A stretch of DNA of 64,000 nt from Bacteroidota bacterium. Lineage in GTDB: Bacteria; Bacteroidota; Ignavibacteria; Kryptoniales; JAKASW01. Under the pieces are notes generated by a model. That model was not told the origin of the DNA. It worked only from the letters and a program-made list of their open reading frames with translations, and did no database searches. How positions within the stretch are numbered: the stretch's first letter is position 1; the number at the start of each line of letters is the position of its first letter. The position numbers and the translations under genes are program-made. Where the stretch lies: assembly GCA_021811615.1 (NCBI GenBank), contig JAJZNW010000041.1:1-64000 (forward strand). The letters are read 5' to 3'. This document shows, piece by piece, positions 1 through 64,000 of the stretch.

Positions 1-146
1 ACGGTTTGAGGAGGGGTCAAGGGAAACGGAGCGATGGTCGGCTTGAGCGGGACACTCGCTTGAAAGAGGAGAAACACTTAGGCTCACATGACCTGTACAC
101 CACCGCGCCCTTGTCCTACTCTACAAAACGGGACGACGCATTCACT

Positions 147-176
147 TTCCCCCTCCCTCTGGCAAGGGAGGGGGAA
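147..176. repeat. Perfect inverted repeat upstream of the first gene
   Basis: A 12-bp perfect stem, TTCCCCCTCCCT (147-158) against AGGGAGGGGGAA (165-176), encloses a 6-nt loop, 20 bp upstream of the CE15 start. There is no T-run on either side, so it is not a canonical terminator. It may be a dispersed palindromic element or the end of an upstream transcript. I see no convincing gene in bases 1-196. Confidence 0.6.
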
Positions 177-196
177 TTAATATCAAGGGGTTCAGA

Positions 197-1765
197 ATGA
201 AAGCCAGAATAATCCCGCTGTTGTTTATGCTGGGTATGTGTGTTCCTCCTTTTTTAATGGCTCAGAACATGCCGTATGTATATGATGTGGAGAACTCGGG
301 AGCCGACGTACCGGCGCCCGATATGCCACCGCTTAGCAGGCTTCCGGTGATTCGTTCGTTACCCGACCCATTCCAGTGGGCGGATACCTTGCGCGGTCGA
401 ATGAAGCATTTTTCCGATTGGCGCTTGCGCCGCGCAGAGATCGGTGCACAGATCCAACATTACGAGATCGGCGTAAAGCCTCCGCGTCCGGATAGCATCA
501 CTGCCAGTTTCTCTCGGGCCGATAGTGTCCTCCGGGTGAATGTCATTTTGAATGGAGACACTCTCAGGCTTTCATCGAGAGTCTATCTACCCGCCGGCAC
601 CGGACCTTTCCCTGCTGTGATCGGGATGAACACTCCTAACGGCAGCCTGACGTCGACGATTTTTACAACCCGCAACATCGCGCGAATCACTTACAGTCAT
701 AATCAGGTGACAACCTATGGTAACCCCCGGAATACCGATCCATACTACCGTCTCTACCCGGGCTTGAACGTCGATACAACGGGACAGTATAGTGCGTGGG
801 CCTGGGGAGTCAGCAGGATAATTGACGGACTTGAGCTGGTCCAGGATTCGCTTCCGATCGATCTGAAACATATAGCCGTAACGGGTTGCTCTTACGCCGG
901 CAAGATGGCGCTGTTCGCCGGTGCATTCGATGAACGCATCGCGCTTACGATTGCCCAGGAATCGGGCGGAGGAGGTGCAACTTCCTGGCGGTATTCGCAT
1001 GCCTGGGGCGGCAACAGCGTGGAGGAAATAGACAACACAGATTACAATTGGTTCATGAATTCAATGAAGCAGTTTTCCGGCGAAAACGTATATCGTATGC
1101 CCGAGGATCATCACGAGTTGATGGCGATGGTGGCACCGCGAGCGCTGTACGTTACGGCGAACCCGGATTACTTGTGGTTGTCGAATGTCTCCTGTCATGT
1201 CGCGAGTATGGCAGCTTCCAAGGTCTATGAAGCCCTCGGTATCCCCGACAGATTCGGCTTCTCGGTCATCGGTGGGCATACCCACTGCGCACTCCCGAAT
1301 AGCCAGGTGCCGGATGTGGAGGCTTTTGTAGACCGGTTTCTCCTCGGAGACATGACTAAGTACACGTTCATCGAAACCACCCCGTACGATACTGTAAATC
1401 TGGCACCGTGGATCACCTGGAGCGTTCCAGTGCTTACGGATTCCACTGCAACTTCTATAAAGGATAATTCAGGAAATGTCATTGCCGGATTCAATCTCGA
1501 CCAGAACTATCCGAACCCGTTCAACCCTTCGACCACGATCAGTTACGATTTGGCGAAGAGTGCTTTCGTAAGACTCGTCATATACGATGCCCTAGGCCGA
1601 GCCGTTAATACTTTGGTCGGCCGGATGCAGCCGGCAAACCGGTACACCGTGAATTGGACCCCACGAGCCGTAAGCAGCGGTGTTTACTTCTGCCGTATCG
1701 AGGCTTACGCTCAAGATGGGTCAGGGCACTTTGGCTCAGTAAAGAAGCTTCTCTACATGAAGTGA
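197..1765 (+). CDS. CE15 4-O-methyl-glucuronoyl methylesterase with T9SS sorting domain
   Basis: Carbohydrate esterase family 15 cleaves the ester between lignin alcohols and 4-O-methylglucuronate side chains of xylan. The 522-aa product starts with a signal peptide (about 1-22). The nucleophile elbow GCSYAGK places Ser at 232, the acid Glu is at 255 in QESGGGG and the His is at 363 in THCALP. The 23-residue Ser-Glu spacing equals that of known glucuronoyl esterases. From about residue 433 a T9SS type A domain (NYPNPFNPST ... ALGRAVNTL ... GVYFCRIE) indicates secretion through the outer membrane, probably with surface attachment. It opens the xylan locus, followed by GH8 and GH115 on the same strand, and its product is the uronate that the GH115 enzyme would handle. 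The family assignment is firm; the exact ester substrate is inferred. Confidence 0.9.
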   Translation: MKARIIPLLFMLGMCVPPFLMAQNMPYVYDVENSGADVPAPDMPPLSRLPVIRSLPDPFQWADTLRGRMKHFSDWRLRRAEIGAQIQHYEIGVKPPRPDSITASFSRADSVLRVNVILNGDTLRLSSRVYLPAGTGPFPAVIGMNTPNGSLTSTIFTTRNIARITYSHNQVTTYGNPRNTDPYYRLYPGLNVDTTGQYSAWAWGVSRIIDGLELVQDSLPIDLKHIAVTGCSYAGKMALFAGAFDERIALTIAQESGGGGATSWRYSHAWGGNSVEEIDNTDYNWFMNSMKQFSGENVYRMPEDHHELMAMVAPRALYVTANPDYLWLSNVSCHVASMAASKVYEALGIPDRFGFSVIGGHTHCALPNSQVPDVEAFVDRFLLGDMTKYTFIETTPYDTVNLAPWITWSVPVLTDSTATSIKDNSGNVIAGFNLDQNYPNPFNPSTTISYDLAKSAFVRLVIYDALGRAVNTLVGRMQPANRYTVNWTPRAVSSGVYFCRIEAYAQDGSGHFGSVKKLLYMK

Positions 1766-1939
1766 TCGTCGGGTTGTGAACCTGTCGCGCCGGTATTTGC
1801 CCTGAGTCTGACGCAACGCGGCGATCGAAATAGAGTGCATTGGACAATTCACTGCCCAACGAACGAGAGGGAGGGGGAGGACAGTGAGCGGGACGTGCGC
1901 ACCATTAGCGGCAATTTGAACAATCGATAGGGTATGCTT

Positions 1940-3220
1940 ATGAAAAACAAACTCCTCCTGCTTCTGTTTCTTTCCGTCTCTGCGATCTCTTTCGAGGCAG
2001 CGCCTGCGGCTACTCCAAACGCCTTTACAGAATCGTCGCGTGAAAACCTCGGGCAAGTGGGAGCGTTCCGCACGGGCCGTTACAACAATCTCTTTTCGCA
2101 ACTTATCGGTAAGAGCGAAACGGAATCGGACGAGAAGATCGACACTGCCTTCCAGCTCCTCTTTTTCGGCAATGATTCTACGCGGCGGGTGTATTATCCC
2201 GACAAATCCGACTCAACAATGGCGTATATCGAGGATATCGGCAACGGCGACGTCCGTACTGAGGGAATGTCATACGGGATGATGATAGCTGTACAAATGG
2301 ACAGACAGGATGTTTTCGACAAGCTTTGGAAATGGGCGAAAACGAATATGCAAATAAAGGAAGGACCGCACAATGGCTACTTCGCCTGGCATTGTCGCAC
2401 CGACGGCTCGATTATCGACTCGAACGCTGCCTCCGACGGCGAAGAGTGGTTCGTCATGTCGCTCTTCTTCGCTTCGGGAAGATGGGGGAATGGTTCCGGA
2501 ATTTTCGATTATGAGGAAGAAGCTAATGGCATTCTTCATACGATGCTTCATAAAGAGGACGAGCCGGAACATGGAAGAGTGACGAATATGTTCGACGGCG
2601 AAGAGAAGCTCGTCGTTTTCGTGCCAGCGATCGGTGCGAATGAATTCACGGATCCTTCCTACCAGCTGCCTCACTATTACGAACTCTGGTCGAGATGGGC
2701 CGGCAAGGACAATGGTTTCTGGAAAGAGGCAGTCGTGGCGAGCCGAAAGCTGCTGAAGAGCTCGGCAAATCCCCGAACGGGGCTTTGTCCTGACTACTCG
2801 CGCTTCGATGGGACGCCGGTCTCCACCTTGTCAGGAGGGCATGCCGATTTCAGATTCGATGCCTGGCGAGTGGCTATGAACGCCGCGATGGACTATGAAT
2901 GGTTCGCTGAAGACAAGTGGCAAGTGGAAGAGTGCAACAGGCTGCTGGAGTTCTTCACGAATCAGGGAATAGACAAATACGGTAACCAGTTCACTCTTGA
3001 TGGCAGACAACTGGGTAAAGATCACAGTACGGGTCTCGTCGCAATGAATGCCGTCGCGGCGATTGCGAGCACTAACGCGAACAGGAAAGATTTTGTCGAA
3101 GCGCTATGGAATGCGCAGGTGCCGAGCGGACTCTACAGATACTATGACGGCATGCTGTACATGCTCGGGCTGCTGCAGGTCAGCGGAAATTTCAGAATAT
3201 ATCCACCGATGGGAAAGTAG
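1940..3220 (+). CDS. GH8 reducing-end xylose-releasing exo-oligoxylanase (Rex-type)
   Basis: This GH8 protein of about 426 aa removes xylose from the reducing end of xylo-oligosaccharides. It has a signal peptide (about 1-20) and no T9SS domain, so it is probably periplasmic. The general acid Glu is near residue 108 in TEGMSYG and the base Asp near 307 in FRFDAWR; their separation fits the Rex subgroup. The aromatic stretch YFAWHC and the motif DGEEWFVMSLFFASGRWG are also characteristic. I chose ATG 1940 because AGGG lies 7 nt upstream; an in-frame ATG at 1934 would add two residues. It sits between the CE15 and GH115 genes, consistent with trimming the oligosaccharides made by the GH10 and GH30 enzymes. 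The family is confident; Rex rather than endoglucanase is a sequence-pattern judgement. Confidence 0.88.
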   Translation: MKNKLLLLLFLSVSAISFEAAPAATPNAFTESSRENLGQVGAFRTGRYNNLFSQLIGKSETESDEKIDTAFQLLFFGNDSTRRVYYPDKSDSTMAYIEDIGNGDVRTEGMSYGMMIAVQMDRQDVFDKLWKWAKTNMQIKEGPHNGYFAWHCRTDGSIIDSNAASDGEEWFVMSLFFASGRWGNGSGIFDYEEEANGILHTMLHKEDEPEHGRVTNMFDGEEKLVVFVPAIGANEFTDPSYQLPHYYELWSRWAGKDNGFWKEAVVASRKLLKSSANPRTGLCPDYSRFDGTPVSTLSGGHADFRFDAWRVAMNAAMDYEWFAEDKWQVEECNRLLEFFTNQGIDKYGNQFTLDGRQLGKDHSTGLVAMNAVAAIASTNANRKDFVEALWNAQVPSGLYRYYDGMLYMLGLLQVSGNFRIYPPMGK

Positions 3221-3227
3221 AAACGTG

Positions 3228-3345
3228 AAGCCGGAATAAGGGAATGATGAAATAATGGAAACATGGGAAAATGGAAAGTTGGAATAGTGGAAAGATGGAT
3301 CGATGGAAGCGTCGATGGAAAACCAATGTATGGATGGACGACATG
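3228..3345. repeat. Degenerate GGAAA/ATGG-rich short repeat
   Basis: The intergenic stretch between the GH8 and GH115 genes is built of imperfect units such as ATGGAAAC, ATGGGAAA, ATGGAAAG, TTGGAATA and GTGGAAAG in succession. It is strongly purine-biased on the + strand and has no coding signal. It looks like a degenerate tandem repeat of about 8-10 bp. Confidence 0.55.
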
Positions 3346-3395
3346 TTTGTGGAACGAGCGGCAAACTTTACGGTTGAAACCACTTTGGAGGTGAA

Positions 3396-6300
3396 ATGTC
3401 TACTACACGGCATCGGCGTATGATCATCAAGAGGTGTACCGAGATGAAGATCAAATATCCACGCTTTTCTCTCCCAGTCTTTCGACTTCTGGCAATACTC
3501 AACTTGCTGTTGATGTCCCCGTACAGCCTTCGGGCGATAGGCACTCGAACATACGTCACGTTTGAAAAGCCGGCCGGTGAATTTCCTCTTTCGGTTTCCG
3601 GCAAGCCTGCTCCTGTCTGCGTCAGCTCCAAAGACTTTTCCGGCGTCAGGCTCATACTCAGCAGGTATTTTGCGAGCGATATTGAACAGGTAACAGGCAA
3701 GGCTCCTGAAATTCTCGTCGACAAAGTCCCGAGAGCCAAAGACATTGTAATAATCGGCACGATCGGGAACAGCCCGCTTATAGATCGGCTTATATCTACA
3801 AAGAAGATCGATGTGAAAGGCATAGCGAGAGAGTGGGAGGCGTATCTGATTCAGACTGTCCACAGACCGTTTCCAGGCGTGGAACGTGCGCTGGTGGTCG
3901 CAGGAAGTGATAAGCGTGGTACCATGTATGCCATGTTCGACATCTCGGAGAAGATCGGTGTCTCGCCCTGGCACTGGTGGGCCGATGTGCCGGTGAAGCA
4001 TCATGAAGATCTGTATGTGCTCCCGGGACGGCATACTGACGGCCCTCCTTCCGTCAGGTACCGCGGGATATTCCTCAACGACGAATGGCCTGCGCTTACC
4101 AACTGGGTCATGGCAAAATATGGTACGGCGCCGGTGAGCCAGCATCCGCCGGTTCCCCCGGGTGTCGGAAACTACAGGCACGAATTCTACGAGAGGATTT
4201 TCGAGGTGCTCCTGCGTTTGAAAGCCAACTACCTCTGGCCCGCTATGTGGAACAACGCCTTTAATGAAGACGATACGTCGAACGCACGTCTGGCCGACGA
4301 GTACGGTATAGTCATGGGAACGTCTCACCAGGAACCGATGCTTCGCGCGCAGAAGGAGTGGGACAGGCGTTATCTGTTTACGCTTGGGAGCTGGAACTAC
4401 GCTAAGCATCCGAGAGTGATGGAGAACTTCTGGCGCGAAGGCGTTAGAAGAAACAGAAATTACGAGAGCATCATTACAATCGGCCTCCGGGGTGCAGACG
4501 ATACGCCGATGGCTCCCGGCGGACCCGAAGCGAACATGTCGCTCCTCCAAAAGATCGTCGGCGTGCAGCGGGCGATCATCGCAGACGAGGTCGATCGCGA
4601 TGTCACGAAAGTGCCGCAGATGTGGTGCCTGTATAAGGAAGTCCAGGATTTCTACAACGCCGGGATGAGAGTTCCGGACGACGTCACGCTGCTCTGGGCG
4701 GAGGACAACTGGGGAAATATCCGCAGGCTTCCCACTCCGGAGGAACGAAAGAGATCGGGTGGAGCGGGCATCTATTACCATTTCGATTATCACGGCGGCC
4801 CGCGCAGCTATCAGTGGATAAATACAGACCCCATCCCGAAAATCTGGGATCAGATGTCACTGGCGAAGCAGTATGGTGCCGACAGGATTTGGATTGTCAA
4901 CGTCGGGCACTTCAAGGGCTACGAATTCCCGCTGGAATACTTCATGAGCCTTGCATGGAATTCCGGCAGGTGGACCAACCACAATCTTGGCGAGTACACC
5001 CGCCTCTGGGCTGAAAGGGAGTTTGGACCGGAGCACGCGGCCGAGATCGCCCAAATCATCACACGGTATACGATGTACAATGGACGGCGAAAACCGGAGC
5101 TCCTTTCACCGTCTACTTACAGCCTGGTCGATTACCGTGAGGCGGAGAATGTGGTCGTCGATTACGATTCAATTGCCGAAAAGGCGGAAGACATATTTCA
5201 TGAACTTCCGAAGGATATGCGCGATGCGTTTTACGAGCTTGTCCTTTTTCCCACGAAAGCCTCGGCGATTGTGAATGAACTTTACTACTCCGCGGGGCTT
5301 AATGCACTTTACGCGAAACAGGGACGAGTAGCGACGAACGATATGGCAGCAAAGACCAGGGAATTGTTTTCAGCCGACACGAGCCTGATGGGCTACTTCA
5401 ACCGTGAACTCGCCGGCGGCAAGTGGAACCATTTCATGGATCAGACCCATCTCGGCTATACCAACTGGCAGGACCCGCCGACGAACAGCCTTCGAGCGAT
5501 CGATCTCAAAGAAGTCGTTGTGCCGGACAGCGCGAGCATGGGGGTCGCTATCGAAGGATCGGAAAGCGCATGGCCCGGTGCAAGTAGGTCTCCGGTGCTC
5601 CCGGTTTTCGATGCTTTCAACAGGCAGCATTACTACATCGAAGTCTTCAACCGTGGAAATACTCCATTCCAATATTCAGTTGCCGCAAGTAAGCCATGGA
5701 TAAGAGCCTCTTCGTCATCGGGGAACATCGAAAAGCAGACGAGGCTCATGATCGGAATCGACTGGGAGAATGTCCCGCGTGGGAATGACTCCGGCTTCGT
5801 CAGGATCAGCGGAACAAACCGGGATATTGTCGTGGGAGTGAAGACTTTCAACCCGGTTGAAATAACGCGCGATTCGCTCGATGGATTTGTGGAAGGGAAC
5901 GGCGTTGTTTCGATGGAAGCCGAACATTTCACCAGGAAGGTTGATGCCGGCACAAACAGGTGGATAAGGATAGAAGATTACGGTCACACACTTTCAGGTA
6001 TGAGGGCGGCATCCGTTGTTGATGCGCCGCCCGCGATTCCCGGCAAGGATTCGCCGTCGCTCGGATACAGAATGTATCTCTTCAGCACCGGAGAAGTTGC
6101 CGTCGTCGGTACGTTCGGTCCGACGCTCAATTTCATTCACGGCCGTCCGCTCAGGTACGCGGTGTCGTTCGATGATGAAGCTCCTCAAACGGTCATGCTT
6201 GTTCCCGCCGATTACAATGCGCAGAACGGCAACCGCGATTGGGAGATGTCCGTCATTAACAACGGTCGCATGAGCCGCACCATTCATACGATCTCGTCAC

Positions 6301-6461
6301 GGGGCTATCATACTCTCAAAATCCGGATGATCGATCCGGGAGTGGTGCTCGAGAAACTCGTCGTCTGCTTTCCAGGGGATTCTCTGGGCGGTGGGCTGAA
6401 GCCGAGCTACCTCGGGCCTCCGGAAAGTTTTCACACAGAAAGACACAGAGGCGGTCGATGA
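3396..6461 (+). CDS. GH115 xylan alpha-1,2-(4-O-methyl)glucuronidase
   Basis: This 1021-aa protein matches GH115, enzymes that remove glucuronate or 4-O-methylglucuronate from internal or terminal xylose units of xylan. Family-type stretches are the region around GTSHQEPMLRA, WREGVRRNRNYE, ITIGLRGADD and LLWAEDNWGNIRR (about residues 305-455). A C-terminal beta-sandwich of the family follows from about residue 760. ATG 3396 is preceded by GGAGGTG, but a signal peptide begins more naturally at the in-frame Met of MKIKYPRF (3444), which has its own AGAGGTG. There is no T9SS domain, so it is probably periplasmic. The last dozen residues (FHTERHRGGR) look like translation of a dispersed GACACAGAGGC-type repeat running into the stop. 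It is the main source of free methylglucuronate in the window. Confidence 0.92.
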   Translation: MSTTRHRRMIIKRCTEMKIKYPRFSLPVFRLLAILNLLLMSPYSLRAIGTRTYVTFEKPAGEFPLSVSGKPAPVCVSSKDFSGVRLILSRYFASDIEQVTGKAPEILVDKVPRAKDIVIIGTIGNSPLIDRLISTKKIDVKGIAREWEAYLIQTVHRPFPGVERALVVAGSDKRGTMYAMFDISEKIGVSPWHWWADVPVKHHEDLYVLPGRHTDGPPSVRYRGIFLNDEWPALTNWVMAKYGTAPVSQHPPVPPGVGNYRHEFYERIFEVLLRLKANYLWPAMWNNAFNEDDTSNARLADEYGIVMGTSHQEPMLRAQKEWDRRYLFTLGSWNYAKHPRVMENFWREGVRRNRNYESIITIGLRGADDTPMAPGGPEANMSLLQKIVGVQRAIIADEVDRDVTKVPQMWCLYKEVQDFYNAGMRVPDDVTLLWAEDNWGNIRRLPTPEERKRSGGAGIYYHFDYHGGPRSYQWINTDPIPKIWDQMSLAKQYGADRIWIVNVGHFKGYEFPLEYFMSLAWNSGRWTNHNLGEYTRLWAEREFGPEHAAEIAQIITRYTMYNGRRKPELLSPSTYSLVDYREAENVVVDYDSIAEKAEDIFHELPKDMRDAFYELVLFPTKASAIVNELYYSAGLNALYAKQGRVATNDMAAKTRELFSADTSLMGYFNRELAGGKWNHFMDQTHLGYTNWQDPPTNSLRAIDLKEVVVPDSASMGVAIEGSESAWPGASRSPVLPVFDAFNRQHYYIEVFNRGNTPFQYSVAASKPWIRASSSSGNIEKQTRLMIGIDWENVPRGNDSGFVRISGTNRDIVVGVKTFNPVEITRDSLDGFVEGNGVVSMEAEHFTRKVDAGTNRWIRIEDYGHTLSGMRAASVVDAPPAIPGKDSPSLGYRMYLFSTGEVAVVGTFGPTLNFIHGRPLRYAVSFDDEAPQTVMLVPADYNAQNGNRDWEMSVINNGRMSRTIHTISSRGYHTLKIRMIDPGVVLEKLVVCFPGDSLGGGLKPSYLGPPESFHTERHRGGR

Positions 6462-6564
6462 CAGAAGACAGGTAATGCGGAACAGAACGATTACGACATG
6501 TGGTACCAACATATGCGACACTTAGTATGACTGTCGCAAGATCAGGCACAGAAAGGAAATTACC

Positions 6565-8175
6565 ATGACGATAAAATCGTTACATTTTCGTGAACGATAT
6601 CCGGCGCTGTTTGCGGGGCTGTTTGTTGCTTTGCTTCTTGTTCCGTCCGATTCATATTCGCAGTTGGCTCTGGGCAGGAGCAAATTCCTGGGGAACGCAG
6701 TCACCTTTGGTTACCGCATTCCTTCCAATTACCTGGCGTATTGGAACCAGGTTACCCCGGGAAATGACGGCAAGTGGGGAAGTGTCGAAAACAACCAGGG
6801 AATCTTCAACTGGTCGGGGCTCGATGCTCTTTACAACTTCGCCTTGACGAACGGCATTCCATTTAAGGACCACAACCTGATATGGGGTCAGCAGCAGCCA
6901 TCATGGATTTCTCAAATCGCCGATTCGGCTACCCAGAGAGCGGCAATAAAGGCATGGATTGACTCCGTCGGACATCGTTATCCCAAAATGGATTTTATCG
7001 ACGTCGTCAATGAGCCGCTGCACGCACCTCCGGATGGGAAGAACGGAAACGCAAACTACATTAGAGCTTTAGGCGGTTCGGGAGCGACAGGCTGGGATTG
7101 GATAGTCACTGCTTTTGCATGGGCAAGACAGGCTTGCGCGCCCGGCGTCAAATTGCTGATTAACGACTACAACATTCTTCAAGACAATGGCACAACGAAC
7201 ACCTACATCGCCATTATAGATACGTTGAAAGCAAGGGGGCTGATCGATGGGATCGGGATTCAGGGACACTACTTCGAGTTCAAGAGTGCTCAAGGTCTCA
7301 CGCCGGTTTATTCCTATTCTGTCGCCACTCTTAAATCGAATCTCGACAGGATTGCCTCCCAGACAGGATTGCCCATCTACATCTCCGAGTTCGACATAAA
7401 CGAACCGGATGACAGTGTCCAGCTCGCGAACTTTCAGACTTACTTTCGTCTGTTCTGGGAACACCCGGCAGTGAAGGGCATGACGCTATGGGGATATAAC
7501 CAGGGTGACATGTGGAAAGTCAACGCCTACCTGGTGCGCACCGACGGCTCGGAGCGTCCGGCGATGCAATGGCTGCGCAAGTATCTTGCTTATTACCTGT
7601 CGGGGCCCGTGGTCGCATCGCCTGTCGGTACGACCGGCGTGCCGCGGAATCCCCTTCTTACATGGCACCCGTCGATCGCGGCGTCGTCTTACCGTCTCCA
7701 GATCGCGACCGATGAAGTGTTCATGAATATCGTGGCTGATTCAACTGTTGCAGATACATCGTTGCGGGTGGGTCCGCTGTCGTCAAACACAAAATATTAC
7801 TGGCATGTTCGTGCCATGAACGCGAGCGACACAGGCGATTACTCGACGCTTGCGAGCATCACTACGAGTGACACCGTGGAAACCGGCATGAACGAAATTT
7901 ATGAGGGGCCGATGACGTTCAGGCTTTCTCAGAATTTTCCTAATCCATTCAACCCGACAACAGTCATCGGGTATCGGCTACCGGTAAATGGCTTCGTCAC
8001 TTTGAAGATTTATAATGTCCTTGGAAGGGAAGTGGCCACGCTTGTCGACGGGCGACAAACCGCGGGAAACCACTTCGTGACGTTCAATGCAACCAATTTG
8101 CCCAGCGGTGTGTATTTCTACTGTCTGCGGGCCGGAGCTTACAACAAAACCATGAAACTACTTCTCGTGAAATGA
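6565..8175 (+). CDS. GH10 endo-beta-1,4-xylanase with FN3-like and T9SS domains
   Basis: The 536-aa product has a signal peptide (about 1-33) and a GH10 catalytic domain (about 35-345). The acid/base Glu150 lies in DVVNEP and the nucleophile Glu275 in YISEFDI; GH10 substrate-site motifs WNQVTPGN, DHNLIWGQQ and GIGIQGHY are present. A fibronectin-III-like module (about 353-438) precedes a C-terminal T9SS type A domain (about 453-536, NFPNPFNPT ... VLGREVATL ... GVYFY). It should be exported to the cell surface to cut the xylan backbone. It lies 100 bp after the GH115 gene and 28 bp before a GH30 gene. A larger GH10 paralogue is at 11.6-14.0 kb. Confidence 0.95.
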   Translation: MTIKSLHFRERYPALFAGLFVALLLVPSDSYSQLALGRSKFLGNAVTFGYRIPSNYLAYWNQVTPGNDGKWGSVENNQGIFNWSGLDALYNFALTNGIPFKDHNLIWGQQQPSWISQIADSATQRAAIKAWIDSVGHRYPKMDFIDVVNEPLHAPPDGKNGNANYIRALGGSGATGWDWIVTAFAWARQACAPGVKLLINDYNILQDNGTTNTYIAIIDTLKARGLIDGIGIQGHYFEFKSAQGLTPVYSYSVATLKSNLDRIASQTGLPIYISEFDINEPDDSVQLANFQTYFRLFWEHPAVKGMTLWGYNQGDMWKVNAYLVRTDGSERPAMQWLRKYLAYYLSGPVVASPVGTTGVPRNPLLTWHPSIAASSYRLQIATDEVFMNIVADSTVADTSLRVGPLSSNTKYYWHVRAMNASDTGDYSTLASITTSDTVETGMNEIYEGPMTFRLSQNFPNPFNPTTVIGYRLPVNGFVTLKIYNVLGREVATLVDGRQTAGNHFVTFNATNLPSGVYFYCLRAGAYNKTMKLLLVK

Positions 8176-8203
8176 CTTTCGAAAGAGTAAAGGAAACTCA
8201 ACC

Positions 8204-10105
8204 GTGAAAAAGCTTCCCGCGTACCTTTTGGTCCTTTTTACCATTGCAGCCGTTAGTCCGCTTTCGGGTCATGCCGGGACAAGTCTTGTCAAAGGGACTG
8301 TCTCCGCGTCCGGGATGCCCGTCCGCTATGCATTAGTTACCTTCTACGACAGCTATAATTTCTCGATTCAATACAGCGCCGTGACCGACTCAATGGGCTC
8401 TTATTCTCTTGACCCGATCACCGCGCTAAAACAAGAGATTCGGCTCCCTGAAAAGTTCAAGCTGGACCAGAACTATCCAAACCCGTTTTCATCGTCGACC
8501 GCCATCTCCTATGACCTTGACAAGCAGTCCGATGTCAAGGTATCGATTTATGATGTTCTCGGGAGAGAGGTAAAAACTTTCAACGTCGGTTACCAGTCCG
8601 CGGGGTCTCATGGCATAACTTGGAACGGCAGGAACCAGTTCGGGAAATTAGTCGCGCCGGGAGTCTATTTTTACAGGCTCCAGGCCGACGGTCAAGCCCG
8701 GAGCAGGAAAATGGTACTGGGGATGGGTCCAAGTGTAAGTTCAATAATGCTTCCCGGATCGTTCTCTTCGGAAGCGGCGATGACGCCTGACGCGATTCAT
8801 GGCGTTCCCATGAGGTCCCTCTCCGGCGCTGAGACATTCGTCGTGTCTATCTCGAACACGGACAGCACTTCGCCGGCGATCGTCCCGAAGCAAATCGGAA
8901 ACGTCATGATCCGGAGCGACACCACCCTCGACTTCACAGTGAATCTTCCGCAAGCTAAGGTATACCTCGACAGCACTTTCCAAACCATAAGAGGTTTCGG
9001 AGGCGCAAATGTCCTGATTTTCGGCCGGCCAGACATGACTCCCGCAGAGGTACAGACGGCTTTCGGGAGCGGCAACGGCCAGGTCGGAATGACTATCATG
9101 CGGATCTCGATCCCGCCGGACTCGACTCAGTTCAGCGCATACTCGCGCTCGGCTCTTGCTGCTCAGAATCTCGGAGCCACAATTATCGCGACACCATGGA
9201 CGCCCCCGGCGTGGATGAAAAGCAACAATAACCAGGTTGGAGGGATGCTTCTCCCGGCGAATTATCCGGCGTATGCTTCCTATCTGAAGTCATTCTCCGA
9301 TACCTTGACTGCTCATGGCGTGACGCTCAACGCGATCTCAGTACAGAATGAACCGGACTTCAACGCATCCTATCAATCCTGCTTCTGGAATGCGACCCAG
9401 TTTCTGAATTTTATGAAGAACAATGCGCCATTCATAGGCGTACCGGTGTTCATGCCGGAGTCTGAGAATTTCAGGCATCAACTGTCGGACTCGACTCTGA
9501 ACGATACTGCTGCTGCGTCACATGTCGCTTTCATCGGAGGACACATTTATGGCGTGGTGCCTTCAAGCTATCCTCTCGCGCTTCAGAAAGGCAAAGAGCT
9601 CTGGATGACCGAATACTTGATAAACAGCGGCGGCTCCACGGTAACCGATGTCGACACTGGCTGGACCGGCGCCGCGCAGACAGCAAAGAGTATCAACGAT
9701 TGTATGGCCAGCAACATGAGCGCCTACGTGTGGTGGTACATCGTGAGGTATTATAGTCCGCTTGATGAAAACGGCAACGTCACGAAGAAGGGCTACGTCA
9801 TGTCGCAGTTCGCGAGATTCGTGCGCCCGGGGTTCCAGCGGGTGGGTGCCACATTGAATCCGCTGCCGAACGTGTATGTGACCGCCTATAAGGAGGGACA
9901 AAGCGTCGTCATAGTCGCGCTGAATTTGAATTCCAATCCGGTGACCATGCCGTTCGTGCTGCAAGGTGGAACTGAGACTGCGTTCATCCCGTTCGTCACT
10001 TCGCCCACAAAAAACTGCGTTCAGGGGATGGGTGCCAGCGTGGCGAATGGAAGCTTCCTGTTCACCCTCGATCCGTCGAGCGTGACAACGTTCGTCTCAA
10101 ATTGA
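8204..10105 (+). CDS. GH30 glucuronoxylanase-like enzyme with internal FlgD/T9SS-like domain
   Basis: A 633-aa secreted protein (signal peptide about 1-24). Residues 25-72 look like a carboxypeptidase-regulatory-like beta-sandwich. Residues about 85-175 (LDQNYPNPFSSST ... VLGREVKTF ... GVYFYRLQA) match the fold normally found as a C-terminal T9SS sorting domain, but here it precedes the enzyme. The GH30 domain starts near 245. Its acid/base Glu383 is in VQNEPD and its nucleophile Glu470 in WMTEY. FARFVRPGF and a C-terminal SSVTTFVSN strand complete the beta-sandwich typical of GH30 subfamily 8, whose members cut xylan next to methylglucuronate branches. The segment WWYIVRYYSP has Val where XynC-type enzymes usually have an extra Arg, so uronate dependence is uncertain. 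It starts 28 bp after the GH10 gene. Confidence 0.87.
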   Translation: MKKLPAYLLVLFTIAAVSPLSGHAGTSLVKGTVSASGMPVRYALVTFYDSYNFSIQYSAVTDSMGSYSLDPITALKQEIRLPEKFKLDQNYPNPFSSSTAISYDLDKQSDVKVSIYDVLGREVKTFNVGYQSAGSHGITWNGRNQFGKLVAPGVYFYRLQADGQARSRKMVLGMGPSVSSIMLPGSFSSEAAMTPDAIHGVPMRSLSGAETFVVSISNTDSTSPAIVPKQIGNVMIRSDTTLDFTVNLPQAKVYLDSTFQTIRGFGGANVLIFGRPDMTPAEVQTAFGSGNGQVGMTIMRISIPPDSTQFSAYSRSALAAQNLGATIIATPWTPPAWMKSNNNQVGGMLLPANYPAYASYLKSFSDTLTAHGVTLNAISVQNEPDFNASYQSCFWNATQFLNFMKNNAPFIGVPVFMPESENFRHQLSDSTLNDTAAASHVAFIGGHIYGVVPSSYPLALQKGKELWMTEYLINSGGSTVTDVDTGWTGAAQTAKSINDCMASNMSAYVWWYIVRYYSPLDENGNVTKKGYVMSQFARFVRPGFQRVGATLNPLPNVYVTAYKEGQSVVIVALNLNSNPVTMPFVLQGGTETAFIPFVTSPTKNCVQGMGASVANGSFLFTLDPSSVTTFVSN

Positions 10106-10125
10106 TATTCAACTAACAAGACGAG

Positions 10126-11478
10126 GTGGCTGTGTACGATTCACATAACTGCAATTGCAGGCGGCTGTGGCTTGTGATTGCCTCTTTGTTGTTCCTGAGT
10201 GTCGAATGCATTTCGCAAACAGTGAACGACACTTATGAAATCGCTCCCTGGCAGGGATTCCGCTCGGCGGCGATAAGCTACACTTTCGACGACAACTGCC
10301 CTAACCAGCTCGGGATTGCTGTTCCGATGTTCGACCAGTTCGGGTACAAGCTTACGCTTTTTACCGTTACCAGCCCGACCTGGGGATGGAAGGCAGACTG
10401 GAGCGGACTGCAGAAGGCCGCTTCCGAAGGACATGAGATTGCCAGCCATACGGTTACGCATGCGAATTTCAGTACGCTCGCCGACTCGGCGCAGAAGACA
10501 GAGCTTGAGTCATCACAGGATACGATCAACGTGCACATTGCGGGACAGAGGTGCATTACCATCGCTTATCCGTACTGCGCCACCGGCAACAGCGCCATGG
10601 TGGCTAACTACTACTTAGCCGCGCGCGGCTGCTCGGGGCAGGTGGTAAGCAAGACGCCCGCGGACTTCATGAACATCAGCTCGTTTGTCTGCGGCAACCA
10701 GGGATTGAATACGTCGACCGCAATGGAGTCCAAGGCCGACGAAGCGGCATCTGTGAATGGATGGTGCGTATACCTGATGCACGGCATCAACGGCACGGAA
10801 CCCGGCGCGTACTCTCCAATTTCACAAGATACAATTCTTGCGACTCTCCAGTATATGAAGAACAACCCGCAAAAGTTCTGGGTGGCTCCGTTCGGCACTG
10901 TCACGAAATACATCAGGGAAAGAAATTCAGCCTCAGTCTCGGAAAGTTCCAGCAGCGCAGACAGCGTAGTGGTACAGGTAACGGACAAACTCGGCAGTGG
11001 TTATTTCGATGTGCCCCTAACGATTCGCCGTCCGCTTCCCGAAAAATGGGATTCCATCTTGGTACTTCAAAACGGTGGCACAATGTCCTCATGGATTTCC
11101 GGGACCGATACGGCAAGGTACGCGGTGTTCGAGGCGGTTCCGAACGGAGGAAATGTTACGATCGTCGGGAAGACGAGAGTCCAGGTCGGAGTGAGAAGTT
11201 TACCTAATGTCCCTTCGACGTTCGCACTCTATCAGAATTATCCGAATCCTTTCAATCCGACCACCCGTATCGGATTTCGAATTGCGGATGTCGGATTTGT
11301 CTCGCTGAAGGTTTACGACACGCTCGGCAGGGAGGTGGCAACGCTTGTAAACAGGAGAGAAAACCCGGGATACCATACCGTGTCCTTCAATGCCGCCGGT
11401 CTGTCGAGCGGCGTGTACTTCTACGCGATTCAGGCAGGGAGTTTCAACATCAGCAGGAGGATGGTTTTGATCAAGTGA
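10126..11478 (+). CDS. CE4-type polysaccharide deacetylase with T9SS sorting domain
   Basis: A NodB-fold deacetylase of 450 aa, probably acting on acetylated xylan given its neighbours, although chitin-type substrates are possible. Motif 1 is TFDDN (Asp55/Asp56) and motif 2 is SHTVTH (His108/His112), the metal-binding residues of the family. A beta-sandwich stretch (about 270-355) links to a C-terminal T9SS type A domain from about 368 (NYPNPFNPTT ... TLGREVATL ... GVYFYAIQ). A signal peptide spans about 8-28. The start is GTG: either 10126 or 10132, the latter better spaced from the GAGG at 10123-10126. It lies 20 bp after the GH30 gene, in the same transcription direction. Confidence 0.85.
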   Translation: MAVYDSHNCNCRRLWLVIASLLFLSVECISQTVNDTYEIAPWQGFRSAAISYTFDDNCPNQLGIAVPMFDQFGYKLTLFTVTSPTWGWKADWSGLQKAASEGHEIASHTVTHANFSTLADSAQKTELESSQDTINVHIAGQRCITIAYPYCATGNSAMVANYYLAARGCSGQVVSKTPADFMNISSFVCGNQGLNTSTAMESKADEAASVNGWCVYLMHGINGTEPGAYSPISQDTILATLQYMKNNPQKFWVAPFGTVTKYIRERNSASVSESSSSADSVVVQVTDKLGSGYFDVPLTIRRPLPEKWDSILVLQNGGTMSSWISGTDTARYAVFEAVPNGGNVTIVGKTRVQVGVRSLPNVPSTFALYQNYPNPFNPTTRIGFRIADVGFVSLKVYDTLGREVATLVNRRENPGYHTVSFNAAGLSSGVYFYAIQAGSFNISRRMVLIK

Positions 11479-11598
11479 CCACAATTCTGACCGCCGGTGC
11501 CGCCTGTTGGATCTTTGGAGATTGTACCGGACAGTCATCGCGCTCCACACGGGGTCGCATTCATGGCGGTCGTTCTTAAAAAACACAGGAGGCAAAAA

Positions 11599-13995
11599 AT
11601 GTTCAGGTTGACAAAGCAGTATTTGGGTGCCATGGTTGTTCTGACGGTCATGGCACTTCTGACGAGTGCGTCATCGATCAGGGCGCAGTCTGTGATGAAC
11701 GGAGGCTTCGAAAGCTCCAACACCGGGATTGTAGACACCACTGAAATCAAAGGATGGTTGATCCTGGTTGCGTCCGGCATAACTCCACCGCCTGTTTACG
11801 AGATAGTGAGCGACACGGTCGAGTCCGGCAGTCGTGCTATCAAGGTTACGCTGCACGGCCTGGGAAGCAATCAATGGGACATCCAGCTGGTTTCGGACAG
11901 CATTAAGGTTACGCCCGGGACAACCTACAATTTCTCAATCTGGGCGAAATCACAGAAAGCGGGCGCGACTGTAAATTTCACGGTTGGAAACTATTCTTAT
12001 TCCGAATATAAGGCGATACGTCCGGCTACTCTCGGAACTCAATGGCAGCAGTTTACAATGCAGTTCACGGTGAATGACACCAACAGGGTGATCAGGGCAC
12101 CTATCCATTTCTATTCGGCGGCAGATACAGGAAACTCCATTTACATAGACAATCTCAGGATAGTCGATGCCAGTGCAGGTAAGAAGCCTGTAATTGTGCA
12201 GGCGGAATCCGGCGTTCTCGGAACCAACTATGCGGTTCTCCAGGACGGCTCCACTACTTACATTTCTCCGAATGCCACTTATACCGGTCTTGCCAGCCCA
12301 GGCGATACCAGTCGGATGGCGACTTATCAGATCACGTTTCCCGATTCGGGGTACTATGATCTGTTTGCACGGCTGCGTGTCGGTTCCGGCACTTTCGATG
12401 ATGACAGCTACTTCTTCGGAAACGGATTCGGCGTGAAGAATGATACCGCTGGTGCAGACTGGGTCTTCATAAACGGCCTTGCAAGTGCAGGATTCTCGGA
12501 TTCCTCAGCATTAGTAAGGGATCCTGGAACGCTCGGTTCCGGAACGTGGAAATGGGTGAATGTCACGAGGAACAGTTATCAGGGTGAATCTTCCGATAGT
12601 TTCTATGTCGATCCCGACAGTCTCACGAGGACATTCCAGATCGGCAGCCGCGAAGATGGGTTGGATATCGACAAATTTGCTTTCGGGAAATCCTATCTTT
12701 ACTTCACCGTGAGAAACCTCGACAGCGTGCAGGCAGGATCGGCGACCCCGCCTTCCGTCGATACCGGCACGGTCTGGAACGGACCGGCACTTGCCGCAGG
12801 CAAAGCGAAGTTCCTCGGGAGTGCTTACCTTCCGAACCAGGAAGCCAATTTCCTGAATTACTGGAATCAGGTCACGCCGGAAAATGCCGGCAAATTCGGT
12901 TCGGTAGGTGTCTCCGCCGATTCGTCTCAATGGAATTGGACCGGCCTCGACGCGTCATATAATTTCGCGATCGACAACAAACTCCCGTTTAAAGAGCACT
13001 GCCTGGTCTGGGGAAATCAGCAGCCCGCGTGGATCACAGGCTCGGGACTCGATTCGGCGCAGCAACGCGCAGCTATCGAACAGTGGATCAGGATGGTGGG
13101 CCAGCGTTACCCGAAGATCGACATGGTGGATGTGGTGAATGAGCCGCTCCCCGGACACGCACCGGCTCCATATGCTCCGGCCCTCGGAGGTGCAGGTGCG
13201 ACAGGATGGGACTGGGTTATCTGGGCCTTCCAGAAGGCAAGAGAGTATATGCCGAATGCAAAACTTATTTTGAACGATTACAACATCCTTAACAGCAACA
13301 CCAACACGACCGCACTCCTGCAGATTGTCAACCTGCTCAAAGATCGCAACCTTATAGACGGCATTGGAATTCAGGGACATCGCTTCGAGCTCGAAAGCGC
13401 CGATACTGCCATGATCAGAAGCAATCTGGACAGACTGTGGGCAACAGGGATCCCGATATACATTTCCGAGTTCGACCTTGGGAACCCCGGCAACTCCGGG
13501 ACTCCGGACGATAATCAACAATTGAATCTTTATAAGAAGGTCTTTCCGATGTTGTGGCAGCATCGCGGGGTAAAAGGGATTACGGTGTGGGGGTACAAGG
13601 AGGGTCTCGTCTGGCAGACATCCACTTACCTGGAGAGGTCCGATGGAAGCGTGAGGCCCGCTTTGCTTTGGATGGCCGACTATATCAAGAACAACCCGCT
13701 GGGTGTTCAGCAGGTTGCCGCGAATCTGCCGACAGCTTTTCAGCTCGATCAGAATTATCCCAATCCGTTCAATCCGACCACGACCATCAGGTATCAGCTT
13801 CCGAAGGTCAGCCGTGTGGTATTGAAAGTCTACGACGTCATCGGAAGAGAAGTCGCGACTCTGGTGAACGAAAAGCAGAACCCCGGCTACCATGAGGCGA
13901 CGTTCAACGCAAGCAAGCTCTCGAGCGGAGTCTATTTCTACAGGATTACTGCCGGGACATTCAACGCATCTAAGAAACTCGTCCTTGTTAAATAG
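11599..13995 (+). CDS. Multidomain GH10 xylanase (CBM4/9-like, second CBM, GH10, T9SS)
   Basis: A 798-aa modular xylanase. The order is: signal peptide (about 1-30), a CBM4/9-like sandwich beginning VMNGGFES (about 33-190), a second carbohydrate-binding-like module starting VIVQAESG (about 196-375), GH10 domain (about 395-705) and T9SS type A domain (about 713-798). The GH10 acid/base is Glu515 (VVNEPL) and the nucleophile Glu624 (YISEFDL). ATG 11599 is chosen because AGGAGG lies 7 nt upstream and a signal peptide follows; a frame extension to 11497 has no ribosome site. It is closely related to the GH10 at 6.6 kb (shared WNQVTP, KEHCLVWG/KDHNLIWG, GIGIQGH), suggesting duplication with gain of binding modules. 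Confidence 0.93.
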   Translation: MFRLTKQYLGAMVVLTVMALLTSASSIRAQSVMNGGFESSNTGIVDTTEIKGWLILVASGITPPPVYEIVSDTVESGSRAIKVTLHGLGSNQWDIQLVSDSIKVTPGTTYNFSIWAKSQKAGATVNFTVGNYSYSEYKAIRPATLGTQWQQFTMQFTVNDTNRVIRAPIHFYSAADTGNSIYIDNLRIVDASAGKKPVIVQAESGVLGTNYAVLQDGSTTYISPNATYTGLASPGDTSRMATYQITFPDSGYYDLFARLRVGSGTFDDDSYFFGNGFGVKNDTAGADWVFINGLASAGFSDSSALVRDPGTLGSGTWKWVNVTRNSYQGESSDSFYVDPDSLTRTFQIGSREDGLDIDKFAFGKSYLYFTVRNLDSVQAGSATPPSVDTGTVWNGPALAAGKAKFLGSAYLPNQEANFLNYWNQVTPENAGKFGSVGVSADSSQWNWTGLDASYNFAIDNKLPFKEHCLVWGNQQPAWITGSGLDSAQQRAAIEQWIRMVGQRYPKIDMVDVVNEPLPGHAPAPYAPALGGAGATGWDWVIWAFQKAREYMPNAKLILNDYNILNSNTNTTALLQIVNLLKDRNLIDGIGIQGHRFELESADTAMIRSNLDRLWATGIPIYISEFDLGNPGNSGTPDDNQQLNLYKKVFPMLWQHRGVKGITVWGYKEGLVWQTSTYLERSDGSVRPALLWMADYIKNNPLGVQQVAANLPTAFQLDQNYPNPFNPTTTIRYQLPKVSRVVLKVYDVIGREVATLVNEKQNPGYHEATFNASKLSSGVYFYRITAGTFNASKKLVLVK

Positions 13996-14051
13996 TATCA
14001 AATGATACCAGGCGAAGGACAATTAAGATATTGAACAGTCTTCCGATGGGC

Positions 14052-14082
14052 CCGGGCGGTATTCCTGCGGGATACCGCCCGG
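14052..14082 (+). terminator. Hairpin after the GH10 gene (possible terminator or palindrome)
   Basis: An 11-bp perfect stem, CCGGGCGGTAT with ATACCGCCCGG, has a 9-nt loop and lies 57 bp after the xylanase stop. A TTTT tract follows only about 15 nt later, so termination strength is doubtful. It could end the transcript of the upstream xylanase genes. Confidence 0.45.
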
Positions 14083-14169
14083 CTCCCGATATTGCCTTTT
14101 CGTCCGAATGATTAGAATGGAGCTAGTGAGCGCTTCCAGTGAGTCAATCGTCGATAAGGAGTGTGTCAT

Positions 14170-15414
14170 ATGAAAAGGGGCTTTCAATTCACCTGGCGAT
14201 TTCTGCGTGTCATCGGATCGGTCTCCATACTTCTGATAGCGGGTTGTACAAAGAAAGGGTCGGTTACCGGACCGCCGACGGGAACAGGTTCTGCTGCGGT
14301 TTACCTGGACAGTACGCAGCAGATTATCAGGGGATTCGGTGCGGCCAATATCGTCGGCTGGCGGCCCGACATGACTCCAGCTCAAATTCAGACAGCCTTC
14401 GGCACCGGACCAGGACAGCTGGGGTTCACGATCATGCGACTGCGTATCCCGCCAGATTCTATGGAGTTTGCCGTCAATGTTCCCTCCGCAAAATCGGCTT
14501 ACTCGATGGGGGTTACAATCATAGCGACTCCATGGACACCTCCGGCGTGGATGAAGAGCAATGGGAGCCTTATAGGCGGCACGCTCAACACAAATGAGTA
14601 TGCGGCTTATGCCGCTCACCTGAAGTCATTTGCAGACACCATGTCCGCAAATGGGGCTCCGATCTATGCGGTATCAGTTCAAAACGAACCCGATGCCAAC
14701 GTCGGCTATGAATCGTGCTTCTGGAATGCAGCGCAGTTTCTCACTTTCATGAAGAACAACGCTGCCTCCGTCGGAGTCCCTGTCTTCATGCCGGAATCGA
14801 TGAACTTTAACCATTCCCTGTCCGATGCGGCGCTGAGCGACGCGGGAGCCGCTGCAAATATCGCTTTTGTCGGCGGGCACCTTTACGGCACTAGTCCTTC
14901 GAAGTATCCGCTTGCCGCCGCCGTGGGGAAGGAAGTCTGGATGACGGAGTATCTTGACCTCGACACGACATGGGCAGCGAACCTTGAAACTGCCAGGAGC
15001 ATCAATGACTGCATGCTATCTCAAATGAGCGCATATGTTTGGTGGTACATTGTACGCTACTATGGCCCTATCGGCGAGAACGACGCCGTCACGAAGAGAG
15101 GATATGTCATGTCCCAGTATGCAAGGTTCGTCAGGCCGGGATTCTATCGTGTCTCTGCCACGGCGAATCCTCAGGCGAATGTCTTTCTGACAGCGTACAA
15201 GAATGGCCCGAAGGTAGTTATCGTCGCGTTGAACACCGGCGCATCGCCGGTCGACCAGAAATTTTACATACCGAATTCAACAATCGTTTCATTTGAAACT
15301 TACGCGACCTCGGCCGGCAAAAACTGTTTACAGGGAAGCGGCGTCACGGTTTCCGGCGGAACCTTCACGGCGACGCTGGATCCGTCGAGCGTGACGACGC
15401 TCGTGTCGAACTAG
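14170..15414 (+). CDS. GH30 glucuronoxylanase-like lipoprotein
   Basis: A 414-aa GH30 protein with a lipoprotein signal (SILLIAGC, Cys about 26), so it is likely anchored in a membrane rather than exported by T9SS. The acid/base Glu173 is in VQNEPD and the nucleophile Glu260 in WMTEY. The remaining catalytic core (WTPPAWMKSN, YVWWYIVRYYGP, RFVRPGF, C-terminal SSVTTLVSN) parallels the GH30 gene at 8.2 kb, minus its N-terminal modules. The start is ATG 14170 with AAGGAG at 14156-14161; a GTG at 14161 overlaps that site and is less likely. The pair of GH30 enzymes, one with a FlgD-like domain and one a lipoprotein, implies action at two cell compartments on the same xylan. Confidence 0.88.
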   Translation: MKRGFQFTWRFLRVIGSVSILLIAGCTKKGSVTGPPTGTGSAAVYLDSTQQIIRGFGAANIVGWRPDMTPAQIQTAFGTGPGQLGFTIMRLRIPPDSMEFAVNVPSAKSAYSMGVTIIATPWTPPAWMKSNGSLIGGTLNTNEYAAYAAHLKSFADTMSANGAPIYAVSVQNEPDANVGYESCFWNAAQFLTFMKNNAASVGVPVFMPESMNFNHSLSDAALSDAGAAANIAFVGGHLYGTSPSKYPLAAAVGKEVWMTEYLDLDTTWAANLETARSINDCMLSQMSAYVWWYIVRYYGPIGENDAVTKRGYVMSQYARFVRPGFYRVSATANPQANVFLTAYKNGPKVVIVALNTGASPVDQKFYIPNSTIVSFETYATSAGKNCLQGSGVTVSGGTFTATLDPSSVTTLVSN

Positions 15415-15420
15415 GAACGC

Positions 15421-15543
15421 GGCCGAAAAGCCTCTATTTTACCACCAAGTCACTAAGGCACGAAGAAAAATATTTTGAATGCGCTCCGTTTTTATGTTCC
15501 TTTTTGTGTCTTCGTGCCTTGGTGGTACTTTTCGGCTGGGCCT
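15421..15543. repeat. Imperfect palindromic element with ACCACCAAG...GCACGAAG arms
   Basis: Left arm parts GCCGAAAAG (15422-15430), ACCACCAAG (15441-15449) and GCACGAAG (15458-15465) reappear reverse-complemented and in order on the right as CTTCGTGC, CTTGGTGGT and CTTTTCGGC (15510-15537). The left arm has an 8-bp insertion relative to the right. The centre is AT-rich. The element fills the gap between the GH30 lipoprotein and the beta-helix gene and codes for nothing. It resembles a miniature inverted-repeat element and could also act as a two-way transcription end. Confidence 0.65.
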
Positions 15544-15591
15544 CCAGGATGATGGTATTTGTCAAGTCTTAATAAACTCAGGGCATAACCG

Positions 15592-17448
15592 ATGAATAGA
15601 ATTCTTCACTCTTTAGCATTACTGGCTATCTTCTGTGCTTTCTCCGGCCTCAGCTCGACAGTCGCTCAGCCGTCGGGGGGACCTTACGGGCCGGTAGCTC
15701 AGAGCTACCGATTTCCGGAAGTGGCCGGCACAATTTTCTACGTTTCGATCGACGGCGACTCGAATCGATCGGGTGAGTCACTAAATAAGCCGACGACGCT
15801 TGAAGCTGCCGTTCAAAGAGCCAAGACTGGCGATGCGATTGTCATGCGTGGCGGGATTTACCGGACGGGCAATCTTCTGTTGAACCAGGGAATCACGATT
15901 CAGCCATACGGCGATGAGAATCCGGTTCTGAAGGGAACATACATCGCCTCCAAATGGAAGAATCTCGGAAATGGTCTGTGGATTACGAAGTGGACACACC
16001 TCTTCCAGCAGAAGCCGGCAGACTGGTGGCAGCGCACCGTGTTCGGAAAGCAGACTCCGCTGTGCCGCTTCAACAATGACATGGTGTTTATCGACGGCAG
16101 GTTCCTTCAGTCCGTGACCTGGGAAGGCGAAGTGGATAGTAATTCATATTATATCGATTACGACGACAGCCTTGTATATATCGGAACCGATCCGGCAAAT
16201 CGCGTTGTGGAAATAACCGCATTCGACGCGGCACTGATCAGAACGACCGGAGAGTGCCACGGTAAGAAATCGGATCGCAGAGGTTATGTGATCCGCGGGA
16301 TTACATTCACTCAGTATGCTTACCGTGCTCTCGAAGTGGAAGGAACCGAGCCTGAGGGCGTTCTCGATGAGTCGAAGTTCGGGAAGGATGTTGTCGGCAC
16401 TACTCTCGACAATTGCACGGTCTCATTCTGCTCCAGGGTCGCAGGGTACTTTCGCGGGGACAGCCTCACGATACGCCATTGCAAAATCAGCGACACAAGC
16501 ACGGAAGGGATCTATGTAATTGCTTCGAACGACGTGTTGCTTGAAGACAACATCTTCATGCGGAACAATATCGAGAATATAGCGGGTTACTACCCGGCTG
16601 CAGTGAAAGTATTCAATCAAAGTCACCGCGTTATTTGCCGGGATAATCTCGTCACTGACCTGCCCAACTCCAACGGTGTGTGGTACGATGTCGGCGAGGT
16701 AGACGGCGTATTTGTGGACAACTGGATCCGGAACGTCGGGCACGTAACGGAGTCGACTCCTACGGACCAACTATGGCCGAGCGACAACGGCTTCTTCTTT
16801 GAAATATCCAAAGGGGTCGTCGTTGCCGGAAATGTTTTCGTAAATTGCGATCACGGCATGATGATACTGAACAGCTCCGGCGCGAAAATATATAACAACA
16901 CATTTGTCAATAGCACCGCCTGTATTGGGCGAAACGCCCGGACGGCTGCCGGCGACCGCTTCGGCTGGCATCCGACGACAGGCCCGGATGTCGACAAGCG
17001 AGACGGACACGTGTTCGTCGGCAACCTCATGGTCGGAGGCGGCGATTTCACAAGACCGCTCCTCTTCGTTTGGCAGCCGGCGTCGCTTTGTGATCAGCTG
17101 AACAGGCCACAACTTTCTCGACTCGATTATAATATATATGTCCGTGGGGTGGAGAAGAGTGCGTATCCACTCATCCTATGGAGTCCCGCAGCGAACGAGA
17201 GGCGCCAGGCCGGGATAGATTCCCCGGGTGACCTGAAGGCGATTCTTCCCGGCTTTGAAGCCAACAGCCTTTCTTTCTCCCATTATGTTGGACAGCTCTT
17301 TAAGAGCCCGGAGCTGTGTGATTACCGGCTATTGTCTGCATTTCCAGGTTCCAGCCTTATTATGAGACTCCCTGAGGAAATCGGGCGGTATCTCGATCTG
17401 TCGGGTAGACTTGACGTACATCCGGGAGCGTATCCGGCGGTGCGCTGA
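15592..17448 (+). CDS. Secreted right-handed parallel beta-helix protein
   Basis: A 618-aa protein with a signal peptide (about 1-25) and a polysaccharide-lyase-like beta-helix. The N-terminus (TIFYVSIDGDSNRSG ... AVQRAKTGDAIVMRGGIYR) is the DUF1565/pectate-lyase-like entry motif. It is followed by repeated short strands with Asn and Ile ladders such as VLLEDNIFMRNNIEN and AKIYNNTFVNS (about 250-470). No T9SS domain is visible. Helices of this type occur in lyases, epimerases and esterases; I cannot name catalytic residues. Its position at the end of the xylan enzyme set suggests a polysaccharide substrate, but that is inference only. Confidence 0.75.
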   Translation: MNRILHSLALLAIFCAFSGLSSTVAQPSGGPYGPVAQSYRFPEVAGTIFYVSIDGDSNRSGESLNKPTTLEAAVQRAKTGDAIVMRGGIYRTGNLLLNQGITIQPYGDENPVLKGTYIASKWKNLGNGLWITKWTHLFQQKPADWWQRTVFGKQTPLCRFNNDMVFIDGRFLQSVTWEGEVDSNSYYIDYDDSLVYIGTDPANRVVEITAFDAALIRTTGECHGKKSDRRGYVIRGITFTQYAYRALEVEGTEPEGVLDESKFGKDVVGTTLDNCTVSFCSRVAGYFRGDSLTIRHCKISDTSTEGIYVIASNDVLLEDNIFMRNNIENIAGYYPAAVKVFNQSHRVICRDNLVTDLPNSNGVWYDVGEVDGVFVDNWIRNVGHVTESTPTDQLWPSDNGFFFEISKGVVVAGNVFVNCDHGMMILNSSGAKIYNNTFVNSTACIGRNARTAAGDRFGWHPTTGPDVDKRDGHVFVGNLMVGGGDFTRPLLFVWQPASLCDQLNRPQLSRLDYNIYVRGVEKSAYPLILWSPAANERRQAGIDSPGDLKAILPGFEANSLSFSHYVGQLFKSPELCDYRLLSAFPGSSLIMRLPEEIGRYLDLSGRLDVHPGAYPAVR

Positions 17449-17478
17449 CGCCGGGAGGTAAGACAGTCGATGAACCTA

Positions 17479-17496
17479 ATCTTAACCGTTTCAAAC
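17479..17496. promoter_or_regulatory. Weak candidate LacI-type operator before the corrinoid operon
   Basis: ATCTTAA-CCGT-TTCAAAC, 71 bp before the corrinoid-protein gene, keeps the central CG and the right half-site TTCAA of the palindrome at 24532-24549 but only four of seven bases of the left half (nine of fourteen arm bases overall). It would link this operon to the same regulator. On sequence alone it is weak. Confidence 0.25.
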
Positions 17497-17566
17497 ATTA
17501 AATGCACCGATATGCAAGTTCAATCCCGTCGAATTGTTATATTTTATGTAGAAAAAGGGTTGCTGA

Positions 17567-18235
17567 ATGGAAAATCTTGTTGCAAGAATCGGCGAGTGCG
17601 TTGAACGAGGAAAGGTCAATAAATCATCTCCTTATCCTAACGATATGCAAGGCCAGGAAGGGACGGATGAGCTGACGCGCCAGGCTCTCGATGCGGGCGT
17701 CGGGCCTGACGAGATCCTTCAGGCGTGTAACGACGGGATGAAGCGGATCGGCGACAGGTTTAGCAGGAACGAGGTATTTGTGCCGGAGCTCCTCATGTCC
17801 GCAAAGGCGATGAATGCAGTCATGGCTCACCTCAAACCGTATTTCCAAACCGGTACCGTCAAAGCAAAGGGTAGGTTTGTAATCGGCACGGTTGCAGGAG
17901 ATCTTCACGACATCGGGAAAAATCTGGTTGCGATGGTTGTTGAGGGAAACGGCTGGGAGGTGGTAGACCTTGGAGTTGACGTCAAACCGGTCAGGTTCGT
18001 CGATGCGGTGAAACAGAACCCGGGCTGCACAGTCGGATTAAGTGCGCTTCTCACAACGACGATGGTCAACATGTCAAAGACGGTCAGCGAGATAAAGGCT
18101 CAATTCCCTGGCACCAAGGTAATCGTCGGAGGCGCTCCTCTGAGTCAGAAGGCAGCCGATAAAATGGGCGCAGACGGCTATGCTCCGAACCCGCAGGGCG
18201 TGGTCGCGTTCCTGGATGGCGGGGTGCAGAAGTGA
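17567..18235 (+). CDS. Corrinoid (cobalamin-binding) methyltransferase protein
   Basis: A 222-aa corrinoid protein of the MtaC/MtmC/MetH-B12 type that carries a methyl group on cobalt between two methyltransferases. An N-terminal helical bundle cap (about 30-100, with TRQALDAGVGPDEIL and VFVPELLMSAKAMN) precedes the Rossmann B12 domain. The cobalt-ligating His114 is in DLHDIGKNL, with GLSALLTTTM and VIVGGAPLS downstream. It is cytoplasmic. The stop overlaps the GTG start of the homocysteine methyltransferase gene by 4 bp, so the two should be translationally coupled. Together with the next genes it forms a stand-alone methyl-transfer module; the methyl donor is not given by the sequence. The 3' neighbours argue for a UroD-family donor methyltransferase. 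Confidence 0.92.
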   Translation: MENLVARIGECVERGKVNKSSPYPNDMQGQEGTDELTRQALDAGVGPDEILQACNDGMKRIGDRFSRNEVFVPELLMSAKAMNAVMAHLKPYFQTGTVKAKGRFVIGTVAGDLHDIGKNLVAMVVEGNGWEVVDLGVDVKPVRFVDAVKQNPGCTVGLSALLTTTMVNMSKTVSEIKAQFPGTKVIVGGAPLSQKAADKMGADGYAPNPQGVVAFLDGGVQK

Positions 18236-19116
18236 ATTCTCTTCTCGGGGCGCTCAAGAGCGGCAAGGTGCTGGTGTCCGACGGGGCGTGGGGAACTATG
18301 CTTCAGGAACGCGGACTCCAGCCTGGCGAATGCCCGGAACTCTGGAACGTCACTCATCGAAGCGATGTCTTCAAAGTGGCGAAGGGCTATGCCGACGCCG
18401 GGGCCGACATGATTCTTACAAACAGTTTCGGCGGCTCGCCAATCAAGCTTGCCCATTATGATCTTGAGGGACGCGCCGCGGAGCTCAATGAGGCAGCTGC
18501 CGCGATTTCCAGAGAGGCGGCGGGCAGTTCACGCTTCGTACTGGGTTCGATCGGTCCGACCGGCGAGATGCTCATGATGGGACAGGTGAGGGAAGAAGCC
18601 GTCTACGATGGTTTCCGGGTGCAGGCAGCCGCTCTCAAAAATGGCGGAGTGGATGCAATTATCGTCGAGACGATGTCCGCCATAGATGAGGCTGCGATTG
18701 CCATACGCGCCGCGAAGGATGCGACGGGGCTTGAAGTCATCTGCACGTTCACATTCGACAGGACTGTCACCGGAGAATATCGTACCATGATGGGCGTTAG
18801 TCCCGCTGAGATGGTGAAGGCCGTGAAGGATGCCGGTGCTTCCATCATCGGCGCCAACTGCGGCAACGGCTTCGACCAGATGATAGACGTCGTAAGAGTA
18901 ATCAGAAAGGCGGATCCTTCGACGCCGCTGCTCGTGCATGCAAACGCCGGCCTGCCCGTCGTCGAAGACGGGAAGCTAATCTACACTGAGACCCCCGAGA
19001 TGGTTGCCGTGAAGGCGCGCAGGCTCGCGGAGTCTGGCGCCAATATCATCGGCGGATGCTGCGGAACCACACCCGAGCATATTCGTGCGCTTGTGAAGGA
19101 GCTGAAAACAGCGTGA
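18232..19116 (+). CDS. Homocysteine S-methyltransferase (MetH Hcy-domain, stand-alone)
   Basis: A 294-aa TIM-barrel protein equivalent to the homocysteine-binding domain of cobalamin-dependent methionine synthase. The zinc ligands are Cys210 (GANCGNG) and Cys276/Cys277 (GGCCGTTPEHI), matching Cys207/272/273 of the Thermotoga enzyme in spacing. The N-terminal DGAWGTMLQ motif is also typical. The pterin-binding domain that would accept methyl-tetrahydrofolate is absent here and is not encoded nearby, so the methyl group probably reaches the corrinoid protein from another donor. The GTG start overlaps the preceding stop, and its own stop overlaps the next start. Likely reaction: methyl-Co(III)-corrinoid plus homocysteine gives methionine. 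Confidence 0.9.
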   Translation: MNSLLGALKSGKVLVSDGAWGTMLQERGLQPGECPELWNVTHRSDVFKVAKGYADAGADMILTNSFGGSPIKLAHYDLEGRAAELNEAAAAISREAAGSSRFVLGSIGPTGEMLMMGQVREEAVYDGFRVQAAALKNGGVDAIIVETMSAIDEAAIAIRAAKDATGLEVICTFTFDRTVTGEYRTMMGVSPAEMVKAVKDAGASIIGANCGNGFDQMIDVVRVIRKADPSTPLLVHANAGLPVVEDGKLIYTETPEMVAVKARRLAESGANIIGGCCGTTPEHIRALVKELKTA

Positions 19117-19856
19117 CGCTTCATGAGACCGAAATAGAGAAGGATGTTTTCGAAGTCGCGATCGAATTCGGCGATCTTCCCCTCGACAGGACCGAAATTG
19201 AACTTACACTCGGCTATTCCGAAGGCGACATACCGGTCCACTTCTCGGGGATGATCGATGAGGCTGTGGAGCAGCTCCCGAAGCGATGTAACATAAGGGC
19301 CGGGTATAGGATCCTCGATGCTCATAGACCCGACGGACGCGTGGACGGACTTGTAGTCGGCGGCACGTTCTTCAAACTGGACAAGATCGTTACCGGTCAG
19401 ATCAAGAAGTCGGCCCGCGCGGCGCTGTTTGTGGCGACGATCGGTCCGTCGATGGAGGAATGGTCCAGGAAACTCCTGAAGGGGGATGAACCGGCGCTGG
19501 GTTACATCGCAGATGTCGCCGCATCCGCCGCTGCGGAGACGGTGACCAACCTTCTCCACGACCACGTCGGAGAGAAGATGCGGTCACAGGGGCTCAATAT
19601 TACGAACAGGTACAGCCCGGGCTATTGCAACTGGTCCGTTTCGGAACAGCACCTCCTGTTTTCTCTTCTTCCTAAGAATTTCTGCGGTGTCACACTTTCC
19701 GAATCCGCACTGATGCACCCGATGAAGTCGGTAAGCGGCATCATCGGTATCGGCGCCGACGTGAAGTGGAAAGACTACATCTGTGACCGTTGCGGTGTGA
19801 AGGACTGCACATACCGCGCAACCCGACGAAAAGAATCACTGAATTCTAAACCCTAA
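19113..19856 (+). CDS. MetH-activation-domain-like protein (corrinoid reactivation)
   Basis: A 247-aa protein related to the vitamin B12-dependent methionine synthase activation domain, which supports reductive remethylation of inactive Co(II) corrinoid. Key stretches are NRYSPGYCNWSVSEQ and GVTLSESALMHPMKSVSGI; a C-terminal CDRCGVKDCTYR cysteine cluster may hold a metal. The start is GTG 19113, overlapping the upstream stop in a GTGA; longer readings lie inside the previous gene. The last codons (LNSKP) fall inside an inverted repeat at 19842-19970. As a free-standing protein it would act in trans on the corrinoid protein two genes upstream. Confidence 0.87.
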   Translation: MTLHETEIEKDVFEVAIEFGDLPLDRTEIELTLGYSEGDIPVHFSGMIDEAVEQLPKRCNIRAGYRILDAHRPDGRVDGLVVGGTFFKLDKIVTGQIKKSARAALFVATIGPSMEEWSRKLLKGDEPALGYIADVAASAAAETVTNLLHDHVGEKMRSQGLNITNRYSPGYCNWSVSEQHLLFSLLPKNFCGVTLSESALMHPMKSVSGIIGIGADVKWKDYICDRCGVKDCTYRATRRKESLNSKP

Positions 19857-19970
19857 ATGCCGCTTTGCGGCATGCCGGCATGTTGATGTCTCTGACGGGA
19901 CGAATCCGAAATATTGAAATTCAAAAAAGCGCATCATCTTTGGCTTTTTAATTTAGAGCTGTTTAGAATT
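19842..19970. repeat. Inverted repeat with AATTCTAAAC arms
   Basis: Arms AATTCTAAAC (19842-19851) and GTTTAGAATT (19961-19970) are exact reverse complements and enclose about 110 bp, including a small ATGCCGC-TTT-GCGGCAT hairpin (19857-19873). The left arm lies inside the 3' end of the preceding gene. Similar TTCTAAA-based palindromes occur at 33571-33702 and, more loosely, at 41127-41188. Confidence 0.6.
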
Positions 19971-20045
19971 TAGAGATTAGTACTTAGAATTTGCTTCATA
20001 TGATGCCATTATGAAATCAACCATCAAAAAGTCGAGGCGGACATC

Positions 20046-21074
20046 ATGACAGACCAGCAGTGGGAATTACTGAAAAAAACGATCAGGGGCGAAGTGACCG
20101 ATCCTCTGCCGATAGGATTCATAATCGACAGCCCGTGGCTGCCGAACTGGTACGGCGTAAAGATACTCGACTATTTTTCCAACGACGAGATTTGGCTTAA
20201 TGCGAATCTGAAGGCTATCAATGATTTCCCGGAGGTGATGTTCCTGCCGGGCTTCTGGTCCGAGTTCGGTATGTGCACCGAGCCGTCGGCATTCGGTGCG
20301 CGAGGGACGTTTCCGCCGGACGAGTTCCCGTTCGCACATAAGGTCATTCGTTCTGTTGACGACATCGATGACCTTCCACAGCCTGACCCGAGGATCGATG
20401 GACTCCTCCCTTTCATGCTCAACAGGCTGAAGCTCGCGCAGCCTAAGATCGAAGCCGCCGGACACAAGATTCGTTTCGCTGTAGCGCGAGGCCCTCTCAA
20501 CATCGCCAGCTATCTTATGGGTTCCACCGAATTTCTCACGACTATGATGATGCAGCCGGATAAGGCGGAAGCCCTGATGAAAAAGATTACCGCATATGTA
20601 AAAGACTGGCTCCACCTCCAGATGGAAACGTTTCCTTCCATCGACGGCATCTTTTTATTAGATGACATAATCGGCTTCATGGGCGAGAATGAATTTCGGA
20701 CTTTCGGGCTCCCGTATTTCAAAGAGCTGTTCGACGCTGACGTTTCGGTGAAATTTCTCCACAATGATGCACCCTGCAAAGTGTCGGCGCCTTTCCTTCC
20801 CGAGATGGGGGTGAATCTGTTCAACATGGGCTTTGAAGTCACGCTGAATGAGTTGAAGGCGTTGACAAAGGGACAGGTCACGCTGGTCGGCAACATTCCT
20901 CCTCGCGACGTTCTCGGTAACGGAACTCCGGAAGATGTTGCTAAAGCGACGCGCTCTCTTTTGAATTCTCTCGAAGCAAAATCGAGGGTGATAATGTCGT
21001 GCGGTGGAGGGATGCCTCCGGGCGTCAAGAGCGAGAACATCAGAGCGTTTGTCGATGCCGTGCACGGCAGGTAA
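20046..21074 (+). CDS. UroD/MtaA-family corrinoid methyltransferase (HND...C variant)
   Basis: A 342-aa uroporphyrinogen-decarboxylase-fold protein of the methyltransferase branch rather than HemE. Near the C-terminal face are His239 in FLHNDAP and Cys319 in MSCGGGMPPG. This is the HxD...C arrangement seen in O-demethylase-type members, in place of the HxC...C of MtaA. It lies 189 bp after the corrinoid and homocysteine module and in the same direction. I infer that it transfers a methyl group from an O-methylated compound to the corrinoid protein. With a methylglucuronoxylan locus next door, 4-O-methylglucuronate is an attractive candidate donor, but the substrate is not visible in the sequence. 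Confidence 0.85.
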   Translation: MTDQQWELLKKTIRGEVTDPLPIGFIIDSPWLPNWYGVKILDYFSNDEIWLNANLKAINDFPEVMFLPGFWSEFGMCTEPSAFGARGTFPPDEFPFAHKVIRSVDDIDDLPQPDPRIDGLLPFMLNRLKLAQPKIEAAGHKIRFAVARGPLNIASYLMGSTEFLTTMMMQPDKAEALMKKITAYVKDWLHLQMETFPSIDGIFLLDDIIGFMGENEFRTFGLPYFKELFDADVSVKFLHNDAPCKVSAPFLPEMGVNLFNMGFEVTLNELKALTKGQVTLVGNIPPRDVLGNGTPEDVAKATRSLLNSLEAKSRVIMSCGGGMPPGVKSENIRAFVDAVHGR

Positions 21075-21343
21075 TAAGCCGAAAGGGCTGTCTATCACCG
21101 AAGTGTTTTCAATTGACCTTAATGTCAGTTAAGTTACTGGCGAAACAGTATGGGAATTCAGATGAAAGAATCCTTCTTTGAAAAAGAAAGTCTTTCGTTT
21201 ACGGCTGGTTTCCAGCTCTTCTTGTCCCCGCTCAGCGGCAGCATCTCTCCGGATATTGGCCTGGAAATCACGTTTGACAGATTATCGGGTGAACTCGGCA
21301 GTTTTCGATGGAGGATTGGAGACAAACTCGGGAGGAGATAATC

Positions 21344-21712
21344 ATGGCCAAAGGCAAGAAGCAGGCGACGGGTGTAGATCCCGTCCCTTCGGTGATGAGG
21401 ATCGAAAAAGGGGAACGAATTGTTGGAGGATGGATCACGCCGGAGATCCCCGGAGTCGGGATGTACAAACTCCTCGCGAAGAGAAAGGCGGACGGTACTT
21501 GCGAGTGGGTCCACTTCATACAGCGATCGACCGGGAAGAAAGAGAATTTTGTGGGGGGAACTACACGGGATGAGAAAGAGATAGAGCAGGTAATAGCCGC
21601 CGTCAACCGTTCACTCGAGCGCGTGTTCGGACCTCAATGCAGGCTGAGCATTGCCGGTTCCAGTGTGTTTTTGCTGGACGGCAAAAGGCTCGGCGACATT
21701 TCACCTAATTAA
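21344..21712 (+). CDS. Small conserved-looking protein of unknown function
   Basis: A 122-aa soluble protein with a lysine-rich start (MAKGKKQ) and no signal peptide or membrane segment. ATG 21344 has a strong GGGAGGAG site about 7 nt upstream. Hydrophobic strands alternate with charged turns (ERIVGGWITPEIPGVGMYKLLAK, then CEWVHFIQRSTGKKENF), suggesting a small alpha/beta fold. I do not recognise the family. It sits between the corrinoid methyltransferase gene and the GH9 gene, 270 bp after the former, and could be an accessory of the methyl-transfer module or unrelated. Confidence 0.7.
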   Translation: MAKGKKQATGVDPVPSVMRIEKGERIVGGWITPEIPGVGMYKLLAKRKADGTCEWVHFIQRSTGKKENFVGGTTRDEKEIEQVIAAVNRSLERVFGPQCRLSIAGSSVFLLDGKRLGDISPN

Positions 21713-21855
21713 GAGATTTAAAATAGACCCGCTTAGTCCGTCGCCCGCTACGGTCAGTTCGTTGCTATTGAAGCCCTTCGAGGGAATTCCCCGGACAATG
21801 GAATCATAGGTCCGCAGAGAACGGCCATTGTACATGCAGAATCAGGGAGGTCATT

Positions 21856-24372
21856 ATGTTTGCTCACAGACTTGTCGCATATGTGGTCCTTAGAATATCT
21901 GTCTTCGCTTTCGCGCTCGGCCTTATGATGGCGGCTGTTTCGGACGCGCAGGAGAAGGATACGCCGATGAAATTAAACAAGATGGGCTATTTTGAGAAAC
22001 GCGGCCTCGAGGTGCTCGTCTTCAACAACTTCTACGACGGCAACTTCAGCGACGCGAAGATGGCCGGGGTCGAACTGATACATCATGGCGTGCGAACCGC
22101 GACGAACGGCGACGTGCGGCTGAGCCAGACCCCGGGCCAGTGGGACCCGGTCCCGCAGCTCGTCGACAGAAAAGTAGATGAGAAGAACGAGATTGTTGAA
22201 GTGCGTCTGGTCTATCCCGATTATGATTTCTCGTACACTATTATTTCGCAGCCGGAAAGAGATGGAGTGCTCATTAAAGTGAATCTAGATAAGGCCCTCC
22301 CCGAGAAACTCGAGCGGCGTGCGGGATTCAACCTGGAATTTCTTCCTTCCGCCTACTTCGAGAAATCGTATCTTATCGACGGCAGGCCCGGGATTTTTCC
22401 CATCTATCCCGACGGACCGATGAAGAGGACGGACGGTGGCCGTATCGATCCAACACCGCTGATGACCGGAAAGTCCATCGTCCTCGCGCCGGAAGATTCA
22501 CTCCGGATGGTGACGATCAAAGATGAAGACGGCGAACTTTCGCTATTCGACGGGCGGAACCATGCGCAGAATGGATGGTTCGTCGTTCGCAGCGTAATCC
22601 CATCTGGAAAGACCGGAACGGTAGTCAAGTGGTTCCTGAAAGCCCGGACGATCCCGGACTGGACTCGTAATCCGGTCATCGAATATTCCCAGGTGGGTTA
22701 CGCACCGTCCCAGGAAAAGGTCGCGGTTTTCGAGTTCGATGTGCACGATCATCCCCTTGCCGCGGCGAGACTAATGAGACTCACGGAAGACGGACAGCTG
22801 ATCGAGAAGTTCGAAGGAGATCTCAGGCCCTGGGGAAAATATCTCAGATACGACTATTCGACGTTCGATTTCTCGAGTGTAAAAGACAGCGGCCTTTACT
22901 TGATAGAGTATGGAGACATTCGGACGAAGCCGTTTCGAATAGCGAACGATATTTACAAGGATGTCTGGCGGCCTACGCTGGACGTCTTCTTCCCGGTGCA
23001 GATGGATCATATGTTAGTCAGGGAAGCTTACCGCATCTGGCACGGCGCCGCTCACATGGACGACGCGCTGCAGGCGCCTGTGAATCACGTCCATTTCGAT
23101 CTCTATGCCCAGGGCACGACAACTGATTCTCCCTACGAGCCGCTTGAGCACATACCGGGTCTTAACGTCGGAGGCTGGTTCGACGCCGGTGATTACGATA
23201 TCCGCACGCAGTCGCAATATGCGGTTGTGCTGGACCTGGTCCATACGTGGGAAGAGTTTCGTCCGATGAGCGACGAGACGACGGTCGACGAAGAGAGGCA
23301 CTACGTTGAAATGCACCGCCCGGACGGTGTGCCGGACATTATCGAGCAGATCAGACACGGGACGCTCGCACTAATAGCACAGTACAGAGCCGTCGGCCAT
23401 GCGATCGACGGGATAATCGACGGGCATCTTTCGCAGTACACCCTTCTCGGCGATGCTCGCTCGAATACAGACGGGATGATTTACAGCCCCGGGTTTGACA
23501 GCCTGCAATCGAACGGTTACTTAAGCGGGGCTTTCGACGACAGGTGGGCGTTTACCTCGAGATCGAGTGCGCTCGACTATGGCTCACTGGCCGCCCTCGC
23601 TGCAGCAAGCCGGGCTCTTCGCGGGTACGACGATTCACTCGCGGACGAGTGTCTGACATCGGCGAAGAGAACGTGGGACGAAGAGCGGAGTCATCCGCCT
23701 TTCATGTATCACCACGGCAACACAACGGGCGGCCTCCTGGAAAACGAGAAGCTGAAAGCTGCGGTAGAGCTTTTGATTGCGACCGAAGACAGCAGCTATG
23801 TAAAGGCGATCGGCGAGTTAATGCCGGATATCCGGAAACAGTTCTTCATGGACGCTGTGTGGGCGGCGCGGGCCATCCCGTTTATGGACAAAAGGTATTC
23901 CGACGAAATCAGAAGCCTTACCGAGACTTACAAGGAATTTGCGGAGAACCGCATCGGGGAAAACCCATACGGTGTGCCGATAACGACAGGCGGCTGGGCA
24001 GGGAACGGATTCGTCATCAATTTCGCTCTCACAAACTATGTGCTGCACAAAGCATTTCCCACCATCATTCCTGATGGGTGGGTCTACCGCGGCTTGGACT
24101 ATGTCTTCGGCTGCCATCCGGGTTCGAACATTTCGTTCGTCTCAGGTGCAGGAACGGTCTCGAAGAAAGTTGCGTACGGAAACAACCGTGCCGACTTCAC
24201 ATTCATAGAAGGCGGCGTCGTCCCTGGCGTCCTTGTGCTGAAGCCCGACTTCCCGGAGAACAAGGAAGATTGGCCGTTCCTCTGGGGAGAGAACGAATAC
24301 GTCGTTGCGCCTGCAGCGAGTTACATCTATCTTACAAACGCTGCGAACACCTTGATCAGCTCCGGTAAGTGA
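21856..24372 (+). CDS. GH9 family glycoside hydrolase with N-terminal Ig-like domain
   Basis: An 838-aa secreted protein (signal peptide about 1-32, MMAAVSDAQ). An N-terminal beta-rich region (about 35-270) is followed by a CelD_N Ig-like domain starting near NPVIEYSQVGYAP (about 275-370). The (alpha/alpha)6 GH9 domain occupies about 385-835. The DAGD motif gives Asp443 and Asp446, and the C-terminal acid is Glu814 in GENEYVVAPAAS. The histidine-rich stretch of classical endoglucanases is replaced by FGCHPGSNISF. There is no T9SS domain. Probable action is on beta-glucan or oligosaccharides; exo or endo mode is not decidable. It extends the plant-fibre theme past the corrinoid genes. Confidence 0.88.
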   Translation: MFAHRLVAYVVLRISVFAFALGLMMAAVSDAQEKDTPMKLNKMGYFEKRGLEVLVFNNFYDGNFSDAKMAGVELIHHGVRTATNGDVRLSQTPGQWDPVPQLVDRKVDEKNEIVEVRLVYPDYDFSYTIISQPERDGVLIKVNLDKALPEKLERRAGFNLEFLPSAYFEKSYLIDGRPGIFPIYPDGPMKRTDGGRIDPTPLMTGKSIVLAPEDSLRMVTIKDEDGELSLFDGRNHAQNGWFVVRSVIPSGKTGTVVKWFLKARTIPDWTRNPVIEYSQVGYAPSQEKVAVFEFDVHDHPLAAARLMRLTEDGQLIEKFEGDLRPWGKYLRYDYSTFDFSSVKDSGLYLIEYGDIRTKPFRIANDIYKDVWRPTLDVFFPVQMDHMLVREAYRIWHGAAHMDDALQAPVNHVHFDLYAQGTTTDSPYEPLEHIPGLNVGGWFDAGDYDIRTQSQYAVVLDLVHTWEEFRPMSDETTVDEERHYVEMHRPDGVPDIIEQIRHGTLALIAQYRAVGHAIDGIIDGHLSQYTLLGDARSNTDGMIYSPGFDSLQSNGYLSGAFDDRWAFTSRSSALDYGSLAALAAASRALRGYDDSLADECLTSAKRTWDEERSHPPFMYHHGNTTGGLLENEKLKAAVELLIATEDSSYVKAIGELMPDIRKQFFMDAVWAARAIPFMDKRYSDEIRSLTETYKEFAENRIGENPYGVPITTGGWAGNGFVINFALTNYVLHKAFPTIIPDGWVYRGLDYVFGCHPGSNISFVSGAGTVSKKVAYGNNRADFTFIEGGVVPGVLVLKPDFPENKEDWPFLWGENEYVVAPAASYIYLTNAANTLISSGK

Positions 24373-24505
24373 TGGCATTTTCTGATGGCGGGCACTCTTT
24401 CTTCGCGAGCCGCTTTCATTATTACTGAAGATTACTGAAGGTCCCGCGCCATCATTCGTCGTTGTGCAGTGGTGAGTGATCCGGGAGCGCCTTACTCTTT
24501 TAAAT

Positions 24506-24534
24506 TTGAAATGCAGTTGTAAAGTTGTTATAAT
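24506..24534 (+). promoter_or_regulatory. Strong sigma-70-like promoter of the methyltransferase/sugar-acid operon
   Basis: TTGAAA (24506-24511) and a consensus TATAAT (24529-24534) are separated by exactly 17 nt. The predicted start site is near 24541, inside the palindrome at 24532-24549. It would drive the + strand genes from 24857 to 31550. Confidence 0.6.
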
Positions 24535-24549
24535 TGAATCGGTTCAATT
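24532..24549. promoter_or_regulatory. LacI-family operator overlapping the -10 box
   Basis: AATTGAA-TCGG-TTCAATT has two perfect 7-bp inverted half-sites around a central CG, the usual design of LacI-family operators. It overlaps the -10 hexamer and predicted start site, the expected place for repression. The same half-sites with one base less between them occur at 43537-43553 upstream of the lacI-type gene, so that protein is the likely ligand-controlled repressor. Confidence 0.6.
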
Positions 24550-24856
24550 GTCTCTTGGGCCGAACAAACGGGCATTTCTTAGACACATCAAAGCTTCGCA
24601 ATGTCAGGGCATAAGTAGCAGGCGAAGAAAAAGGGCATGCATTTATGATGAGAAAGCTGCGCAATCATCTCTTACGTCACAATCCAGCTTCAGGCAGGCA
24701 ATCCCATTTTGTGTCCGGCGAAGAAAGCCGGTCTCTTCCATCCGGTGTCAATCCGGCAGGCTTGTACCCAAACCACGATGGAGCTTATGAAGAAGATTCA
24801 GGATTACAATTCCTGCGGGACCAATCAGCTCTGTCTCTAAGAATCGTGTTCGCACT

Positions 24857-25924
24857 ATGACGGCGGCACTCACCGAACAGGAACGCAGCAGGACAGCTGC
24901 AACCGGCAGGAAGCCGTTCTCTGAAATGGTCCATAAGGCATTCTATGAAGGACGGAGACTGGTTGTTCCGTTGATGGGATTTCCGGGATTGAATCTTACC
25001 GGTTGCTCCGTAAAACTTGCCCAGCAGAACTACGGCGAGCATTTCAAGGTGTTGAAAGCGATTGCAGAAAGATATCGACCTGATGTCGTTTTCCCGATGA
25101 TGGACCTTTCTGTCGAAGCGAATGCGATAGGGAGATATACCGTCTTTCCGAAAGAAGAATCTGCCACTGTGGTTCGTGACGAGTTTCGGCTTGAAGATCT
25201 CGAAGCGGCGGAACGTGTCAATATTTCATTCGACGCGCGCTTGCTGGGTTATGTGGAAACCATGAAGCTGATGAGCATCGGGTTTCCTTCCAACATACTC
25301 AGAGGCGCGTACGTTACAGGTCCTTATACGCTCGCGGCACTTCTGATGGGGGCGGAAGAAGCCGCGGCATCCACTGTTGCCGATGCCGAAATGCTCCATG
25401 AGGTTTGCAGCTTCGCGACGTCAAAGATCCAGCAGTATCTAAGACTCTTGATTGCCGCAGGTGCGCAGATCATTTGTGTCCTGGAGCCGAGCGCGGTAAT
25501 GCTCGGTCCGGAACAGTTCGATGAGTTTTCCGGTATGTACGTGAGTCACTTATGTGAAAGTTGCTCGGAGACTGAGGTTTCGACGGTGTATCATGTCTGC
25601 GGCAACTCGATGCACCTCATAAAGTCGATGGCCCGCGCGGGAGTGGACGCTCTCAGCCTCGATTCGCCGGAGGCGGGAGTAGATCTCAGGCTTGTTGCCG
25701 AAAGGATTCCCGAAGACGTTATTCTGATCGGTAACCTGAATCCCACGGGCCCGATACTCTACGGAACACCAGCCGGGGTGGAGAATGACGTCCGCGACCT
25801 TCTTGAGAACATGATGGATTATCCTAATTTCGTGCTTAGCACTGGATGCGATCTTCCGCAGGAGACGCCGGATGAAAACATAATGGCCTTCATGAAGGCG
25901 GGTCGCAATTACAGATTCAAGTGA
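24857..25924 (+). CDS. MtaA-like UroD-family methyltransferase with HxC...C zinc motif
   Basis: A 355-aa methylcobamide-type methyltransferase. His246-x-Cys248 (YHVCGNS) and Cys331 (STGCDLP) reproduce the zinc site HxC...C of MtaA, with a similar separation. Zinc activates a thiol in known relatives, so this protein could be a second-half methyltransferase or a zinc-dependent donor-side enzyme. It differs from the 20.0-kb member, which has His-Asn-Asp. The ATG at 24857 has no good ribosome site; internal starts such as the Met of SEMVHKAF are possible. It is first in the operon with the ExuT-like transporter and sugar-acid enzymes, tying methyl transfer to sugar-acid catabolism. Its gene is preceded by a repressor-controlled promoter. 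Confidence 0.85.
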   Translation: MTAALTEQERSRTAATGRKPFSEMVHKAFYEGRRLVVPLMGFPGLNLTGCSVKLAQQNYGEHFKVLKAIAERYRPDVVFPMMDLSVEANAIGRYTVFPKEESATVVRDEFRLEDLEAAERVNISFDARLLGYVETMKLMSIGFPSNILRGAYVTGPYTLAALLMGAEEAAASTVADAEMLHEVCSFATSKIQQYLRLLIAAGAQIICVLEPSAVMLGPEQFDEFSGMYVSHLCESCSETEVSTVYHVCGNSMHLIKSMARAGVDALSLDSPEAGVDLRLVAERIPEDVILIGNLNPTGPILYGTPAGVENDVRDLLENMMDYPNFVLSTGCDLPQETPDENIMAFMKAGRNYRFK

Positions 25925-25961
25925 AATGTGATAGTAAATTCCTATCAAAAAGAGGAGACAA

Positions 25962-27263
25962 ATGGAAGACAGAATCCCTGAATTCGATGGAAGCACCCCG
26001 GGGCTCGCGGCAGATGCCAGGTCGGGTTATTACCGGTGGGTCGTCTGCGGTCTGCTGTTCCTCGCGACGACAATTAACTACATAGACAGGGCGGTACTCG
26101 GCATACTCGCGCCGGTACTTCAGAAGAGCATCGGCTGGAACCAGATAGATTACGGTTACATCATCGCCGCATTCACGGGTGCGTACGCGATCGGTCTCCT
26201 TTTCGTCGGGAGGTTCATAGATTGGATCGGCACAAAGAAGGGATACTCTGCCTCGATGGTCGTGTGGAGCGTTTCCGCGATGGCGCATGCCCTTGCGGGG
26301 AGCGCGTTCGGCTTCGGTGCAGCGAGGTTCGCACTTGGGCTCGGAGAATCGGGAAACTTCCCGGCTGCGATCAAGGCGACAGCCGAATGGTTCCCGAAGA
26401 AAGAAAGGGCGCTGGCTACCGGACTGTTCAACTCGGGTCCCAACGTCGGTACCATCGTCGCCCTTGTTTTAGTTCCCTGGATAACGCTGACGTGGAGCTG
26501 GCGTGAAGCGTTCATCTTCACGGGACTGCTCGGGTTCATCGCACTCGCCCTCTGGCTGTGGCTCTATGAAATTCCTGAGAAGCAGAAAAGAGTCAGCAAG
26601 GCCGAGGTGGCATACATACAGAGCGATCCACCGGAGCCGCCCGCAGAGAAAGTCCCGTGGTTGAAGCTTCTCAAGTACAGGCAATCATGGGCGTTCGTCA
26701 TCGGGAAGTTTCTTACCGACCCGATCTGGTGGTTCTATCTCTACTGGCTTCCGAGTTTTCTCAATCAAAGATACCACCTCGATCTTGCCCATCTTGGTCT
26801 TCCACTCATAGTGATATACACGATGGTGACCGTAGGCAGCGTCGGCGGCGGCTGGATGTCGGGAGCGTTCATTAAGAGAGGCTGGAGCATCAACAAGGGA
26901 AGAAAAGCGACCATGCTGCTCAGCGCAGTCTTGATCGTGCCGATAGTATTCGCAGCTTCCGTTCCGGAATGGTGGGCCGTGGTGCTTATCGGACTCGCCG
27001 CAGCCTCGCACCAGAGCTGGTCGGCAAACCTGTTCACCACAGCTTCCGATATGTTTCCCAAGAAAGCCGTCGGCTCCATCGTCGGCCTCGGCGGGATGGC
27101 CGGAGCAATCGGCGGCGTGCTGATCGCGGGTGTGGCGGGATTTGTCCTCCAATTCACCGGGAGCTACATTCCCCTTTTCATCATAGCAGGCAGCGTCTAC
27201 CTGTTGGCACTATTGATTATCCACTTGCTCGTTCCTGAAATCAAAGAGTTCAAAATGGTCTGA
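25962..27263 (+). CDS. MFS hexuronate/sugar-acid transporter (ACS family, ExuT-like)
   Basis: A 433-aa, 12-segment major facilitator of the anion:cation symporter branch. Diagnostic stretches are TINYIDRAVLGILAP in the first segment, the loop RFIDWIGTKKGY and LGLGESGNFPAAIKATAEWFP with KERALATGLFNSG, as in ExuT and related hexuronate or sugar-acid carriers. It resides in the inner membrane. The ribosome site AGAGGAG lies just before the ATG. Placed 37 bp after a methyltransferase and before the dehydratase gene, it is the likely importer for the operon's acid substrate; glucuronate or methylglucuronate is an inference from context. Confidence 0.88.
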   Translation: MEDRIPEFDGSTPGLAADARSGYYRWVVCGLLFLATTINYIDRAVLGILAPVLQKSIGWNQIDYGYIIAAFTGAYAIGLLFVGRFIDWIGTKKGYSASMVVWSVSAMAHALAGSAFGFGAARFALGLGESGNFPAAIKATAEWFPKKERALATGLFNSGPNVGTIVALVLVPWITLTWSWREAFIFTGLLGFIALALWLWLYEIPEKQKRVSKAEVAYIQSDPPEPPAEKVPWLKLLKYRQSWAFVIGKFLTDPIWWFYLYWLPSFLNQRYHLDLAHLGLPLIVIYTMVTVGSVGGGWMSGAFIKRGWSINKGRKATMLLSAVLIVPIVFAASVPEWWAVVLIGLAAASHQSWSANLFTTASDMFPKKAVGSIVGLGGMAGAIGGVLIAGVAGFVLQFTGSYIPLFIIAGSVYLLALLIIHLLVPEIKEFKMV

Positions 27264-27344
27264 AGCACATAGCCGTTTCTTTCTTAAGATGAGATGGAAA
27301 GGAGGCACATTTCCCTTTCCATCTCGAGAGGAGCAGAAGAACAA

Positions 27345-29066
27345 ATGACAAACGAAAAGAAACTGAGGAGCCGGGATTGGTTCGCCGGCTCCGACAAAAT
27401 GGGGTTCGTTCACAGATCCTGGCTGAGAAACCAGGGATATCCCGACGATTATTTCAGTGGCCGGCCGGTAATCGGAATCTGCAACACATGGTCGGAATTG
27501 ACTCCATGTAACGGCCACCTCAGGGAATTCGCCGAAATGGTGCGGCGAGGTATTCTCGAGGCGGGCGGCGTTCCATTCGAGTTTCCCGTCATGTCATTGG
27601 GCGAGACCATCATGCGCCCGACCACGATGCTTTTCAGAAATCTCGCGAGCATGGACGTCGAGGAGTCGATACGCGCGAATCCGCTCGACGGAGTTGTACT
27701 TCTCAACGGCTGCGACAAGACGACCCCCTCCACTATCATGGGCGCGTGCAGCGTCGATCTACCTACCATCGTCGTTCCCGGCGGACCTATGCTGACTGGA
27801 AGATTCAGAGGAGGGACTATCGGCTCAGGTTCATTCAACTGGATGATAAAAGAGAAGCAGACAAACGAAGGCTGGTCCGCCTCAGATCTGCAGGAGGCGG
27901 AAGTCTGTGCCGCGAGAAGTGCGGGGCACTGCAACACGATGGGTACCGCATCGACGATGGCGACTATGGCCGAGGCGCTCGGACTCACGCTCCCCGGTTT
28001 CTCATCTATACCTGCCGTCGACTCGCGGAAGAAAATGATGGCACAGCTTTCGGGACGCAGGATCGTCGAGATGGTGAAGGAAGATCTAAAGCTGTCAAGA
28101 ATACTGACGAGAAAGGCTTTTGAGAATGCAATTATCGTGAATGCAGCAGTGGGAGGTTCTACGAACTTGCTGATACACATGATTGCCATCGCAAACAGGA
28201 TCGGCGTCGAGGTGAAACTAGAGGATTTCGACGCGCTCGGCAGCAAGATCCCTCTCCTCGTCAACCTCATGCCCTCCGGAAAATATCTAATGGAGGACTT
28301 CTTTTATGCCGGCGGCTTGCCGGTAGTGCTGAAGGAGCTCGAAGGACTGCTTCACAAAGACGTCGTCACCGCAAACGGCAAGTCGCTGACCGACAACAGC
28401 GCGGATGCCAAATGTTATAACCGGGATGTCATCGCCACTCTCGACAAACCCTTCCAGACGGAGGCCGGCATCGCAGTTCTGAAAGGCAACCTGTGCGAGA
28501 ACGGTGCAGTGATAAAACCGTCTGCCGCCACGCCAAGGTTGATGAAGCACCGCGGGAGAGCCGTTGTCTTCGAGAGCATGGAAGATTATCACAAGAGGAT
28601 CGACCTTCCGGATCTCGATATAGATGAAAACTGCGTGATCGTACTGAAGAGTGTCGGCCCGAAGGGGTATCCGGGAATGCCGGAAGTGGGAAATGTCGAT
28701 CTGCCGGTGAAGCTGATCAAGAAGGGCGTGAAGGACATGGTGAGGATTTCGGACGGCAGGATGAGCGGAACCGCATACGGCACCGTCGTACTTCACATTT
28801 CGCCTGAGTCCGCAATCGGCGGGACGCTCGCTTTGGTCCATGACGGCGACATGATAGAACTCGACGTCGCGAACCGCAGACTGCACCTTGATGTTTCTGA
28901 TGATGAGCTAAAGAGACGCCGTGCCGCCTGGAAGCCGCCTAAACCTTCGGCACAAAGAGGATACGTCAGAATATTTCTCGATCACGTCCAGCAGGCAGAC
29001 CAGGGCGCGGACCTCGATATACTCGCGGGAAAGTCCGGCTCCGAAGTCAAAGGCGACCTGCACTAA
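27345..29066 (+). CDS. IlvD/Edd-family sugar-acid dehydratase (xylonate/arabonate-type)
   Basis: A 573-aa Fe-S dehydratase. Cluster and active-site motifs are CNTWSELTPCNGHL, NGCDKTTPSTIMGA and GHCNTMGTASTMA, followed by SGRRIVEMV and RDVIATLDKPF. Its length and the pairing with a KdaD-like protein favour a pentonate or hexonate dehydratase making 2-keto-3-deoxy acids over branched-chain dihydroxyacid dehydratase. The true start is most likely ATG 27345 (MTNEKKLRSRDWF) behind GAGAGGAG; a reading from 27294 adds 17 unlikely residues. It begins 81 bp after the transporter gene and leads a three-gene oxidative route to 2-oxoglutarate. Confidence 0.88.
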   Translation: MTNEKKLRSRDWFAGSDKMGFVHRSWLRNQGYPDDYFSGRPVIGICNTWSELTPCNGHLREFAEMVRRGILEAGGVPFEFPVMSLGETIMRPTTMLFRNLASMDVEESIRANPLDGVVLLNGCDKTTPSTIMGACSVDLPTIVVPGGPMLTGRFRGGTIGSGSFNWMIKEKQTNEGWSASDLQEAEVCAARSAGHCNTMGTASTMATMAEALGLTLPGFSSIPAVDSRKKMMAQLSGRRIVEMVKEDLKLSRILTRKAFENAIIVNAAVGGSTNLLIHMIAIANRIGVEVKLEDFDALGSKIPLLVNLMPSGKYLMEDFFYAGGLPVVLKELEGLLHKDVVTANGKSLTDNSADAKCYNRDVIATLDKPFQTEAGIAVLKGNLCENGAVIKPSAATPRLMKHRGRAVVFESMEDYHKRIDLPDLDIDENCVIVLKSVGPKGYPGMPEVGNVDLPVKLIKKGVKDMVRISDGRMSGTAYGTVVLHISPESAIGGTLALVHDGDMIELDVANRRLHLDVSDDELKRRRAAWKPPKPSAQRGYVRIFLDHVQQADQGADLDILAGKSGSEVKGDLH

Positions 29067-29128
29067 TACTGATTGTACATTGATGATGCGGATCGAGACA
29101 GAATCTCACAGATTGCAAACAACCGAAC

Positions 29129-29962
29129 GTGAACAAAATGCGATTATACAAAACTACGAGCGGTATCGTCGTCGAAGAGGACAGCCGGTTCTGTTTACTG
29201 GAAGGCGAAGTCTGGGATCGGTTTGTCAACGATGATGACCTTTTCCATAAAATGAAAAATGTGGTACAGTCGATGAATCCCACCGGCGAGATACCTGGAA
29301 ACATTCTCCCGCCGGTTCAATCGCAGGAGCTCTGGGCCAGCGGTGTGACGTATTTCAGGAGCAAGCAGGGACGGCAGGAAGAGTCGAAGAAGAGCGGTGG
29401 CGGCGACTATTACGCTCATGTTTACGAGGCGGAACGGCCGGAACTGTTTTTCAAATCGACGCCGCATCGGATAGTCGGCCACGGTGCGAAAGTAAGAATC
29501 CGCAGGGACTCGACATGGAATGTCCCTGAACCCGAGCTCACGCTGATGATCACGTCTTCCGGAAGGATCGTCGGCTATACTGTCGGCAACGACATGAGCT
29601 CCAGAAGCATCGAGGGGGAAAACCCTCTCTATCTTCCACAGGCCAAGACCTACGACGGATGTGCGGCGATAGGGCCATGCATCTACGTTACTGAAGACCC
29701 ACTGCCTAAGACGACAACGATCGAACTCGATATCATGAGAAACGGGTCCAGCGTATTCGCCGGGAGCACCGAGATAAGCCAGCTGAAGAGAGAACTCACG
29801 CAGCTTGTCTCGTTCCTGTACCGCGAGTGCTCTTTCCCTCATGGCAGTCTTCTCATGACAGGAACGGGGATCGTGCCGTCAAGCGATTTCACTCTGAAGA
29901 GCGGCGACGAAATAGCTATTACCATTCAGCCGATCGGAACACTGAAGAACAAGGTGGAATGA
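29129..29962 (+). CDS. FAH-fold 2-keto-3-deoxy-pentonate dehydratase (KdaD/XylX-like)
   Basis: A 277-aa fumarylacetoacetate-hydrolase-superfamily protein. Metal- and substrate-site stretches are [49 protein letters not shown] and a C-terminal LMTGTGIVP. They match the branch that dehydrates 2-keto-3-deoxy-arabonate or -xylonate to 2-oxoglutarate semialdehyde, as in the Weimberg-type pathway. The start is either GTG 29129 or ATG 29138; neither has a clear ribosome site. It lies between the dehydratase and the semialdehyde dehydrogenase, exactly the order of the chemical steps. Confidence 0.87.
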
Positions 29963-29963
29963 A

Positions 29964-31550
29964 ATGAAACTTTCAGGAAATAACTTCATAGGAAATGAGT
30001 TGTCCGGCGAAGGAAAAGAAGTCTTCAAGGCCGTTGACCCCTCCATGAACGAGTCGATTTCACCCGAATTCCATGAAGCCACCGGCGCCGAGATCGAACT
30101 GGCAATAAAGAAAGCCGACAGCGCCTTCGGCGTCTATGGTAAGAAAGCCGGACGAGAAAAGGCGTTCTTTCTGGAAGCGATATCTGAAGAGATCGTTTCT
30201 CTCGGCGACCAGCTCATAAAACGATGCAGTATGGAAACAGGATTGCCGGAAGGAAGACTGGTTGGGGAAAGAGGGAGAACCGTCGGACAGTTGAAGTTGT
30301 TTGCCGACCTTCTGAGGGAAGGCTCGTGGGTCGATGCGAGAATAGACGCGGGGGATCCTTCGAGGAAGCCGGGGCCGAAGCCGGACATCAGGAGCATGCT
30401 TAAGCCTCTCGGGCCGGTAGGAGTATTCGGAGCGAGCAATTTTCCATTCGCGTTTTCGGTCGCAGGCGGCGACACGGCATCTGCGCTCGCGGCAGGCTGC
30501 CCGGTAGTATTCAAGGCGCACCCGGCACACCCTGGAACTTGTGAGATGGTGGGGGCCGCAATAGTGAAAGCCGTCCAGAAGTCGGGCATGCCCGACGGCA
30601 CATTCTCGATGCTCCACGGCAGATCGGCGAGGGTTGGGATGGGCATCGTGGTACACCCGCTGATTAAGGCGATAGGATTCACCGGCTCCTTTAGAGGAGG
30701 CAAGGCTATCTATGATGCCGCGGTCCGAAGGCCCGAGCCGATACCGGTCTACGCCGAGATGGGAAGCAGCAATCCCGTGTTCGTCCTTCCACATGCACTC
30801 CAAGAGAGAGGGCGCGAGATCGCAAAGGGGTTGACGGCATCGGTTACTCTGGGCATCGGACAGTTCTGCACCAATCCCGGACTTGTCTTTTATCGTTCGT
30901 CCGATGAGGCAAAGACATTCCAGGAAGCAGCGGCAGCGGAGTTCGGCAGGGTCACTGCCGGCCCGATGCTGACCGAGAGCATTAACGCCGCATACAAGAG
31001 GGGAATTGAGAGCCTTGCAAGGCATAATGGAGTCCGACTCCTGGCAAAGGGCAAGCCTGAAGGAACGGCTCTTGAGGGAGTCGCTTACCTTTTGAACACG
31101 AACGCCAGAGATTTCATGAACGACCGTCATCTGGAGGATGAGAATTTCGGCCCGTCGACGCTGACGGTCGCTGCCGACAGCGAATCGGACCTTTTGGAAA
31201 TTGCGGAAGGCTTAAGCGGACATCTCACGGTTACGCTCCACGCGACAGGGGAAGATCTAAAGGAACACGCCGGGTTGATTTCAATCCTGGAGCGGAAGGC
31301 TGGGCGGCTAATCATAAACGGTTTTCCGACGGGAGTAGAAGTCTGTCATTCCATGGTACACGGCGGACCCTTTCCTGCGACCACAGACAGCCGGACGACC
31401 TCGGTCGGTACGCGGGCCATCGAGCGGTTCTCGAGGCCGGTATGCTATCAGGATTTTCCGGATGAAATACTTCCGGACGAACTTAAGAATGCAAACCCGT
31501 TAGGGATCATGAGACTCGTTAACGGGGAAAGAACCGCGTCTCTACTTTGA
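29964..31550 (+). CDS. 2-oxoglutarate semialdehyde dehydrogenase
   Basis: A 528-aa aldehyde dehydrogenase of the alpha-ketoglutaric semialdehyde type (longer than typical ALDHs). The catalytic Cys302 lies in GIGQFCTNPGLVF. PVGVFGASNFPFAFSVAGGDTASALAAGC and FTGSFRGGKAI are the family's cofactor-site stretches. It oxidises the product of the preceding FAH-fold dehydratase to 2-oxoglutarate, feeding the TCA cycle. Its start codon follows the previous stop by 1 nt, so it is translationally coupled. It ends the regulated operon; the next promoter belongs to the toxin-antitoxin pair. Confidence 0.92.
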   Translation: MKLSGNNFIGNELSGEGKEVFKAVDPSMNESISPEFHEATGAEIELAIKKADSAFGVYGKKAGREKAFFLEAISEEIVSLGDQLIKRCSMETGLPEGRLVGERGRTVGQLKLFADLLREGSWVDARIDAGDPSRKPGPKPDIRSMLKPLGPVGVFGASNFPFAFSVAGGDTASALAAGCPVVFKAHPAHPGTCEMVGAAIVKAVQKSGMPDGTFSMLHGRSARVGMGIVVHPLIKAIGFTGSFRGGKAIYDAAVRRPEPIPVYAEMGSSNPVFVLPHALQERGREIAKGLTASVTLGIGQFCTNPGLVFYRSSDEAKTFQEAAAAEFGRVTAGPMLTESINAAYKRGIESLARHNGVRLLAKGKPEGTALEGVAYLLNTNARDFMNDRHLEDENFGPSTLTVAADSESDLLEIAEGLSGHLTVTLHATGEDLKEHAGLISILERKAGRLIINGFPTGVEVCHSMVHGGPFPATTDSRTTSVGTRAIERFSRPVCYQDFPDEILPDELKNANPLGIMRLVNGERTASLL

Positions 31551-31579
31551 AGGAAATAGACCGGAAGTGTCGTGGCTTC

Positions 31580-31608
31580 TTGACAGGTATCTCAATATGA
31601 GATATCCT
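31580..31608 (+). promoter_or_regulatory. higBA promoter with embedded palindromic operator
   Basis: TTGACA (31580-31585) and TATCCT (31603-31608) are 17 nt apart. Between and over them lies TATCTCA-ATA-TGAGATA (31588-31604), a perfect 7-bp inverted repeat, a natural site for HigA autorepression. The predicted transcript would start at about the GTG of the toxin gene, suggesting little or no leader. Confidence 0.6.
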
Positions 31609-31613
31609 TAGAA

Positions 31614-31904
31614 GTGCATGTTATCGTCAGGAAAAGGCTGCTGGAGTTTGCCGGAAAATACCCTGATTCGGCACAGTCATTGGAGAGATGGCATAGAATC
31701 GTCAAACATAGCAATTACAATTTCTTGGCTGACCTCAGATTGACGTTTCCGCAGGCTGATCAGGTTGGGAAATTTATCATATTCAACATAGGCGGAAACA
31801 AGTACAGGTTGATTACTTACATAATGTTCGAGGCGAAAAGGATATACATCCGGGAGTATCTTACACATGCAGATTATGATGAAGTAAGTTGGAAGGCGAG
31901 ATGA
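31614..31904 (+). CDS. higB: HigB-family mRNA interferase toxin
   Basis: A 96-aa basic protein of the HigB/RelE-like toxin family. FNIGGNKYRLITYI, KRIYIREYLTHADYDE and the C-terminal aromatic tail are family hallmarks; members cleave mRNA on the ribosome. The start is GTG 31614; there is no ATG in the open frame. Its stop overlaps the ATG of the antitoxin gene by 4 bp, the usual toxin-first higBA order. It lies between the sugar-acid operon and the convergent uxuA. Confidence 0.85.
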   Translation: MHVIVRKRLLEFAGKYPDSAQSLERWHRIVKHSNYNFLADLRLTFPQADQVGKFIIFNIGGNKYRLITYIMFEAKRIYIREYLTHADYDEVSWKAR

Positions 31905-32326
31905 CGGTGAGAAAGAAGAATCAGATAAGAGAGGCGATGCAGGCGTGGCCGAAAGTATCGAAGATCGTATCTACGATTCATACTGAAGACCAGTATAACC
32001 GGATGCTGTCGATTCTCGACGAGCTGATTGACGAGGTTAATGAGAAGAGCGATCCCGCCAAGGAGTCGCTCATCGACACACTCGGGACGCTGATAGGGGA
32101 TTACGAAGACAGGAAGGTCGAGGAGCCTGAGGGCGACTCAGTAGGCGTATTGAAATTTCTCATGGAAGAGCACGGATTGAAGCAGGGGGACCTTCAGGAA
32201 ATCGGTAGCCAAGGGATTGTCTCCGAGGTCCTCAGCGGCAGAAGAAAACTCAACTTGAGACAGATTGCAGCCCTAAGCAAAAGATTCTCGGTATCCCCAT
32301 CGGTTTTCATGGATACCGATCGCTGA
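31901..32326 (+). CDS. higA: HigA-type antitoxin, XRE helix-turn-helix protein
   Basis: A 141-aa antitoxin. The N-terminal helical region (about 20-85, acidic) would bind the toxin; the C-terminal half holds an XRE-type helix-turn-helix (LKQGDLQEIGSQGIVSEVLSGRRKLNLRQIAALSKRF split over about 95-130). It should neutralise HigB and repress through the palindrome at 31588-31604. ATG 31901 overlaps the toxin stop in ATGA; an in-frame TTG at 31889 is less likely. Its end is 6 bp from the convergent uxuA stop. Confidence 0.85.
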   Translation: MTVRKKNQIREAMQAWPKVSKIVSTIHTEDQYNRMLSILDELIDEVNEKSDPAKESLIDTLGTLIGDYEDRKVEEPEGDSVGVLKFLMEEHGLKQGDLQEIGSQGIVSEVLSGRRKLNLRQIAALSKRFSVSPSVFMDTDR

Positions 32327-32332
32327 ACACGT

Positions 32333-33544
32333 CTATGAACCCTTCGAGCTGGTCTGGCTTTCCAGCGATCTTCTGATTCCCAGTTCCAGTCCCCTCAGCT
32401 CGGCAAGTCCTCTCATCCTTCCGAAGAGAGAATAGCCCGGGTAAATTCCTTTCCTGTGCATGTCCGGTATCATAAGATGTCCGTGGTCGGGACGCATCGG
32501 CATCCTCGCGCTCTTAAGGCCGAGGGATGTGCGCCGGTTTTGTTCGATGACGAGCGGCTTCATCACGCCGTACATGTCGATGTCGCCGCCGAGCTGGTAG
32601 TCCTCGACGAATCCACCTTTGCCGTCTTTCGTCACATTGCGAAGATGTATGAAGTTTATCCGTTTCGCGAATGATTCCGACATGTCGACGACATCGTTGT
32701 TCGGATCGGCGGCGAGAGAACCGGGGCAGAACGTTAGCCCGTTCGACTGCGAATCCGCCGCCGCAAGGATCTGCTCGAAATCCTTTTTCTTACTCACGAC
32801 TCTGGGGAGTCCGAAGAGCGGGAAGGGCGGGTCGTCCGGATGAATCCCGAGGAGGACTCCCGCTTCTTCGGCCGCGGGAGTTATGTCGCGGATGAAATCG
32901 TGTAAATGCTCACGAAGCTCCTTGTCGCCGATCCCCTTATAATTTCCGAGCTCATCTTTGAAAGCGTCAAGGGTGTATGCCTCAAGCGAGCCCGGAAGTC
33001 CGAGAAGGATTGTCCTCAGCAGCTTGTCTTTCTCTTTGTCAGACATCCCTCTGAAATAGAGCTCCGCGTCAGCGAGCTCGGCGTCGCTGTAATCGCTCGC
33101 CGCACCGGGCCTCTTCAGCATGAACATGTCGAAAGCAACTACAACTTTCCTCTCGAACCTGGTCGTTATCGATCCGTCGCCGAATACAACTTCGAGATCG
33201 GTGCGGAGCCAGTCGAAGACGGGCATGAAATTGTAGCAGACTATATCCACGCCGCATTTGGCGAGGTTCCTGATTGTGGCGATATAATTGTCTACATATT
33301 TCCTGTAATTCCCGCTACGCTTCTTGATATCCTCGTGGACCGGCACACTTTCCGTGACCGACCACGTCAGGCCGTCAGCCTCGATGAGGCCCTTCCGCCT
33401 CATTATCTCGTCGACCGGCCACACCTCGCCGATCGGAATCTGGTGCAGCGCAGTCACGATACCGGTAGCCCCGGTCTGTTTTATTTCTTTGAGGGAGAAT
33501 GGGTCCTGCGGACCGAACCATCTCCAGGTCTGTTCAAAACTCAT
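32333..33544 (-). CDS. uxuA: Mannonate dehydratase
   Basis: A 403-aa TIM-barrel metalloenzyme converting D-mannonate to 2-keto-3-deoxygluconate in glucuronate catabolism. Typical stretches are RWFGPQDPFSL, TALHQIPIGEVW, VCYNFMPVFDWLRTDL, HPDDPPFPLFGLPRVVS, FCPGSL and HLRNV, with metal-binding Cys and His. The start is taken as ATG 33544 (MSFEQTWRW) with GAGG about 12 nt upstream; a TTG at 33562 would add six residues. It is the only dedicated glucuronate-pathway enzyme seen in the window; uronate isomerase and fructuronate reductase are not here. It supports the idea that the organism eats the uronate side chains released by GH115. Confidence 0.93.
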   Translation of the reverse strand: MSFEQTWRWFGPQDPFSLKEIKQTGATGIVTALHQIPIGEVWPVDEIMRRKGLIEADGLTWSVTESVPVHEDIKKRSGNYRKYVDNYIATIRNLAKCGVDIVCYNFMPVFDWLRTDLEVVFGDGSITTRFERKVVVAFDMFMLKRPGAASDYSDAELADAELYFRGMSDKEKDKLLRTILLGLPGSLEAYTLDAFKDELGNYKGIGDKELREHLHDFIRDITPAAEEAGVLLGIHPDDPPFPLFGLPRVVSKKKDFEQILAAADSQSNGLTFCPGSLAADPNNDVVDMSESFAKRINFIHLRNVTKDGKGGFVEDYQLGGDIDMYGVMKPLVIEQNRRTSLGLKSARMPMRPDHGHLMIPDMHRKGIYPGYSLFGRMRGLAELRGLELGIRRSLESQTSSKGS

Positions 33545-33570
33545 ATATGCTTTGATCCTCAAGCTTGAAA

Positions 33571-33702
33571 ATTCTAAATCCTGAACTCGAAATGCTGAAC
33601 AACCAACGAAGCTCTAAACCCGAAATTGAAAAAGGTGGCGTTTGTGATTTCGTTTCTTCTGCACTTGAATTTGTTTAGAGCTTAGAATGTCGGATTTAGA
33701 AT
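33571..33702. repeat. Nested inverted repeat (cruciform-like) element
   Basis: Three nested exact arm pairs are present: ATTCTAAATCC (33571) with GGATTTAGAAT (33692), AAGCTCTAAAC (33609) with GTTTAGAGCTT (33673), and CGAAAT (33621) with ATTTCG (33647). The element fills the space between uxuA and the end of batE, both on -. It has no coding sense. Its TTCTAAA/CTCTAAAC units resemble the repeat at 19842-19970. Confidence 0.65.
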
Positions 33703-33711
33703 ATCATTCAC

Positions 33712-34524
33712 TCAGATGGTTGCTATATCGTTCTTTTGTATCCACCCTTCCTTACCGTCCTCGAGCCGAATATCTATCCAATCGCCAACGCTGTTCAGTT
33801 CTCTCACCTTCAACCCTTCATGTATTATGAACGCGTCGTTGCTCGACTGGTCGGGAGATAGCTTGACTGTGGCAGTGGGCGCAATCACTATGGCGCTCTT
33901 CACGTTCATATCCCGGTTCAGTTTCACAGCAAGAAGCGAAGATGTCACGATAAGGAGGACTATGGACACAAAGCCCGAATAGACTGCGAATCTCTGGAGC
34001 CCGCCTCTTTTGGCGAAGAAGTAGAGGCCGATGGAAAGGAGTACTATCGCATAAAAGAGATAAACCGTAAATGTCCAGCCGGTGACCGAGAGAGCCGCGA
34101 GAATGCTTTCCCACCACTCGAAGAGGAAGAACTGGGGTAATGCCTCTATCTTGTCGACCGTCCGTGCGTTCGCGATCTTCAGATTGTGGATCACATCGCC
34201 GTTGCCGGGCGAGAGCCGAAGAGCCTTCTGGTAATAGAGGATCGCCAGCCCGAGTTTTCCCTCGCGGTAGTAGGCGTCGCCGAGGTTGTAGTAAAGCGAT
34301 GTCCCTTCAAATCCCGAACTGATTATTTCCTGATAGGCATCGGCAGCCTTCTCGTATTGCTTGTCCTGGTAGTACTTGTTTCCCATTGCCATCATGTTTT
34401 TCGCTTCCGGTTTTGTCATCAGCTGGGAAGCCTTTAGGAAACCCGGGAGAAGCAGCGACAATGCAGCCGCCATGAGGATGCCCGATATGTAAGAAGATAA
34501 ATACTTCAAAATCTTTTCACGCAT
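33712..34524 (-). CDS. batE: BatE: TPR and SH3-like membrane protein
   Basis: A 270-aa protein ending the bat operon. After a signal-anchor (about 10-30) come two or three TPR units (AMGNKYYQDKQYEKAADAYQ, then YNLGDAYYREGKLGLAI and YQKALRLSPG, about 45-120). Two membrane segments follow at about 148-168 and 180-200. The C-terminus (about 215-268) is a bacterial SH3-like domain (VKLSPDQSSNDAFIIHEGLKV ... GWIQKNDIATI in outline). It overlaps the start of batD by 8 bp. Bat proteins are linked to aerotolerance and envelope stress in Bacteroidota; the molecular role is not settled. Confidence 0.85.
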   Translation of the reverse strand: MREKILKYLSSYISGILMAAALSLLLPGFLKASQLMTKPEAKNMMAMGNKYYQDKQYEKAADAYQEIISSGFEGTSLYYNLGDAYYREGKLGLAILYYQKALRLSPGNGDVIHNLKIANARTVDKIEALPQFFLFEWWESILAALSVTGWTFTVYLFYAIVLLSIGLYFFAKRGGLQRFAVYSGFVSIVLLIVTSSLLAVKLNRDMNVKSAIVIAPTATVKLSPDQSSNDAFIIHEGLKVRELNSVGDWIDIRLEDGKEGWIQKNDIATI

Positions 34525-36442
34525 GTTTCTTCACCGACAACGTCCGTTCGAGGCCGACGATTACCTTTGTCAATTCATTATACATATCGCTCATAGCTGC
34601 GGTACCGTCTCCAGCCGGAGCGAAACGGGCGAACTCACATTTCTCCGTGCACGACCTGAGGCTCGCGAGCAGCCGGCCGTCTATGTTCCTGGTCTTGAGA
34701 ACAGACTCGGCGCGTTCCAGCGACATCTCCGATTTCGGTATGTGGAGCTTGTCCTCTAGATAACCGAAGATCGCTTGTGATATCTCCGCATAGAATTCCG
34801 CCTGCTTGCCGCTATCCATGAGTAACCTGGCCTTTTTGAAACGCGCTCTCGCGATTTTCTCGGCCCGGCGGTACCTGAGAAGCTCGACGTTGCCTGCGAG
34901 TTTGTCGGTTCTCCTCTTCCACGTAACCAGACCGATAAGGACGAAGAGGGGAGCAACGACTGCCGACCAGAAGCCTGCACTGAAGACGGTGTAGCCGACT
35001 TCTCTCCTCAGTCCGCTCGTTGTCGTATGGATATATCGGATATCTTCTCCGAGGAGTTTTATGTTCTCCTTCGAGAAGCCGGCGATATTTTGATTCCCGT
35101 TGTTTGGCCCCGGTGCTATGTCAAGAGGATATGGCGGAGTAGCGAGCGTGATGTATGATCTTCGTTCCGGGTTGAAATATGAAAACTTGATCGGCGGAAT
35201 CTCCTGTCTTCCGGATAATCTCGGGACGATAAGATACTCGAAAGTCTTTGTGCCCGATACCGCGTTGTCGCGTTTAATATCCTGAGCTATTTTCGGCTGG
35301 TAAGTATCGAACCCGGATGGCAGCGAGATATTCGGCATCGTAAGGAGCTGGATATTGCCCTGACCGCTGATGGCGATCTTGAGTGTCAGAGGTTCGTCCG
35401 CTTTCAAGTTCACGTTGCTGACCTGCGAGGTCATGGTGAAATCGCCGACCGAGCCCGTGAATGATTTCGGAACATTATTCGACGGAAGGGGAATGACGTC
35501 CACCTTGATAGTGTTGGACGTCGATTTGAGATTTACGGTCGAATAGCTGTTGAAGAACGGGTCGTTGAAGAACTGGTCGAAGACATTGTTCGGGTTGCCG
35601 CTTTGTCTCTGACGGATTTGCACCGGGATGTCCAGAACCATCGGGGTTACGGAAAGCATTCCGGTCTGTGTGGGGAAGAGTTCCACCTTCTTCAGTACCC
35701 CGACGCTGTATTGCTTTCCGTGGTACATCTCTGTCGAGAGGCTTATGGTTCCCGGGAGGGTCAGATCTTCTGCCCAGAATCCTTCGTATGACGGAAGCTT
35801 GGAAACCTGCATCTGGCTTGCGATAGGAAGACGTGTGTAAAGCTTGTATGTGACCGTCACCGGCTGGCCAAGATAGACTTTCTCCCTATCTGCGGTGGCA
35901 AGAATGAAGACATTGTCGCCGATATTGTTCGAGGAGACGGTCGGCGCTCCCTTCGCTCCCGCCGCCGGTTTCGGTGAAGCCTTAGTGACGTCGATGGTTA
36001 TCGGGTTCGTTGTATATCTCTTGCCGTTGTACTCGAGCGACGCGGCGCCTATCGTAAACTTACCTATCTTCGGACAGCGAAGGTAGTACGAGTAAGTCAT
36101 CGAGCCAGAGGCGGCTCCGTTTATGAACTGCAGGCTTGTCGACTGATCCGGTCCGGAGAGGAGGACGAAATCCTGAAAGCCGGGCGCCTGGAAATCTTTA
36201 ATACCGTTTACGTCTGATGCGGAAAATGTGAAGGAGACTTCGAACTGTTCGTTCTGTCCGATAGTCGTATTGTTTACCGAAGCAGTGAACGTCTGAGCCG
36301 ACGAAACGGCAGGGAACGCCGCGAGGATGACTGCGGCAAGCATCGCGGCCAATCCGCCCCTCAAAGAGTTTTTTGTTTTTCTTCTCCCGCTCCCCGGTCC
36401 CTTCGCCTCGGCTTCGGGGACATTAGAGATATTGCTCATCAA
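34517..36442 (-). CDS. batD: BatD: oxygen-tolerance family protein
   Basis: A 641-aa BatD protein. Residues about 25-50 form a signal anchor, followed by repeated Ig-like beta domains (FTASVNNTTIGQNEQFEVSFTFS in outline, then VTVTYKLYTRLP and FTMTSQVSNVNLKADEPLTLKI). A membrane segment lies near 480-500 (VVAPLFVLIGLVTW), and a cytoplasmic helical tail has ARFKKARLLMDSG and IFGYLEDKLHIPKSEM. It faces the periplasm and probably pairs with the VWA proteins encoded upstream in the operon. It overlaps batE by 8 bp and lies 61 bp after batC. Confidence 0.9.
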   Translation of the reverse strand: MMSNISNVPEAEAKGPGSGRRKTKNSLRGGLAAMLAAVILAAFPAVSSAQTFTASVNNTTIGQNEQFEVSFTFSASDVNGIKDFQAPGFQDFVLLSGPDQSTSLQFINGAASGSMTYSYYLRCPKIGKFTIGAASLEYNGKRYTTNPITIDVTKASPKPAAGAKGAPTVSSNNIGDNVFILATADREKVYLGQPVTVTYKLYTRLPIASQMQVSKLPSYEGFWAEDLTLPGTISLSTEMYHGKQYSVGVLKKVELFPTQTGMLSVTPMVLDIPVQIRQRQSGNPNNVFDQFFNDPFFNSYSTVNLKSTSNTIKVDVIPLPSNNVPKSFTGSVGDFTMTSQVSNVNLKADEPLTLKIAISGQGNIQLLTMPNISLPSGFDTYQPKIAQDIKRDNAVSGTKTFEYLIVPRLSGRQEIPPIKFSYFNPERRSYITLATPPYPLDIAPGPNNGNQNIAGFSKENIKLLGEDIRYIHTTTSGLRREVGYTVFSAGFWSAVVAPLFVLIGLVTWKRRTDKLAGNVELLRYRRAEKIARARFKKARLLMDSGKQAEFYAEISQAIFGYLEDKLHIPKSEMSLERAESVLKTRNIDGRLLASLRSCTEKCEFARFAPAGDGTAAMSDMYNELTKVIVGLERTLSVKKHA

Positions 36443-36503
36443 GCCGGTTGCACCCTCAATTTGCGTCAGAACTTTTCTCCGCTTCCAAGTCTCTCTTTCA
36501 CCT

Positions 36504-37217
36504 TCACCAGTCTTTGGTTATCTTCATCGGCTTCCCGACAAACTTTCTCAGTTTCTTCTGCAATTTTTGTTCTTCGTGGTTTAGCGCAGCAAATATCGCC
36601 TGCGCTTGTTGCTTGGAAAGCTGCTCCTGCTGATTCTGTTGCTGATTATTCTGTTTGTTCTGGTTGTTCTTATTCTGGTCGTTGTTCTGCTTATTCTGAT
36701 TTTGCTTATTCTGGTTCTTATTGTTCTGATTGTTCTTGTTGTTCTTATTTTTGTTGTTTTTGTTTTGGTTCTTCTGATGTTTTAGCATGTCGAGGGCGTA
36801 AGAGAGATTATATTTCGTCCTCATATCGCCCGGATCCAGTTTCAGCGCCTCGGTGTAGGCGGCTATGCTCTCCTTCAATTTCTTATCCTTGAGCAGGGAG
36901 TTGCCGATATTGTAGTACACCTTAGACTTGAGAAGCGGGCTCTTCGTCTTCGCGAGAGAGGACTGGAAAGACTTCATCGCGCCCTGATAATTGTCCTGCT
37001 TATAGTATGAATCGCCGAGGTTGAAGTGCGCCTGGAAGTTGTCCGGAGATTTATTGAGACCCTTTTTGAATTCGACTTCTGAGTCGACGTATTTACCGTC
37101 TTTATAGAGTTTCACCCCTTTGTTCACGTAAGACCGGGTTCCCTGTGCCAGAGCACTCCCGGCGAAAGCCGTTGCGGCAACCGATAGAGCGAACATCAAT
37201 GAGATAATCCTTTTCAT
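36504..37217 (-). CDS. batC: BatC: TPR protein with Asn/Lys/Gln-rich linker
   Basis: A 237-aa secreted or periplasmic TPR protein (signal peptide about 1-24). TPR units span about 28-140 (NKGVKLYKDGKYVDSEVEF, HFNLGDSYYKQDNYQGAM, YYNIGNSLLKDKKLKESI). From about 145 to 205 it becomes a low-complexity tract of Asn, Lys and Gln (units like NKNNQNK), before a charged helix (EEQKLQKKLRKFVGKP). The DNA of the tract is a degenerate TTGTTCTTATT-type repeat (36640-36775). It lies 6 bp after the upstream VWA gene, batB. Confidence 0.85.
   Translation of the reverse strand: MKRIISLMFALSVAATAFAGSALAQGTRSYVNKGVKLYKDGKYVDSEVEFKKGLNKSPDNFQAHFNLGDSYYKQDNYQGAMKSFQSSLAKTKSPLLKSKVYYNIGNSLLKDKKLKESIAAYTEALKLDPGDMRTKYNLSYALDMLKHQKNQNKNNKNKNNKNNQNNKNQNKQNQNKQNNDQNKNNQNKQNNQQQNQQEQLSKQQAQAIFAALNHEEQKLQKKLRKFVGKPMKITKDW
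36640..36775. repeat. Degenerate repeat encoding the Asn/Lys/Gln tract of BatC
   Basis: The + strand shows repeated TTGTTCTGGTT, TTGTTCTTATT and TTCTGATT units, which on the coding strand give AAC/AAT, AAG/AAA and CAG/CAA codons. The pattern is prone to length change by slippage. Confidence 0.6.
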
Positions 37218-37223
37218 TGTCTA

Positions 37224-38264
37224 TTACTCTATTCCTAATTTCTTGTTCAATTTGGCAAATAAACGAGACTTTCGCTCCGACATAAAGAACTCGACAAGAA
37301 GGAGTACAATTGCCGGAGCTAAAAAATAGTAAAACCTGTCCTCGTAATCAGCAACCCGCTTTTCACCGAATTCGGTCTTCTTGATTTTCGAAAGGTCGTC
37401 GTAGATTATGCTGAGTTCGTCTCTCCCGTTCTGGGCCTGGAAAAACTTTCCGCCCGTCTCCGATGCAATTTCCTCGAGAGTTTCCGGCCGCATCCTTGTC
37501 AGGACGATGTTACCCTTATCGTCTTTCTTGAAGCCTATCTGTTGACCCTGATCGTTGTAAATCGGTATCGGAGTTCCCTGCGTGGATCCGAGTCCGATTG
37601 TGAAAATCTTGATGCCGTGTTTCTTGGCGTTCTCGATCGCGCCTTTGATATCGCCCTGATGATCTTCGCCGTCGGTGAAGAGAACGATCACTTTCTCGGA
37701 ATTTAGCTTAAAGTCGAATGATTTTACCGCGAGGTTTATTGCCGCAGCAATGGCAGTACCCTGTTCAGGCACGCTGCTCGTACTTGCCGCATTGAGGAAG
37801 AGGTCGGCCGCAGAATAGTCGGTCGTCAGGGGGAACTGCACGAATGGCTCGCCGGCAAATACGATCAGGCCGATCCTGTCCCCGTGCAGTCTCTCGATGA
37901 GGTTCGAGATTTCCAGCTTGGCTTTGTCGAGCCTGCTCGGCTGAATGTCCTGCGCCTGCATGCTGAGCGATACATCGAGAAGTATATAAATGTCTATGCC
38001 GGTTTCCTTCACCGTTTCCAGCCTTGTGCCGATCTGAGGGTCTGAAGCGGCGATGAGGAGGCAAGCGACGGCAAAAATCCATATTCCGGCTTTGAGAACT
38101 GCCTTTCCCTTGCTGTAAGTCGGCAGAAGGACTCCCTGCAGAGTCTTCCCGGCAAATTTGTCCAGCATCTTGTTCCGCCTCCTGGCAAGATACCAGAATG
38201 CGAGGACAAGGACCGGGATGAAGTAAAGCCCGTAGAGAAATTCAGGATGTGCGAATCGAATCAT
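37224..38264 (-). CDS. batB: BatB: VWA-domain membrane protein
   Basis: A 346-aa protein with N-terminal membrane segments (about 8-26 and 57-74), a von Willebrand A domain (about 90-290) and a C-terminal segment (about 308-326). The MIDAS metal site DVSLSM (Asp97, Ser99, Ser101) is intact and FTDGEDHQGD gives the later Asp. The VWA domain faces the periplasm or cytoplasm depending on the topology of the N-terminal hairpin. It follows batA by 41 bp and precedes batC by 6 bp in a single operon with moxR. Confidence 0.88.
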   Translation of the reverse strand: MIRFAHPEFLYGLYFIPVLVLAFWYLARRRNKMLDKFAGKTLQGVLLPTYSKGKAVLKAGIWIFAVACLLIAASDPQIGTRLETVKETGIDIYILLDVSLSMQAQDIQPSRLDKAKLEISNLIERLHGDRIGLIVFAGEPFVQFPLTTDYSAADLFLNAASTSSVPEQGTAIAAAINLAVKSFDFKLNSEKVIVLFTDGEDHQGDIKGAIENAKKHGIKIFTIGLGSTQGTPIPIYNDQGQQIGFKKDDKGNIVLTRMRPETLEEIASETGGKFFQAQNGRDELSIIYDDLSKIKKTEFGEKRVADYEDRFYYFLAPAIVLLLVEFFMSERKSRLFAKLNKKLGIE

Positions 38265-38305
38265 AAGTCATCTTCGTGCATCGTGGTGCCGGTTTCCTTT
38301 TTTGC

Positions 38306-39325
38306 TCAAGGCACCTTTTTTAAAACAAATTTAGACATTCCAAGTTCAAGCGCGAGCAGTATCAACCCGGCGTCGAGCCAGCCGGAGAAGAGCTCGGTGG
38401 TGTTTCGGTATGACGTCACTTTGATCTTAGACTTTTCAAGCTTGTCGATCCTCCGGTAAACCTCTTCGAGCGCCCTGTTGTTCGTTGCCCTGAAAAACTC
38501 TCCCCCCGTGATACTTGAAATCTTACTCAGGAGCGTCGTGTCGATCTTGACGGGGACCATCTGGTAACGAACACCGAACGGCGTTTGGACCGGGTAGGGC
38601 GCCTCTCCGTTGGTGCCGACTCCGATGGTGTAGACTCTGACTCCGTAAGTCTTTGCAATCTCAGCAGCGGTCAGGGGATCGACCTGTCCGGCGTTGTTCT
38701 CTCCGTCTGTCAGAAGGATGATCACTTTGCTCTTTGCCTTCCCGTATCTGAGCCTGCCGACGGCATCGGCGATCGCGTTCCCGATGGCCGTGCCGTCCGG
38801 GTTGACCATGCCGAGCTTCACCTTATGGAGGAGGTTGAGCAAAACATCGTGGTCTATAGTGATCGGGCATTGTGTGAATGCTTGCTTTCCGAAAATGACA
38901 AGCCCGATACGGTCGTTCGGCCTTTCCTTTATAAATTGCGCAGCCACGCCCTTGGCCGCGTCGATGCGGTTAGGCTTCAAATCCTCGGATGTCATGCTTC
39001 CCGACATGTCGAGACATAGAACGATATCGATTCCCTCTGTCGTGACGTTCTGCGACGAGGAATATGTCTGGGGTCTGGCCAACGCCACGATGAGAAGTCC
39101 GATCGCTATGGATCTCATAAGGACGGGCGCGCCGTTCATTTTCTCTTTCCACGATTTCGGAATCCCTCCGAACATTTCGAGTGAAGAGTAGGTGAGGGAC
39201 GGCTGCTTTGCTTTCCCTACCTTCCAGTGCCAGAGGATCATCAACGGTACTATCGGGAGAAGGTAGAGCACCCACGGATAAGCGAATGTCACATTATTGA
39301 ACAGCGTCACCGTTTTCCTTGCCAT
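38306..39325 (-). CDS. batA: BatA: VWA-domain membrane protein
   Basis: A 339-aa VWA protein, paralogous to the next gene. Membrane segments lie at about 17-34 and 68-84, the VWA domain at about 97-295, and a C-terminal hydrophobic segment at about 312-330. The MIDAS is DMSGSM (Asp106, Ser108, Ser110) with LTDGENNAG downstream. Its start overlaps the end of the preceding gene by 32 bp; a GTG at 39292 just after that stop is an alternative. VWA/MoxR pairs are thought to act as chaperone-like metal-dependent assemblies. Confidence 0.88.
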   Translation of the reverse strand: MARKTVTLFNNVTFAYPWVLYLLPIVPLMILWHWKVGKAKQPSLTYSSLEMFGGIPKSWKEKMNGAPVLMRSIAIGLLIVALARPQTYSSSQNVTTEGIDIVLCLDMSGSMTSEDLKPNRIDAAKGVAAQFIKERPNDRIGLVIFGKQAFTQCPITIDHDVLLNLLHKVKLGMVNPDGTAIGNAIADAVGRLRYGKAKSKVIILLTDGENNAGQVDPLTAAEIAKTYGVRVYTIGVGTNGEAPYPVQTPFGVRYQMVPVKIDTTLLSKISSITGGEFFRATNNRALEEVYRRIDKLEKSKIKVTSYRNTTELFSGWLDAGLILLALELGMSKFVLKKVP

Positions 39326-40247
39326 CCCTGCCGTTCGAAACGGCTGTCTTGTTCACAATCTCGTAAGCCTGCTTCATCATTTCTTCGTTGACCGAATTCA
39401 TGGGAGTGAACTTCGCGAACTTCACCATGTCCGCGTTCGAAAGAAATCCGTACGTCAGATCGAGTATCGGCGCACTTTCCGGGCGGCGCTTCAGAAGCTC
39501 CACGGCCTCCGAGGTTGGAAGCTCCATGGCCGGCATCTTAAAGCGTTTCTCGAAATACCTCCTGATTATTTCTGTGATCGCCGAGTGATACTCCTTCACC
39601 AGTCCGCGCTGCCACAGCTGCTGTTGTTCAAGCTGGTGGAGAGAACTCAATGCCTCTTCGTGCGGCAGAAGCTTTACGAGAGGTTTAACAGACGCGGCGG
39701 CGGCTTTCGTCTTCTTGTATCGCCGGTAGAGATAGTATGCGATCGCGGCGATGAGCAACGCCGCACCGATCCATATGAGAAGCCACTTCCAGTCGAATGG
39801 AATCTTTATCGGTGCGTTAACATCCTTGATCCCTTCCTTCAGGTTCACCTTGACGGTTGAGACGGTTAACCTCACAGGGTTCGTCGGGACTACCTGCAGC
39901 GTTGTGTCGCTGGCGGTCCGGTAGAAAATCGGAATTCCCGGGAGGGTGACGCCCGCCGAGTCGTAGCATGAAAGGGTATAGGCGTAAGTAATAGTGGTGT
40001 CGCCGCTTATGGCCACCTTCGAAGGCTTCTCAACCTTCAGAAGTGTCACGTTCCTCAGGCTGTCTTGGATCATCGGCGGGAAAACAGTCGTGCCGGGCTT
40101 ATATCCTACCTGGATCTTGTAGTTTATGTAATCGCCTACGAGATAGCTCGTCTTGCCGGTCGATGCGGTGGCAGACGTCACCTGCGAGAGAGCTGGTGAG
40201 GCGAGAAGGGAAATCAACAACCCTATGAGCGCGGCTCTTCTTACCAT
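39294..40247 (-). CDS. BatD-like/DUF4381-like membrane protein of the moxR operon
   Basis: A 317-aa protein with a signal peptide (about 1-22), a periplasmic beta-sandwich resembling the Ig-like repeats of BatD (about 25-160) and a membrane segment at 171-190 (WLLIWIGAALLIAAIAYYLY). A cytoplasmic helical region follows (HEEALSSLHQLEQQQLW, then AITEIIRRYFEKRF, TSEAVELLKRR), as in DUF4381 proteins of moxR operons. It sits between the DUF58 gene and batA, overlapping both slightly. Its precise function is unknown. Confidence 0.8.
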   Translation of the reverse strand: MVRRAALIGLLISLLASPALSQVTSATASTGKTSYLVGDYINYKIQVGYKPGTTVFPPMIQDSLRNVTLLKVEKPSKVAISGDTTITYAYTLSCYDSAGVTLPGIPIFYRTASDTTLQVVPTNPVRLTVSTVKVNLKEGIKDVNAPIKIPFDWKWLLIWIGAALLIAAIAYYLYRRYKKTKAAAASVKPLVKLLPHEEALSSLHQLEQQQLWQRGLVKEYHSAITEIIRRYFEKRFKMPAMELPTSEAVELLKRRPESAPILDLTYGFLSNADMVKFAKFTPMNSVNEEMMKQAYEIVNKTAVSNGRDGKENGDAVQ

Positions 40248-41116
40248 CTCTTTTCTCTCAACCTGAAAAACTGGACGAGGGGTTTTATATAATCTTCACC
40301 GGTCTGAATTTCTATGCTGTCGAGCCGGCTGGAAATGAAGAGCGCTTTGCGCTGCGATCTGTTTCGCTCTCTCATCTGCTGGAAGAGCTGTCTCGTCTTC
40401 TTATCGCCCGTGTCGATCCATCTTTCCTTCCCCGTTTCCGCATCGGTGAATTTCACGAGTCCGACAGCCGGGATATCGTTTTCTCTCCTGTCGTTGAGCA
40501 CTACTCCGATTAGATCATGACGCTTGCCGACGATTCTGAGTATCTTGTCGTATCCGGTGTCCATGAAGTCGGAAATCAGGAAGGCGATGCTGCGTTTCTT
40601 TATCGCGTTGTTCATGTATTCGAGTGCAGCTCTTAGATTGGTGGCCTTTCCCTCGGGTTCGAAAGAAAGGATTTCCCGGATAATTCTGAGCACGTGCATC
40701 CGCCCTTTTCTCGGCGGGACGAATTTCTCTATCTTGTCGGTAAACATGATAAGTCCGACTTTGTCGTTGTTCTTAAGCGCGGAGAAGGCGAGCACCGCGC
40801 CGATCTCGGCAGCTATCTGCTGCTTCGTCTTGTCGGACGAGCCGAAGATCAACGAGCCGCTCATGTCCACCATGAGCATCACTGTAAGCTCGCGCTCTTC
40901 CTCGAATATCTTGATGAACGGGTGGCCGAAGCGCGCAGTCACGTTCCAGTCGATGTTCCTGATGTCGTCGCCGAACTGGTATTCCCTCACTTCGGAGAAC
41001 TCCATCCCTCTTCCCTTGAAGACGGAGTGGTACTCTCCGGAGAAGACCTGGTTAACCACGCCTTTGGTTCTGATCTCGATTTGCCGGACTTGTTTTAAGA
41101 GCTCTTTAGTTAGCAA
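40241..41116 (-). CDS. DUF58 domain protein
   Basis: A 291-aa DUF58 protein, the standard partner of MoxR ATPases. The motif EFSEVREYQFGDDIRNIDWN marks the family, and a VWA-like fold follows with the site MLMVDMSGSL. There is no signal peptide or membrane segment, so it is cytoplasmic. It overlaps the next gene in the operon by 7 bp and is separated from moxR by a 76-bp AT-rich palindrome. Confidence 0.9.
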   Translation of the reverse strand: MLTKELLKQVRQIEIRTKGVVNQVFSGEYHSVFKGRGMEFSEVREYQFGDDIRNIDWNVTARFGHPFIKIFEEERELTVMLMVDMSGSLIFGSSDKTKQQIAAEIGAVLAFSALKNNDKVGLIMFTDKIEKFVPPRKGRMHVLRIIREILSFEPEGKATNLRAALEYMNNAIKKRSIAFLISDFMDTGYDKILRIVGKRHDLIGVVLNDRRENDIPAVGLVKFTDAETGKERWIDTGDKKTRQLFQQMRERNRSQRKALFISSRLDSIEIQTGEDYIKPLVQFFRLREKRW

Positions 41117-41126
41117 TCTTTTAGTA

Positions 41127-41188
41127 GAATTTTAAATTTTGAATTTTAAATTCTCAATTGAGAATTCAAAATTTAGAATTAAGAATTC
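41127..41188. repeat. AT-rich palindrome within the moxR operon
   Basis: An 18-bp perfect palindrome AATTCTCAATTGAGAATT (41149-41166) is flanked by further imperfectly symmetric TTTAAATTTTGAA and TTCAAAATTTAGAA blocks. It lies between moxR and the DUF58 gene. It could be a processing or attenuation site, or a dispersed AAATTCTAAA-type element. Confidence 0.55.
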
Positions 41189-41192
41189 CCGA

Positions 41193-42176
41193 TCAGGGCA
41201 CTTCCACCTTGTTCAGGATTTCCCTGATGACATTTTCGGAGTTGATCTCTTCGGCTTCCGCCTCGTATGTAACGGCCACGCGGTGACGGAGAACGTCGAG
41301 GCAAATCCCCCTGACGTCTTCAGGTATGACGTAACCTCTTCTTTTTATGAACGCCATCGCCTTCGCCCCGAGCGCGAGGTTGATCGAAGCCCTCGGCGAA
41401 GCGCCGTAGCTTATGTAGTCGGTGAGCTTTTCCAGCCCGTAATCCTTCGGCGACCTCGTCGCGAAAACTATATCGAGGATATATTTCTCGATCTTCTCAT
41501 CTATGTATACATCGTGGACGAGATTTCTCGCCTTGATTATATCCTTCGGCGAAACGACTTGCTGAACTCCGCCATCGACGGCGTTCACGTTCTGACGCAT
41601 AATCTTCAATTCTTCGTCCCTGGAGGGATACGAGATCATCACCTTGAGCATGAACCTGTCTACCTGTGCCTCGGGAAGCGGGTATGTGCCTTCCTGCTCG
41701 ATGGGGTTTTCGGTAGCGAGCACGAGGAACGGGTCTTCGAGCTTGAATGTCTGGTCGCCGATCGTCACCTGTCGTTCCTGCATTGCTTCGAGGAGAGCGC
41801 TCTGTACCTTGGCTGGAGCACGGTTGATCTCGTCGGCGAGTATGAAGTTCGAAAAGATCGGGCCCTTTCTTATGAGGAAGTTGCCTTCCCTCTGGTTGTA
41901 AATCTGCGTTCCGACGAGATCGGCGGGGAGGAGATCGGGCGTGAATTGAATTCTCTGGAACTTCGCCTTCATGGCCGAAGAGAGAGTCTTTATGGCGAGC
42001 GTCTTCGCCAGCCCGGGCACTCCTTCCAGAAGTACGTGTCCGTTGCTCAGGAGCCCGATGAGGAGCCGCTCGATCATGGCTCTCTGCCCGACGATTACCT
42101 TGCCGATTTCGTTCACCAGCAAGTCAACAAATGCGCTTTCCTCTTTAATCTTCTCGTTCAGTGCGGAAATATCCAA
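41193..42176 (-). CDS. moxR: MoxR-family AAA+ ATPase
   Basis: A 327-aa MoxR ATPase. Walker A is GVPGLAKT (about 52-59), Walker B LADEINRAP (about 113-121), and sensor 1 is in LVLATENPIEQEGTYPLPEAQ. The C-terminal helical lid has SYGASPRASINLALGAKAMA. The start codon is TTG (42176), supported by GAGGTG 5 nt upstream. It is the first gene of the DUF58-bat operon and probably remodels the VWA partners with ATP. Confidence 0.93.
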   Translation of the reverse strand: MDISALNEKIKEESAFVDLLVNEIGKVIVGQRAMIERLLIGLLSNGHVLLEGVPGLAKTLAIKTLSSAMKAKFQRIQFTPDLLPADLVGTQIYNQREGNFLIRKGPIFSNFILADEINRAPAKVQSALLEAMQERQVTIGDQTFKLEDPFLVLATENPIEQEGTYPLPEAQVDRFMLKVMISYPSRDEELKIMRQNVNAVDGGVQQVVSPKDIIKARNLVHDVYIDEKIEKYILDIVFATRSPKDYGLEKLTDYISYGASPRASINLALGAKAMAFIKRRGYVIPEDVRGICLDVLRHRVAVTYEAEAEEINSENVIREILNKVEVP

Positions 42177-42438
42177 TTTAACACCTCGTGTACGTTTCTT
42201 TGTTTGACATCCTACGAACCGTAATTTATTAATGTGAAAGTGTTACATGAAAGGAAAAATAATATCCGGCATGTCCCCCCGACCGACGAACGCCACAATT
42301 TACAGATTTTTCCCGGAGTATATCGGATTCCTGCCTCGTTTTCAATGAGTCATGGTTCCTGAAGAACGCCTTTCAGAAGCCTTTCACAAGTCAGTAACGA
42401 AGAAATCCGGCTAAAAAATCCTTCCGTTTGGGAAAAAG

Positions 42439-43473
42439 TCAGTCGCCGTTGAGCACCCTGGACGATTCTCTGACGACGAACTCGGTATCGAGGACGACGC
42501 GCTCGATGGGGAGAAGGGTGGACGACTCGATGTTTCGGATGAGAATTTCCGCGGCAGTCTTGCCTATCTCGTGCTGCGGAGCCCTGATCGTCGTAAGCGG
42601 AATCGGATAAATCTGCGCGTAGTAGATATCGTCGTTCCCGATGATTGATATGTCGCGCGGCACGGCAATGTGAAGGTCTTTCAAAGCCGTCATGACCGCG
42701 AGTGCCTGATGGTCGTTGAAACAGACTACCGCGGTCGGGTATTCGCTTCTGTCTATCTTCTTGAAATACTCTATAGTCTTGGCATAGCTCTCTTCATAAT
42801 GCGAGCCGATCGAGACGATCATTTCATGGTTGAAGGCGAGCGTGCTTTCGCTGAAGGCGTCGCGGAAACCTTCGATGCGTTCCTGGGTGTGTGACGACTG
42901 AGGGGGGCCGGCGAAATGAACGATCTTAGTGTGTCCGCCCTGTATGAGATACTTCACCGCTTTCTTTATCGCCCGGAGATTGTCGATCGCAACTACGTTG
43001 GCCTGGATTCCCTTTACATCTTCGAGAAGAACGAAAGGATAATTGATCATCTTCAATTTGAAAAGATGTTCGATCTCGGCAGTTCCTTCGACAACCGGAG
43101 CTATGATGGTACCCTTGATGTCTTTTGTCGAAAACAAATGTGAGAGTTTCTTCTCGCGCTCGTGATTGTCGTCGGAGCTCGTGATGATGACCGAGTAGCC
43201 TTTTGTGCTTGCATAGTCTTTTGCCCCTGTGGCAATCGCCGTATAGAAAGGATAGTTCAGGTCTTTGATAATAACGGCTATGCTTTTGTCCTGAGTGCCG
43301 TTCTTGAGGTTCCTCGCGACACCCCGCGGCCGGAAATTGAGTTCCTTCATTACCTCCAGAATATGATCCCTCGTGCCTGGTTTCACCGTACTCTTGGCAT
43401 TAATGACTGCGGAAACTGTTCCCTTCGAAACGCCCGCACGTCGCGCAACATCCTCGATAGTAATTCTCTTCAT
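42439..43473 (-). CDS. LacI-family transcriptional repressor
   Basis: A 344-aa LacI/GalR regulator. The N-terminal helix-turn-helix and hinge (ITIEDVARRAGVSKGTVSAVI, then NFRPRGVARNLKNG) precede a periplasmic-binding-like sugar domain (SIAVIIKDLNYPFYTAIATGA, PRDISIIGNDDIYYAQIYPIPLTTIRAP in outline). ATG 43473 has GGAGAG upstream; the preceding TTG is also in frame. Palindromes with AATTGAA/TTCAATT half-sites sit upstream of this gene (43537-43553) and over the promoter at 24506-24534, so autoregulation and control of the methyltransferase/sugar-acid operon are likely. The effector is unknown; a uronate or pentose acid would fit. Confidence 0.9.
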   Translation of the reverse strand: MKRITIEDVARRAGVSKGTVSAVINAKSTVKPGTRDHILEVMKELNFRPRGVARNLKNGTQDKSIAVIIKDLNYPFYTAIATGAKDYASTKGYSVIITSSDDNHEREKKLSHLFSTKDIKGTIIAPVVEGTAEIEHLFKLKMINYPFVLLEDVKGIQANVVAIDNLRAIKKAVKYLIQGGHTKIVHFAGPPQSSHTQERIEGFRDAFSESTLAFNHEMIVSIGSHYEESYAKTIEYFKKIDRSEYPTAVVCFNDHQALAVMTALKDLHIAVPRDISIIGNDDIYYAQIYPIPLTTIRAPQHEIGKTAAEILIRNIESSTLLPIERVVLDTEFVVRESSRVLNGD

Positions 43474-43476
43474 CAA

Positions 43477-44259
43477 TCTCTCCGGATTTACCTCCTAACG
43501 CACCTGTAGCTTTCAAAATTGAAATTTCAAGCAAAAAATTGAACGGTTCAATTTACCGACGAAAGGCATAAAAATCAATATTTCGGTTCCTTACGTGAGG
43601 TACCAATTTCGGAGACCAGCCGCACCGTTCGACGTCGTTGCCGGGGGGAAAGATGGTGCCGCGTGCCGCTCGAACCGAGCAAAATCGTATTCTCGTGCGC
43701 TGGCTTTATTGAATCACGCCCATCACGACGACATTTTTCCAGCGTCTCGCTAAACTGTTGGGATCATTTTCGGGATTTCCCCGGATAACTGTTTTCCTGT
43801 TGGCTGGACTTTCTCGGTGTCCCTTTTGATTTAACGGTCATCCGGATTGAACGGCGTCGAGAGATCTTCTGAAATGTCCGAACTACATTCAATGTGAGAT
43901 TGAATGACAACTTCAGGTTGAATTTTGGATGACGCCGCGCAGTTTACCCGGAATGTGGAACGATCGGCCAACCCGTTCCGTTTGGTCTTCTAAAGGCGTT
44001 GGTGGTTTTCGTGTTACCGCCAACTCTTCATATGCTGAAGAACGATGTCGAGAGACAGGATTCATACGCGGTGAGCAATAGTAAACAAGAGCCGATGAAA
44101 GATGATGTCGCCTTCCTGGAAAGGCTCCGACTGAATCAAACCGAGAAATAGCAGGCGAAGTCCTCTCCAAATCCCCTCAGGTTTCTTCACCTCTGTACTC
44201 CGCTCCGTCGTTTCCTTCAGTAATCTCTTAGATGAAAACAGGAATAGAAAGGGATTTCC
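43477..44259. other. Long intergenic region upstream of the lacI-type gene
   Basis: A 783-bp gap between divergent genes. It holds the palindromes at 43511-43553 and an AGGAGG near 43490 on -. Elsewhere I find no gene, tRNA or strong hairpin; composition is mixed and frames are short. Confidence 0.5.
43537..43553. promoter_or_regulatory. LacI-type autoregulatory operator
   Basis: AATTGAA-CGG-TTCAATT lies 64 bp upstream of the lacI-type start and shares both half-sites with 24532-24549, the gap being one base shorter. A second, weaker palindrome TTGAAATTTCAA is at 43519-43530. The arrangement fits autorepression. Confidence 0.55.
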
Positions 44260-44826
44260 ATGCGTAGGATAATTGTGATCTTGAGCCTGTCAATGATGGT
44301 AATGCTGGCAGCCTGTAGCAAGAAGTCGACTATGCCGACTCAGCCGAGTACCGGCACGGTCGGGTTACATGACTGGACGAAATACGGATTCACAACCGTG
44401 CTCGATTCGGTGAGTATCACGCCGGGTACCGCGGACACCATACTGTCCGGTCCATATACATTTCAAATACCCGGAAACGTTTTTAACTCTCCTGTGGAAT
44501 TCGAGCTTCTCGGTGGCGACACCACTTCATTGGCGGCCACTGCTCCGTCGGGAGAAAAACCGATATTGGCATTTGCTTTCAAAATAACCGACACAAAGAC
44601 CGACTCCCTCGTCGGAGAGTTTCAAAATCCCCTGACAATGATTGCGAACGATCCCGAGATAACAACTCAAAGCTGGTATTACGATGTTGAGACAAATGGG
44701 ACATATGTGCTCAACTCCACCGGGATGAAGGTGAGCAACGGCCAGATGATTCATCCTATCAGCGGAGCTCTCTTCGGATGGGTGATTACAGTGCCGACTT
44801 CAAGCGGCGGAGGTTATTACTACTAA
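44260..44826 (+). CDS. Lipoprotein of unknown function
   Basis: A 188-aa protein with a lipobox (MLAAC, Cys about 19) followed by a Ser/Thr/Pro-rich stretch, so it should be membrane-anchored. The rest is predicted beta-rich (TVLDSVSITPGTADTIL, YTFQIPGNVFNSPVEFEL, ILAFAFKITDTKTDSL) and ends in a Gly/Tyr tail SGGGYYY. No family is recognised. It stands alone, with more than 350 bp on each side. Confidence 0.7.
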   Translation: MRRIIVILSLSMMVMLAACSKKSTMPTQPSTGTVGLHDWTKYGFTTVLDSVSITPGTADTILSGPYTFQIPGNVFNSPVEFELLGGDTTSLAATAPSGEKPILAFAFKITDTKTDSLVGEFQNPLTMIANDPEITTQSWYYDVETNGTYVLNSTGMKVSNGQMIHPISGALFGWVITVPTSSGGGYYY

Positions 44827-45194
44827 TATCGTCTTAGGTGTCCCTTTCCGGAATTGAATGAGAACGCATAGCATCAGAACCGGTAGGGCGTGGACAAGAA
44901 CTTCATTCTGAGACCGTCCTTCTGCACTTCCGCGGAGCGATAAGTCCTGCCCGGGACAATAACGCGGTGCATGTCATGGAAGGACGGTCCCGGAGGTTTT
45001 GTTTAAGGACCTTCGGAATCGTGGGGGTGCTGCCGCAGGTTAATGAAGATTTTGTATCTTATATACGCAAATCAAGAATCGGCCGTAAGGCGGCGGAGCA
45101 CTTATTGTTTTAGCGAAGCGATGGGCGATGCTCCCCAGCCCAGCTGCGGCTTATTGGATAACGATCAACTTAGATCTTGTTGGAAGGAACTGCC
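44827..45194 (+). other. Intergenic region with a long hairpin
   Basis: No gene is seen. It contains the stem-loop at 44912-44989 and AT-rich sequence before the SDR gene. No known RNA class is recognised. Confidence 0.5.
44912..44989 (+). ncRNA. Candidate structured RNA or long hairpin
   Basis: GACCGTCCTT (44912-44921) pairs exactly with AAGGACGGTC (44980-44989). Inside, TGCAC and CCGCG (44923-44934) can pair with CGCGG and TGCA (44963-44971), and GTCC with GGAC around a CCGGG tip. The 78-nt unit lies 86 nt after the lipoprotein gene. It could be a riboregulator, a terminator with poor U-tail (GGTTTTGTTT follows) or a dispersed palindrome. Confidence 0.35.
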
Positions 45195-45944
45195 TTGAAA
45201 ACTGCATTCATCACAGGAGGGACATCGGGATTCGGCGCTGCCGCTGCGCGGAGATTCGCGAAGGAGGGCTGGCAGGTTGTGGTAACCGGTCGGCGCGCGG
45301 AGAGGTTGGAGGCTCTGGTAAAAGAGCTCGGTAGTGGCAGCGCTCTCGCGCTTCACTTCGACATGCGCGATAAGGCCGCGATGGAAGCTGCACTATCTTC
45401 ACTTCCTGGAAATTTCCGCGATATTGATGTCCTTGTCAACAATGCCGGCCTCGCTCTCGGAACCGCTCCAGCACCACAGGCTAAGCTCGAGGACTGGAAC
45501 AGGATGATCGACACCAACATTACGGGCCTCGTGACCATAACTCACAAACTTCTCCCGGCACTCATAAAGCAGAAGGGAGCGATCGTCAACATAAGCTCCA
45601 TTGCCGGAACATATCCCTACCCGGGTGGCAATGTGTACGGCGGTACGAAGGCGTTCGTCACCCAATTCTCTCTTGGGCTTCGGAGCGACCTGCACGGCAC
45701 AGGGGTTCGTGTGACATCTATCGAACCGGGCATGGCGGAGACCGAATTCACACTCGTGAGAACCGGCGGCAACCAGACGGCTTCCGATGCGCTCTACAAA
45801 GGGGTGCGGCCTCTTACCGCAGATGATATTGCGGACATGATCTTCTGGGTGGCCATGCTACCGCAGCACGTGAACATCAATCGCCTCGAGGTGATGCCGG
45901 TGAACCAGTCTTCGGCGGGCTTCCAGATATTCCGCGAATCATAA
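45195..45944 (+). CDS. SDR-family NADP-dependent oxidoreductase (YdfG-like)
   Basis: A 249-aa classical short-chain dehydrogenase. The cofactor motif TGGTSGFG is at about 6-13, NNAG near 83-86, the catalytic Ser in NISSIAG and Tyr/Lys in YGGTKAF. Its length and the C-terminal NINRLEVMPVNQS are like YdfG, which reduces 3-hydroxy acids and malonate semialdehyde. The start is TTG 45195, with GGAAGGA 6 nt upstream. The next gene, a HAD phosphatase, follows 77 bp on. Confidence 0.88.
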   Translation: MKTAFITGGTSGFGAAAARRFAKEGWQVVVTGRRAERLEALVKELGSGSALALHFDMRDKAAMEAALSSLPGNFRDIDVLVNNAGLALGTAPAPQAKLEDWNRMIDTNITGLVTITHKLLPALIKQKGAIVNISSIAGTYPYPGGNVYGGTKAFVTQFSLGLRSDLHGTGVRVTSIEPGMAETEFTLVRTGGNQTASDALYKGVRPLTADDIADMIFWVAMLPQHVNINRLEVMPVNQSSAGFQIFRES

Positions 45945-46021
45945 ACAAAAACTTCGATCATGCAACCTGAAAAAGTAATCCGATGGGGTGTTGCGATGTT
46001 CGACCGTTCGAGGAGGGGGCG

Positions 46022-46672
46022 GTGACTTTCAAAGGCGTTATCTTCGATCTTGATGGGACACTCGTGAATTCGCTCGAGGACCTCGCAGACTGTATGAACC
46101 ATGTCCTGCGCGATCATGGTTTCCGGCAGCATTCGGTCGAGGAATACAAGAACATGATCGGCAACGGAATAAGAAGACTGGTTTATGAATCGCTTGCTGA
46201 GGGGGATCGCCGTGATGAGTTGGTTTCGGAATGTTACGATTCTATGATGAATGAATACCGCGCGAACTGCACAACCAAGACGAGGCCATACAGCGGTATT
46301 GCGGATTTACTGAAACATCTTTTCTCACGAGGGATCAATCTCGCAGTGCTATCGAACAAAGCCGACGAACTGACCCGCAAAGTAGTCTCAACACTCTTAC
46401 CTGAGGCGCATTTCGGGGCAATCATCGGTTCGTCGGACAAATGGCCGCGAAAACCCGATCCCTCCGGCGCACTGGAAATTGTCAGACGGTTTCAGCTTGA
46501 TCCGGAAGATTTCGTTTATGTCGGAGACACTGACGTCGATATGCAGACCGCGAATCGCGCGGGGATGTACGCGGTTGGAGCGTTGTGGGGCTTCAGGACG
46601 AAAGAAGAACTCCTCGCAAACGGGGCAAAGTACATCCTCAATCGGCCGGCAGATCTCATAGATCTGCTGTGA
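46022..46672 (+). CDS. gph: HAD phosphatase, phosphoglycolate phosphatase-like
   Basis: A 216-aa HAD hydrolase of the Gph type. Motif I FDLDGTLVNS holds Asp9 and Asp11, motif II is VLSNK, motif III KPDPSGALE and motif IV VGDTDVDMQTANRAG. The helical cap (about 20-85) and the final LNRPADLIDLL match phosphoglycolate phosphatases. GTG 46022 is preceded by GGAGGGGG; a longer reading from 45983 is less likely. Substrate specificity within this family is often broad. Confidence 0.85.
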   Translation: MTFKGVIFDLDGTLVNSLEDLADCMNHVLRDHGFRQHSVEEYKNMIGNGIRRLVYESLAEGDRRDELVSECYDSMMNEYRANCTTKTRPYSGIADLLKHLFSRGINLAVLSNKADELTRKVVSTLLPEAHFGAIIGSSDKWPRKPDPSGALEIVRRFQLDPEDFVYVGDTDVDMQTANRAGMYAVGALWGFRTKEELLANGAKYILNRPADLIDLL

Positions 46673-46913
46673 ATCGGACGCATCCCCTCATAACGTCGAT
46701 CGTTTCTGGACAGTTCTTATCTTCAATATGTCTTCGGGAGAAGAACGAGCACTGCCGTCACCCGATGGAGACCGTTTGATATTCATTTCTTAATATTGAC
46801 TGCGTCGTGAGTTGTTGAATATGTATTTAGCTTGTAAGGGAAAGAATATCGTGTGGCGATGTCTGCTCCAAAGAATTTCAGAAAAGACAAAATAAAAATT
46901 TGAGATAGAAGGC

Positions 46914-48383
46914 ATGAGTGAGAAGAAATCTAAGATTTTAAATTTGGGCGGCTCAGTGCCTAAAATGAGCCGCCGCAGCATGCTGAAGTCCGTAGGAGGA
47001 CTCGCGGCATCAGCGGTTGTCTCAAAATATATTCCCCCGAACGTCAGGAAGGTCCTTGCCGATCCCCCCAGGCGCCGCGGCTCCTTCCGCGAAATCAAAC
47101 ACGTCGTGCTCCTGATGCAAGAGAATCGGTCATTCGACCATTACTTCGGCACTCTATCCGGCGTCCGCGGATACGGAGACCGGAATGCGATGCGGCTGAG
47201 CAACGGTCGATCAGTATTCTATCAACCGGATCCTGATAACCCCGACGGGTATCTCCTTCCGTTTCACCTGGACACGCGAAAGACAAACGCCCAAAAGATT
47301 CCGTCGACAAGCCACGCGTGGTCCGTGCAGCACTCGGCCTGGAATAAAGGCAGGATGGATAACTGGGTGCCCGCTCACCTCAAGGCGGACGGCGCAAACG
47401 GCCCCTACGTTATGGGATACTACACACGCGAAGATATCCCGTTCCAGTTTGCACTCGCCGAGGCCTTCACGATTTGCGACAACTACCATTGTTCCCTTCT
47501 GGGTCCGACCTGGCCGAACAGAATGTACTGGATGACGGGTACGATAGACCCGACAGGTGCTGGCGGCGGTCCGGTCATAAGGAATACCCCGATCAAAGGC
47601 GGGTTCAGATGGAAGACATACGCGGAGCGCCTCGAGGAAGCGGGAGTGAGCTGGAAAGTGTACCAGCAAAAAGACAACTACGGCACGAACATGCTGGCGA
47701 ACTTCAAGTCCTTTCAGGAAGCGGGAAAGGATTCTCCGCTATATAGGAAGGGAATTGCGTACGGACCGGAGGGCGAGTTCGAATACGACGCGATGAACGG
47801 AAAACTCCCGGCGGTTTCATGGATACTTCCCACGAGTTACCAGTCCGAACATCCGGACTACATGCCGGCCGACGGCGCAGCGTTCGTCGCGAGCAAGATC
47901 GACGCGATTGCAGCCAACCCCGATCTGTGGGCGGAGACGGTGTTCATACTCGATTACGATGAGAACGACGGGCTCTTCGACCACGTCCCTCCGCCCGTGC
48001 CCGCGCCGGGCACACCGGACGAGTTTGTTAACGGGGAACCCATAGGTGCGGGTTTCCGTGTACCATGCATAATTGTGTCGCCCTGGACCGCTGGCGGCTG
48101 GGTATGCAGCGACAAATTCGACCACACATCTGTGCTTCAATTCCTTGAAAAGTTCACGGGGGTAAAAGAGCCCAACATAACTCAATGGCGCAGGGATACC
48201 TTCGGCGACCTGACATCCACTTTCAGATTCGGCGACCGGGCGAGCCGCGGGCCGGTACTTCCGGACACGAGCGGTCCGCTGACTCTCGCAAAGTATGAAG
48301 CCGGGAGTCTTCCCAAACCGGAGTTTCCCGTTTCGCGCCAATCGATGCCCAAGCAGGAGAAAGGCGAAAGGAAACGTGTCTAG
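46914..48383 (+). CDS. Tat-exported phospholipase C/acid phosphatase family protein
   Basis: A 489-aa phosphoesterase (phosphatidylcholine-type phospholipase C and AcpA superfamily). A twin-arginine signal is visible (SRRSMLKSVGGLAASAV, about 20-40). The catalytic start KHVVLLMQENRSFDHYFGTLSGV gives the family's Glu/Asn metal-site residues; DYDENDGLFDHVPPP and PWTAGGWVCSDKFDHTS supply later metal ligands. It should act in the periplasm or outside on phospholipids or phosphate esters. No phosphate-starvation regulator is next to it. Confidence 0.88.
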   Translation: MSEKKSKILNLGGSVPKMSRRSMLKSVGGLAASAVVSKYIPPNVRKVLADPPRRRGSFREIKHVVLLMQENRSFDHYFGTLSGVRGYGDRNAMRLSNGRSVFYQPDPDNPDGYLLPFHLDTRKTNAQKIPSTSHAWSVQHSAWNKGRMDNWVPAHLKADGANGPYVMGYYTREDIPFQFALAEAFTICDNYHCSLLGPTWPNRMYWMTGTIDPTGAGGGPVIRNTPIKGGFRWKTYAERLEEAGVSWKVYQQKDNYGTNMLANFKSFQEAGKDSPLYRKGIAYGPEGEFEYDAMNGKLPAVSWILPTSYQSEHPDYMPADGAAFVASKIDAIAANPDLWAETVFILDYDENDGLFDHVPPPVPAPGTPDEFVNGEPIGAGFRVPCIIVSPWTAGGWVCSDKFDHTSVLQFLEKFTGVKEPNITQWRRDTFGDLTSTFRFGDRASRGPVLPDTSGPLTLAKYEAGSLPKPEFPVSRQSMPKQEKGERKRV

Positions 48384-48470
48384 ACGGGCAGCGTGTGAGC
48401 GGTATGATTTGTCCGCATCCGGATTGTCTACTTCGATAACCGTGAACCCCACAGGAATTACAGGAGCCCT

Positions 48471-49076
48471 ATGACTGCGGCTTATGAAGCTTTCGTATTC
48501 GATTTCTTTGGCGTCGTATGTTCGGAAGTCGCTCCCTTCTGGTTCAGGAAATACCTGCCGGAGCCGGAATCAATTGAAGTGAAAAGCAGACTCGTCGGTC
48601 CCGCGGACAAGGGCGAGATATCGCAGGAAGAATTGTTCACGCAGCTCGGTCAGTTCGCAGGTATGCAGGCGAAGCAGGTTCAGGACGAATGGTGGGGATA
48701 TGTCTCGATCAATAGAGATGTGGTCGATTTGGCGAAGGAACTTGGAAAGCGTTACAGGGTCGCGTTACTCACGAACGCGACCTCAGGTTTTTTCAGAGAG
48801 ATAATGAAAAGGAACCATCTCGATGGAATTTTTGATCCTGTCGTGATTTCGAGCGTTGAGCGCGCGGCAAAACCGGATCGGGTTATATATGAGAGAGTCC
48901 TCGACAGGATGAACGTTCCGGCCGGAAGGGCCCTAATGATAGACGACAATCCGACGAACATACTCGGGGCGCAGTCGGCCGGCATGGACGGGATAGTGTT
49001 TGAGTCGGCGGCCAGGCTAAAGAATATTCTGGCGGAACGCGGATGCCTTATCGGTGTTCCGGGATATCGATCCTGA
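48471..49076 (+). CDS. HAD-family phosphatase (YihX-like)
   Basis: A 201-aa HAD protein. Motif I is the variant FDFFGVVCS (Asp11), typical of YihX-type sugar-phosphate phosphatases; LTNAT, AAKPDRVIYE and MIDDNPTNILGAQSAG give the other motifs. The helical cap is short. ATG 48471 follows a GGAATTACAGGAGCCCT sequence holding AGGAG. Its substrate may be glucose 1-phosphate, by family only. Confidence 0.85.
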   Translation: MTAAYEAFVFDFFGVVCSEVAPFWFRKYLPEPESIEVKSRLVGPADKGEISQEELFTQLGQFAGMQAKQVQDEWWGYVSINRDVVDLAKELGKRYRVALLTNATSGFFREIMKRNHLDGIFDPVVISSVERAAKPDRVIYERVLDRMNVPAGRALMIDDNPTNILGAQSAGMDGIVFESAARLKNILAERGCLIGVPGYRS

Positions 49077-49196
49077 ACGATTCAGGCTCTGCCGGAAGTC
49101 GAAGTGCAGTCAGGTTTGGGATCCTGAGGCAAGTCCGGCATCAATTTCCGTGTCCAACGGATTTGGCGGTTAGCCGATGCCTGCATTGGCCGCGCA

Positions 49197-49976
49197 TTAC
49201 TGGATCTCGGCAGCGGAGTCGGCATCGAGGAACAGCATCGCATTATCGTGTCTCCGAAGGATCGTGGCGGGACAAGCGGTAGTTATCTCGCCCTTGATCG
49301 TGCGGTGGACAGCGTCCGCTTTAGTCTTGCCGGGAACGACGGCGTACATGTAAGTTGACGAGATGAGCGTCGGGATTGTCAGCGTGATCGCCTGCCTCGG
49401 CACTTCATCTATCGAAGAGAAACAGCCGTCGTTCACCTGTTGCTGTCTCGATTTTTGATCGAGGTCTACGACTCTAACTCCCTTCGGGTCGTTGAAATCC
49501 GCGACTTCAGGATCGTTGAAAGCGATGTGTCCGTTCTCTCCTATCCCAAGACAAACGATGTCTATTGGCGCCCCAGCAAGGAGTCTGGAATATCTTTCGC
49601 ATTCACGATCGACATGGTCAGGATTCGAACTTATGTAATGGACTTTCTCGAATTTTACTTTCCCGAAAATTCTGTCTTTCAAAAAAACGCCGAACGATTG
49701 GGGAGCACCGGCTTTTATACCGACATATTCATCCATGTGGAACGCCGTTACTTTGGACCAATCAATTCCGGGAGTTGAGGCGAGTTCGTCAAGCAATTCA
49801 TTCTGGGAAGGAGCCGCGGCGAATATCATCCTCACTTTCCTCCCCGATGATAACAGGCTCATCAGTCTTTCAGCGACAGCTGCCGCCGCCCGCGCGCCCA
49901 TGGCCTTACGGCTTTTGTAAACCTCTACGTTTAGTCTGTCGATTCTGAAACTTGAAATTGCGTTTTCCGATTTCAA
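49197..49976 (-). CDS. nagB: Glucosamine-6-phosphate deaminase
   Basis: A 259-aa NagB-fold isomerase/deaminase converting glucosamine-6-P to fructose-6-P and ammonia. Hallmarks are FHMDEYVGI, LGIGENGHIAFNDP and AITLTIPTLISSTYM. The start is TTG 49976, overlapping the nagA stop by 4 bp, so the two are coupled. It ends a four-gene amino-sugar operon on the - strand. Confidence 0.9.
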   Translation of the reverse strand: MKSENAISSFRIDRLNVEVYKSRKAMGARAAAAVAERLMSLLSSGRKVRMIFAAAPSQNELLDELASTPGIDWSKVTAFHMDEYVGIKAGAPQSFGVFLKDRIFGKVKFEKVHYISSNPDHVDRECERYSRLLAGAPIDIVCLGIGENGHIAFNDPEVADFNDPKGVRVVDLDQKSRQQQVNDGCFSSIDEVPRQAITLTIPTLISSTYMYAVVPGKTKADAVHRTIKGEITTACPATILRRHDNAMLFLDADSAAEIQ

Positions 49977-51370
49977 TTTTTGATTCTCCGTTTTTTTCTC
50001 TCGTTGGCAATCTGTTCTGAGGCTGGCTGTCCATTAACGAATACCATGTCTATCTTAACGCGCCGCTTGCCTTGAGTTCCTTCGATATCAGCGATCAACA
50101 CATCGGCGCTCTTGCCTGCTTCGATGCTCCCCGTATGACGGCTCCTGTCATTATTGTCGTTCGTTACCCGGGGTTCGAACAATCCTAAGATCCTGGCCGG
50201 GTTACCGCTGCACATGTCCGACGCCCTGAGAAGTGCCTCTTCGAAATCGAGAGGCTCATGCAACTTATTCCAGATACCTTCCACGGGTGAGGTCAGCCAG
50301 TTCAGAATGTTGGAGAATGCTTTATCCATCGTTAGTGTGCTCCCGAAGAGCGCGTTACCTCTGTCTGCGATTTGAAGATACTCGCCGTTCGAACTTACCT
50401 TCCCTTCGACACCCAGCATTGAGAACTTGTCCAGCCCTTCGAGCATCGTAGGGAACATGCTGTCCGTAATCACGACCACTTTGTCGGTGCCTTTTCTCTT
50501 TATTGCATCCATCACGTAAGCCTTGTCGACGTGGTACCCGTCGGCGATGATTTCGGCAAACACCTGGTCGGCACGGAGCACTCTCTCCGTCGCGCCTCCA
50601 CCATCGAATGGTTTCACAGACGACCCGGTCGGCCCGTTAAGGAAATGAGTGGCCAGGCGCGTTCCATGGTCAATCGCCATTGAATACCGGGATCCCGTTG
50701 CGCCGGTGTGTCCCGCCGCGCATATGATATCTTTGGCGGTCAGGTATTTAATAAGCTCCAGGGCAGGCGCTCCCCATTCCGGGACTACGTTGACTATCTT
50801 TATCAGACCGCCGGCAGCTCTCTGCAGCTCATCGAACAATCCCTTTGAAGGGACATTGAAGTAATCCGCGTTATGAGCACCGCGATAACCTTTCTCTTTC
50901 ATGAATGTGCCTTCGACGTACAGGCCGGCCAAGACTCCATTCCATGCTCGCGCTCGATAATTTTCACGATATGCGCTCACGTATCTGAATACCTTTTCCA
51001 AATCCTGAACCGGTGATGCCAGGCTGGTAAGAACCGCGCGGGTAACCCCTGTAAGGGCATATTCCCGAAGCGCATTATCCAGGCCATCCAAATATTCTTC
51101 TTCGTCGGAAATAAAACCGTCTCTTTCGCGGTCGTAGACTCCGAGTGTTAGATCGAATCCGGCGATGCCGTTCGTATGTATGTCGATGAACCCCGGGATT
51201 ACAAATTTTCCATCAGCGTCGATCACCGTAGCGTCTGTGTCCGCAGAAATCCGGGTTCCGATGCGTGAGACTATGCCGCCACTCAATTCCAGGTCTGTCT
51301 CTTTCAACCCCTGAGGAAGAAGGACCGATCCGTTCTTTATTACTGTTTTGTCCTGCATACCTGTTTCCAA
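49973..51370 (-). CDS. nagA: N-acetylglucosamine-6-phosphate deacetylase
   Basis: A 465-aa amidohydrolase that removes acetate from GlcNAc-6-P. Metal and substrate motifs are FIDIHTNGI, CAAGHTGATGSRY, THFLNGPTGS and VVITDSMFPT; NPARILGLF closes the domain. It is longer than the typical 380 aa because of an insertion near 65-115 (RERDGFISDEEEYLDGL). TTG 51370 or ATG 51358 may be the start. It lies 10 bp after the AGE gene and overlaps nagB. Confidence 0.88.
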   Translation of the reverse strand: METGMQDKTVIKNGSVLLPQGLKETDLELSGGIVSRIGTRISADTDATVIDADGKFVIPGFIDIHTNGIAGFDLTLGVYDRERDGFISDEEEYLDGLDNALREYALTGVTRAVLTSLASPVQDLEKVFRYVSAYRENYRARAWNGVLAGLYVEGTFMKEKGYRGAHNADYFNVPSKGLFDELQRAAGGLIKIVNVVPEWGAPALELIKYLTAKDIICAAGHTGATGSRYSMAIDHGTRLATHFLNGPTGSSVKPFDGGGATERVLRADQVFAEIIADGYHVDKAYVMDAIKRKGTDKVVVITDSMFPTMLEGLDKFSMLGVEGKVSSNGEYLQIADRGNALFGSTLTMDKAFSNILNWLTSPVEGIWNKLHEPLDFEEALLRASDMCSGNPARILGLFEPRVTNDNNDRSRHTGSIEAGKSADVLIADIEGTQGKRRVKIDMVFVNGQPASEQIANERKKRRIKN

Positions 51371-51380
51371 AATGAAATAC

Positions 51381-52655
51381 TTATAGCCAAATCTGTTCCA
51401 ATAATTCTATGATTAAGATGATATTCCTCATGATATGATAGGGATCCTTCACCGGGAGTGCGACGACTTTTTCGATCGGGTTCCCGATTCTGTCCCTTAT
51501 CTGCACCCATTCTCCGGTATCGTTCTCTTTGTCGGGGAATGTGTTAAATACATACTCGTGTGCCATGTTGTACAAAGATGCAAATTCACGGTCCTTCGTA
51601 AGAGCATACGAAAGCAGCGTGGTGTATAGCATTTCCGAATGTGGCCACCAGAGCTTCGAGTCCCATGTATCTAATATAAGTGTTTCGTAAGGGTCTCCTG
51701 TCTTCGCTCCCTTAGGCTGCCCTCCCGTCGCGTCGGTGAACCTGAACAGACCTCCGAATTCGGTATCCCATCCGGCTTCTATCGCCGACTTGACGGCGGT
51801 CGCGGCCCTCCCGATATAGTCCGGCCGTTTTTTCCTCTTCGCCAGACTCATTACGAACCACATGTCTTCTATTGCATGACCCGGATTGACATGCCTGCAC
51901 AGGACTTCATTGCGGGAGGCCGGGCCAGGCCCGACGACTTCCACGATCCTTCCCTCCGCTTCGTTGTAGAAGTCCTCCATCACTTCCCGCATGTAGTCGC
52001 AGCTTTCCCTTTCGACTTCCTCGTGTCGTTCGTCGTCGAGCAATCCGAGAGTCAGTGCGAGTTCTTCGCTGACGTTCAGCATGATCATAGGGACCGAATG
52101 GAACTTGTATCCTTCCGGAATCGGATATGGTTCACTCCTGAGCCCCTTCCGGTGGATCCTGTCGGTCGTCTGCCTGTAAACCCGGAATGCGAGATCCGCG
52201 TAATGCCTGTCTTTGAATACTCTCGCGTATTCCGAGAAACCGAGAGCGACAAAACAGTCCGCATAGAAACTGGTATCATAACCCTTTCCCTGAATACTCT
52301 CGATCCAGTTGCCCTTCTCGTCTGTCAGAAAGACACAGTTGCCATTCGGCATGAAGACCTTCTTCTCGAGGAAACCGACTGCTTTCTCGAGATCCGCCTG
52401 CAGAGCGTTCAAATCAAGGGAAAGCGTGCCGCTTCTGGACAACGAGTAGAGTCTGCTCCATATCCAAACGAACCTTCCCTGTGACCAGGTGTATTTATTC
52501 TTGCTGACCAGTTCCGTGCCGGCATTGTTGTAACAGTTGAATACACCGCCGTTCTGCCGGTCCACTGCTTCGTTCCAGAATCTGAAAAAGTTATTTTGCA
52601 GCAGATCTTTGTAGAAATTCCCGAGATCCGTCTTGTCTTTCCACTCAAAATCCAA
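51381..52655 (-). CDS. AGE-family N-acylglucosamine 2-epimerase
   Basis: A 424-aa (alpha/alpha)6-barrel protein of the AGE family, which interconverts ManNAc and GlcNAc or related sugars. Landmarks are TWSQGRFVWIWSRL, YDTSFYADCFVALGFSEYAR, NVSEELALTLGL, CRHVNPGHAIEDMWFVM and LWWPHSEMLYTTLL, including the catalytic histidines. The start is TTG 52655 with GGAGA upstream. Between the SSS symporter and nagA, it fits import of ManNAc or sialic-acid-derived sugar, epimerisation, then NagA and NagB. A broken nanE-type fragment further on suggests AGE serves as the working epimerase. Confidence 0.87.
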   Translation of the reverse strand: MDFEWKDKTDLGNFYKDLLQNNFFRFWNEAVDRQNGGVFNCYNNAGTELVSKNKYTWSQGRFVWIWSRLYSLSRSGTLSLDLNALQADLEKAVGFLEKKVFMPNGNCVFLTDEKGNWIESIQGKGYDTSFYADCFVALGFSEYARVFKDRHYADLAFRVYRQTTDRIHRKGLRSEPYPIPEGYKFHSVPMIMLNVSEELALTLGLLDDERHEEVERESCDYMREVMEDFYNEAEGRIVEVVGPGPASRNEVLCRHVNPGHAIEDMWFVMSLAKRKKRPDYIGRAATAVKSAIEAGWDTEFGGLFRFTDATGGQPKGAKTGDPYETLILDTWDSKLWWPHSEMLYTTLLSYALTKDREFASLYNMAHEYVFNTFPDKENDTGEWVQIRDRIGNPIEKVVALPVKDPYHIMRNIILIIELLEQIWL

Positions 52656-52688
52656 TGCCCAATTCTCCGAGAAAAATATTCGCTTTGA

Positions 52689-54185
52689 TCACCTGTCTTT
52701 ACCACCGTTCACATTCGCCATAGTAAGCTCGCCGAGCAGACGCTCCACACTGTCCGGCACTACTCCCTTTCTGTCGATGAATCCCATACCTGTATACACC
52801 AGGATGGAAGCGATCGTGGGCGCGGCGAGTATTAATGCCTGGCTTCCCTCGTAATCTACCACTTTCATCATCACGAATATAACGACTCCGGTTATGATGG
52901 ATGATATCGCAGCCTTCGAACCGCTGTGTTTGAAACGCGGTATCAAACCCAGAATCATGGGGACTGCGGTGGGGCCGACCAGGGCGCCGAACCAGACGAC
53001 GATCAGTCCTATGACCCCGCCGAAATCCTTGTAGAAGGCCGTTATTATCAAAGTCATGAACACGAACGTGAATGTAGTCATCCTTGCGAGTCTTAATTCT
53101 TTCCTGGGATTCAGTTCACGGAATCTTCGGGATAAGAAAGGTATTATGTCCCTTGTTATGACGGCCGATACCGTATTTGCGTCGGAAGTGACCATTGAAA
53201 GGGTCGCGGAGAAAATGCCCGCCAGTACCAGTCCCACCAGACCGGCGGGGAGGAATTTCCTGACCATCAAAGCGTAAGCATCGGTGGGATCAGCCAGTTT
53301 GGGGAGGAAGATAGGAGCTGCCCACATCGGGAAGAAGAGGATTAAAGGCCAGATCAAATAAAGTATGCCCGAGAGAAGTCCGGATTTCTTTGCACTGGCC
53401 GAATTAGGTGAAGCGATATATCTGGTAGCGAGACTCCAAGTTCCACCGTTATAGCTGAATGACGACATCAACATGTACGCGAGGAAGAAGGCGAAAGTGT
53501 AAGGGCCGTTGAACAGTCCCGCATGGCCTTTGGGAAGCCGGGACCACATGCCCGATATGCTTCCTATACCGCCCAACTTCCCCACAACCGTTATGAACAT
53601 AAGTATGCCGGCGACGATCTGAATCAGGAATTGCACGAAGTCGGTGTAAAGGTCGGCCCACAATCCGCCGATTGTAGTGTAAAGGAGAGCTATCGCGGCG
53701 GTCATCGTCGCTCCGGCGATTACCGGCAGTCCTGTGAAAACGTTCAGAAGAATTCCGATGGAAGCCCACTTAGCCGCGACGTCGAACAGCTTCAGGGCTG
53801 TACCACTGAAGGCGGTCAGCAGCTGTGTTGAAAGTCCGTATCTCACCTGCAGATACTCGGTCGGCGAACCGATATTCAGGTTTTGTCTGAGCCTGGACCA
53901 TCTTGGAGCTATGAGGTAAGCTCCGGTTATCACCGCGACGGAAATGGCGAACGCCCACCAGACGTAGATTGTGAATCCGTAGGTGTAGGCGACGCCCGCG
54001 AACGCGACGAATACAACGCCGCTGTACCCCGATACGTGATGAGAAATTCCCGCGAGCCACCAGGGTACTTTACCGCCGGCCACGAAAAAGTCGTTGGAGT
54101 TCTTCACTTTCCTGGAAGAATAGAACCCGATCAGCACCATCACCCCGAAGAAGATGGCGATTACGACGTAATCAGGAAATGTCAT
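52689..54185 (-). CDS. SSS-family sodium:solute symporter
   Basis: A 498-aa inner-membrane sodium symporter with about 13 segments. The family signature appears in SSRKVKNSNDFFVAGGKVPWW and GFYSSR at the N-terminus, ATKWASIGILL-like helices, and GLWADLYTDFVQFLIQI in the fifth. Given nagA, nagB and AGE downstream, an N-acetylated amino sugar or sialic acid is the probable substrate. It is the first gene of the operon, 33 bp before AGE. Confidence 0.87.
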   Translation of the reverse strand: MTFPDYVVIAIFFGVMVLIGFYSSRKVKNSNDFFVAGGKVPWWLAGISHHVSGYSGVVFVAFAGVAYTYGFTIYVWWAFAISVAVITGAYLIAPRWSRLRQNLNIGSPTEYLQVRYGLSTQLLTAFSGTALKLFDVAAKWASIGILLNVFTGLPVIAGATMTAAIALLYTTIGGLWADLYTDFVQFLIQIVAGILMFITVVGKLGGIGSISGMWSRLPKGHAGLFNGPYTFAFFLAYMLMSSFSYNGGTWSLATRYIASPNSASAKKSGLLSGILYLIWPLILFFPMWAAPIFLPKLADPTDAYALMVRKFLPAGLVGLVLAGIFSATLSMVTSDANTVSAVITRDIIPFLSRRFRELNPRKELRLARMTTFTFVFMTLIITAFYKDFGGVIGLIVVWFGALVGPTAVPMILGLIPRFKHSGSKAAISSIITGVVIFVMMKVVDYEGSQALILAAPTIASILVYTGMGFIDRKGVVPDSVERLLGELTMANVNGGKDR

Positions 54186-54254
54186 CTAAGTGGTTCCATT
54201 GGTTCATCCGGAAATATTAAGCGAGATTAAATCGGTAGTTTAGAATGTAGTAGG

Positions 54255-55169
54255 TCAAGAGAATTCAATTTCCCCGAAAAATTGCGGAAGATGAAAGTTC
54301 GGTCGTGCAGAAGTAATCGGTGCCCAACTCAGCCAGTGTGGATGCGAATTGTTCTCCGCGCATTTGTAGAAGTTCGCCCTCCATTTCGTGCCTGCGGTCG
54401 GGACGATTATGGGAGAATATCTATCGATGACTTCAAACGGCAGTGCGATATTTAGTGTCCATTCGAGCGGATCCACTAGCTCGTCCTCTATAATGCCGGG
54501 CAGCGAGTGATACACTTTTATTTTGTTTATATCTTCGGTGGTTGCGTGGACCGCATTGCCGGCGGGCTCACTCCTGTATCCGAGTTTGATCGTACCGCAG
54601 CAGTTAACCTCGAGGTTGAAGTAATCCCGCCGTACACTCTCGGTTGGCGAGAAGAAAAATTCGACACAGGCGTCTTTGTGAACGGGACCGTTTGGCTCGG
54701 TCGTCAGACAACGGACATATCTGTCACTTACGAAATACCTCAGGTAGATAAACTCCTCGTTGTAACAGAGCTTGACGGAGGTTCTCGGCTTGAACTCCAT
54801 TTCCCATGAGTTGGCCTGGTCGATCTTCAACGAATCTACCGTGATCCACTCATTTTCACTCCGCCCGCAATCGACAGCCAGGAGACGGTCGATGCGTTTG
54901 ACTTTATAGACCAACGAATCGTCATGAGACCCCGCTGGGTGAGGTGAGCCACGAAAAGAAGGTATATTTGATTCCGGTTCCAATGAAGACTCTTTTTTCG
55001 TTTTCAGTTTCTTAGCCGATATCTTTCCGCGTTCCTCTTGAGATTCTGTCGCGAGAAGTTGCCGCAATTTTCCCTTTTGCCAGAAGGCAGGTGGCCTGCC
55101 GGTTCTTTGAACATTTCGATAGGACTGGGCGATCTGATGCGTCGCCCCGGGCCAGGCTAGTGATGCCAT
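54255..55169 (-). CDS. CBM9-like carbohydrate-binding protein
   Basis: A 304-aa protein whose residues about 85-300 match a carbohydrate-binding family 9-like module (VKLCYNEEFIYLRYFVSD, KDACVEFFFSPTE, YFNLEVNCCGTIKLGYRSE). The first 80 residues are charged and low in conservation; the real start may lie inside, but I see no good ribosome site. No signal peptide is evident. It is divergently arranged with the ROK repressor gene, sharing a 216-bp control region. Confidence 0.75.
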   Translation of the reverse strand: MASLAWPGATHQIAQSYRNVQRTGRPPAFWQKGKLRQLLATESQEERGKISAKKLKTKKESSLEPESNIPSFRGSPHPAGSHDDSLVYKVKRIDRLLAVDCGRSENEWITVDSLKIDQANSWEMEFKPRTSVKLCYNEEFIYLRYFVSDRYVRCLTTEPNGPVHKDACVEFFFSPTESVRRDYFNLEVNCCGTIKLGYRSEPAGNAVHATTEDINKIKVYHSLPGIIEDELVDPLEWTLNIALPFEVIDRYSPIIVPTAGTKWRANFYKCAENNSHPHWLSWAPITSARPNFHLPQFFGEIEFS

Positions 55170-55275
55170 TTATGACGATGGTCGAAAGAAACCCCATTGT
55201 CTCACATTCTTTCCCGCAACCGGGACCAGAGCGAAGATTCGAGCCTGAACCATTTCCGCTTGATAACCGTCTTAC

Positions 55276-55349
55276 TTATTTTACAATTTCAAATTACACT
55301 CTTGACAAACAGGAGTCAAGGCCTTACATTATTGCATCTTGTAAAATAA
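55276..55349. promoter_or_regulatory. Two NagC/Mlc-like operator sites flanking a promoter
   Basis: Site 1 is TTATTT-9 nt-AAATTA (55276-55296) and site 2 is TTATTG-9 nt-AAATAA (55329-55349); each differs from TTATTT-N9-AAATAA by one base. TTATTTTACA (55276) and TGTAAAATAA (55340) are also exact long-range inverted repeats. A promoter lies between: TTGACA 55302-55307 and TACATT 55325-55330, 17 nt apart. ROK repressors of the NagC/Mlc type bind such half-sites, so autoregulation by the downstream gene is likely. Confidence 0.55.
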
Positions 55350-55385
55350 CATCGCACCATTAAAGGCCTGCTCTGGAAGGTAATT

Positions 55386-56615
55386 GTGGCGAAAATAATA
55401 AGAGCTGTCGGTCATTCCCCAATATCCCGTCAATATACTGCTTCAGCGATCTTCGCAAACATATTCCATAATGGTCCAATTACGCAGAGAGAAATATCAC
55501 GAACGGCCGGTTTAAGTTTTGCCACTGTGACATCTGTCGTCTCGGGCCTGGAAAAAAAGGGAATTATCCGGCGGAGTGACGAATCATCCACCAACGGCGG
55601 ACGTCCTGCCGCGCTTTACAAGTGTAACTCCACCTATCGGTATGTCATGGGAATAGAAGCTCGTAAGGATGAACTTCTTTTTATAGTGTCGGATTTGGGG
55701 GGAGACGTATTAAGTCAGAAGAGGACGGCGTTTGATAAGAAAATCGGGAAAGACGGTTTCCTCACTCTTCTGGTACAGGGAGCGAAGGAGCAAATAGACC
55801 TTTTCAAGGGAAAAGAAGCGAAGTTCCTCGGGATTGGTGTCGGCGCCGCCGGTCTGGTTAACCCCAATGATGGGAGTGTCGCGATTCTCACTCATCTCTC
55901 CAACTGGGGAAGCGTGCCGGTCAAGCAGATCCTCGAAGAGGAGGTCGGGCTCAAGGTTTTTGTTCATAATCTTGCAGCTGCGGCCGTACTCGGAGAGTCG
56001 TGGTACGGGCTTGGACGGGGGAGGCAGAATTTCCTCTATCTTAGTGTCACGGATGGGGTCGGCGGGGGAATTGTCATAAATGGCAGGCTTTATACCGGTG
56101 CATCGGGGACGGCAGGAGAATTCGGGCATATCACTGTAGATGACCACGGCCCGGTCTGCACATGCGGTAATATCGGGTGCCTTGAGACCTTCATAAGCAT
56201 ACCGGCCATAATCGAAAGTGCCAGGAAGTCGCTGGTCGACGGAGTCTCATCTGCCATCCAGGAAATCGCAGGCGGCCCATTGAGCACAATCACGTTCACC
56301 ACTCTCATCGAGGCGGCGAAAAGAGAAGACAAGCTGGCTTACAAGCTGTTCACTGATGTCGGACGATACTTAGGTGAGGGTGTCGTCAGCCTTGTGAATC
56401 TTCTGAACCCCGAGCTTATCATCATCGGCGGAGACCTGGTCCGGGCGGGAAGCCTCATTCTCGATCCGGTCAAGGATGTATTGAAGAGGCAGGCCCTCGA
56501 GGTCGCCCGCAAGTCGGTAGAGATCGATTTCAGTGAACTGGGCGGCAGTGCAAGTGCGCTCGGTTCCTTAGTCCCGCTTATTGAGGAGTTCGTCGCTTCA
56601 CCGCTACTTGATTAA
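55386..56615 (+). CDS. ROK-family transcriptional repressor (NagC/XylR type)
   Basis: A 409-aa ROK regulator. The N-terminal winged helix (about 15-75, SAIFANIFHNGPITQREISRT in outline) precedes the ROK sugar domain with GVGAAGLV, GVGGGIVINGRLY, FGHITVDDHGPVCTCGN and IGCLET, the zinc CxCGxxGC site. The ATP-binding DxGGT motif is missing; the equivalent reads GIEARKDELL, so it is a repressor, not a kinase. GTG 55386 has GGAAGG upstream. It lies next to the amino-sugar operon and probably senses an amino-sugar phosphate. Confidence 0.9.
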   Translation: MAKIIRAVGHSPISRQYTASAIFANIFHNGPITQREISRTAGLSFATVTSVVSGLEKKGIIRRSDESSTNGGRPAALYKCNSTYRYVMGIEARKDELLFIVSDLGGDVLSQKRTAFDKKIGKDGFLTLLVQGAKEQIDLFKGKEAKFLGIGVGAAGLVNPNDGSVAILTHLSNWGSVPVKQILEEEVGLKVFVHNLAAAAVLGESWYGLGRGRQNFLYLSVTDGVGGGIVINGRLYTGASGTAGEFGHITVDDHGPVCTCGNIGCLETFISIPAIIESARKSLVDGVSSAIQEIAGGPLSTITFTTLIEAAKREDKLAYKLFTDVGRYLGEGVVSLVNLLNPELIIIGGDLVRAGSLILDPVKDVLKRQALEVARKSVEIDFSELGGSASALGSLVPLIEEFVASPLLD

Positions 56616-56617
56616 GG

Positions 56618-56806
56618 AGAACCAAGAAGTTCACCCTTTTTCTCTTAATCGGTTTTCTTTTCCCCGGTACCGCGTTTTGTAAGACCACCGGCGATATTTC
56701 CGGGAAAGTTACCGACCGCGCAACAGGCAAGGGTTTGCCCGGAGCCGATGTGCTGATAGTCGGCACGAGCCTCCGTGCCGCCACGCACCTGAACGGGACT
56801 TTTTGA
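56618..56806 (+). pseudogene. Remnant of a TonB-receptor-type gene (N-terminus only, no start codon)
   Basis: In this frame the sequence reads KKFTLFLLIGFLFPGTAFC (a signal peptide) followed by GDISGKVTDRATGKGLPGADV and LIVGTS, the carboxypeptidase-regulatory-like domain that begins SusC/TonB-dependent receptors. AAGGAG is 4-5 nt before the codon where an ATG would stand, but that codon is ACC/AAG and no start exists. The frame ends at TGA 56804-56806 right after LNGTF. The rest of the receptor is gone; the next bases belong to a headless ROK gene. Confidence 0.7.
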
Positions 56807-57861
56807 AACAGCAACAGACGCCGTCAAGCAGCAAGGGGATTATTGACTTGATGATGGAGGAGGTTAGGGAGGGGATTAAGCTCGCCGGGTCAGAAGAGTT
56901 TAATGTAACGGGTATCGGGATGAGCACTGGAGGAAGGGTCAATTTTGAAAAAGGATTAATTGAGGATTCCACGTCCGCAATTTCCGGTTGGAAGAATATC
57001 CGTGTCAAGCAGATGATGGAAGAGCGCTTCGGTATCCCGGCAGTTGTCGACAATGATGGGAATTGCTCTGCAATAGCGGAGAAAATATTCGGGAAAGCTA
57101 AGTCGGTGGACAATTTCATTTCGATCGTGTTAGGTACCGGCATCGGCGGCGGAATATACGTCGATGGAAAGCTGCTTCGCGGAAAGAGCAACTACACGGC
57201 AGAGATCGGGCATATTTCGGTAGACGTGGATGGGCCCAGGTGCTCCTGCGGCTATGGGTGCATAGAACTGTACGCCTCCGGTTCCGGGCTTGTAAGATGG
57301 GCAGAGGAGGAGTCACTGCTGACGGACATTGTCGGCGCCGGTGGCGAATTTTCGGCGAAGACGATATCGGAATCTGCCGGGCCGGGCAATCCCGCAGCGG
57401 TTGAACTTCTCAGCAAAGCCGGCGGGAAACTGGGCGCGGCGATAGCAGGACTCGTCAACGTCTTTGACCCTTCGATGATAGTGTTTTCGGGCAGTCTCGT
57501 CAATCTGGGTGCACCGTACTTTGACAGCTTCCGAGAGACCTTATTGTATCGTGGGATGAAGCCCGCCGTCGACGATGTGGAAATATTGTTCTCCGATTTT
57601 CCTCAGGAGGTCGGAATCTTGGGGGCGGCCGCGCTTGCCTTTCAAATTCCGGTGGAGAATAGATTCCAACTTGATCTTGTAAAATCCATTTCATCGCGCG
57701 TTAGCACGCCGGTGATCGCCGAAGGAAGAATATGGAGTCCGGACCAGGCCCGCGCTGCGATGGAGCTTGGCGCGTATGCGGTGTGTGTGGGCACCGTGAT
57801 CACGAGGCCGGTCGAGATAGTGCGCAAGTTTGCGTCTTCGTTGACCGACCGTGACCGATAA
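56803..57861 (+). pseudogene. Headless ROK kinase fused to the C-terminal end of NanE
   Basis: The 352-codon frame begins at TTG inside a ROK kinase: the phosphate-binding DxGGTK segment (about 45 residues) is missing. Residues 1-280 keep the rest (VVDNDGNCSA, VLGTGIGGGIYVDGKLLRG, CSCGYGC). Residues about 287-347 then match the end of N-acetylmannosamine-6-phosphate 2-epimerase NanE (TPVIAEGRIWSPDQARAAM, then LGAYAVCVGTVITRP). Natural NanE-NanK fusions have the epimerase first and complete, so this order with both halves truncated points to deletions, or to mis-assembly. It would encode neither a working kinase nor a working epimerase. Confidence 0.7.
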
Positions 57862-57901
57862 GCGGCTAACCTGAGTCCCATTTCGGAGCTGATGGAAAAA
57901 A

Positions 57902-57924
57902 AAGGCCGGTGATGCACCGGCCTT
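57902..57924 (-). terminator. Intrinsic terminator, strong on the - strand
   Basis: AAGGCCGGTG-ATG-CACCGGCCTT is a perfect 10-bp stem with a 3-nt loop. On - it is followed by a run of eight U, the form of a strong terminator for the MFS gene ending at 58036. On + the tail is TTCATCTT, so it may also stop the upstream ROK/NanE debris. Confidence 0.8.
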
Positions 57925-58035
57925 CATCTTCACAATTGACCTCTTCTACGCGGCGCGACAGTTTTCTTGCTATCAGGAAAATTCTTCGAAATGTGACTCG
58001 CGAGGCAAATCGACGTCATAAATCCGTGGCAATTA

Positions 58036-59445
58036 TTAACCTTCCTGCATCGCGACTTCTTCAACAGGAACATGATTTTCGCTGAGGCTTTCCATGGATT
58101 TCATAGCCGGCTCAGGAAGCAGTAGAGTCAACAGGAACCCGGCCACGGCAAACACGAAAGTTATCGTCAAGGTACCGCTAAGTCCCAAAGCGTGAGTCAT
58201 GATCGGGAAGAGGAACACCCCGATGAACGCGCCGAACTTGGCAATACCGGCAGAAAGCCCGTGTCCGGTCGTCCGCAAGCTGACAGGGTAAAGTTCTGCT
58301 GACAACACAAAGGTCGTGGTATTCGGACCAAACTCTGCAAAGAAGTAACTGATGCCGTACACCAGGAGAAACGGAGCCACCATGGCGGTTATGCCTGGAA
58401 TTACGCCCATGGCCAGAAACGCAAGACCCATGACGGCAAAACCTATGAGCTGGAGCCGTCTGTGACCGATCTTGTCGATGTTCATGAACGCCAGGATGTA
58501 ACCGGGAACGGCGGCGATGGCAAAAATAATCAGCGACCAGCTTAGGTTAGCTACCAGGCTGGCGTGGGGAGCGATCATTTTCATTATCATGGGAGTCGAG
58601 ATCGAATTTCCGTAATAAGCATAGTCGAATACGAACCAGGTTCCGGCTGTCCCGATAAGCGTCCGTAACAGTGTCCAATTAGTCAGGAAGCTCCACGCGG
58701 AAAGCCGTTTACCTGAAACGTCTTTCGCTTCCTGTACCACGACGTGACCCTCCGAATATGATTGCAGACTTGTTGCCGCTTCTTTTTCGCGGCCCAGGAC
58801 CTGGCTGACATAGCGCGGCGATTCAGGCATCCTCCGCCGGAAGTAAATGACGGCCATTGCCGGAATTGCGCCGAGTCCTAACATCAAGCGCCAGGCTATA
58901 TCGTGGCTGATTCCACTCGCCACTAACGTTAGCGCCACGATAGGTCCCAGGATCAAGCCTACGGCCTGCATGGAAAATACCATTCCGACGAGCTTGCCAC
59001 GGTCCTTGCGATTTGCATATTCACTCATGATGACGGCGCTGACCGGGTAATCGCCTCCTATTCCCAGACCCATGACAAACCGGGAGACGATTAGCCATGT
59101 TATGTTCGGTGAAAACGCGGATGCGATCGACCCGATAGCCATGATGGCGGCTTCCAGACCGTAGATCTTCTTGCGACCCAACAAGTCGGCGAGGCGTCCG
59201 AAAACGAAAGCTCCGACGAAAGCCGCGATCAATGAAGTGCTCCCTAAGAGCCCTATCTGGGTGCTGTTCAAGTGCCACTCTGCATTGATCAGTAGTATCG
59301 CTGCCCCGATGATGAACAAATCGTATGCATCTGTGAAAAAGCCGACACCTGCTATCAGGACGGCCCGTAAATGGAACAAACCCATCACGGCCTCGTCCAG
59401 GGCATGAGTGATCTGGTTTTGTCCATGTTGTGCTTTGTTTGCCAC
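58036..59445 (-). CDS. MFS transporter, phosphate:H+ symporter-like
   Basis: A 469-aa 12-segment major facilitator of the PHS/sugar-porter-related branch. Signature stretches are GFFTDAYDLFIIGAA, FGRLADLLGRKKIYG and RFVMGLGIGGDYPVSAVIMSEYANRKDRG, as in phosphate/proton symporters and some organic-acid carriers. It lies in the inner membrane. GTG 59445 is preceded by AAGGAGAGG. A strong terminator is 110 bp after its stop. The substrate is not determined. Confidence 0.85.
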   Translation of the reverse strand: MANKAQHGQNQITHALDEAVMGLFHLRAVLIAGVGFFTDAYDLFIIGAAILLINAEWHLNSTQIGLLGSTSLIAAFVGAFVFGRLADLLGRKKIYGLEAAIMAIGSIASAFSPNITWLIVSRFVMGLGIGGDYPVSAVIMSEYANRKDRGKLVGMVFSMQAVGLILGPIVALTLVASGISHDIAWRLMLGLGAIPAMAVIYFRRRMPESPRYVSQVLGREKEAATSLQSYSEGHVVVQEAKDVSGKRLSAWSFLTNWTLLRTLIGTAGTWFVFDYAYYGNSISTPMIMKMIAPHASLVANLSWSLIIFAIAAVPGYILAFMNIDKIGHRRLQLIGFAVMGLAFLAMGVIPGITAMVAPFLLVYGISYFFAEFGPNTTTFVLSAELYPVSLRTTGHGLSAGIAKFGAFIGVFLFPIMTHALGLSGTLTITFVFAVAGFLLTLLLPEPAMKSMESLSENHVPVEEVAMQEG

Positions 59446-59995
59446 GTGTTCCTCTCCTTTTAATTGTGCTTTGCGGTTTTTTGACTCTCGGTATTTTACT
59501 TAACCAATGTAAAGCTGCCTTTAAGTCAGTGTGAATTCATCGTGAAACTCCTGCCGCAGTCTCGATTGCCTTACTTGCCTTGTAGCTGGACAGCGGTAAG
59601 GTTCGCCGGGTGAGCGGACTAAGTTGGCGTGTCGTCGCACGGTTCAGCTGCCTTTTTTATGACAGGGGATTGGTATCGGCTGGCGTAGGTCTCGACAAGG
59701 ATCGGCTGTTTGGGAAGACACGTGGCTAGAAATTCGTTTATTAGGACAACTTACGCCCGGCAGGTCGGTCATTATCTCCCTGGGCTCCGCTCCCCAAAAG
59801 CGTCATTCGGTGCGTTCTCAGCTGTTTTGGAGGTCTTACGGTGAGACATTTGTCACATGGAACTTGATTCTACCTTGCTGGCGTTATATATTTTCGACGT
59901 TATTACTGAAACAGTCGAACAGTTATTTGGTCGAAAAGATGGCGGCGCGAAATTGTCATCCGCAGCTCGCCGTTAGGTGAAAGGATTCTTTAAAG
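59446..59995. other. Intergenic region between divergent MFS and TetR genes
   Basis: A 550-bp gap without a recognisable gene or hairpin. Near the TetR gene TTGATT (59864-59869) and TATATT (59887-59892), 17 nt apart, form a plausible + strand promoter, about 100 nt before the start codon. No clear TetR-type palindrome was found. Confidence 0.4.
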
Positions 59996-60607
59996 ATGAC
60001 TGAACAATTATCAACGGAAAAACAAGCGGTTATTCTGGACGCGGCAAGAAAACGCTTCGCATATTATGGGTTCTCAAAAGTCACAATGGATGAGATAGCC
60101 GCCGATATAGGAATGGGTAAAGCTTCGCTCTACTACTACTTCCCGACGAAGGAGAGCCTCTTCCAGGAAGTGATAAAGCAGGAGTCCAATCAGTTCCTGG
60201 ACGACATACAGTCTATGATAAATGAAAAAATCCTCCCCTGTGACATGCTTCGGAAATATGCCGCGAAGCGGATCGAACATTTCAGGAACCTCGCCAACCT
60301 GAGAGCGCTTCAGTTCCAGCAGTCCGCTGAGATGAAGTTGCCGTTTCTGGAACTCTTCAAGGACTTCCAGAAGCAGGAGGTTGACCTTCTTCAACAGATT
60401 CTCGTCATCGGGAAAAAAGCAGGAGAGTTCTCGATCTCGGATCCCCAGCAGTCTGCAGAGATTATCATCCAGATGCTTTACGGTCCACGGGCATGGTTTC
60501 TCCACAAGCGCGAGAACAACCTTAACGATGAGACCTATGTCGCACTGGAGCAATCGTCGAAGGAAATTGTCGAAATAATTCTGAATGGAATCAGAAAAAG
60601 AAAATAA
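59996..60607 (+). CDS. TetR/AcrR-family regulator
   Basis: A 203-aa regulator. The helix-turn-helix is at about 25-50 (YGFSKVTMDEIAADIGMGKASLYYYFPTKESLF in outline). The C-terminal helical domain is ligand-binding (about 75-200). It is the first gene of the efflux operon; the HlyD gene follows 15 bp on. It probably represses this operon until a toxic compound binds. Confidence 0.9.
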   Translation: MTEQLSTEKQAVILDAARKRFAYYGFSKVTMDEIAADIGMGKASLYYYFPTKESLFQEVIKQESNQFLDDIQSMINEKILPCDMLRKYAAKRIEHFRNLANLRALQFQQSAEMKLPFLELFKDFQKQEVDLLQQILVIGKKAGEFSISDPQQSAEIIIQMLYGPRAWFLHKRENNLNDETYVALEQSSKEIVEIILNGIRKRK

Positions 60608-60622
60608 AGAGGAAGAAAATTA

Positions 60623-61633
60623 ATGGAAACCAAGGAAAAAGATAATAAAGAATTGAATCAGGCCGCCCTGAAGAATTTCAATTCGACAGGAAACGGAGAA
60701 GGAGACGAAGACATCGACGATGTCCCTCTCTTCAAGAAGAAGGGTGTCGTAATCCCGATCCTTCTTGTACTGGTGGCCGTCGCAGTTGCCGGCTATTACT
60801 GGTACATGAACATGCAGGACTTCGTGTCTACCGACGACGCCTATGTCGATGCGAACAGCGTCGCCATAAGCACGAAGATGCTTGGAAGAATAATCTATCT
60901 CGGTACGGATGAAGGCGACACGGTGAAAGCCGGACAAGTCCTTGTCAGACTCGACGACAGGGATCTTCGTGCAGAGGAAGCCTCCGCACAAGCTGGGCTC
61001 CAACTTGCCGAGCAGAGCGTTCCGCTTTCCCAGGTCCAGGTGAACCGCGCACTGGACGATTTCAACCGCGCGGAAGTGCAATACAAAGGCGGTATCATCA
61101 CGAAGGAACAATACCAGCATGCTCAGCAATCCCTGCAGGCCGCCCGTGCCGAGCTGACAATCGCGCAATCGAAAATCCCGGCCGCCCGCGCCCAGCTTGG
61201 GGTGATCCAGGCGCAGCTCCTGAACACGGTCGTGAAATCTCCTATAGACGGTGTCGTCGCAAAAAGATGGGTCCTTACCGGTGATGTTGTCCAGCCGGGT
61301 CAGCCGGTCTTCACCATCTACGATCTGAAGAACGTCTGGGTGACGGCTAACCTCGAGGAGACGAAGCTCGGTTACGTTCATCTTGGCGACCCCGTGGATA
61401 TCAACGTGGACACCTACCCGGGCATGAAATTCTTCGGAAAGGTGTTCGAGATGGGGAGTTACACGGCGTCTGAGTTCTCGCTCATCCCGCCCGACAATGC
61501 GTCAGGCAACTTCACGAAAGTTACCCAGCGTGTGCCGATAAAGATCTCGATAGACGATCCTAAGATGCCGAATGGACAGAAGCCTGTCCTGCGCCCCGGA
61601 ATGTCCGTGGAAGTCTCGGTAAGAGTGAAGTAA
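60623..61633 (+). CDS. HlyD/EmrA-family membrane fusion protein
   Basis: A 336-aa periplasmic adaptor anchored by one N-terminal segment (about 45-63, VVIPILLVLVAVAVAGYYW). Two lipoyl-type beta segments (VSTDDAYVDANSVAIST, then VVKSPIDGVVAKRWVLTGD) flank an alpha-helical hairpin (about 115-190). NVDTYPGMKFFGKVFEMG lies in the beta barrel. It couples the EmrB-type pump to an outer-membrane channel. AGAGGAAG precedes the ATG; the pump gene begins 4 bp after its stop. Confidence 0.92.
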   Translation: METKEKDNKELNQAALKNFNSTGNGEGDEDIDDVPLFKKKGVVIPILLVLVAVAVAGYYWYMNMQDFVSTDDAYVDANSVAISTKMLGRIIYLGTDEGDTVKAGQVLVRLDDRDLRAEEASAQAGLQLAEQSVPLSQVQVNRALDDFNRAEVQYKGGIITKEQYQHAQQSLQAARAELTIAQSKIPAARAQLGVIQAQLLNTVVKSPIDGVVAKRWVLTGDVVQPGQPVFTIYDLKNVWVTANLEETKLGYVHLGDPVDINVDTYPGMKFFGKVFEMGSYTASEFSLIPPDNASGNFTKVTQRVPIKISIDDPKMPNGQKPVLRPGMSVEVSVRVK

Positions 61634-61637
61634 CCAC

Positions 61638-63248
61638 ATGTCACTCGCCATGGATGCCGGTTCTGTCCGCGCACAAATGTCGGTCCTTCACCGGAACCAC
61701 CCGTTTTATAAATGGCTGGTTCTTGGGAATGTCATGATCGGCACTTTCATGGCTGTCCTCGATTCCACGATAGTCAACGTCGGACTCCCGAAAATCATGG
61801 CCACCTTCGGCGTGACTATAGACAAGATCGAATGGGTCATGACCGCATACCTCCTTGTGCTTGCTGTGATGCTTCCCACCTCCGGCTGGGTGGCGGACCA
61901 CTTCGGATACAAGCGTACTTACGGTTTTGCCCTCTTTCTTTTTACACTCGGATCTTTCCTGTGCGGAACGGCCTGGAGCGAAAACACGCTCATCGTGTTC
62001 CGCATCATACAGGGTGCCGGCGCGGGATTTTTGATGCCCGTCGGCATGGCGATAGTCACGCGCGAGTTCCCGCCGGAAAGGCGAGGGATCGCGCTCGGCT
62101 TCTGGTCGATTGCCTCCGCCGCCTCGGTCTCGTTCGGACCTCTTATCGGCGGCTACCTTATCGACAATTTCTCGTGGCACGAGATATTCTTCGTGAACAT
62201 ACCCGTCGGTATCGTAGGCGTTCTCGCCACGATGGTAATCCAGCGTGAGTACAAAACGGAGCATACGAGAGGATTCGATTTCATAGGCTTCGCGTCGGTA
62301 TCGGTGTTCCTTACGTTTCTACTCCTGGCTCTCGCGGACGGGAATGCGTCGTGGAATACAGGAGGATGGACTTCCGCTTTCATACTGGGTTGCTTCGCGC
62401 TTTCTTTGATCGGCCTGGTCGTTTTCCTGTTTGCCGAATTCAACGTGAAGCATCCTCTGATCGAGCTGAAACTGCTGAAGGACTTCAACTTCGGAATTAC
62501 CAATATAGTCCTGTTCATATTCGGACTCGGAATGTTCGGAAGTACCTTCCTGATGCCCCTTTATCTTCAGAATTCGCTGAATTACACGCCTTTTCAGGCC
62601 GGACTCGTATTCCTACCGGTCGGGATTTTGCAGGGAGTGATGGCGCCTGTGGCGGGAATTCTTTCCGACAGGGTCGACGCGAGGATACCTGCCGCGGTGG
62701 GAATAATTCTTCTCGGCATCAGCATGTACCTGAACTATTTCCTGTCGCTTTTCTCGATGCATTCTCAGATCATGCTTCCTCTTTACCTGAGAGGTTTCGC
62801 GATGGGACTGATGTTCACTCCGCTGAGCACGCTGGCGCTTACGAATGTCCCGAGGCACAAGATGGCACAGGCGTCGGGGTTATTCAATGTGATCCGGCAG
62901 GTGGGAGGAAGCTTCGGAGTCGCGCTTTTCGGAACTCTCCTGACACGCAGGATAATCTTTCACACTGCTTCGTACGGCGTCGCCGTCGATGAGCACTCGG
63001 CCGCGTTTCAGAAAGTCATCCGCGGGCTCGCTCACTTCTCGCAACACGCTCTCGGAGGATCGGTGGAGCATTCGACTCTGCGAGGCAGGGCGCTCGTCAT
63101 TGCCCACGTAATGAAGCAGGCATTTGTGTCGGCAGTTAATGACGATTTTCTGATCGCCGGCGGGATCACTATACTGTGCCTGGTTCCCATTTTTTTCCTG
63201 CGGAGAAAGAGGTCGCACGCAGGTGCAAGAGCCGTCGCAATGGATTGA
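61638..63248 (+). CDS. DHA2/EmrB-family drug:H+ antiporter
   Basis: A 536-aa 14-segment MFS pump. Motif C of the antiporters is recognisable in MLDSTIVNVGLPKI-like ATTVLDSTIVNVGLP (here AVLDSTIVNVGLPK), with WVADHFGYKRTYGFALFLF and GAGAGFLMPVGMAIVTREFP. It works with the HlyD protein encoded just upstream to export hydrophobic compounds. A hairpin lies after its stop, and a close paralogue begins 70 bp downstream. Confidence 0.93.
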   Translation: MSLAMDAGSVRAQMSVLHRNHPFYKWLVLGNVMIGTFMAVLDSTIVNVGLPKIMATFGVTIDKIEWVMTAYLLVLAVMLPTSGWVADHFGYKRTYGFALFLFTLGSFLCGTAWSENTLIVFRIIQGAGAGFLMPVGMAIVTREFPPERRGIALGFWSIASAASVSFGPLIGGYLIDNFSWHEIFFVNIPVGIVGVLATMVIQREYKTEHTRGFDFIGFASVSVFLTFLLLALADGNASWNTGGWTSAFILGCFALSLIGLVVFLFAEFNVKHPLIELKLLKDFNFGITNIVLFIFGLGMFGSTFLMPLYLQNSLNYTPFQAGLVFLPVGILQGVMAPVAGILSDRVDARIPAAVGIILLGISMYLNYFLSLFSMHSQIMLPLYLRGFAMGLMFTPLSTLALTNVPRHKMAQASGLFNVIRQVGGSFGVALFGTLLTRRIIFHTASYGVAVDEHSAAFQKVIRGLAHFSQHALGGSVEHSTLRGRALVIAHVMKQAFVSAVNDDFLIAGGITILCLVPIFFLRRKRSHAGARAVAMD

Positions 63249-63253
63249 AACAA

Positions 63254-63273
63254 GCTCCGGAAAGATCCGGAGC
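63254..63273 (+). terminator. Hairpin between the two EmrB genes
   Basis: GCTCCGGA-AAGA-TCCGGAGC is a perfect 8-bp stem with a 4-nt loop, 5 bp after the pump stop, and is followed by GGAAAACATTTTTATC. The T-run is 9 nt away, so termination may be partial. Confidence 0.6.
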
Positions 63274-63318
63274 GGAAAACATTTTTATCATAGAGTTTTT
63301 CATATAGAAAGATATTTA

Positions 63319-64000
63319 ATGAAGAGCAATGGGAAATCTGGAAATGGATCGAACGGCTCCGGCCTGTCGGGCAGCATAGGTGTCCCGCATCATGAGCACC
63401 CGTCGTACAAATGGTGGGTACTGGCTAACGTTATGATGGGAACGTTTATGGTTGTTCTCGACTCGACTATTGTCGACGTGTCGCTGGCCAAGGTCATGGC
63501 GACGTTCGGCGTCGGAATCGACACTGTAAAATGGATTGCAACGGCTTACCTCCTTGCTTTCGCCATCCTTCTTCCGACATCCGGATGGATCGCCGATCAT
63601 TTCGGTTACAAGAAGACCTACGGACTCGGATTAGCGCTCTTTACGATGGGTTCGTTGCTCTGCTCTCTGTCATGGAACATGACTGCTTTGATCATGTTCC
63701 GCGTGCTCCAGGGTGCAGGCGGCGGCCTGTTGATGCCAGTCGGCATGGCTATAGTCGTACGTGAGTTTCCTCCTGAAAAGCGAGGCATGGCTCTCGGCTT
63801 CTGGGCAATTGCAGCGGCTGCGTCGGTTTCTCTGGGCCCGACCCTGGGCGGGTATCTCATCGACAACTTCGCGTGGCATGCGATATTTGATATAAATGTG
63901 CCTGTCGGCATTCTGGGCATATTTGCAACCATGGTGATTCAACGCGAGTATAAGACGGAGACTGCACGGTCATTCGACATCATCGGCTTTCTGTCCGTAT
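63319..64000 (+). CDS. Second DHA2/EmrB-family antiporter, truncated by the window end
   Basis: An open frame from ATG 63319 to the last base (227 codons, no stop). The Ser/Gly/Asn-rich start (MKSNGKSGNGSNGSG) is followed by a clear DHA2 N-terminal half: WWVLANVMMGTFMVVLDST, WIADHFGYKKTYGLGLALF, GAGGGLLMPVGMAIVVREFPP and VMIQREY-like MVIQREYKTE. It is closely similar to the upstream pump throughout the visible part, so the two form a tandem duplication. The usual family length is 500-540 aa, so more than half is outside the window. Confidence 0.9.
   Translation, partial: MKSNGKSGNGSNGSGLSGSIGVPHHEHPSYKWWVLANVMMGTFMVVLDSTIVDVSLAKVMATFGVGIDTVKWIATAYLLAFAILLPTSGWIADHFGYKKTYGLGLALFTMGSLLCSLSWNMTALIMFRVLQGAGGGLLMPVGMAIVVREFPPEKRGMALGFWAIAAAASVSLGPTLGGYLIDNFAWHAIFDINVPVGILGIFATMVIQREYKTETARSFDIIGFLSV

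Follow-up and report, generated by a model that had tools for sequence, protein, structure and literature searches.

A folate-free corrinoid module beside a UroD-family protein in a glucuronoxylan locus: a proposed system for the demethylation of 4-O-methylglucuronate

Three consecutive genes of a Bacteroidota genome encode proteins which correspond to the corrinoid, homocysteine (Hcy) and activation domains of methionine synthase MetH, but unlike MetH they are separate proteins without a pterin-binding domain, the activation protein carries an extra cysteine motif, and a UroD-superfamily protein (UROD1) replaces the donor side. The question raised by this locus is from which compound such a module takes a methyl group without folate and to which compound the methyl group is given. 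The reading preferred here, with a probability of roughly 0.6, is that the three proteins (COR, HCY and ACT) and UROD1 belong to a glucuronoxylan locus and together make up a folate-free corrinoid demethylation system of three components, acting on 4-O-methylglucuronate or an early catabolite of it. The window mentioned below is the whole stretch of DNA analysed, 64 kb in length.

The module, its UroD neighbours and the surrounding locus

COR (17567..18235, + strand) is an MtgC/MtbC-like corrinoid protein, that is, a methyl carrier with a base-off His114, and matches Pfam B12-binding (1.4e-24) and B12-binding_2; its best NCBIfam model is MtgC_2, with a score below the model cut-off, and it scores higher to MtgC/MtbC than to MetH. 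HCY (18232..19116, +), the proposed methyl acceptor side, is a homocysteine S-methyltransferase subunit (Pfam S-methyl_trans, 1.3e-71) and is 36% identical to the Hcy domain of the MetH of the same genome. ACT (19113..19856, +) is a stand-alone activation protein (Pfam Met_synt_B12, 6.8e-09) with an RxSPGY motif and a C-terminal CxxCxxxxC, and its nearest solved structure is Thermotoga 1j6r. The COR/HCY and HCY/ACT junctions alike are GTGA overlaps, and because of the overlap with HCY the start of ACT is taken to be the GTG at 19113, not the upstream ATG at 19056. The sequence-only reading had described three coupled genes with such overlaps, no pterin-binding domain, and intact zinc cysteines and corrinoid histidine, and all of this was borne out: Pfam supports all three genes, a Pfam scan of COR, HCY and ACT gave no Pterin_bind domain, and the COR motif D112-x-H114-x-x-G117 and the HCY zinc cysteines C210, C276 and C277 are conserved, as seen in one alignment of 17 sequences for each protein. 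The scores against the full-length metH model TIGR02082 (118.7, 174.0 and 20.6 bits) do not reach its cut-off of 1010.85, and no RNA family was matched in the window.

The same reading had taken ACT for the activation domain of MetH, which holds as far as the Met_synt_B12 match and the RxSPGY motif go, but ACT is not a plain activation domain, since it carries the added cysteines C191 and C224-x2-C227-x4-C232, which are kept in 40-41 of 41 homologues. No motif of this type lies at the C-terminus of the activation domain of the genome's own MetH. The motif suggests, by inference from the residues alone, that reductive activation may rely on an Fe-S or zinc site and on an electron supply which differs from that of the flavodoxin-dependent MetH.

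UROD1 (20046..21074, +; Pfam URO-D, 2e-38) is a UroD-superfamily methyltransferase, proposed here to be a 4-O-methylglucuronate:corrinoid methyltransferase. Residues D28, W31, W35, E79, R148, E162, D206, D207 and H239-N240-D241 are invariant in 53 homologues, and the AlphaFold model (pLDDT 90.6) resembles HemE and MtaA (TM 0.80 to MtaA 4ay7). The single UroD gene noticed earlier near the module turned out to be two paralogues: UROD2 (24857..25924, +), an MtaA-like methyltransferase of uncertain role, is closest to MtaA and is present in only a subset of UROD1 loci. The HxC...C zinc motif (H246, C248 and C331) is kept in UROD2 and absent from UROD1; its lack fits UROD1 as a donor-side enzyme, and UROD2 may methylate a thiol or serve as a second donor enzyme. 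The only other UroD-family protein found in this 84%-complete genome is one HemE on contig C149 (417.8 bits), and the candidate that UROD1 or UROD2 is the HemE of the cell was rejected on this ground.

The genes observed around the module are those of glucuronoxylan and uronate utilisation. Upstream lie, in this order and all on the + strand as far as positions are given, a CE15 glucuronoyl esterase (197..1765; Pfam GCE_fung, 1.8e-71), a GH8 enzyme (1934..3220), a GH115 xylan α-glucuronidase as the source of free (4-O-methyl)glucuronate (3396..6461; Pfam Glyco_hydro_115, 2.6e-149), a GH10 xylanase (6565..8175), a GH30-like enzyme (8204..10105), a CE4 polysaccharide deacetylase (10126..11478), a GH10 xylanase with CBM4_9 (11497..13995), a second GH30-like enzyme (14161..15414) (all assigned by Pfam) and a β-helix protein. 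Downstream are UROD1, an orphan of 134 aa, GH9, UROD2, an MFS transporter of the galactonate/hexuronate type (25962..27263, +; TIGR00893, 250 bits, below the cut-off) as candidate importer, an IlvD/arabinonate-type dehydratase, a FAH-family protein and an ALDH, with the mannonate dehydratase UxuA of uronate catabolism on the opposite strand (32333..33562, -; Pfam UxuA, 6.2e-119). The characteristic O-methyl group of glucuronoxylan is the 4-O-methyl on its glucuronate side chains, and 4-O-methylglucuronate, which hardwood xylan regularly carries as a side chain, is among the commonest methylated sugars on land. From the locus context alone, 4-O-methylglucuronate and unmethylated glucuronate are indistinguishable as the sugar handled.

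Some further features of the locus and genome may be recorded. The 134-aa ORF (21308-21712), which has no family match, lies between UROD1 and GH9 and is conserved at the same place in the closest relative (L040, 6412-6777). The first GH30-like ORF (8204-10105) has its T9SS-type sorting domain (Por_Secre_tail/FlgD_ig) at residues 91-171, close to the N-terminus and not at the C-terminus. The dehydratase, the FAH-family protein and the dehydrogenase, which is of the ketoglutarate-semialdehyde type (together 27294-31550), look like an oxidative aldonate pathway adjoining the module, and two more GH115 genes stand in tandem on contig C47 (14452-18720).

Distribution of the unit and its association with α-glucuronidases

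A profile scan of 84,980 species genomes gave 505 relatives of UROD1, the best 80 of which were examined. The identity is 61-90% across about ten phyla, and the record labels among these best 80 include Ignavibacteriota, Bacteroidota, KSB1, Calditrichota, Fibrobacterota, Spirochaetota, Verrucomicrobiota, Lentisphaerae, Neomarinimicrobiota, WOR-3, Ratteibacteria and Aminicenantes. The four-gene unit in the order COR-HCY-ACT-UROD1 is observed in 23 of these 80 loci (22 of the 57 which have more than 4 kb upstream), including loci from Spirochaetota, Fibrobacterota, Verrucomicrobiota, Lentisphaerae and Calditrichota; in roughly half of the wider set of loci, UROD1 stands without an adjoining COR-HCY-ACT. 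In addition, a search with ACT in 294 genomes of the class found the unit adjoining GH115, GH8, GH10, GH30, UxuA and MFS genes in many divergent genomes. The deep branches of the UROD1 tree are mostly weak, and the transfer history is not resolved by it.

The same 294 genomes, of which 29 have UROD1, 33 GH115 and 29 GH67, were used for co-occurrence. A GH115 or GH67 α-glucuronidase is present in 27 of the 29 genomes with UROD1 and in 9 of the 265 without it (Fisher 3e-28); the genomes are related, so these p-values overstate independence, and the genus-level count is the fairer one (14/14 with UROD1 versus 7/138 without, p=5e-15). UROD1 and an α-glucuronidase lie within 7 kb of each other in 16 of the 29 genomes, and in 20 they share a contig and are no more than 36 kb apart. 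Moreover, a wider set of 59 UROD1 loci with 9 kb or more of flanking sequence, which overlaps the class sample, has GH115 or GH67 near UROD1 in 29 cases, whereas none of 21 control loci with homologues of ACT or the module but no UROD1 has an α-glucuronidase nearby. A chance neighbourhood was rejected on the co-occurrence counts and these controls. Because GH115 and GH67 are different families with the same activity, UROD1 is linked to the sugar itself rather than to a single neighbourhood inherited once.

Among the 30 UROD1 loci without an α-glucuronidase nearby, 18 belong to genomes which have one elsewhere, and Pfam scans of the flanks gave no alternative substrate. The remaining 12 of the 59 are without one in the genome, and these are MAGs and so possibly incomplete, or else possibly scavengers of free sugar. 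These 12 include several spirochaetes with small genomes, one of which (L148) has a TRAP transporter near the module; it is inferred that spirochaetes of this kind may scavenge the free sugar.

These associations also bear on the explanation that the module demethylates an aryl methyl ether derived from lignin or ferulate and released along with xylan. Aromatic O-demethylases of the UroD superfamily are well known (PMC13222342), CE15 cuts lignin-xylan esters, and a Pfam Esterase gene occurs in 7 loci, but the association observed is with two α-glucuronidase families and uronate catabolism and not with aromatic genes, and the UROD1 profile matches HemE and misses the O-demethylase and dehalogenase family member CdmB at E<=0.001 (no tree with characterised clade members was made), so that an aromatic donor is regarded as quite improbable.

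The proposed reaction and the methyl acceptor

In the preferred reading, demethylation of the sugar, GH115 (elsewhere GH67) would free 4-O-methylglucuronate, which would be imported, here by the MFS transporter. In the cytoplasm, UROD1 is inferred to move the O-methyl group of the sugar, or of an early isomerisation or reduction product, to cob(I)alamin on COR, HCY would pass it from COR to zinc-bound homocysteine to give methionine, and ACT, with SAM and probably its Fe-S or zinc site, would re-reduce COR when it becomes oxidised. The demethylated uronate could then enter the UxuA route. The substrate, the transfer to Co(I) and the order of these reactions are all inferred. C4 of glucuronate becomes C3 of mannonate, the hydroxyl of which is eliminated by UxuA, and because a methyl group at that hydroxyl should block the UxuA step, the methyl must go first. 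The fuller statement, that a corrinoid demethylase present in about ten phyla cleaves the alkyl methyl ether of 4-O-methylglucuronate, transfers the methyl to homocysteine without folate and supplies a missing step of glucuronoxylan use, is held with only slightly better than even confidence. The cleavage of a dialkyl ether is the main chemical worry: the known UroD-family O-demethylases cleave aryl methyl ethers, and the leaving group of a sugar methyl ether is far poorer, so that its cleavage would call for unusual help from an acid or a metal. The main physiological worry is excess methyl; since the methyl supply per mole of xylan should exceed the need for methionine, a further methyl sink is required, and any fate of surplus methionine is likewise an inference.

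As to the acceptor, the genome was searched, as the sequence-only reading had proposed, for a complete metH and for a stand-alone pterin-binding methyltransferase. The former exists, in split form, on contig C68 (43241-46776; L002, L003) as an Hcy+pterin ORF of 615 aa and a B12+activation ORF of 577 aa; the latter was not found, the sole other pterin-binding gene of the genome being FolP-like. The split is genuine rather than the product of a frameshift, because other genomes of the genus show open frames of ~611-637 aa for the pterin half, and it apparently extends throughout the genus. With a complete MetH encoded elsewhere, the module is an additional system, and the candidate that it is the only methionine synthase of the cell was rejected. 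A pterin gene in the same regulon, which would have refuted the earlier reading, was not found; only FolP and MetH were, on other contigs, with regulon membership undetermined.

In most of the 29 UROD1 genomes, too, the pterin-binding proteins are limited to FolP-like ones and MetH. A few genomes of one family (f4) show an additional, weak match to a stand-alone pterin-binding gene, and MtrH above the cut-off occurs in none of the 29. A hidden folate:corrinoid methyltransferase was rejected for these reasons. The lack of a dedicated folate:corrinoid enzyme is thus observed in most carriers, and HCY is the encoded acceptor side, although homocysteine as the true acceptor remains inferred. The earlier suggestions of a donor other than methyl-tetrahydrofolate (methyl-THF) and of the neighbouring UroD protein as donor-side partner fit these data and the conservation of the unit across phyla; both rest on context and conservation only, without biochemistry.

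The existence of a separate pterin half of MetH in this genus also permits a spare methionine synthase, in which COR, HCY and ACT, all of them MetH-like, use methyl-THF from the MetH pterin domain and UROD1 is unrelated. Such a spare enzyme is very improbable, since a complete MetH is already encoded while the module has its own Hcy protein, COR resembles MtgC/MtbC better than MetH, the setting is a xylan locus, and the order with UROD1 is kept across phyla. Another explanation keeps the demethylation of 4-O-methylglucuronate but makes the main acceptor either another thiol, methylated by way of UROD2, or THF, methylated by way of the pterin domain of the split MetH, with HCY as a side branch. 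UROD2 keeps the zinc motif of the thiol-methylating MtaA, the stand-alone Hcy-pterin protein could dock COR, surplus methyl needs an outlet, and one corrinoid protein in Ruegeria serves both betaine demethylation and methionine synthesis through a pterin protein (PMC12478193); against these points, HCY is near UROD1 in 27 of the 59 loci and UROD2 in only 9, and the extra pterin gene is missing in most carriers. A main acceptor other than homocysteine is accordingly considered unlikely, if still a possibility to be kept in mind.

Relationships to known systems, significance and related modules

Like MtgC/MtgD/MtgE of Ruegeria and Phaeobacter (PMC12478193), which tie methionine synthesis to corrinoid-using glycine betaine demethylation, the module has separate corrinoid and Hcy subunits; that system, however, cannot do without the pterin protein MtgD and has a donor enzyme of the MttB family, whereas here there are no pterin subunit, a UroD donor enzyme, an own ACT and a complete MetH elsewhere. 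No MtgD-like gene was found in the locus, and genome-wide the pterin proteins were only FolP and MetH. Like the O-demethylases and dehalogenases MtvB, OdmB, VdmB, MtoB and CdmB (PMC13222342), it combines a UroD-fold donor, a small corrinoid protein and an acceptor enzyme, but those systems transfer methyl from aryl ethers or haloalkanes to THF (or archaeal counterparts) and use ATP-dependent activating enzymes, in contrast to the Hcy acceptor, the MetH-type activase with a cysteine motif and the proposed sugar alkyl ether here; the UroD-fold donor beside a corrinoid protein is present, and HCY stands instead of the absent folate/CoM acceptor methyltransferase. Type 1 mlp gene clusters (PMC10418091), proposed for methyl-sulfur chemistry, are also folate-free corrinoid clusters with several UroD proteins, but they encode Ram and Mlp2/Mlp3, in place of which HCY and ACT in a xylan locus are found; two UroD proteins and a corrinoid protein are present here, and Ram was not found among the scanned locus genes. 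The module works like each of these systems but fails a defining feature of each (the pterin acceptor, Ram or both).

A literature search, by which subscription papers were mostly not covered, found no description of 4-O-methylglucuronate demethylation by such a system. Published pathway accounts handle 4-O-methylglucuronate as glucuronate after cleavage by α-glucuronidase, and in one comparative analysis the product of GH67 action on MeGlcA-xylotriose is given plainly as D-glucuronic acid (PMC4194401). If the preferred reading is true, a dedicated demethylase fills a missing step in the use of 4-O-methylglucuronate, the breakdown of hemicellulose in anoxic soils and sediments is tied to the supply of B12 and methionine, and the chemistry of cob(I)alamin is extended to sugar alkyl ethers. 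The cultured, xylan-degrading isolate Melioribacter roseus P3M-2 carries the cluster, which makes the idea directly testable.

Furthermore, COR-HCY-ACT stands beside other UroD paralogues, without UROD1, in four loci (L048, 9785-13344; L051, 9793-13319; L061; L064), which makes the UroD subunit look like the interchangeable part that sets the donor. The modules of these four loci are probably folate-free demethylation systems for other methyl donors. In another locus (L050, 9969-15016) an HCY-ACT pair lies beside a cytosine/purine-type permease and an amidohydrolase, neighbours hinting at a methylated nucleobase-like substrate.
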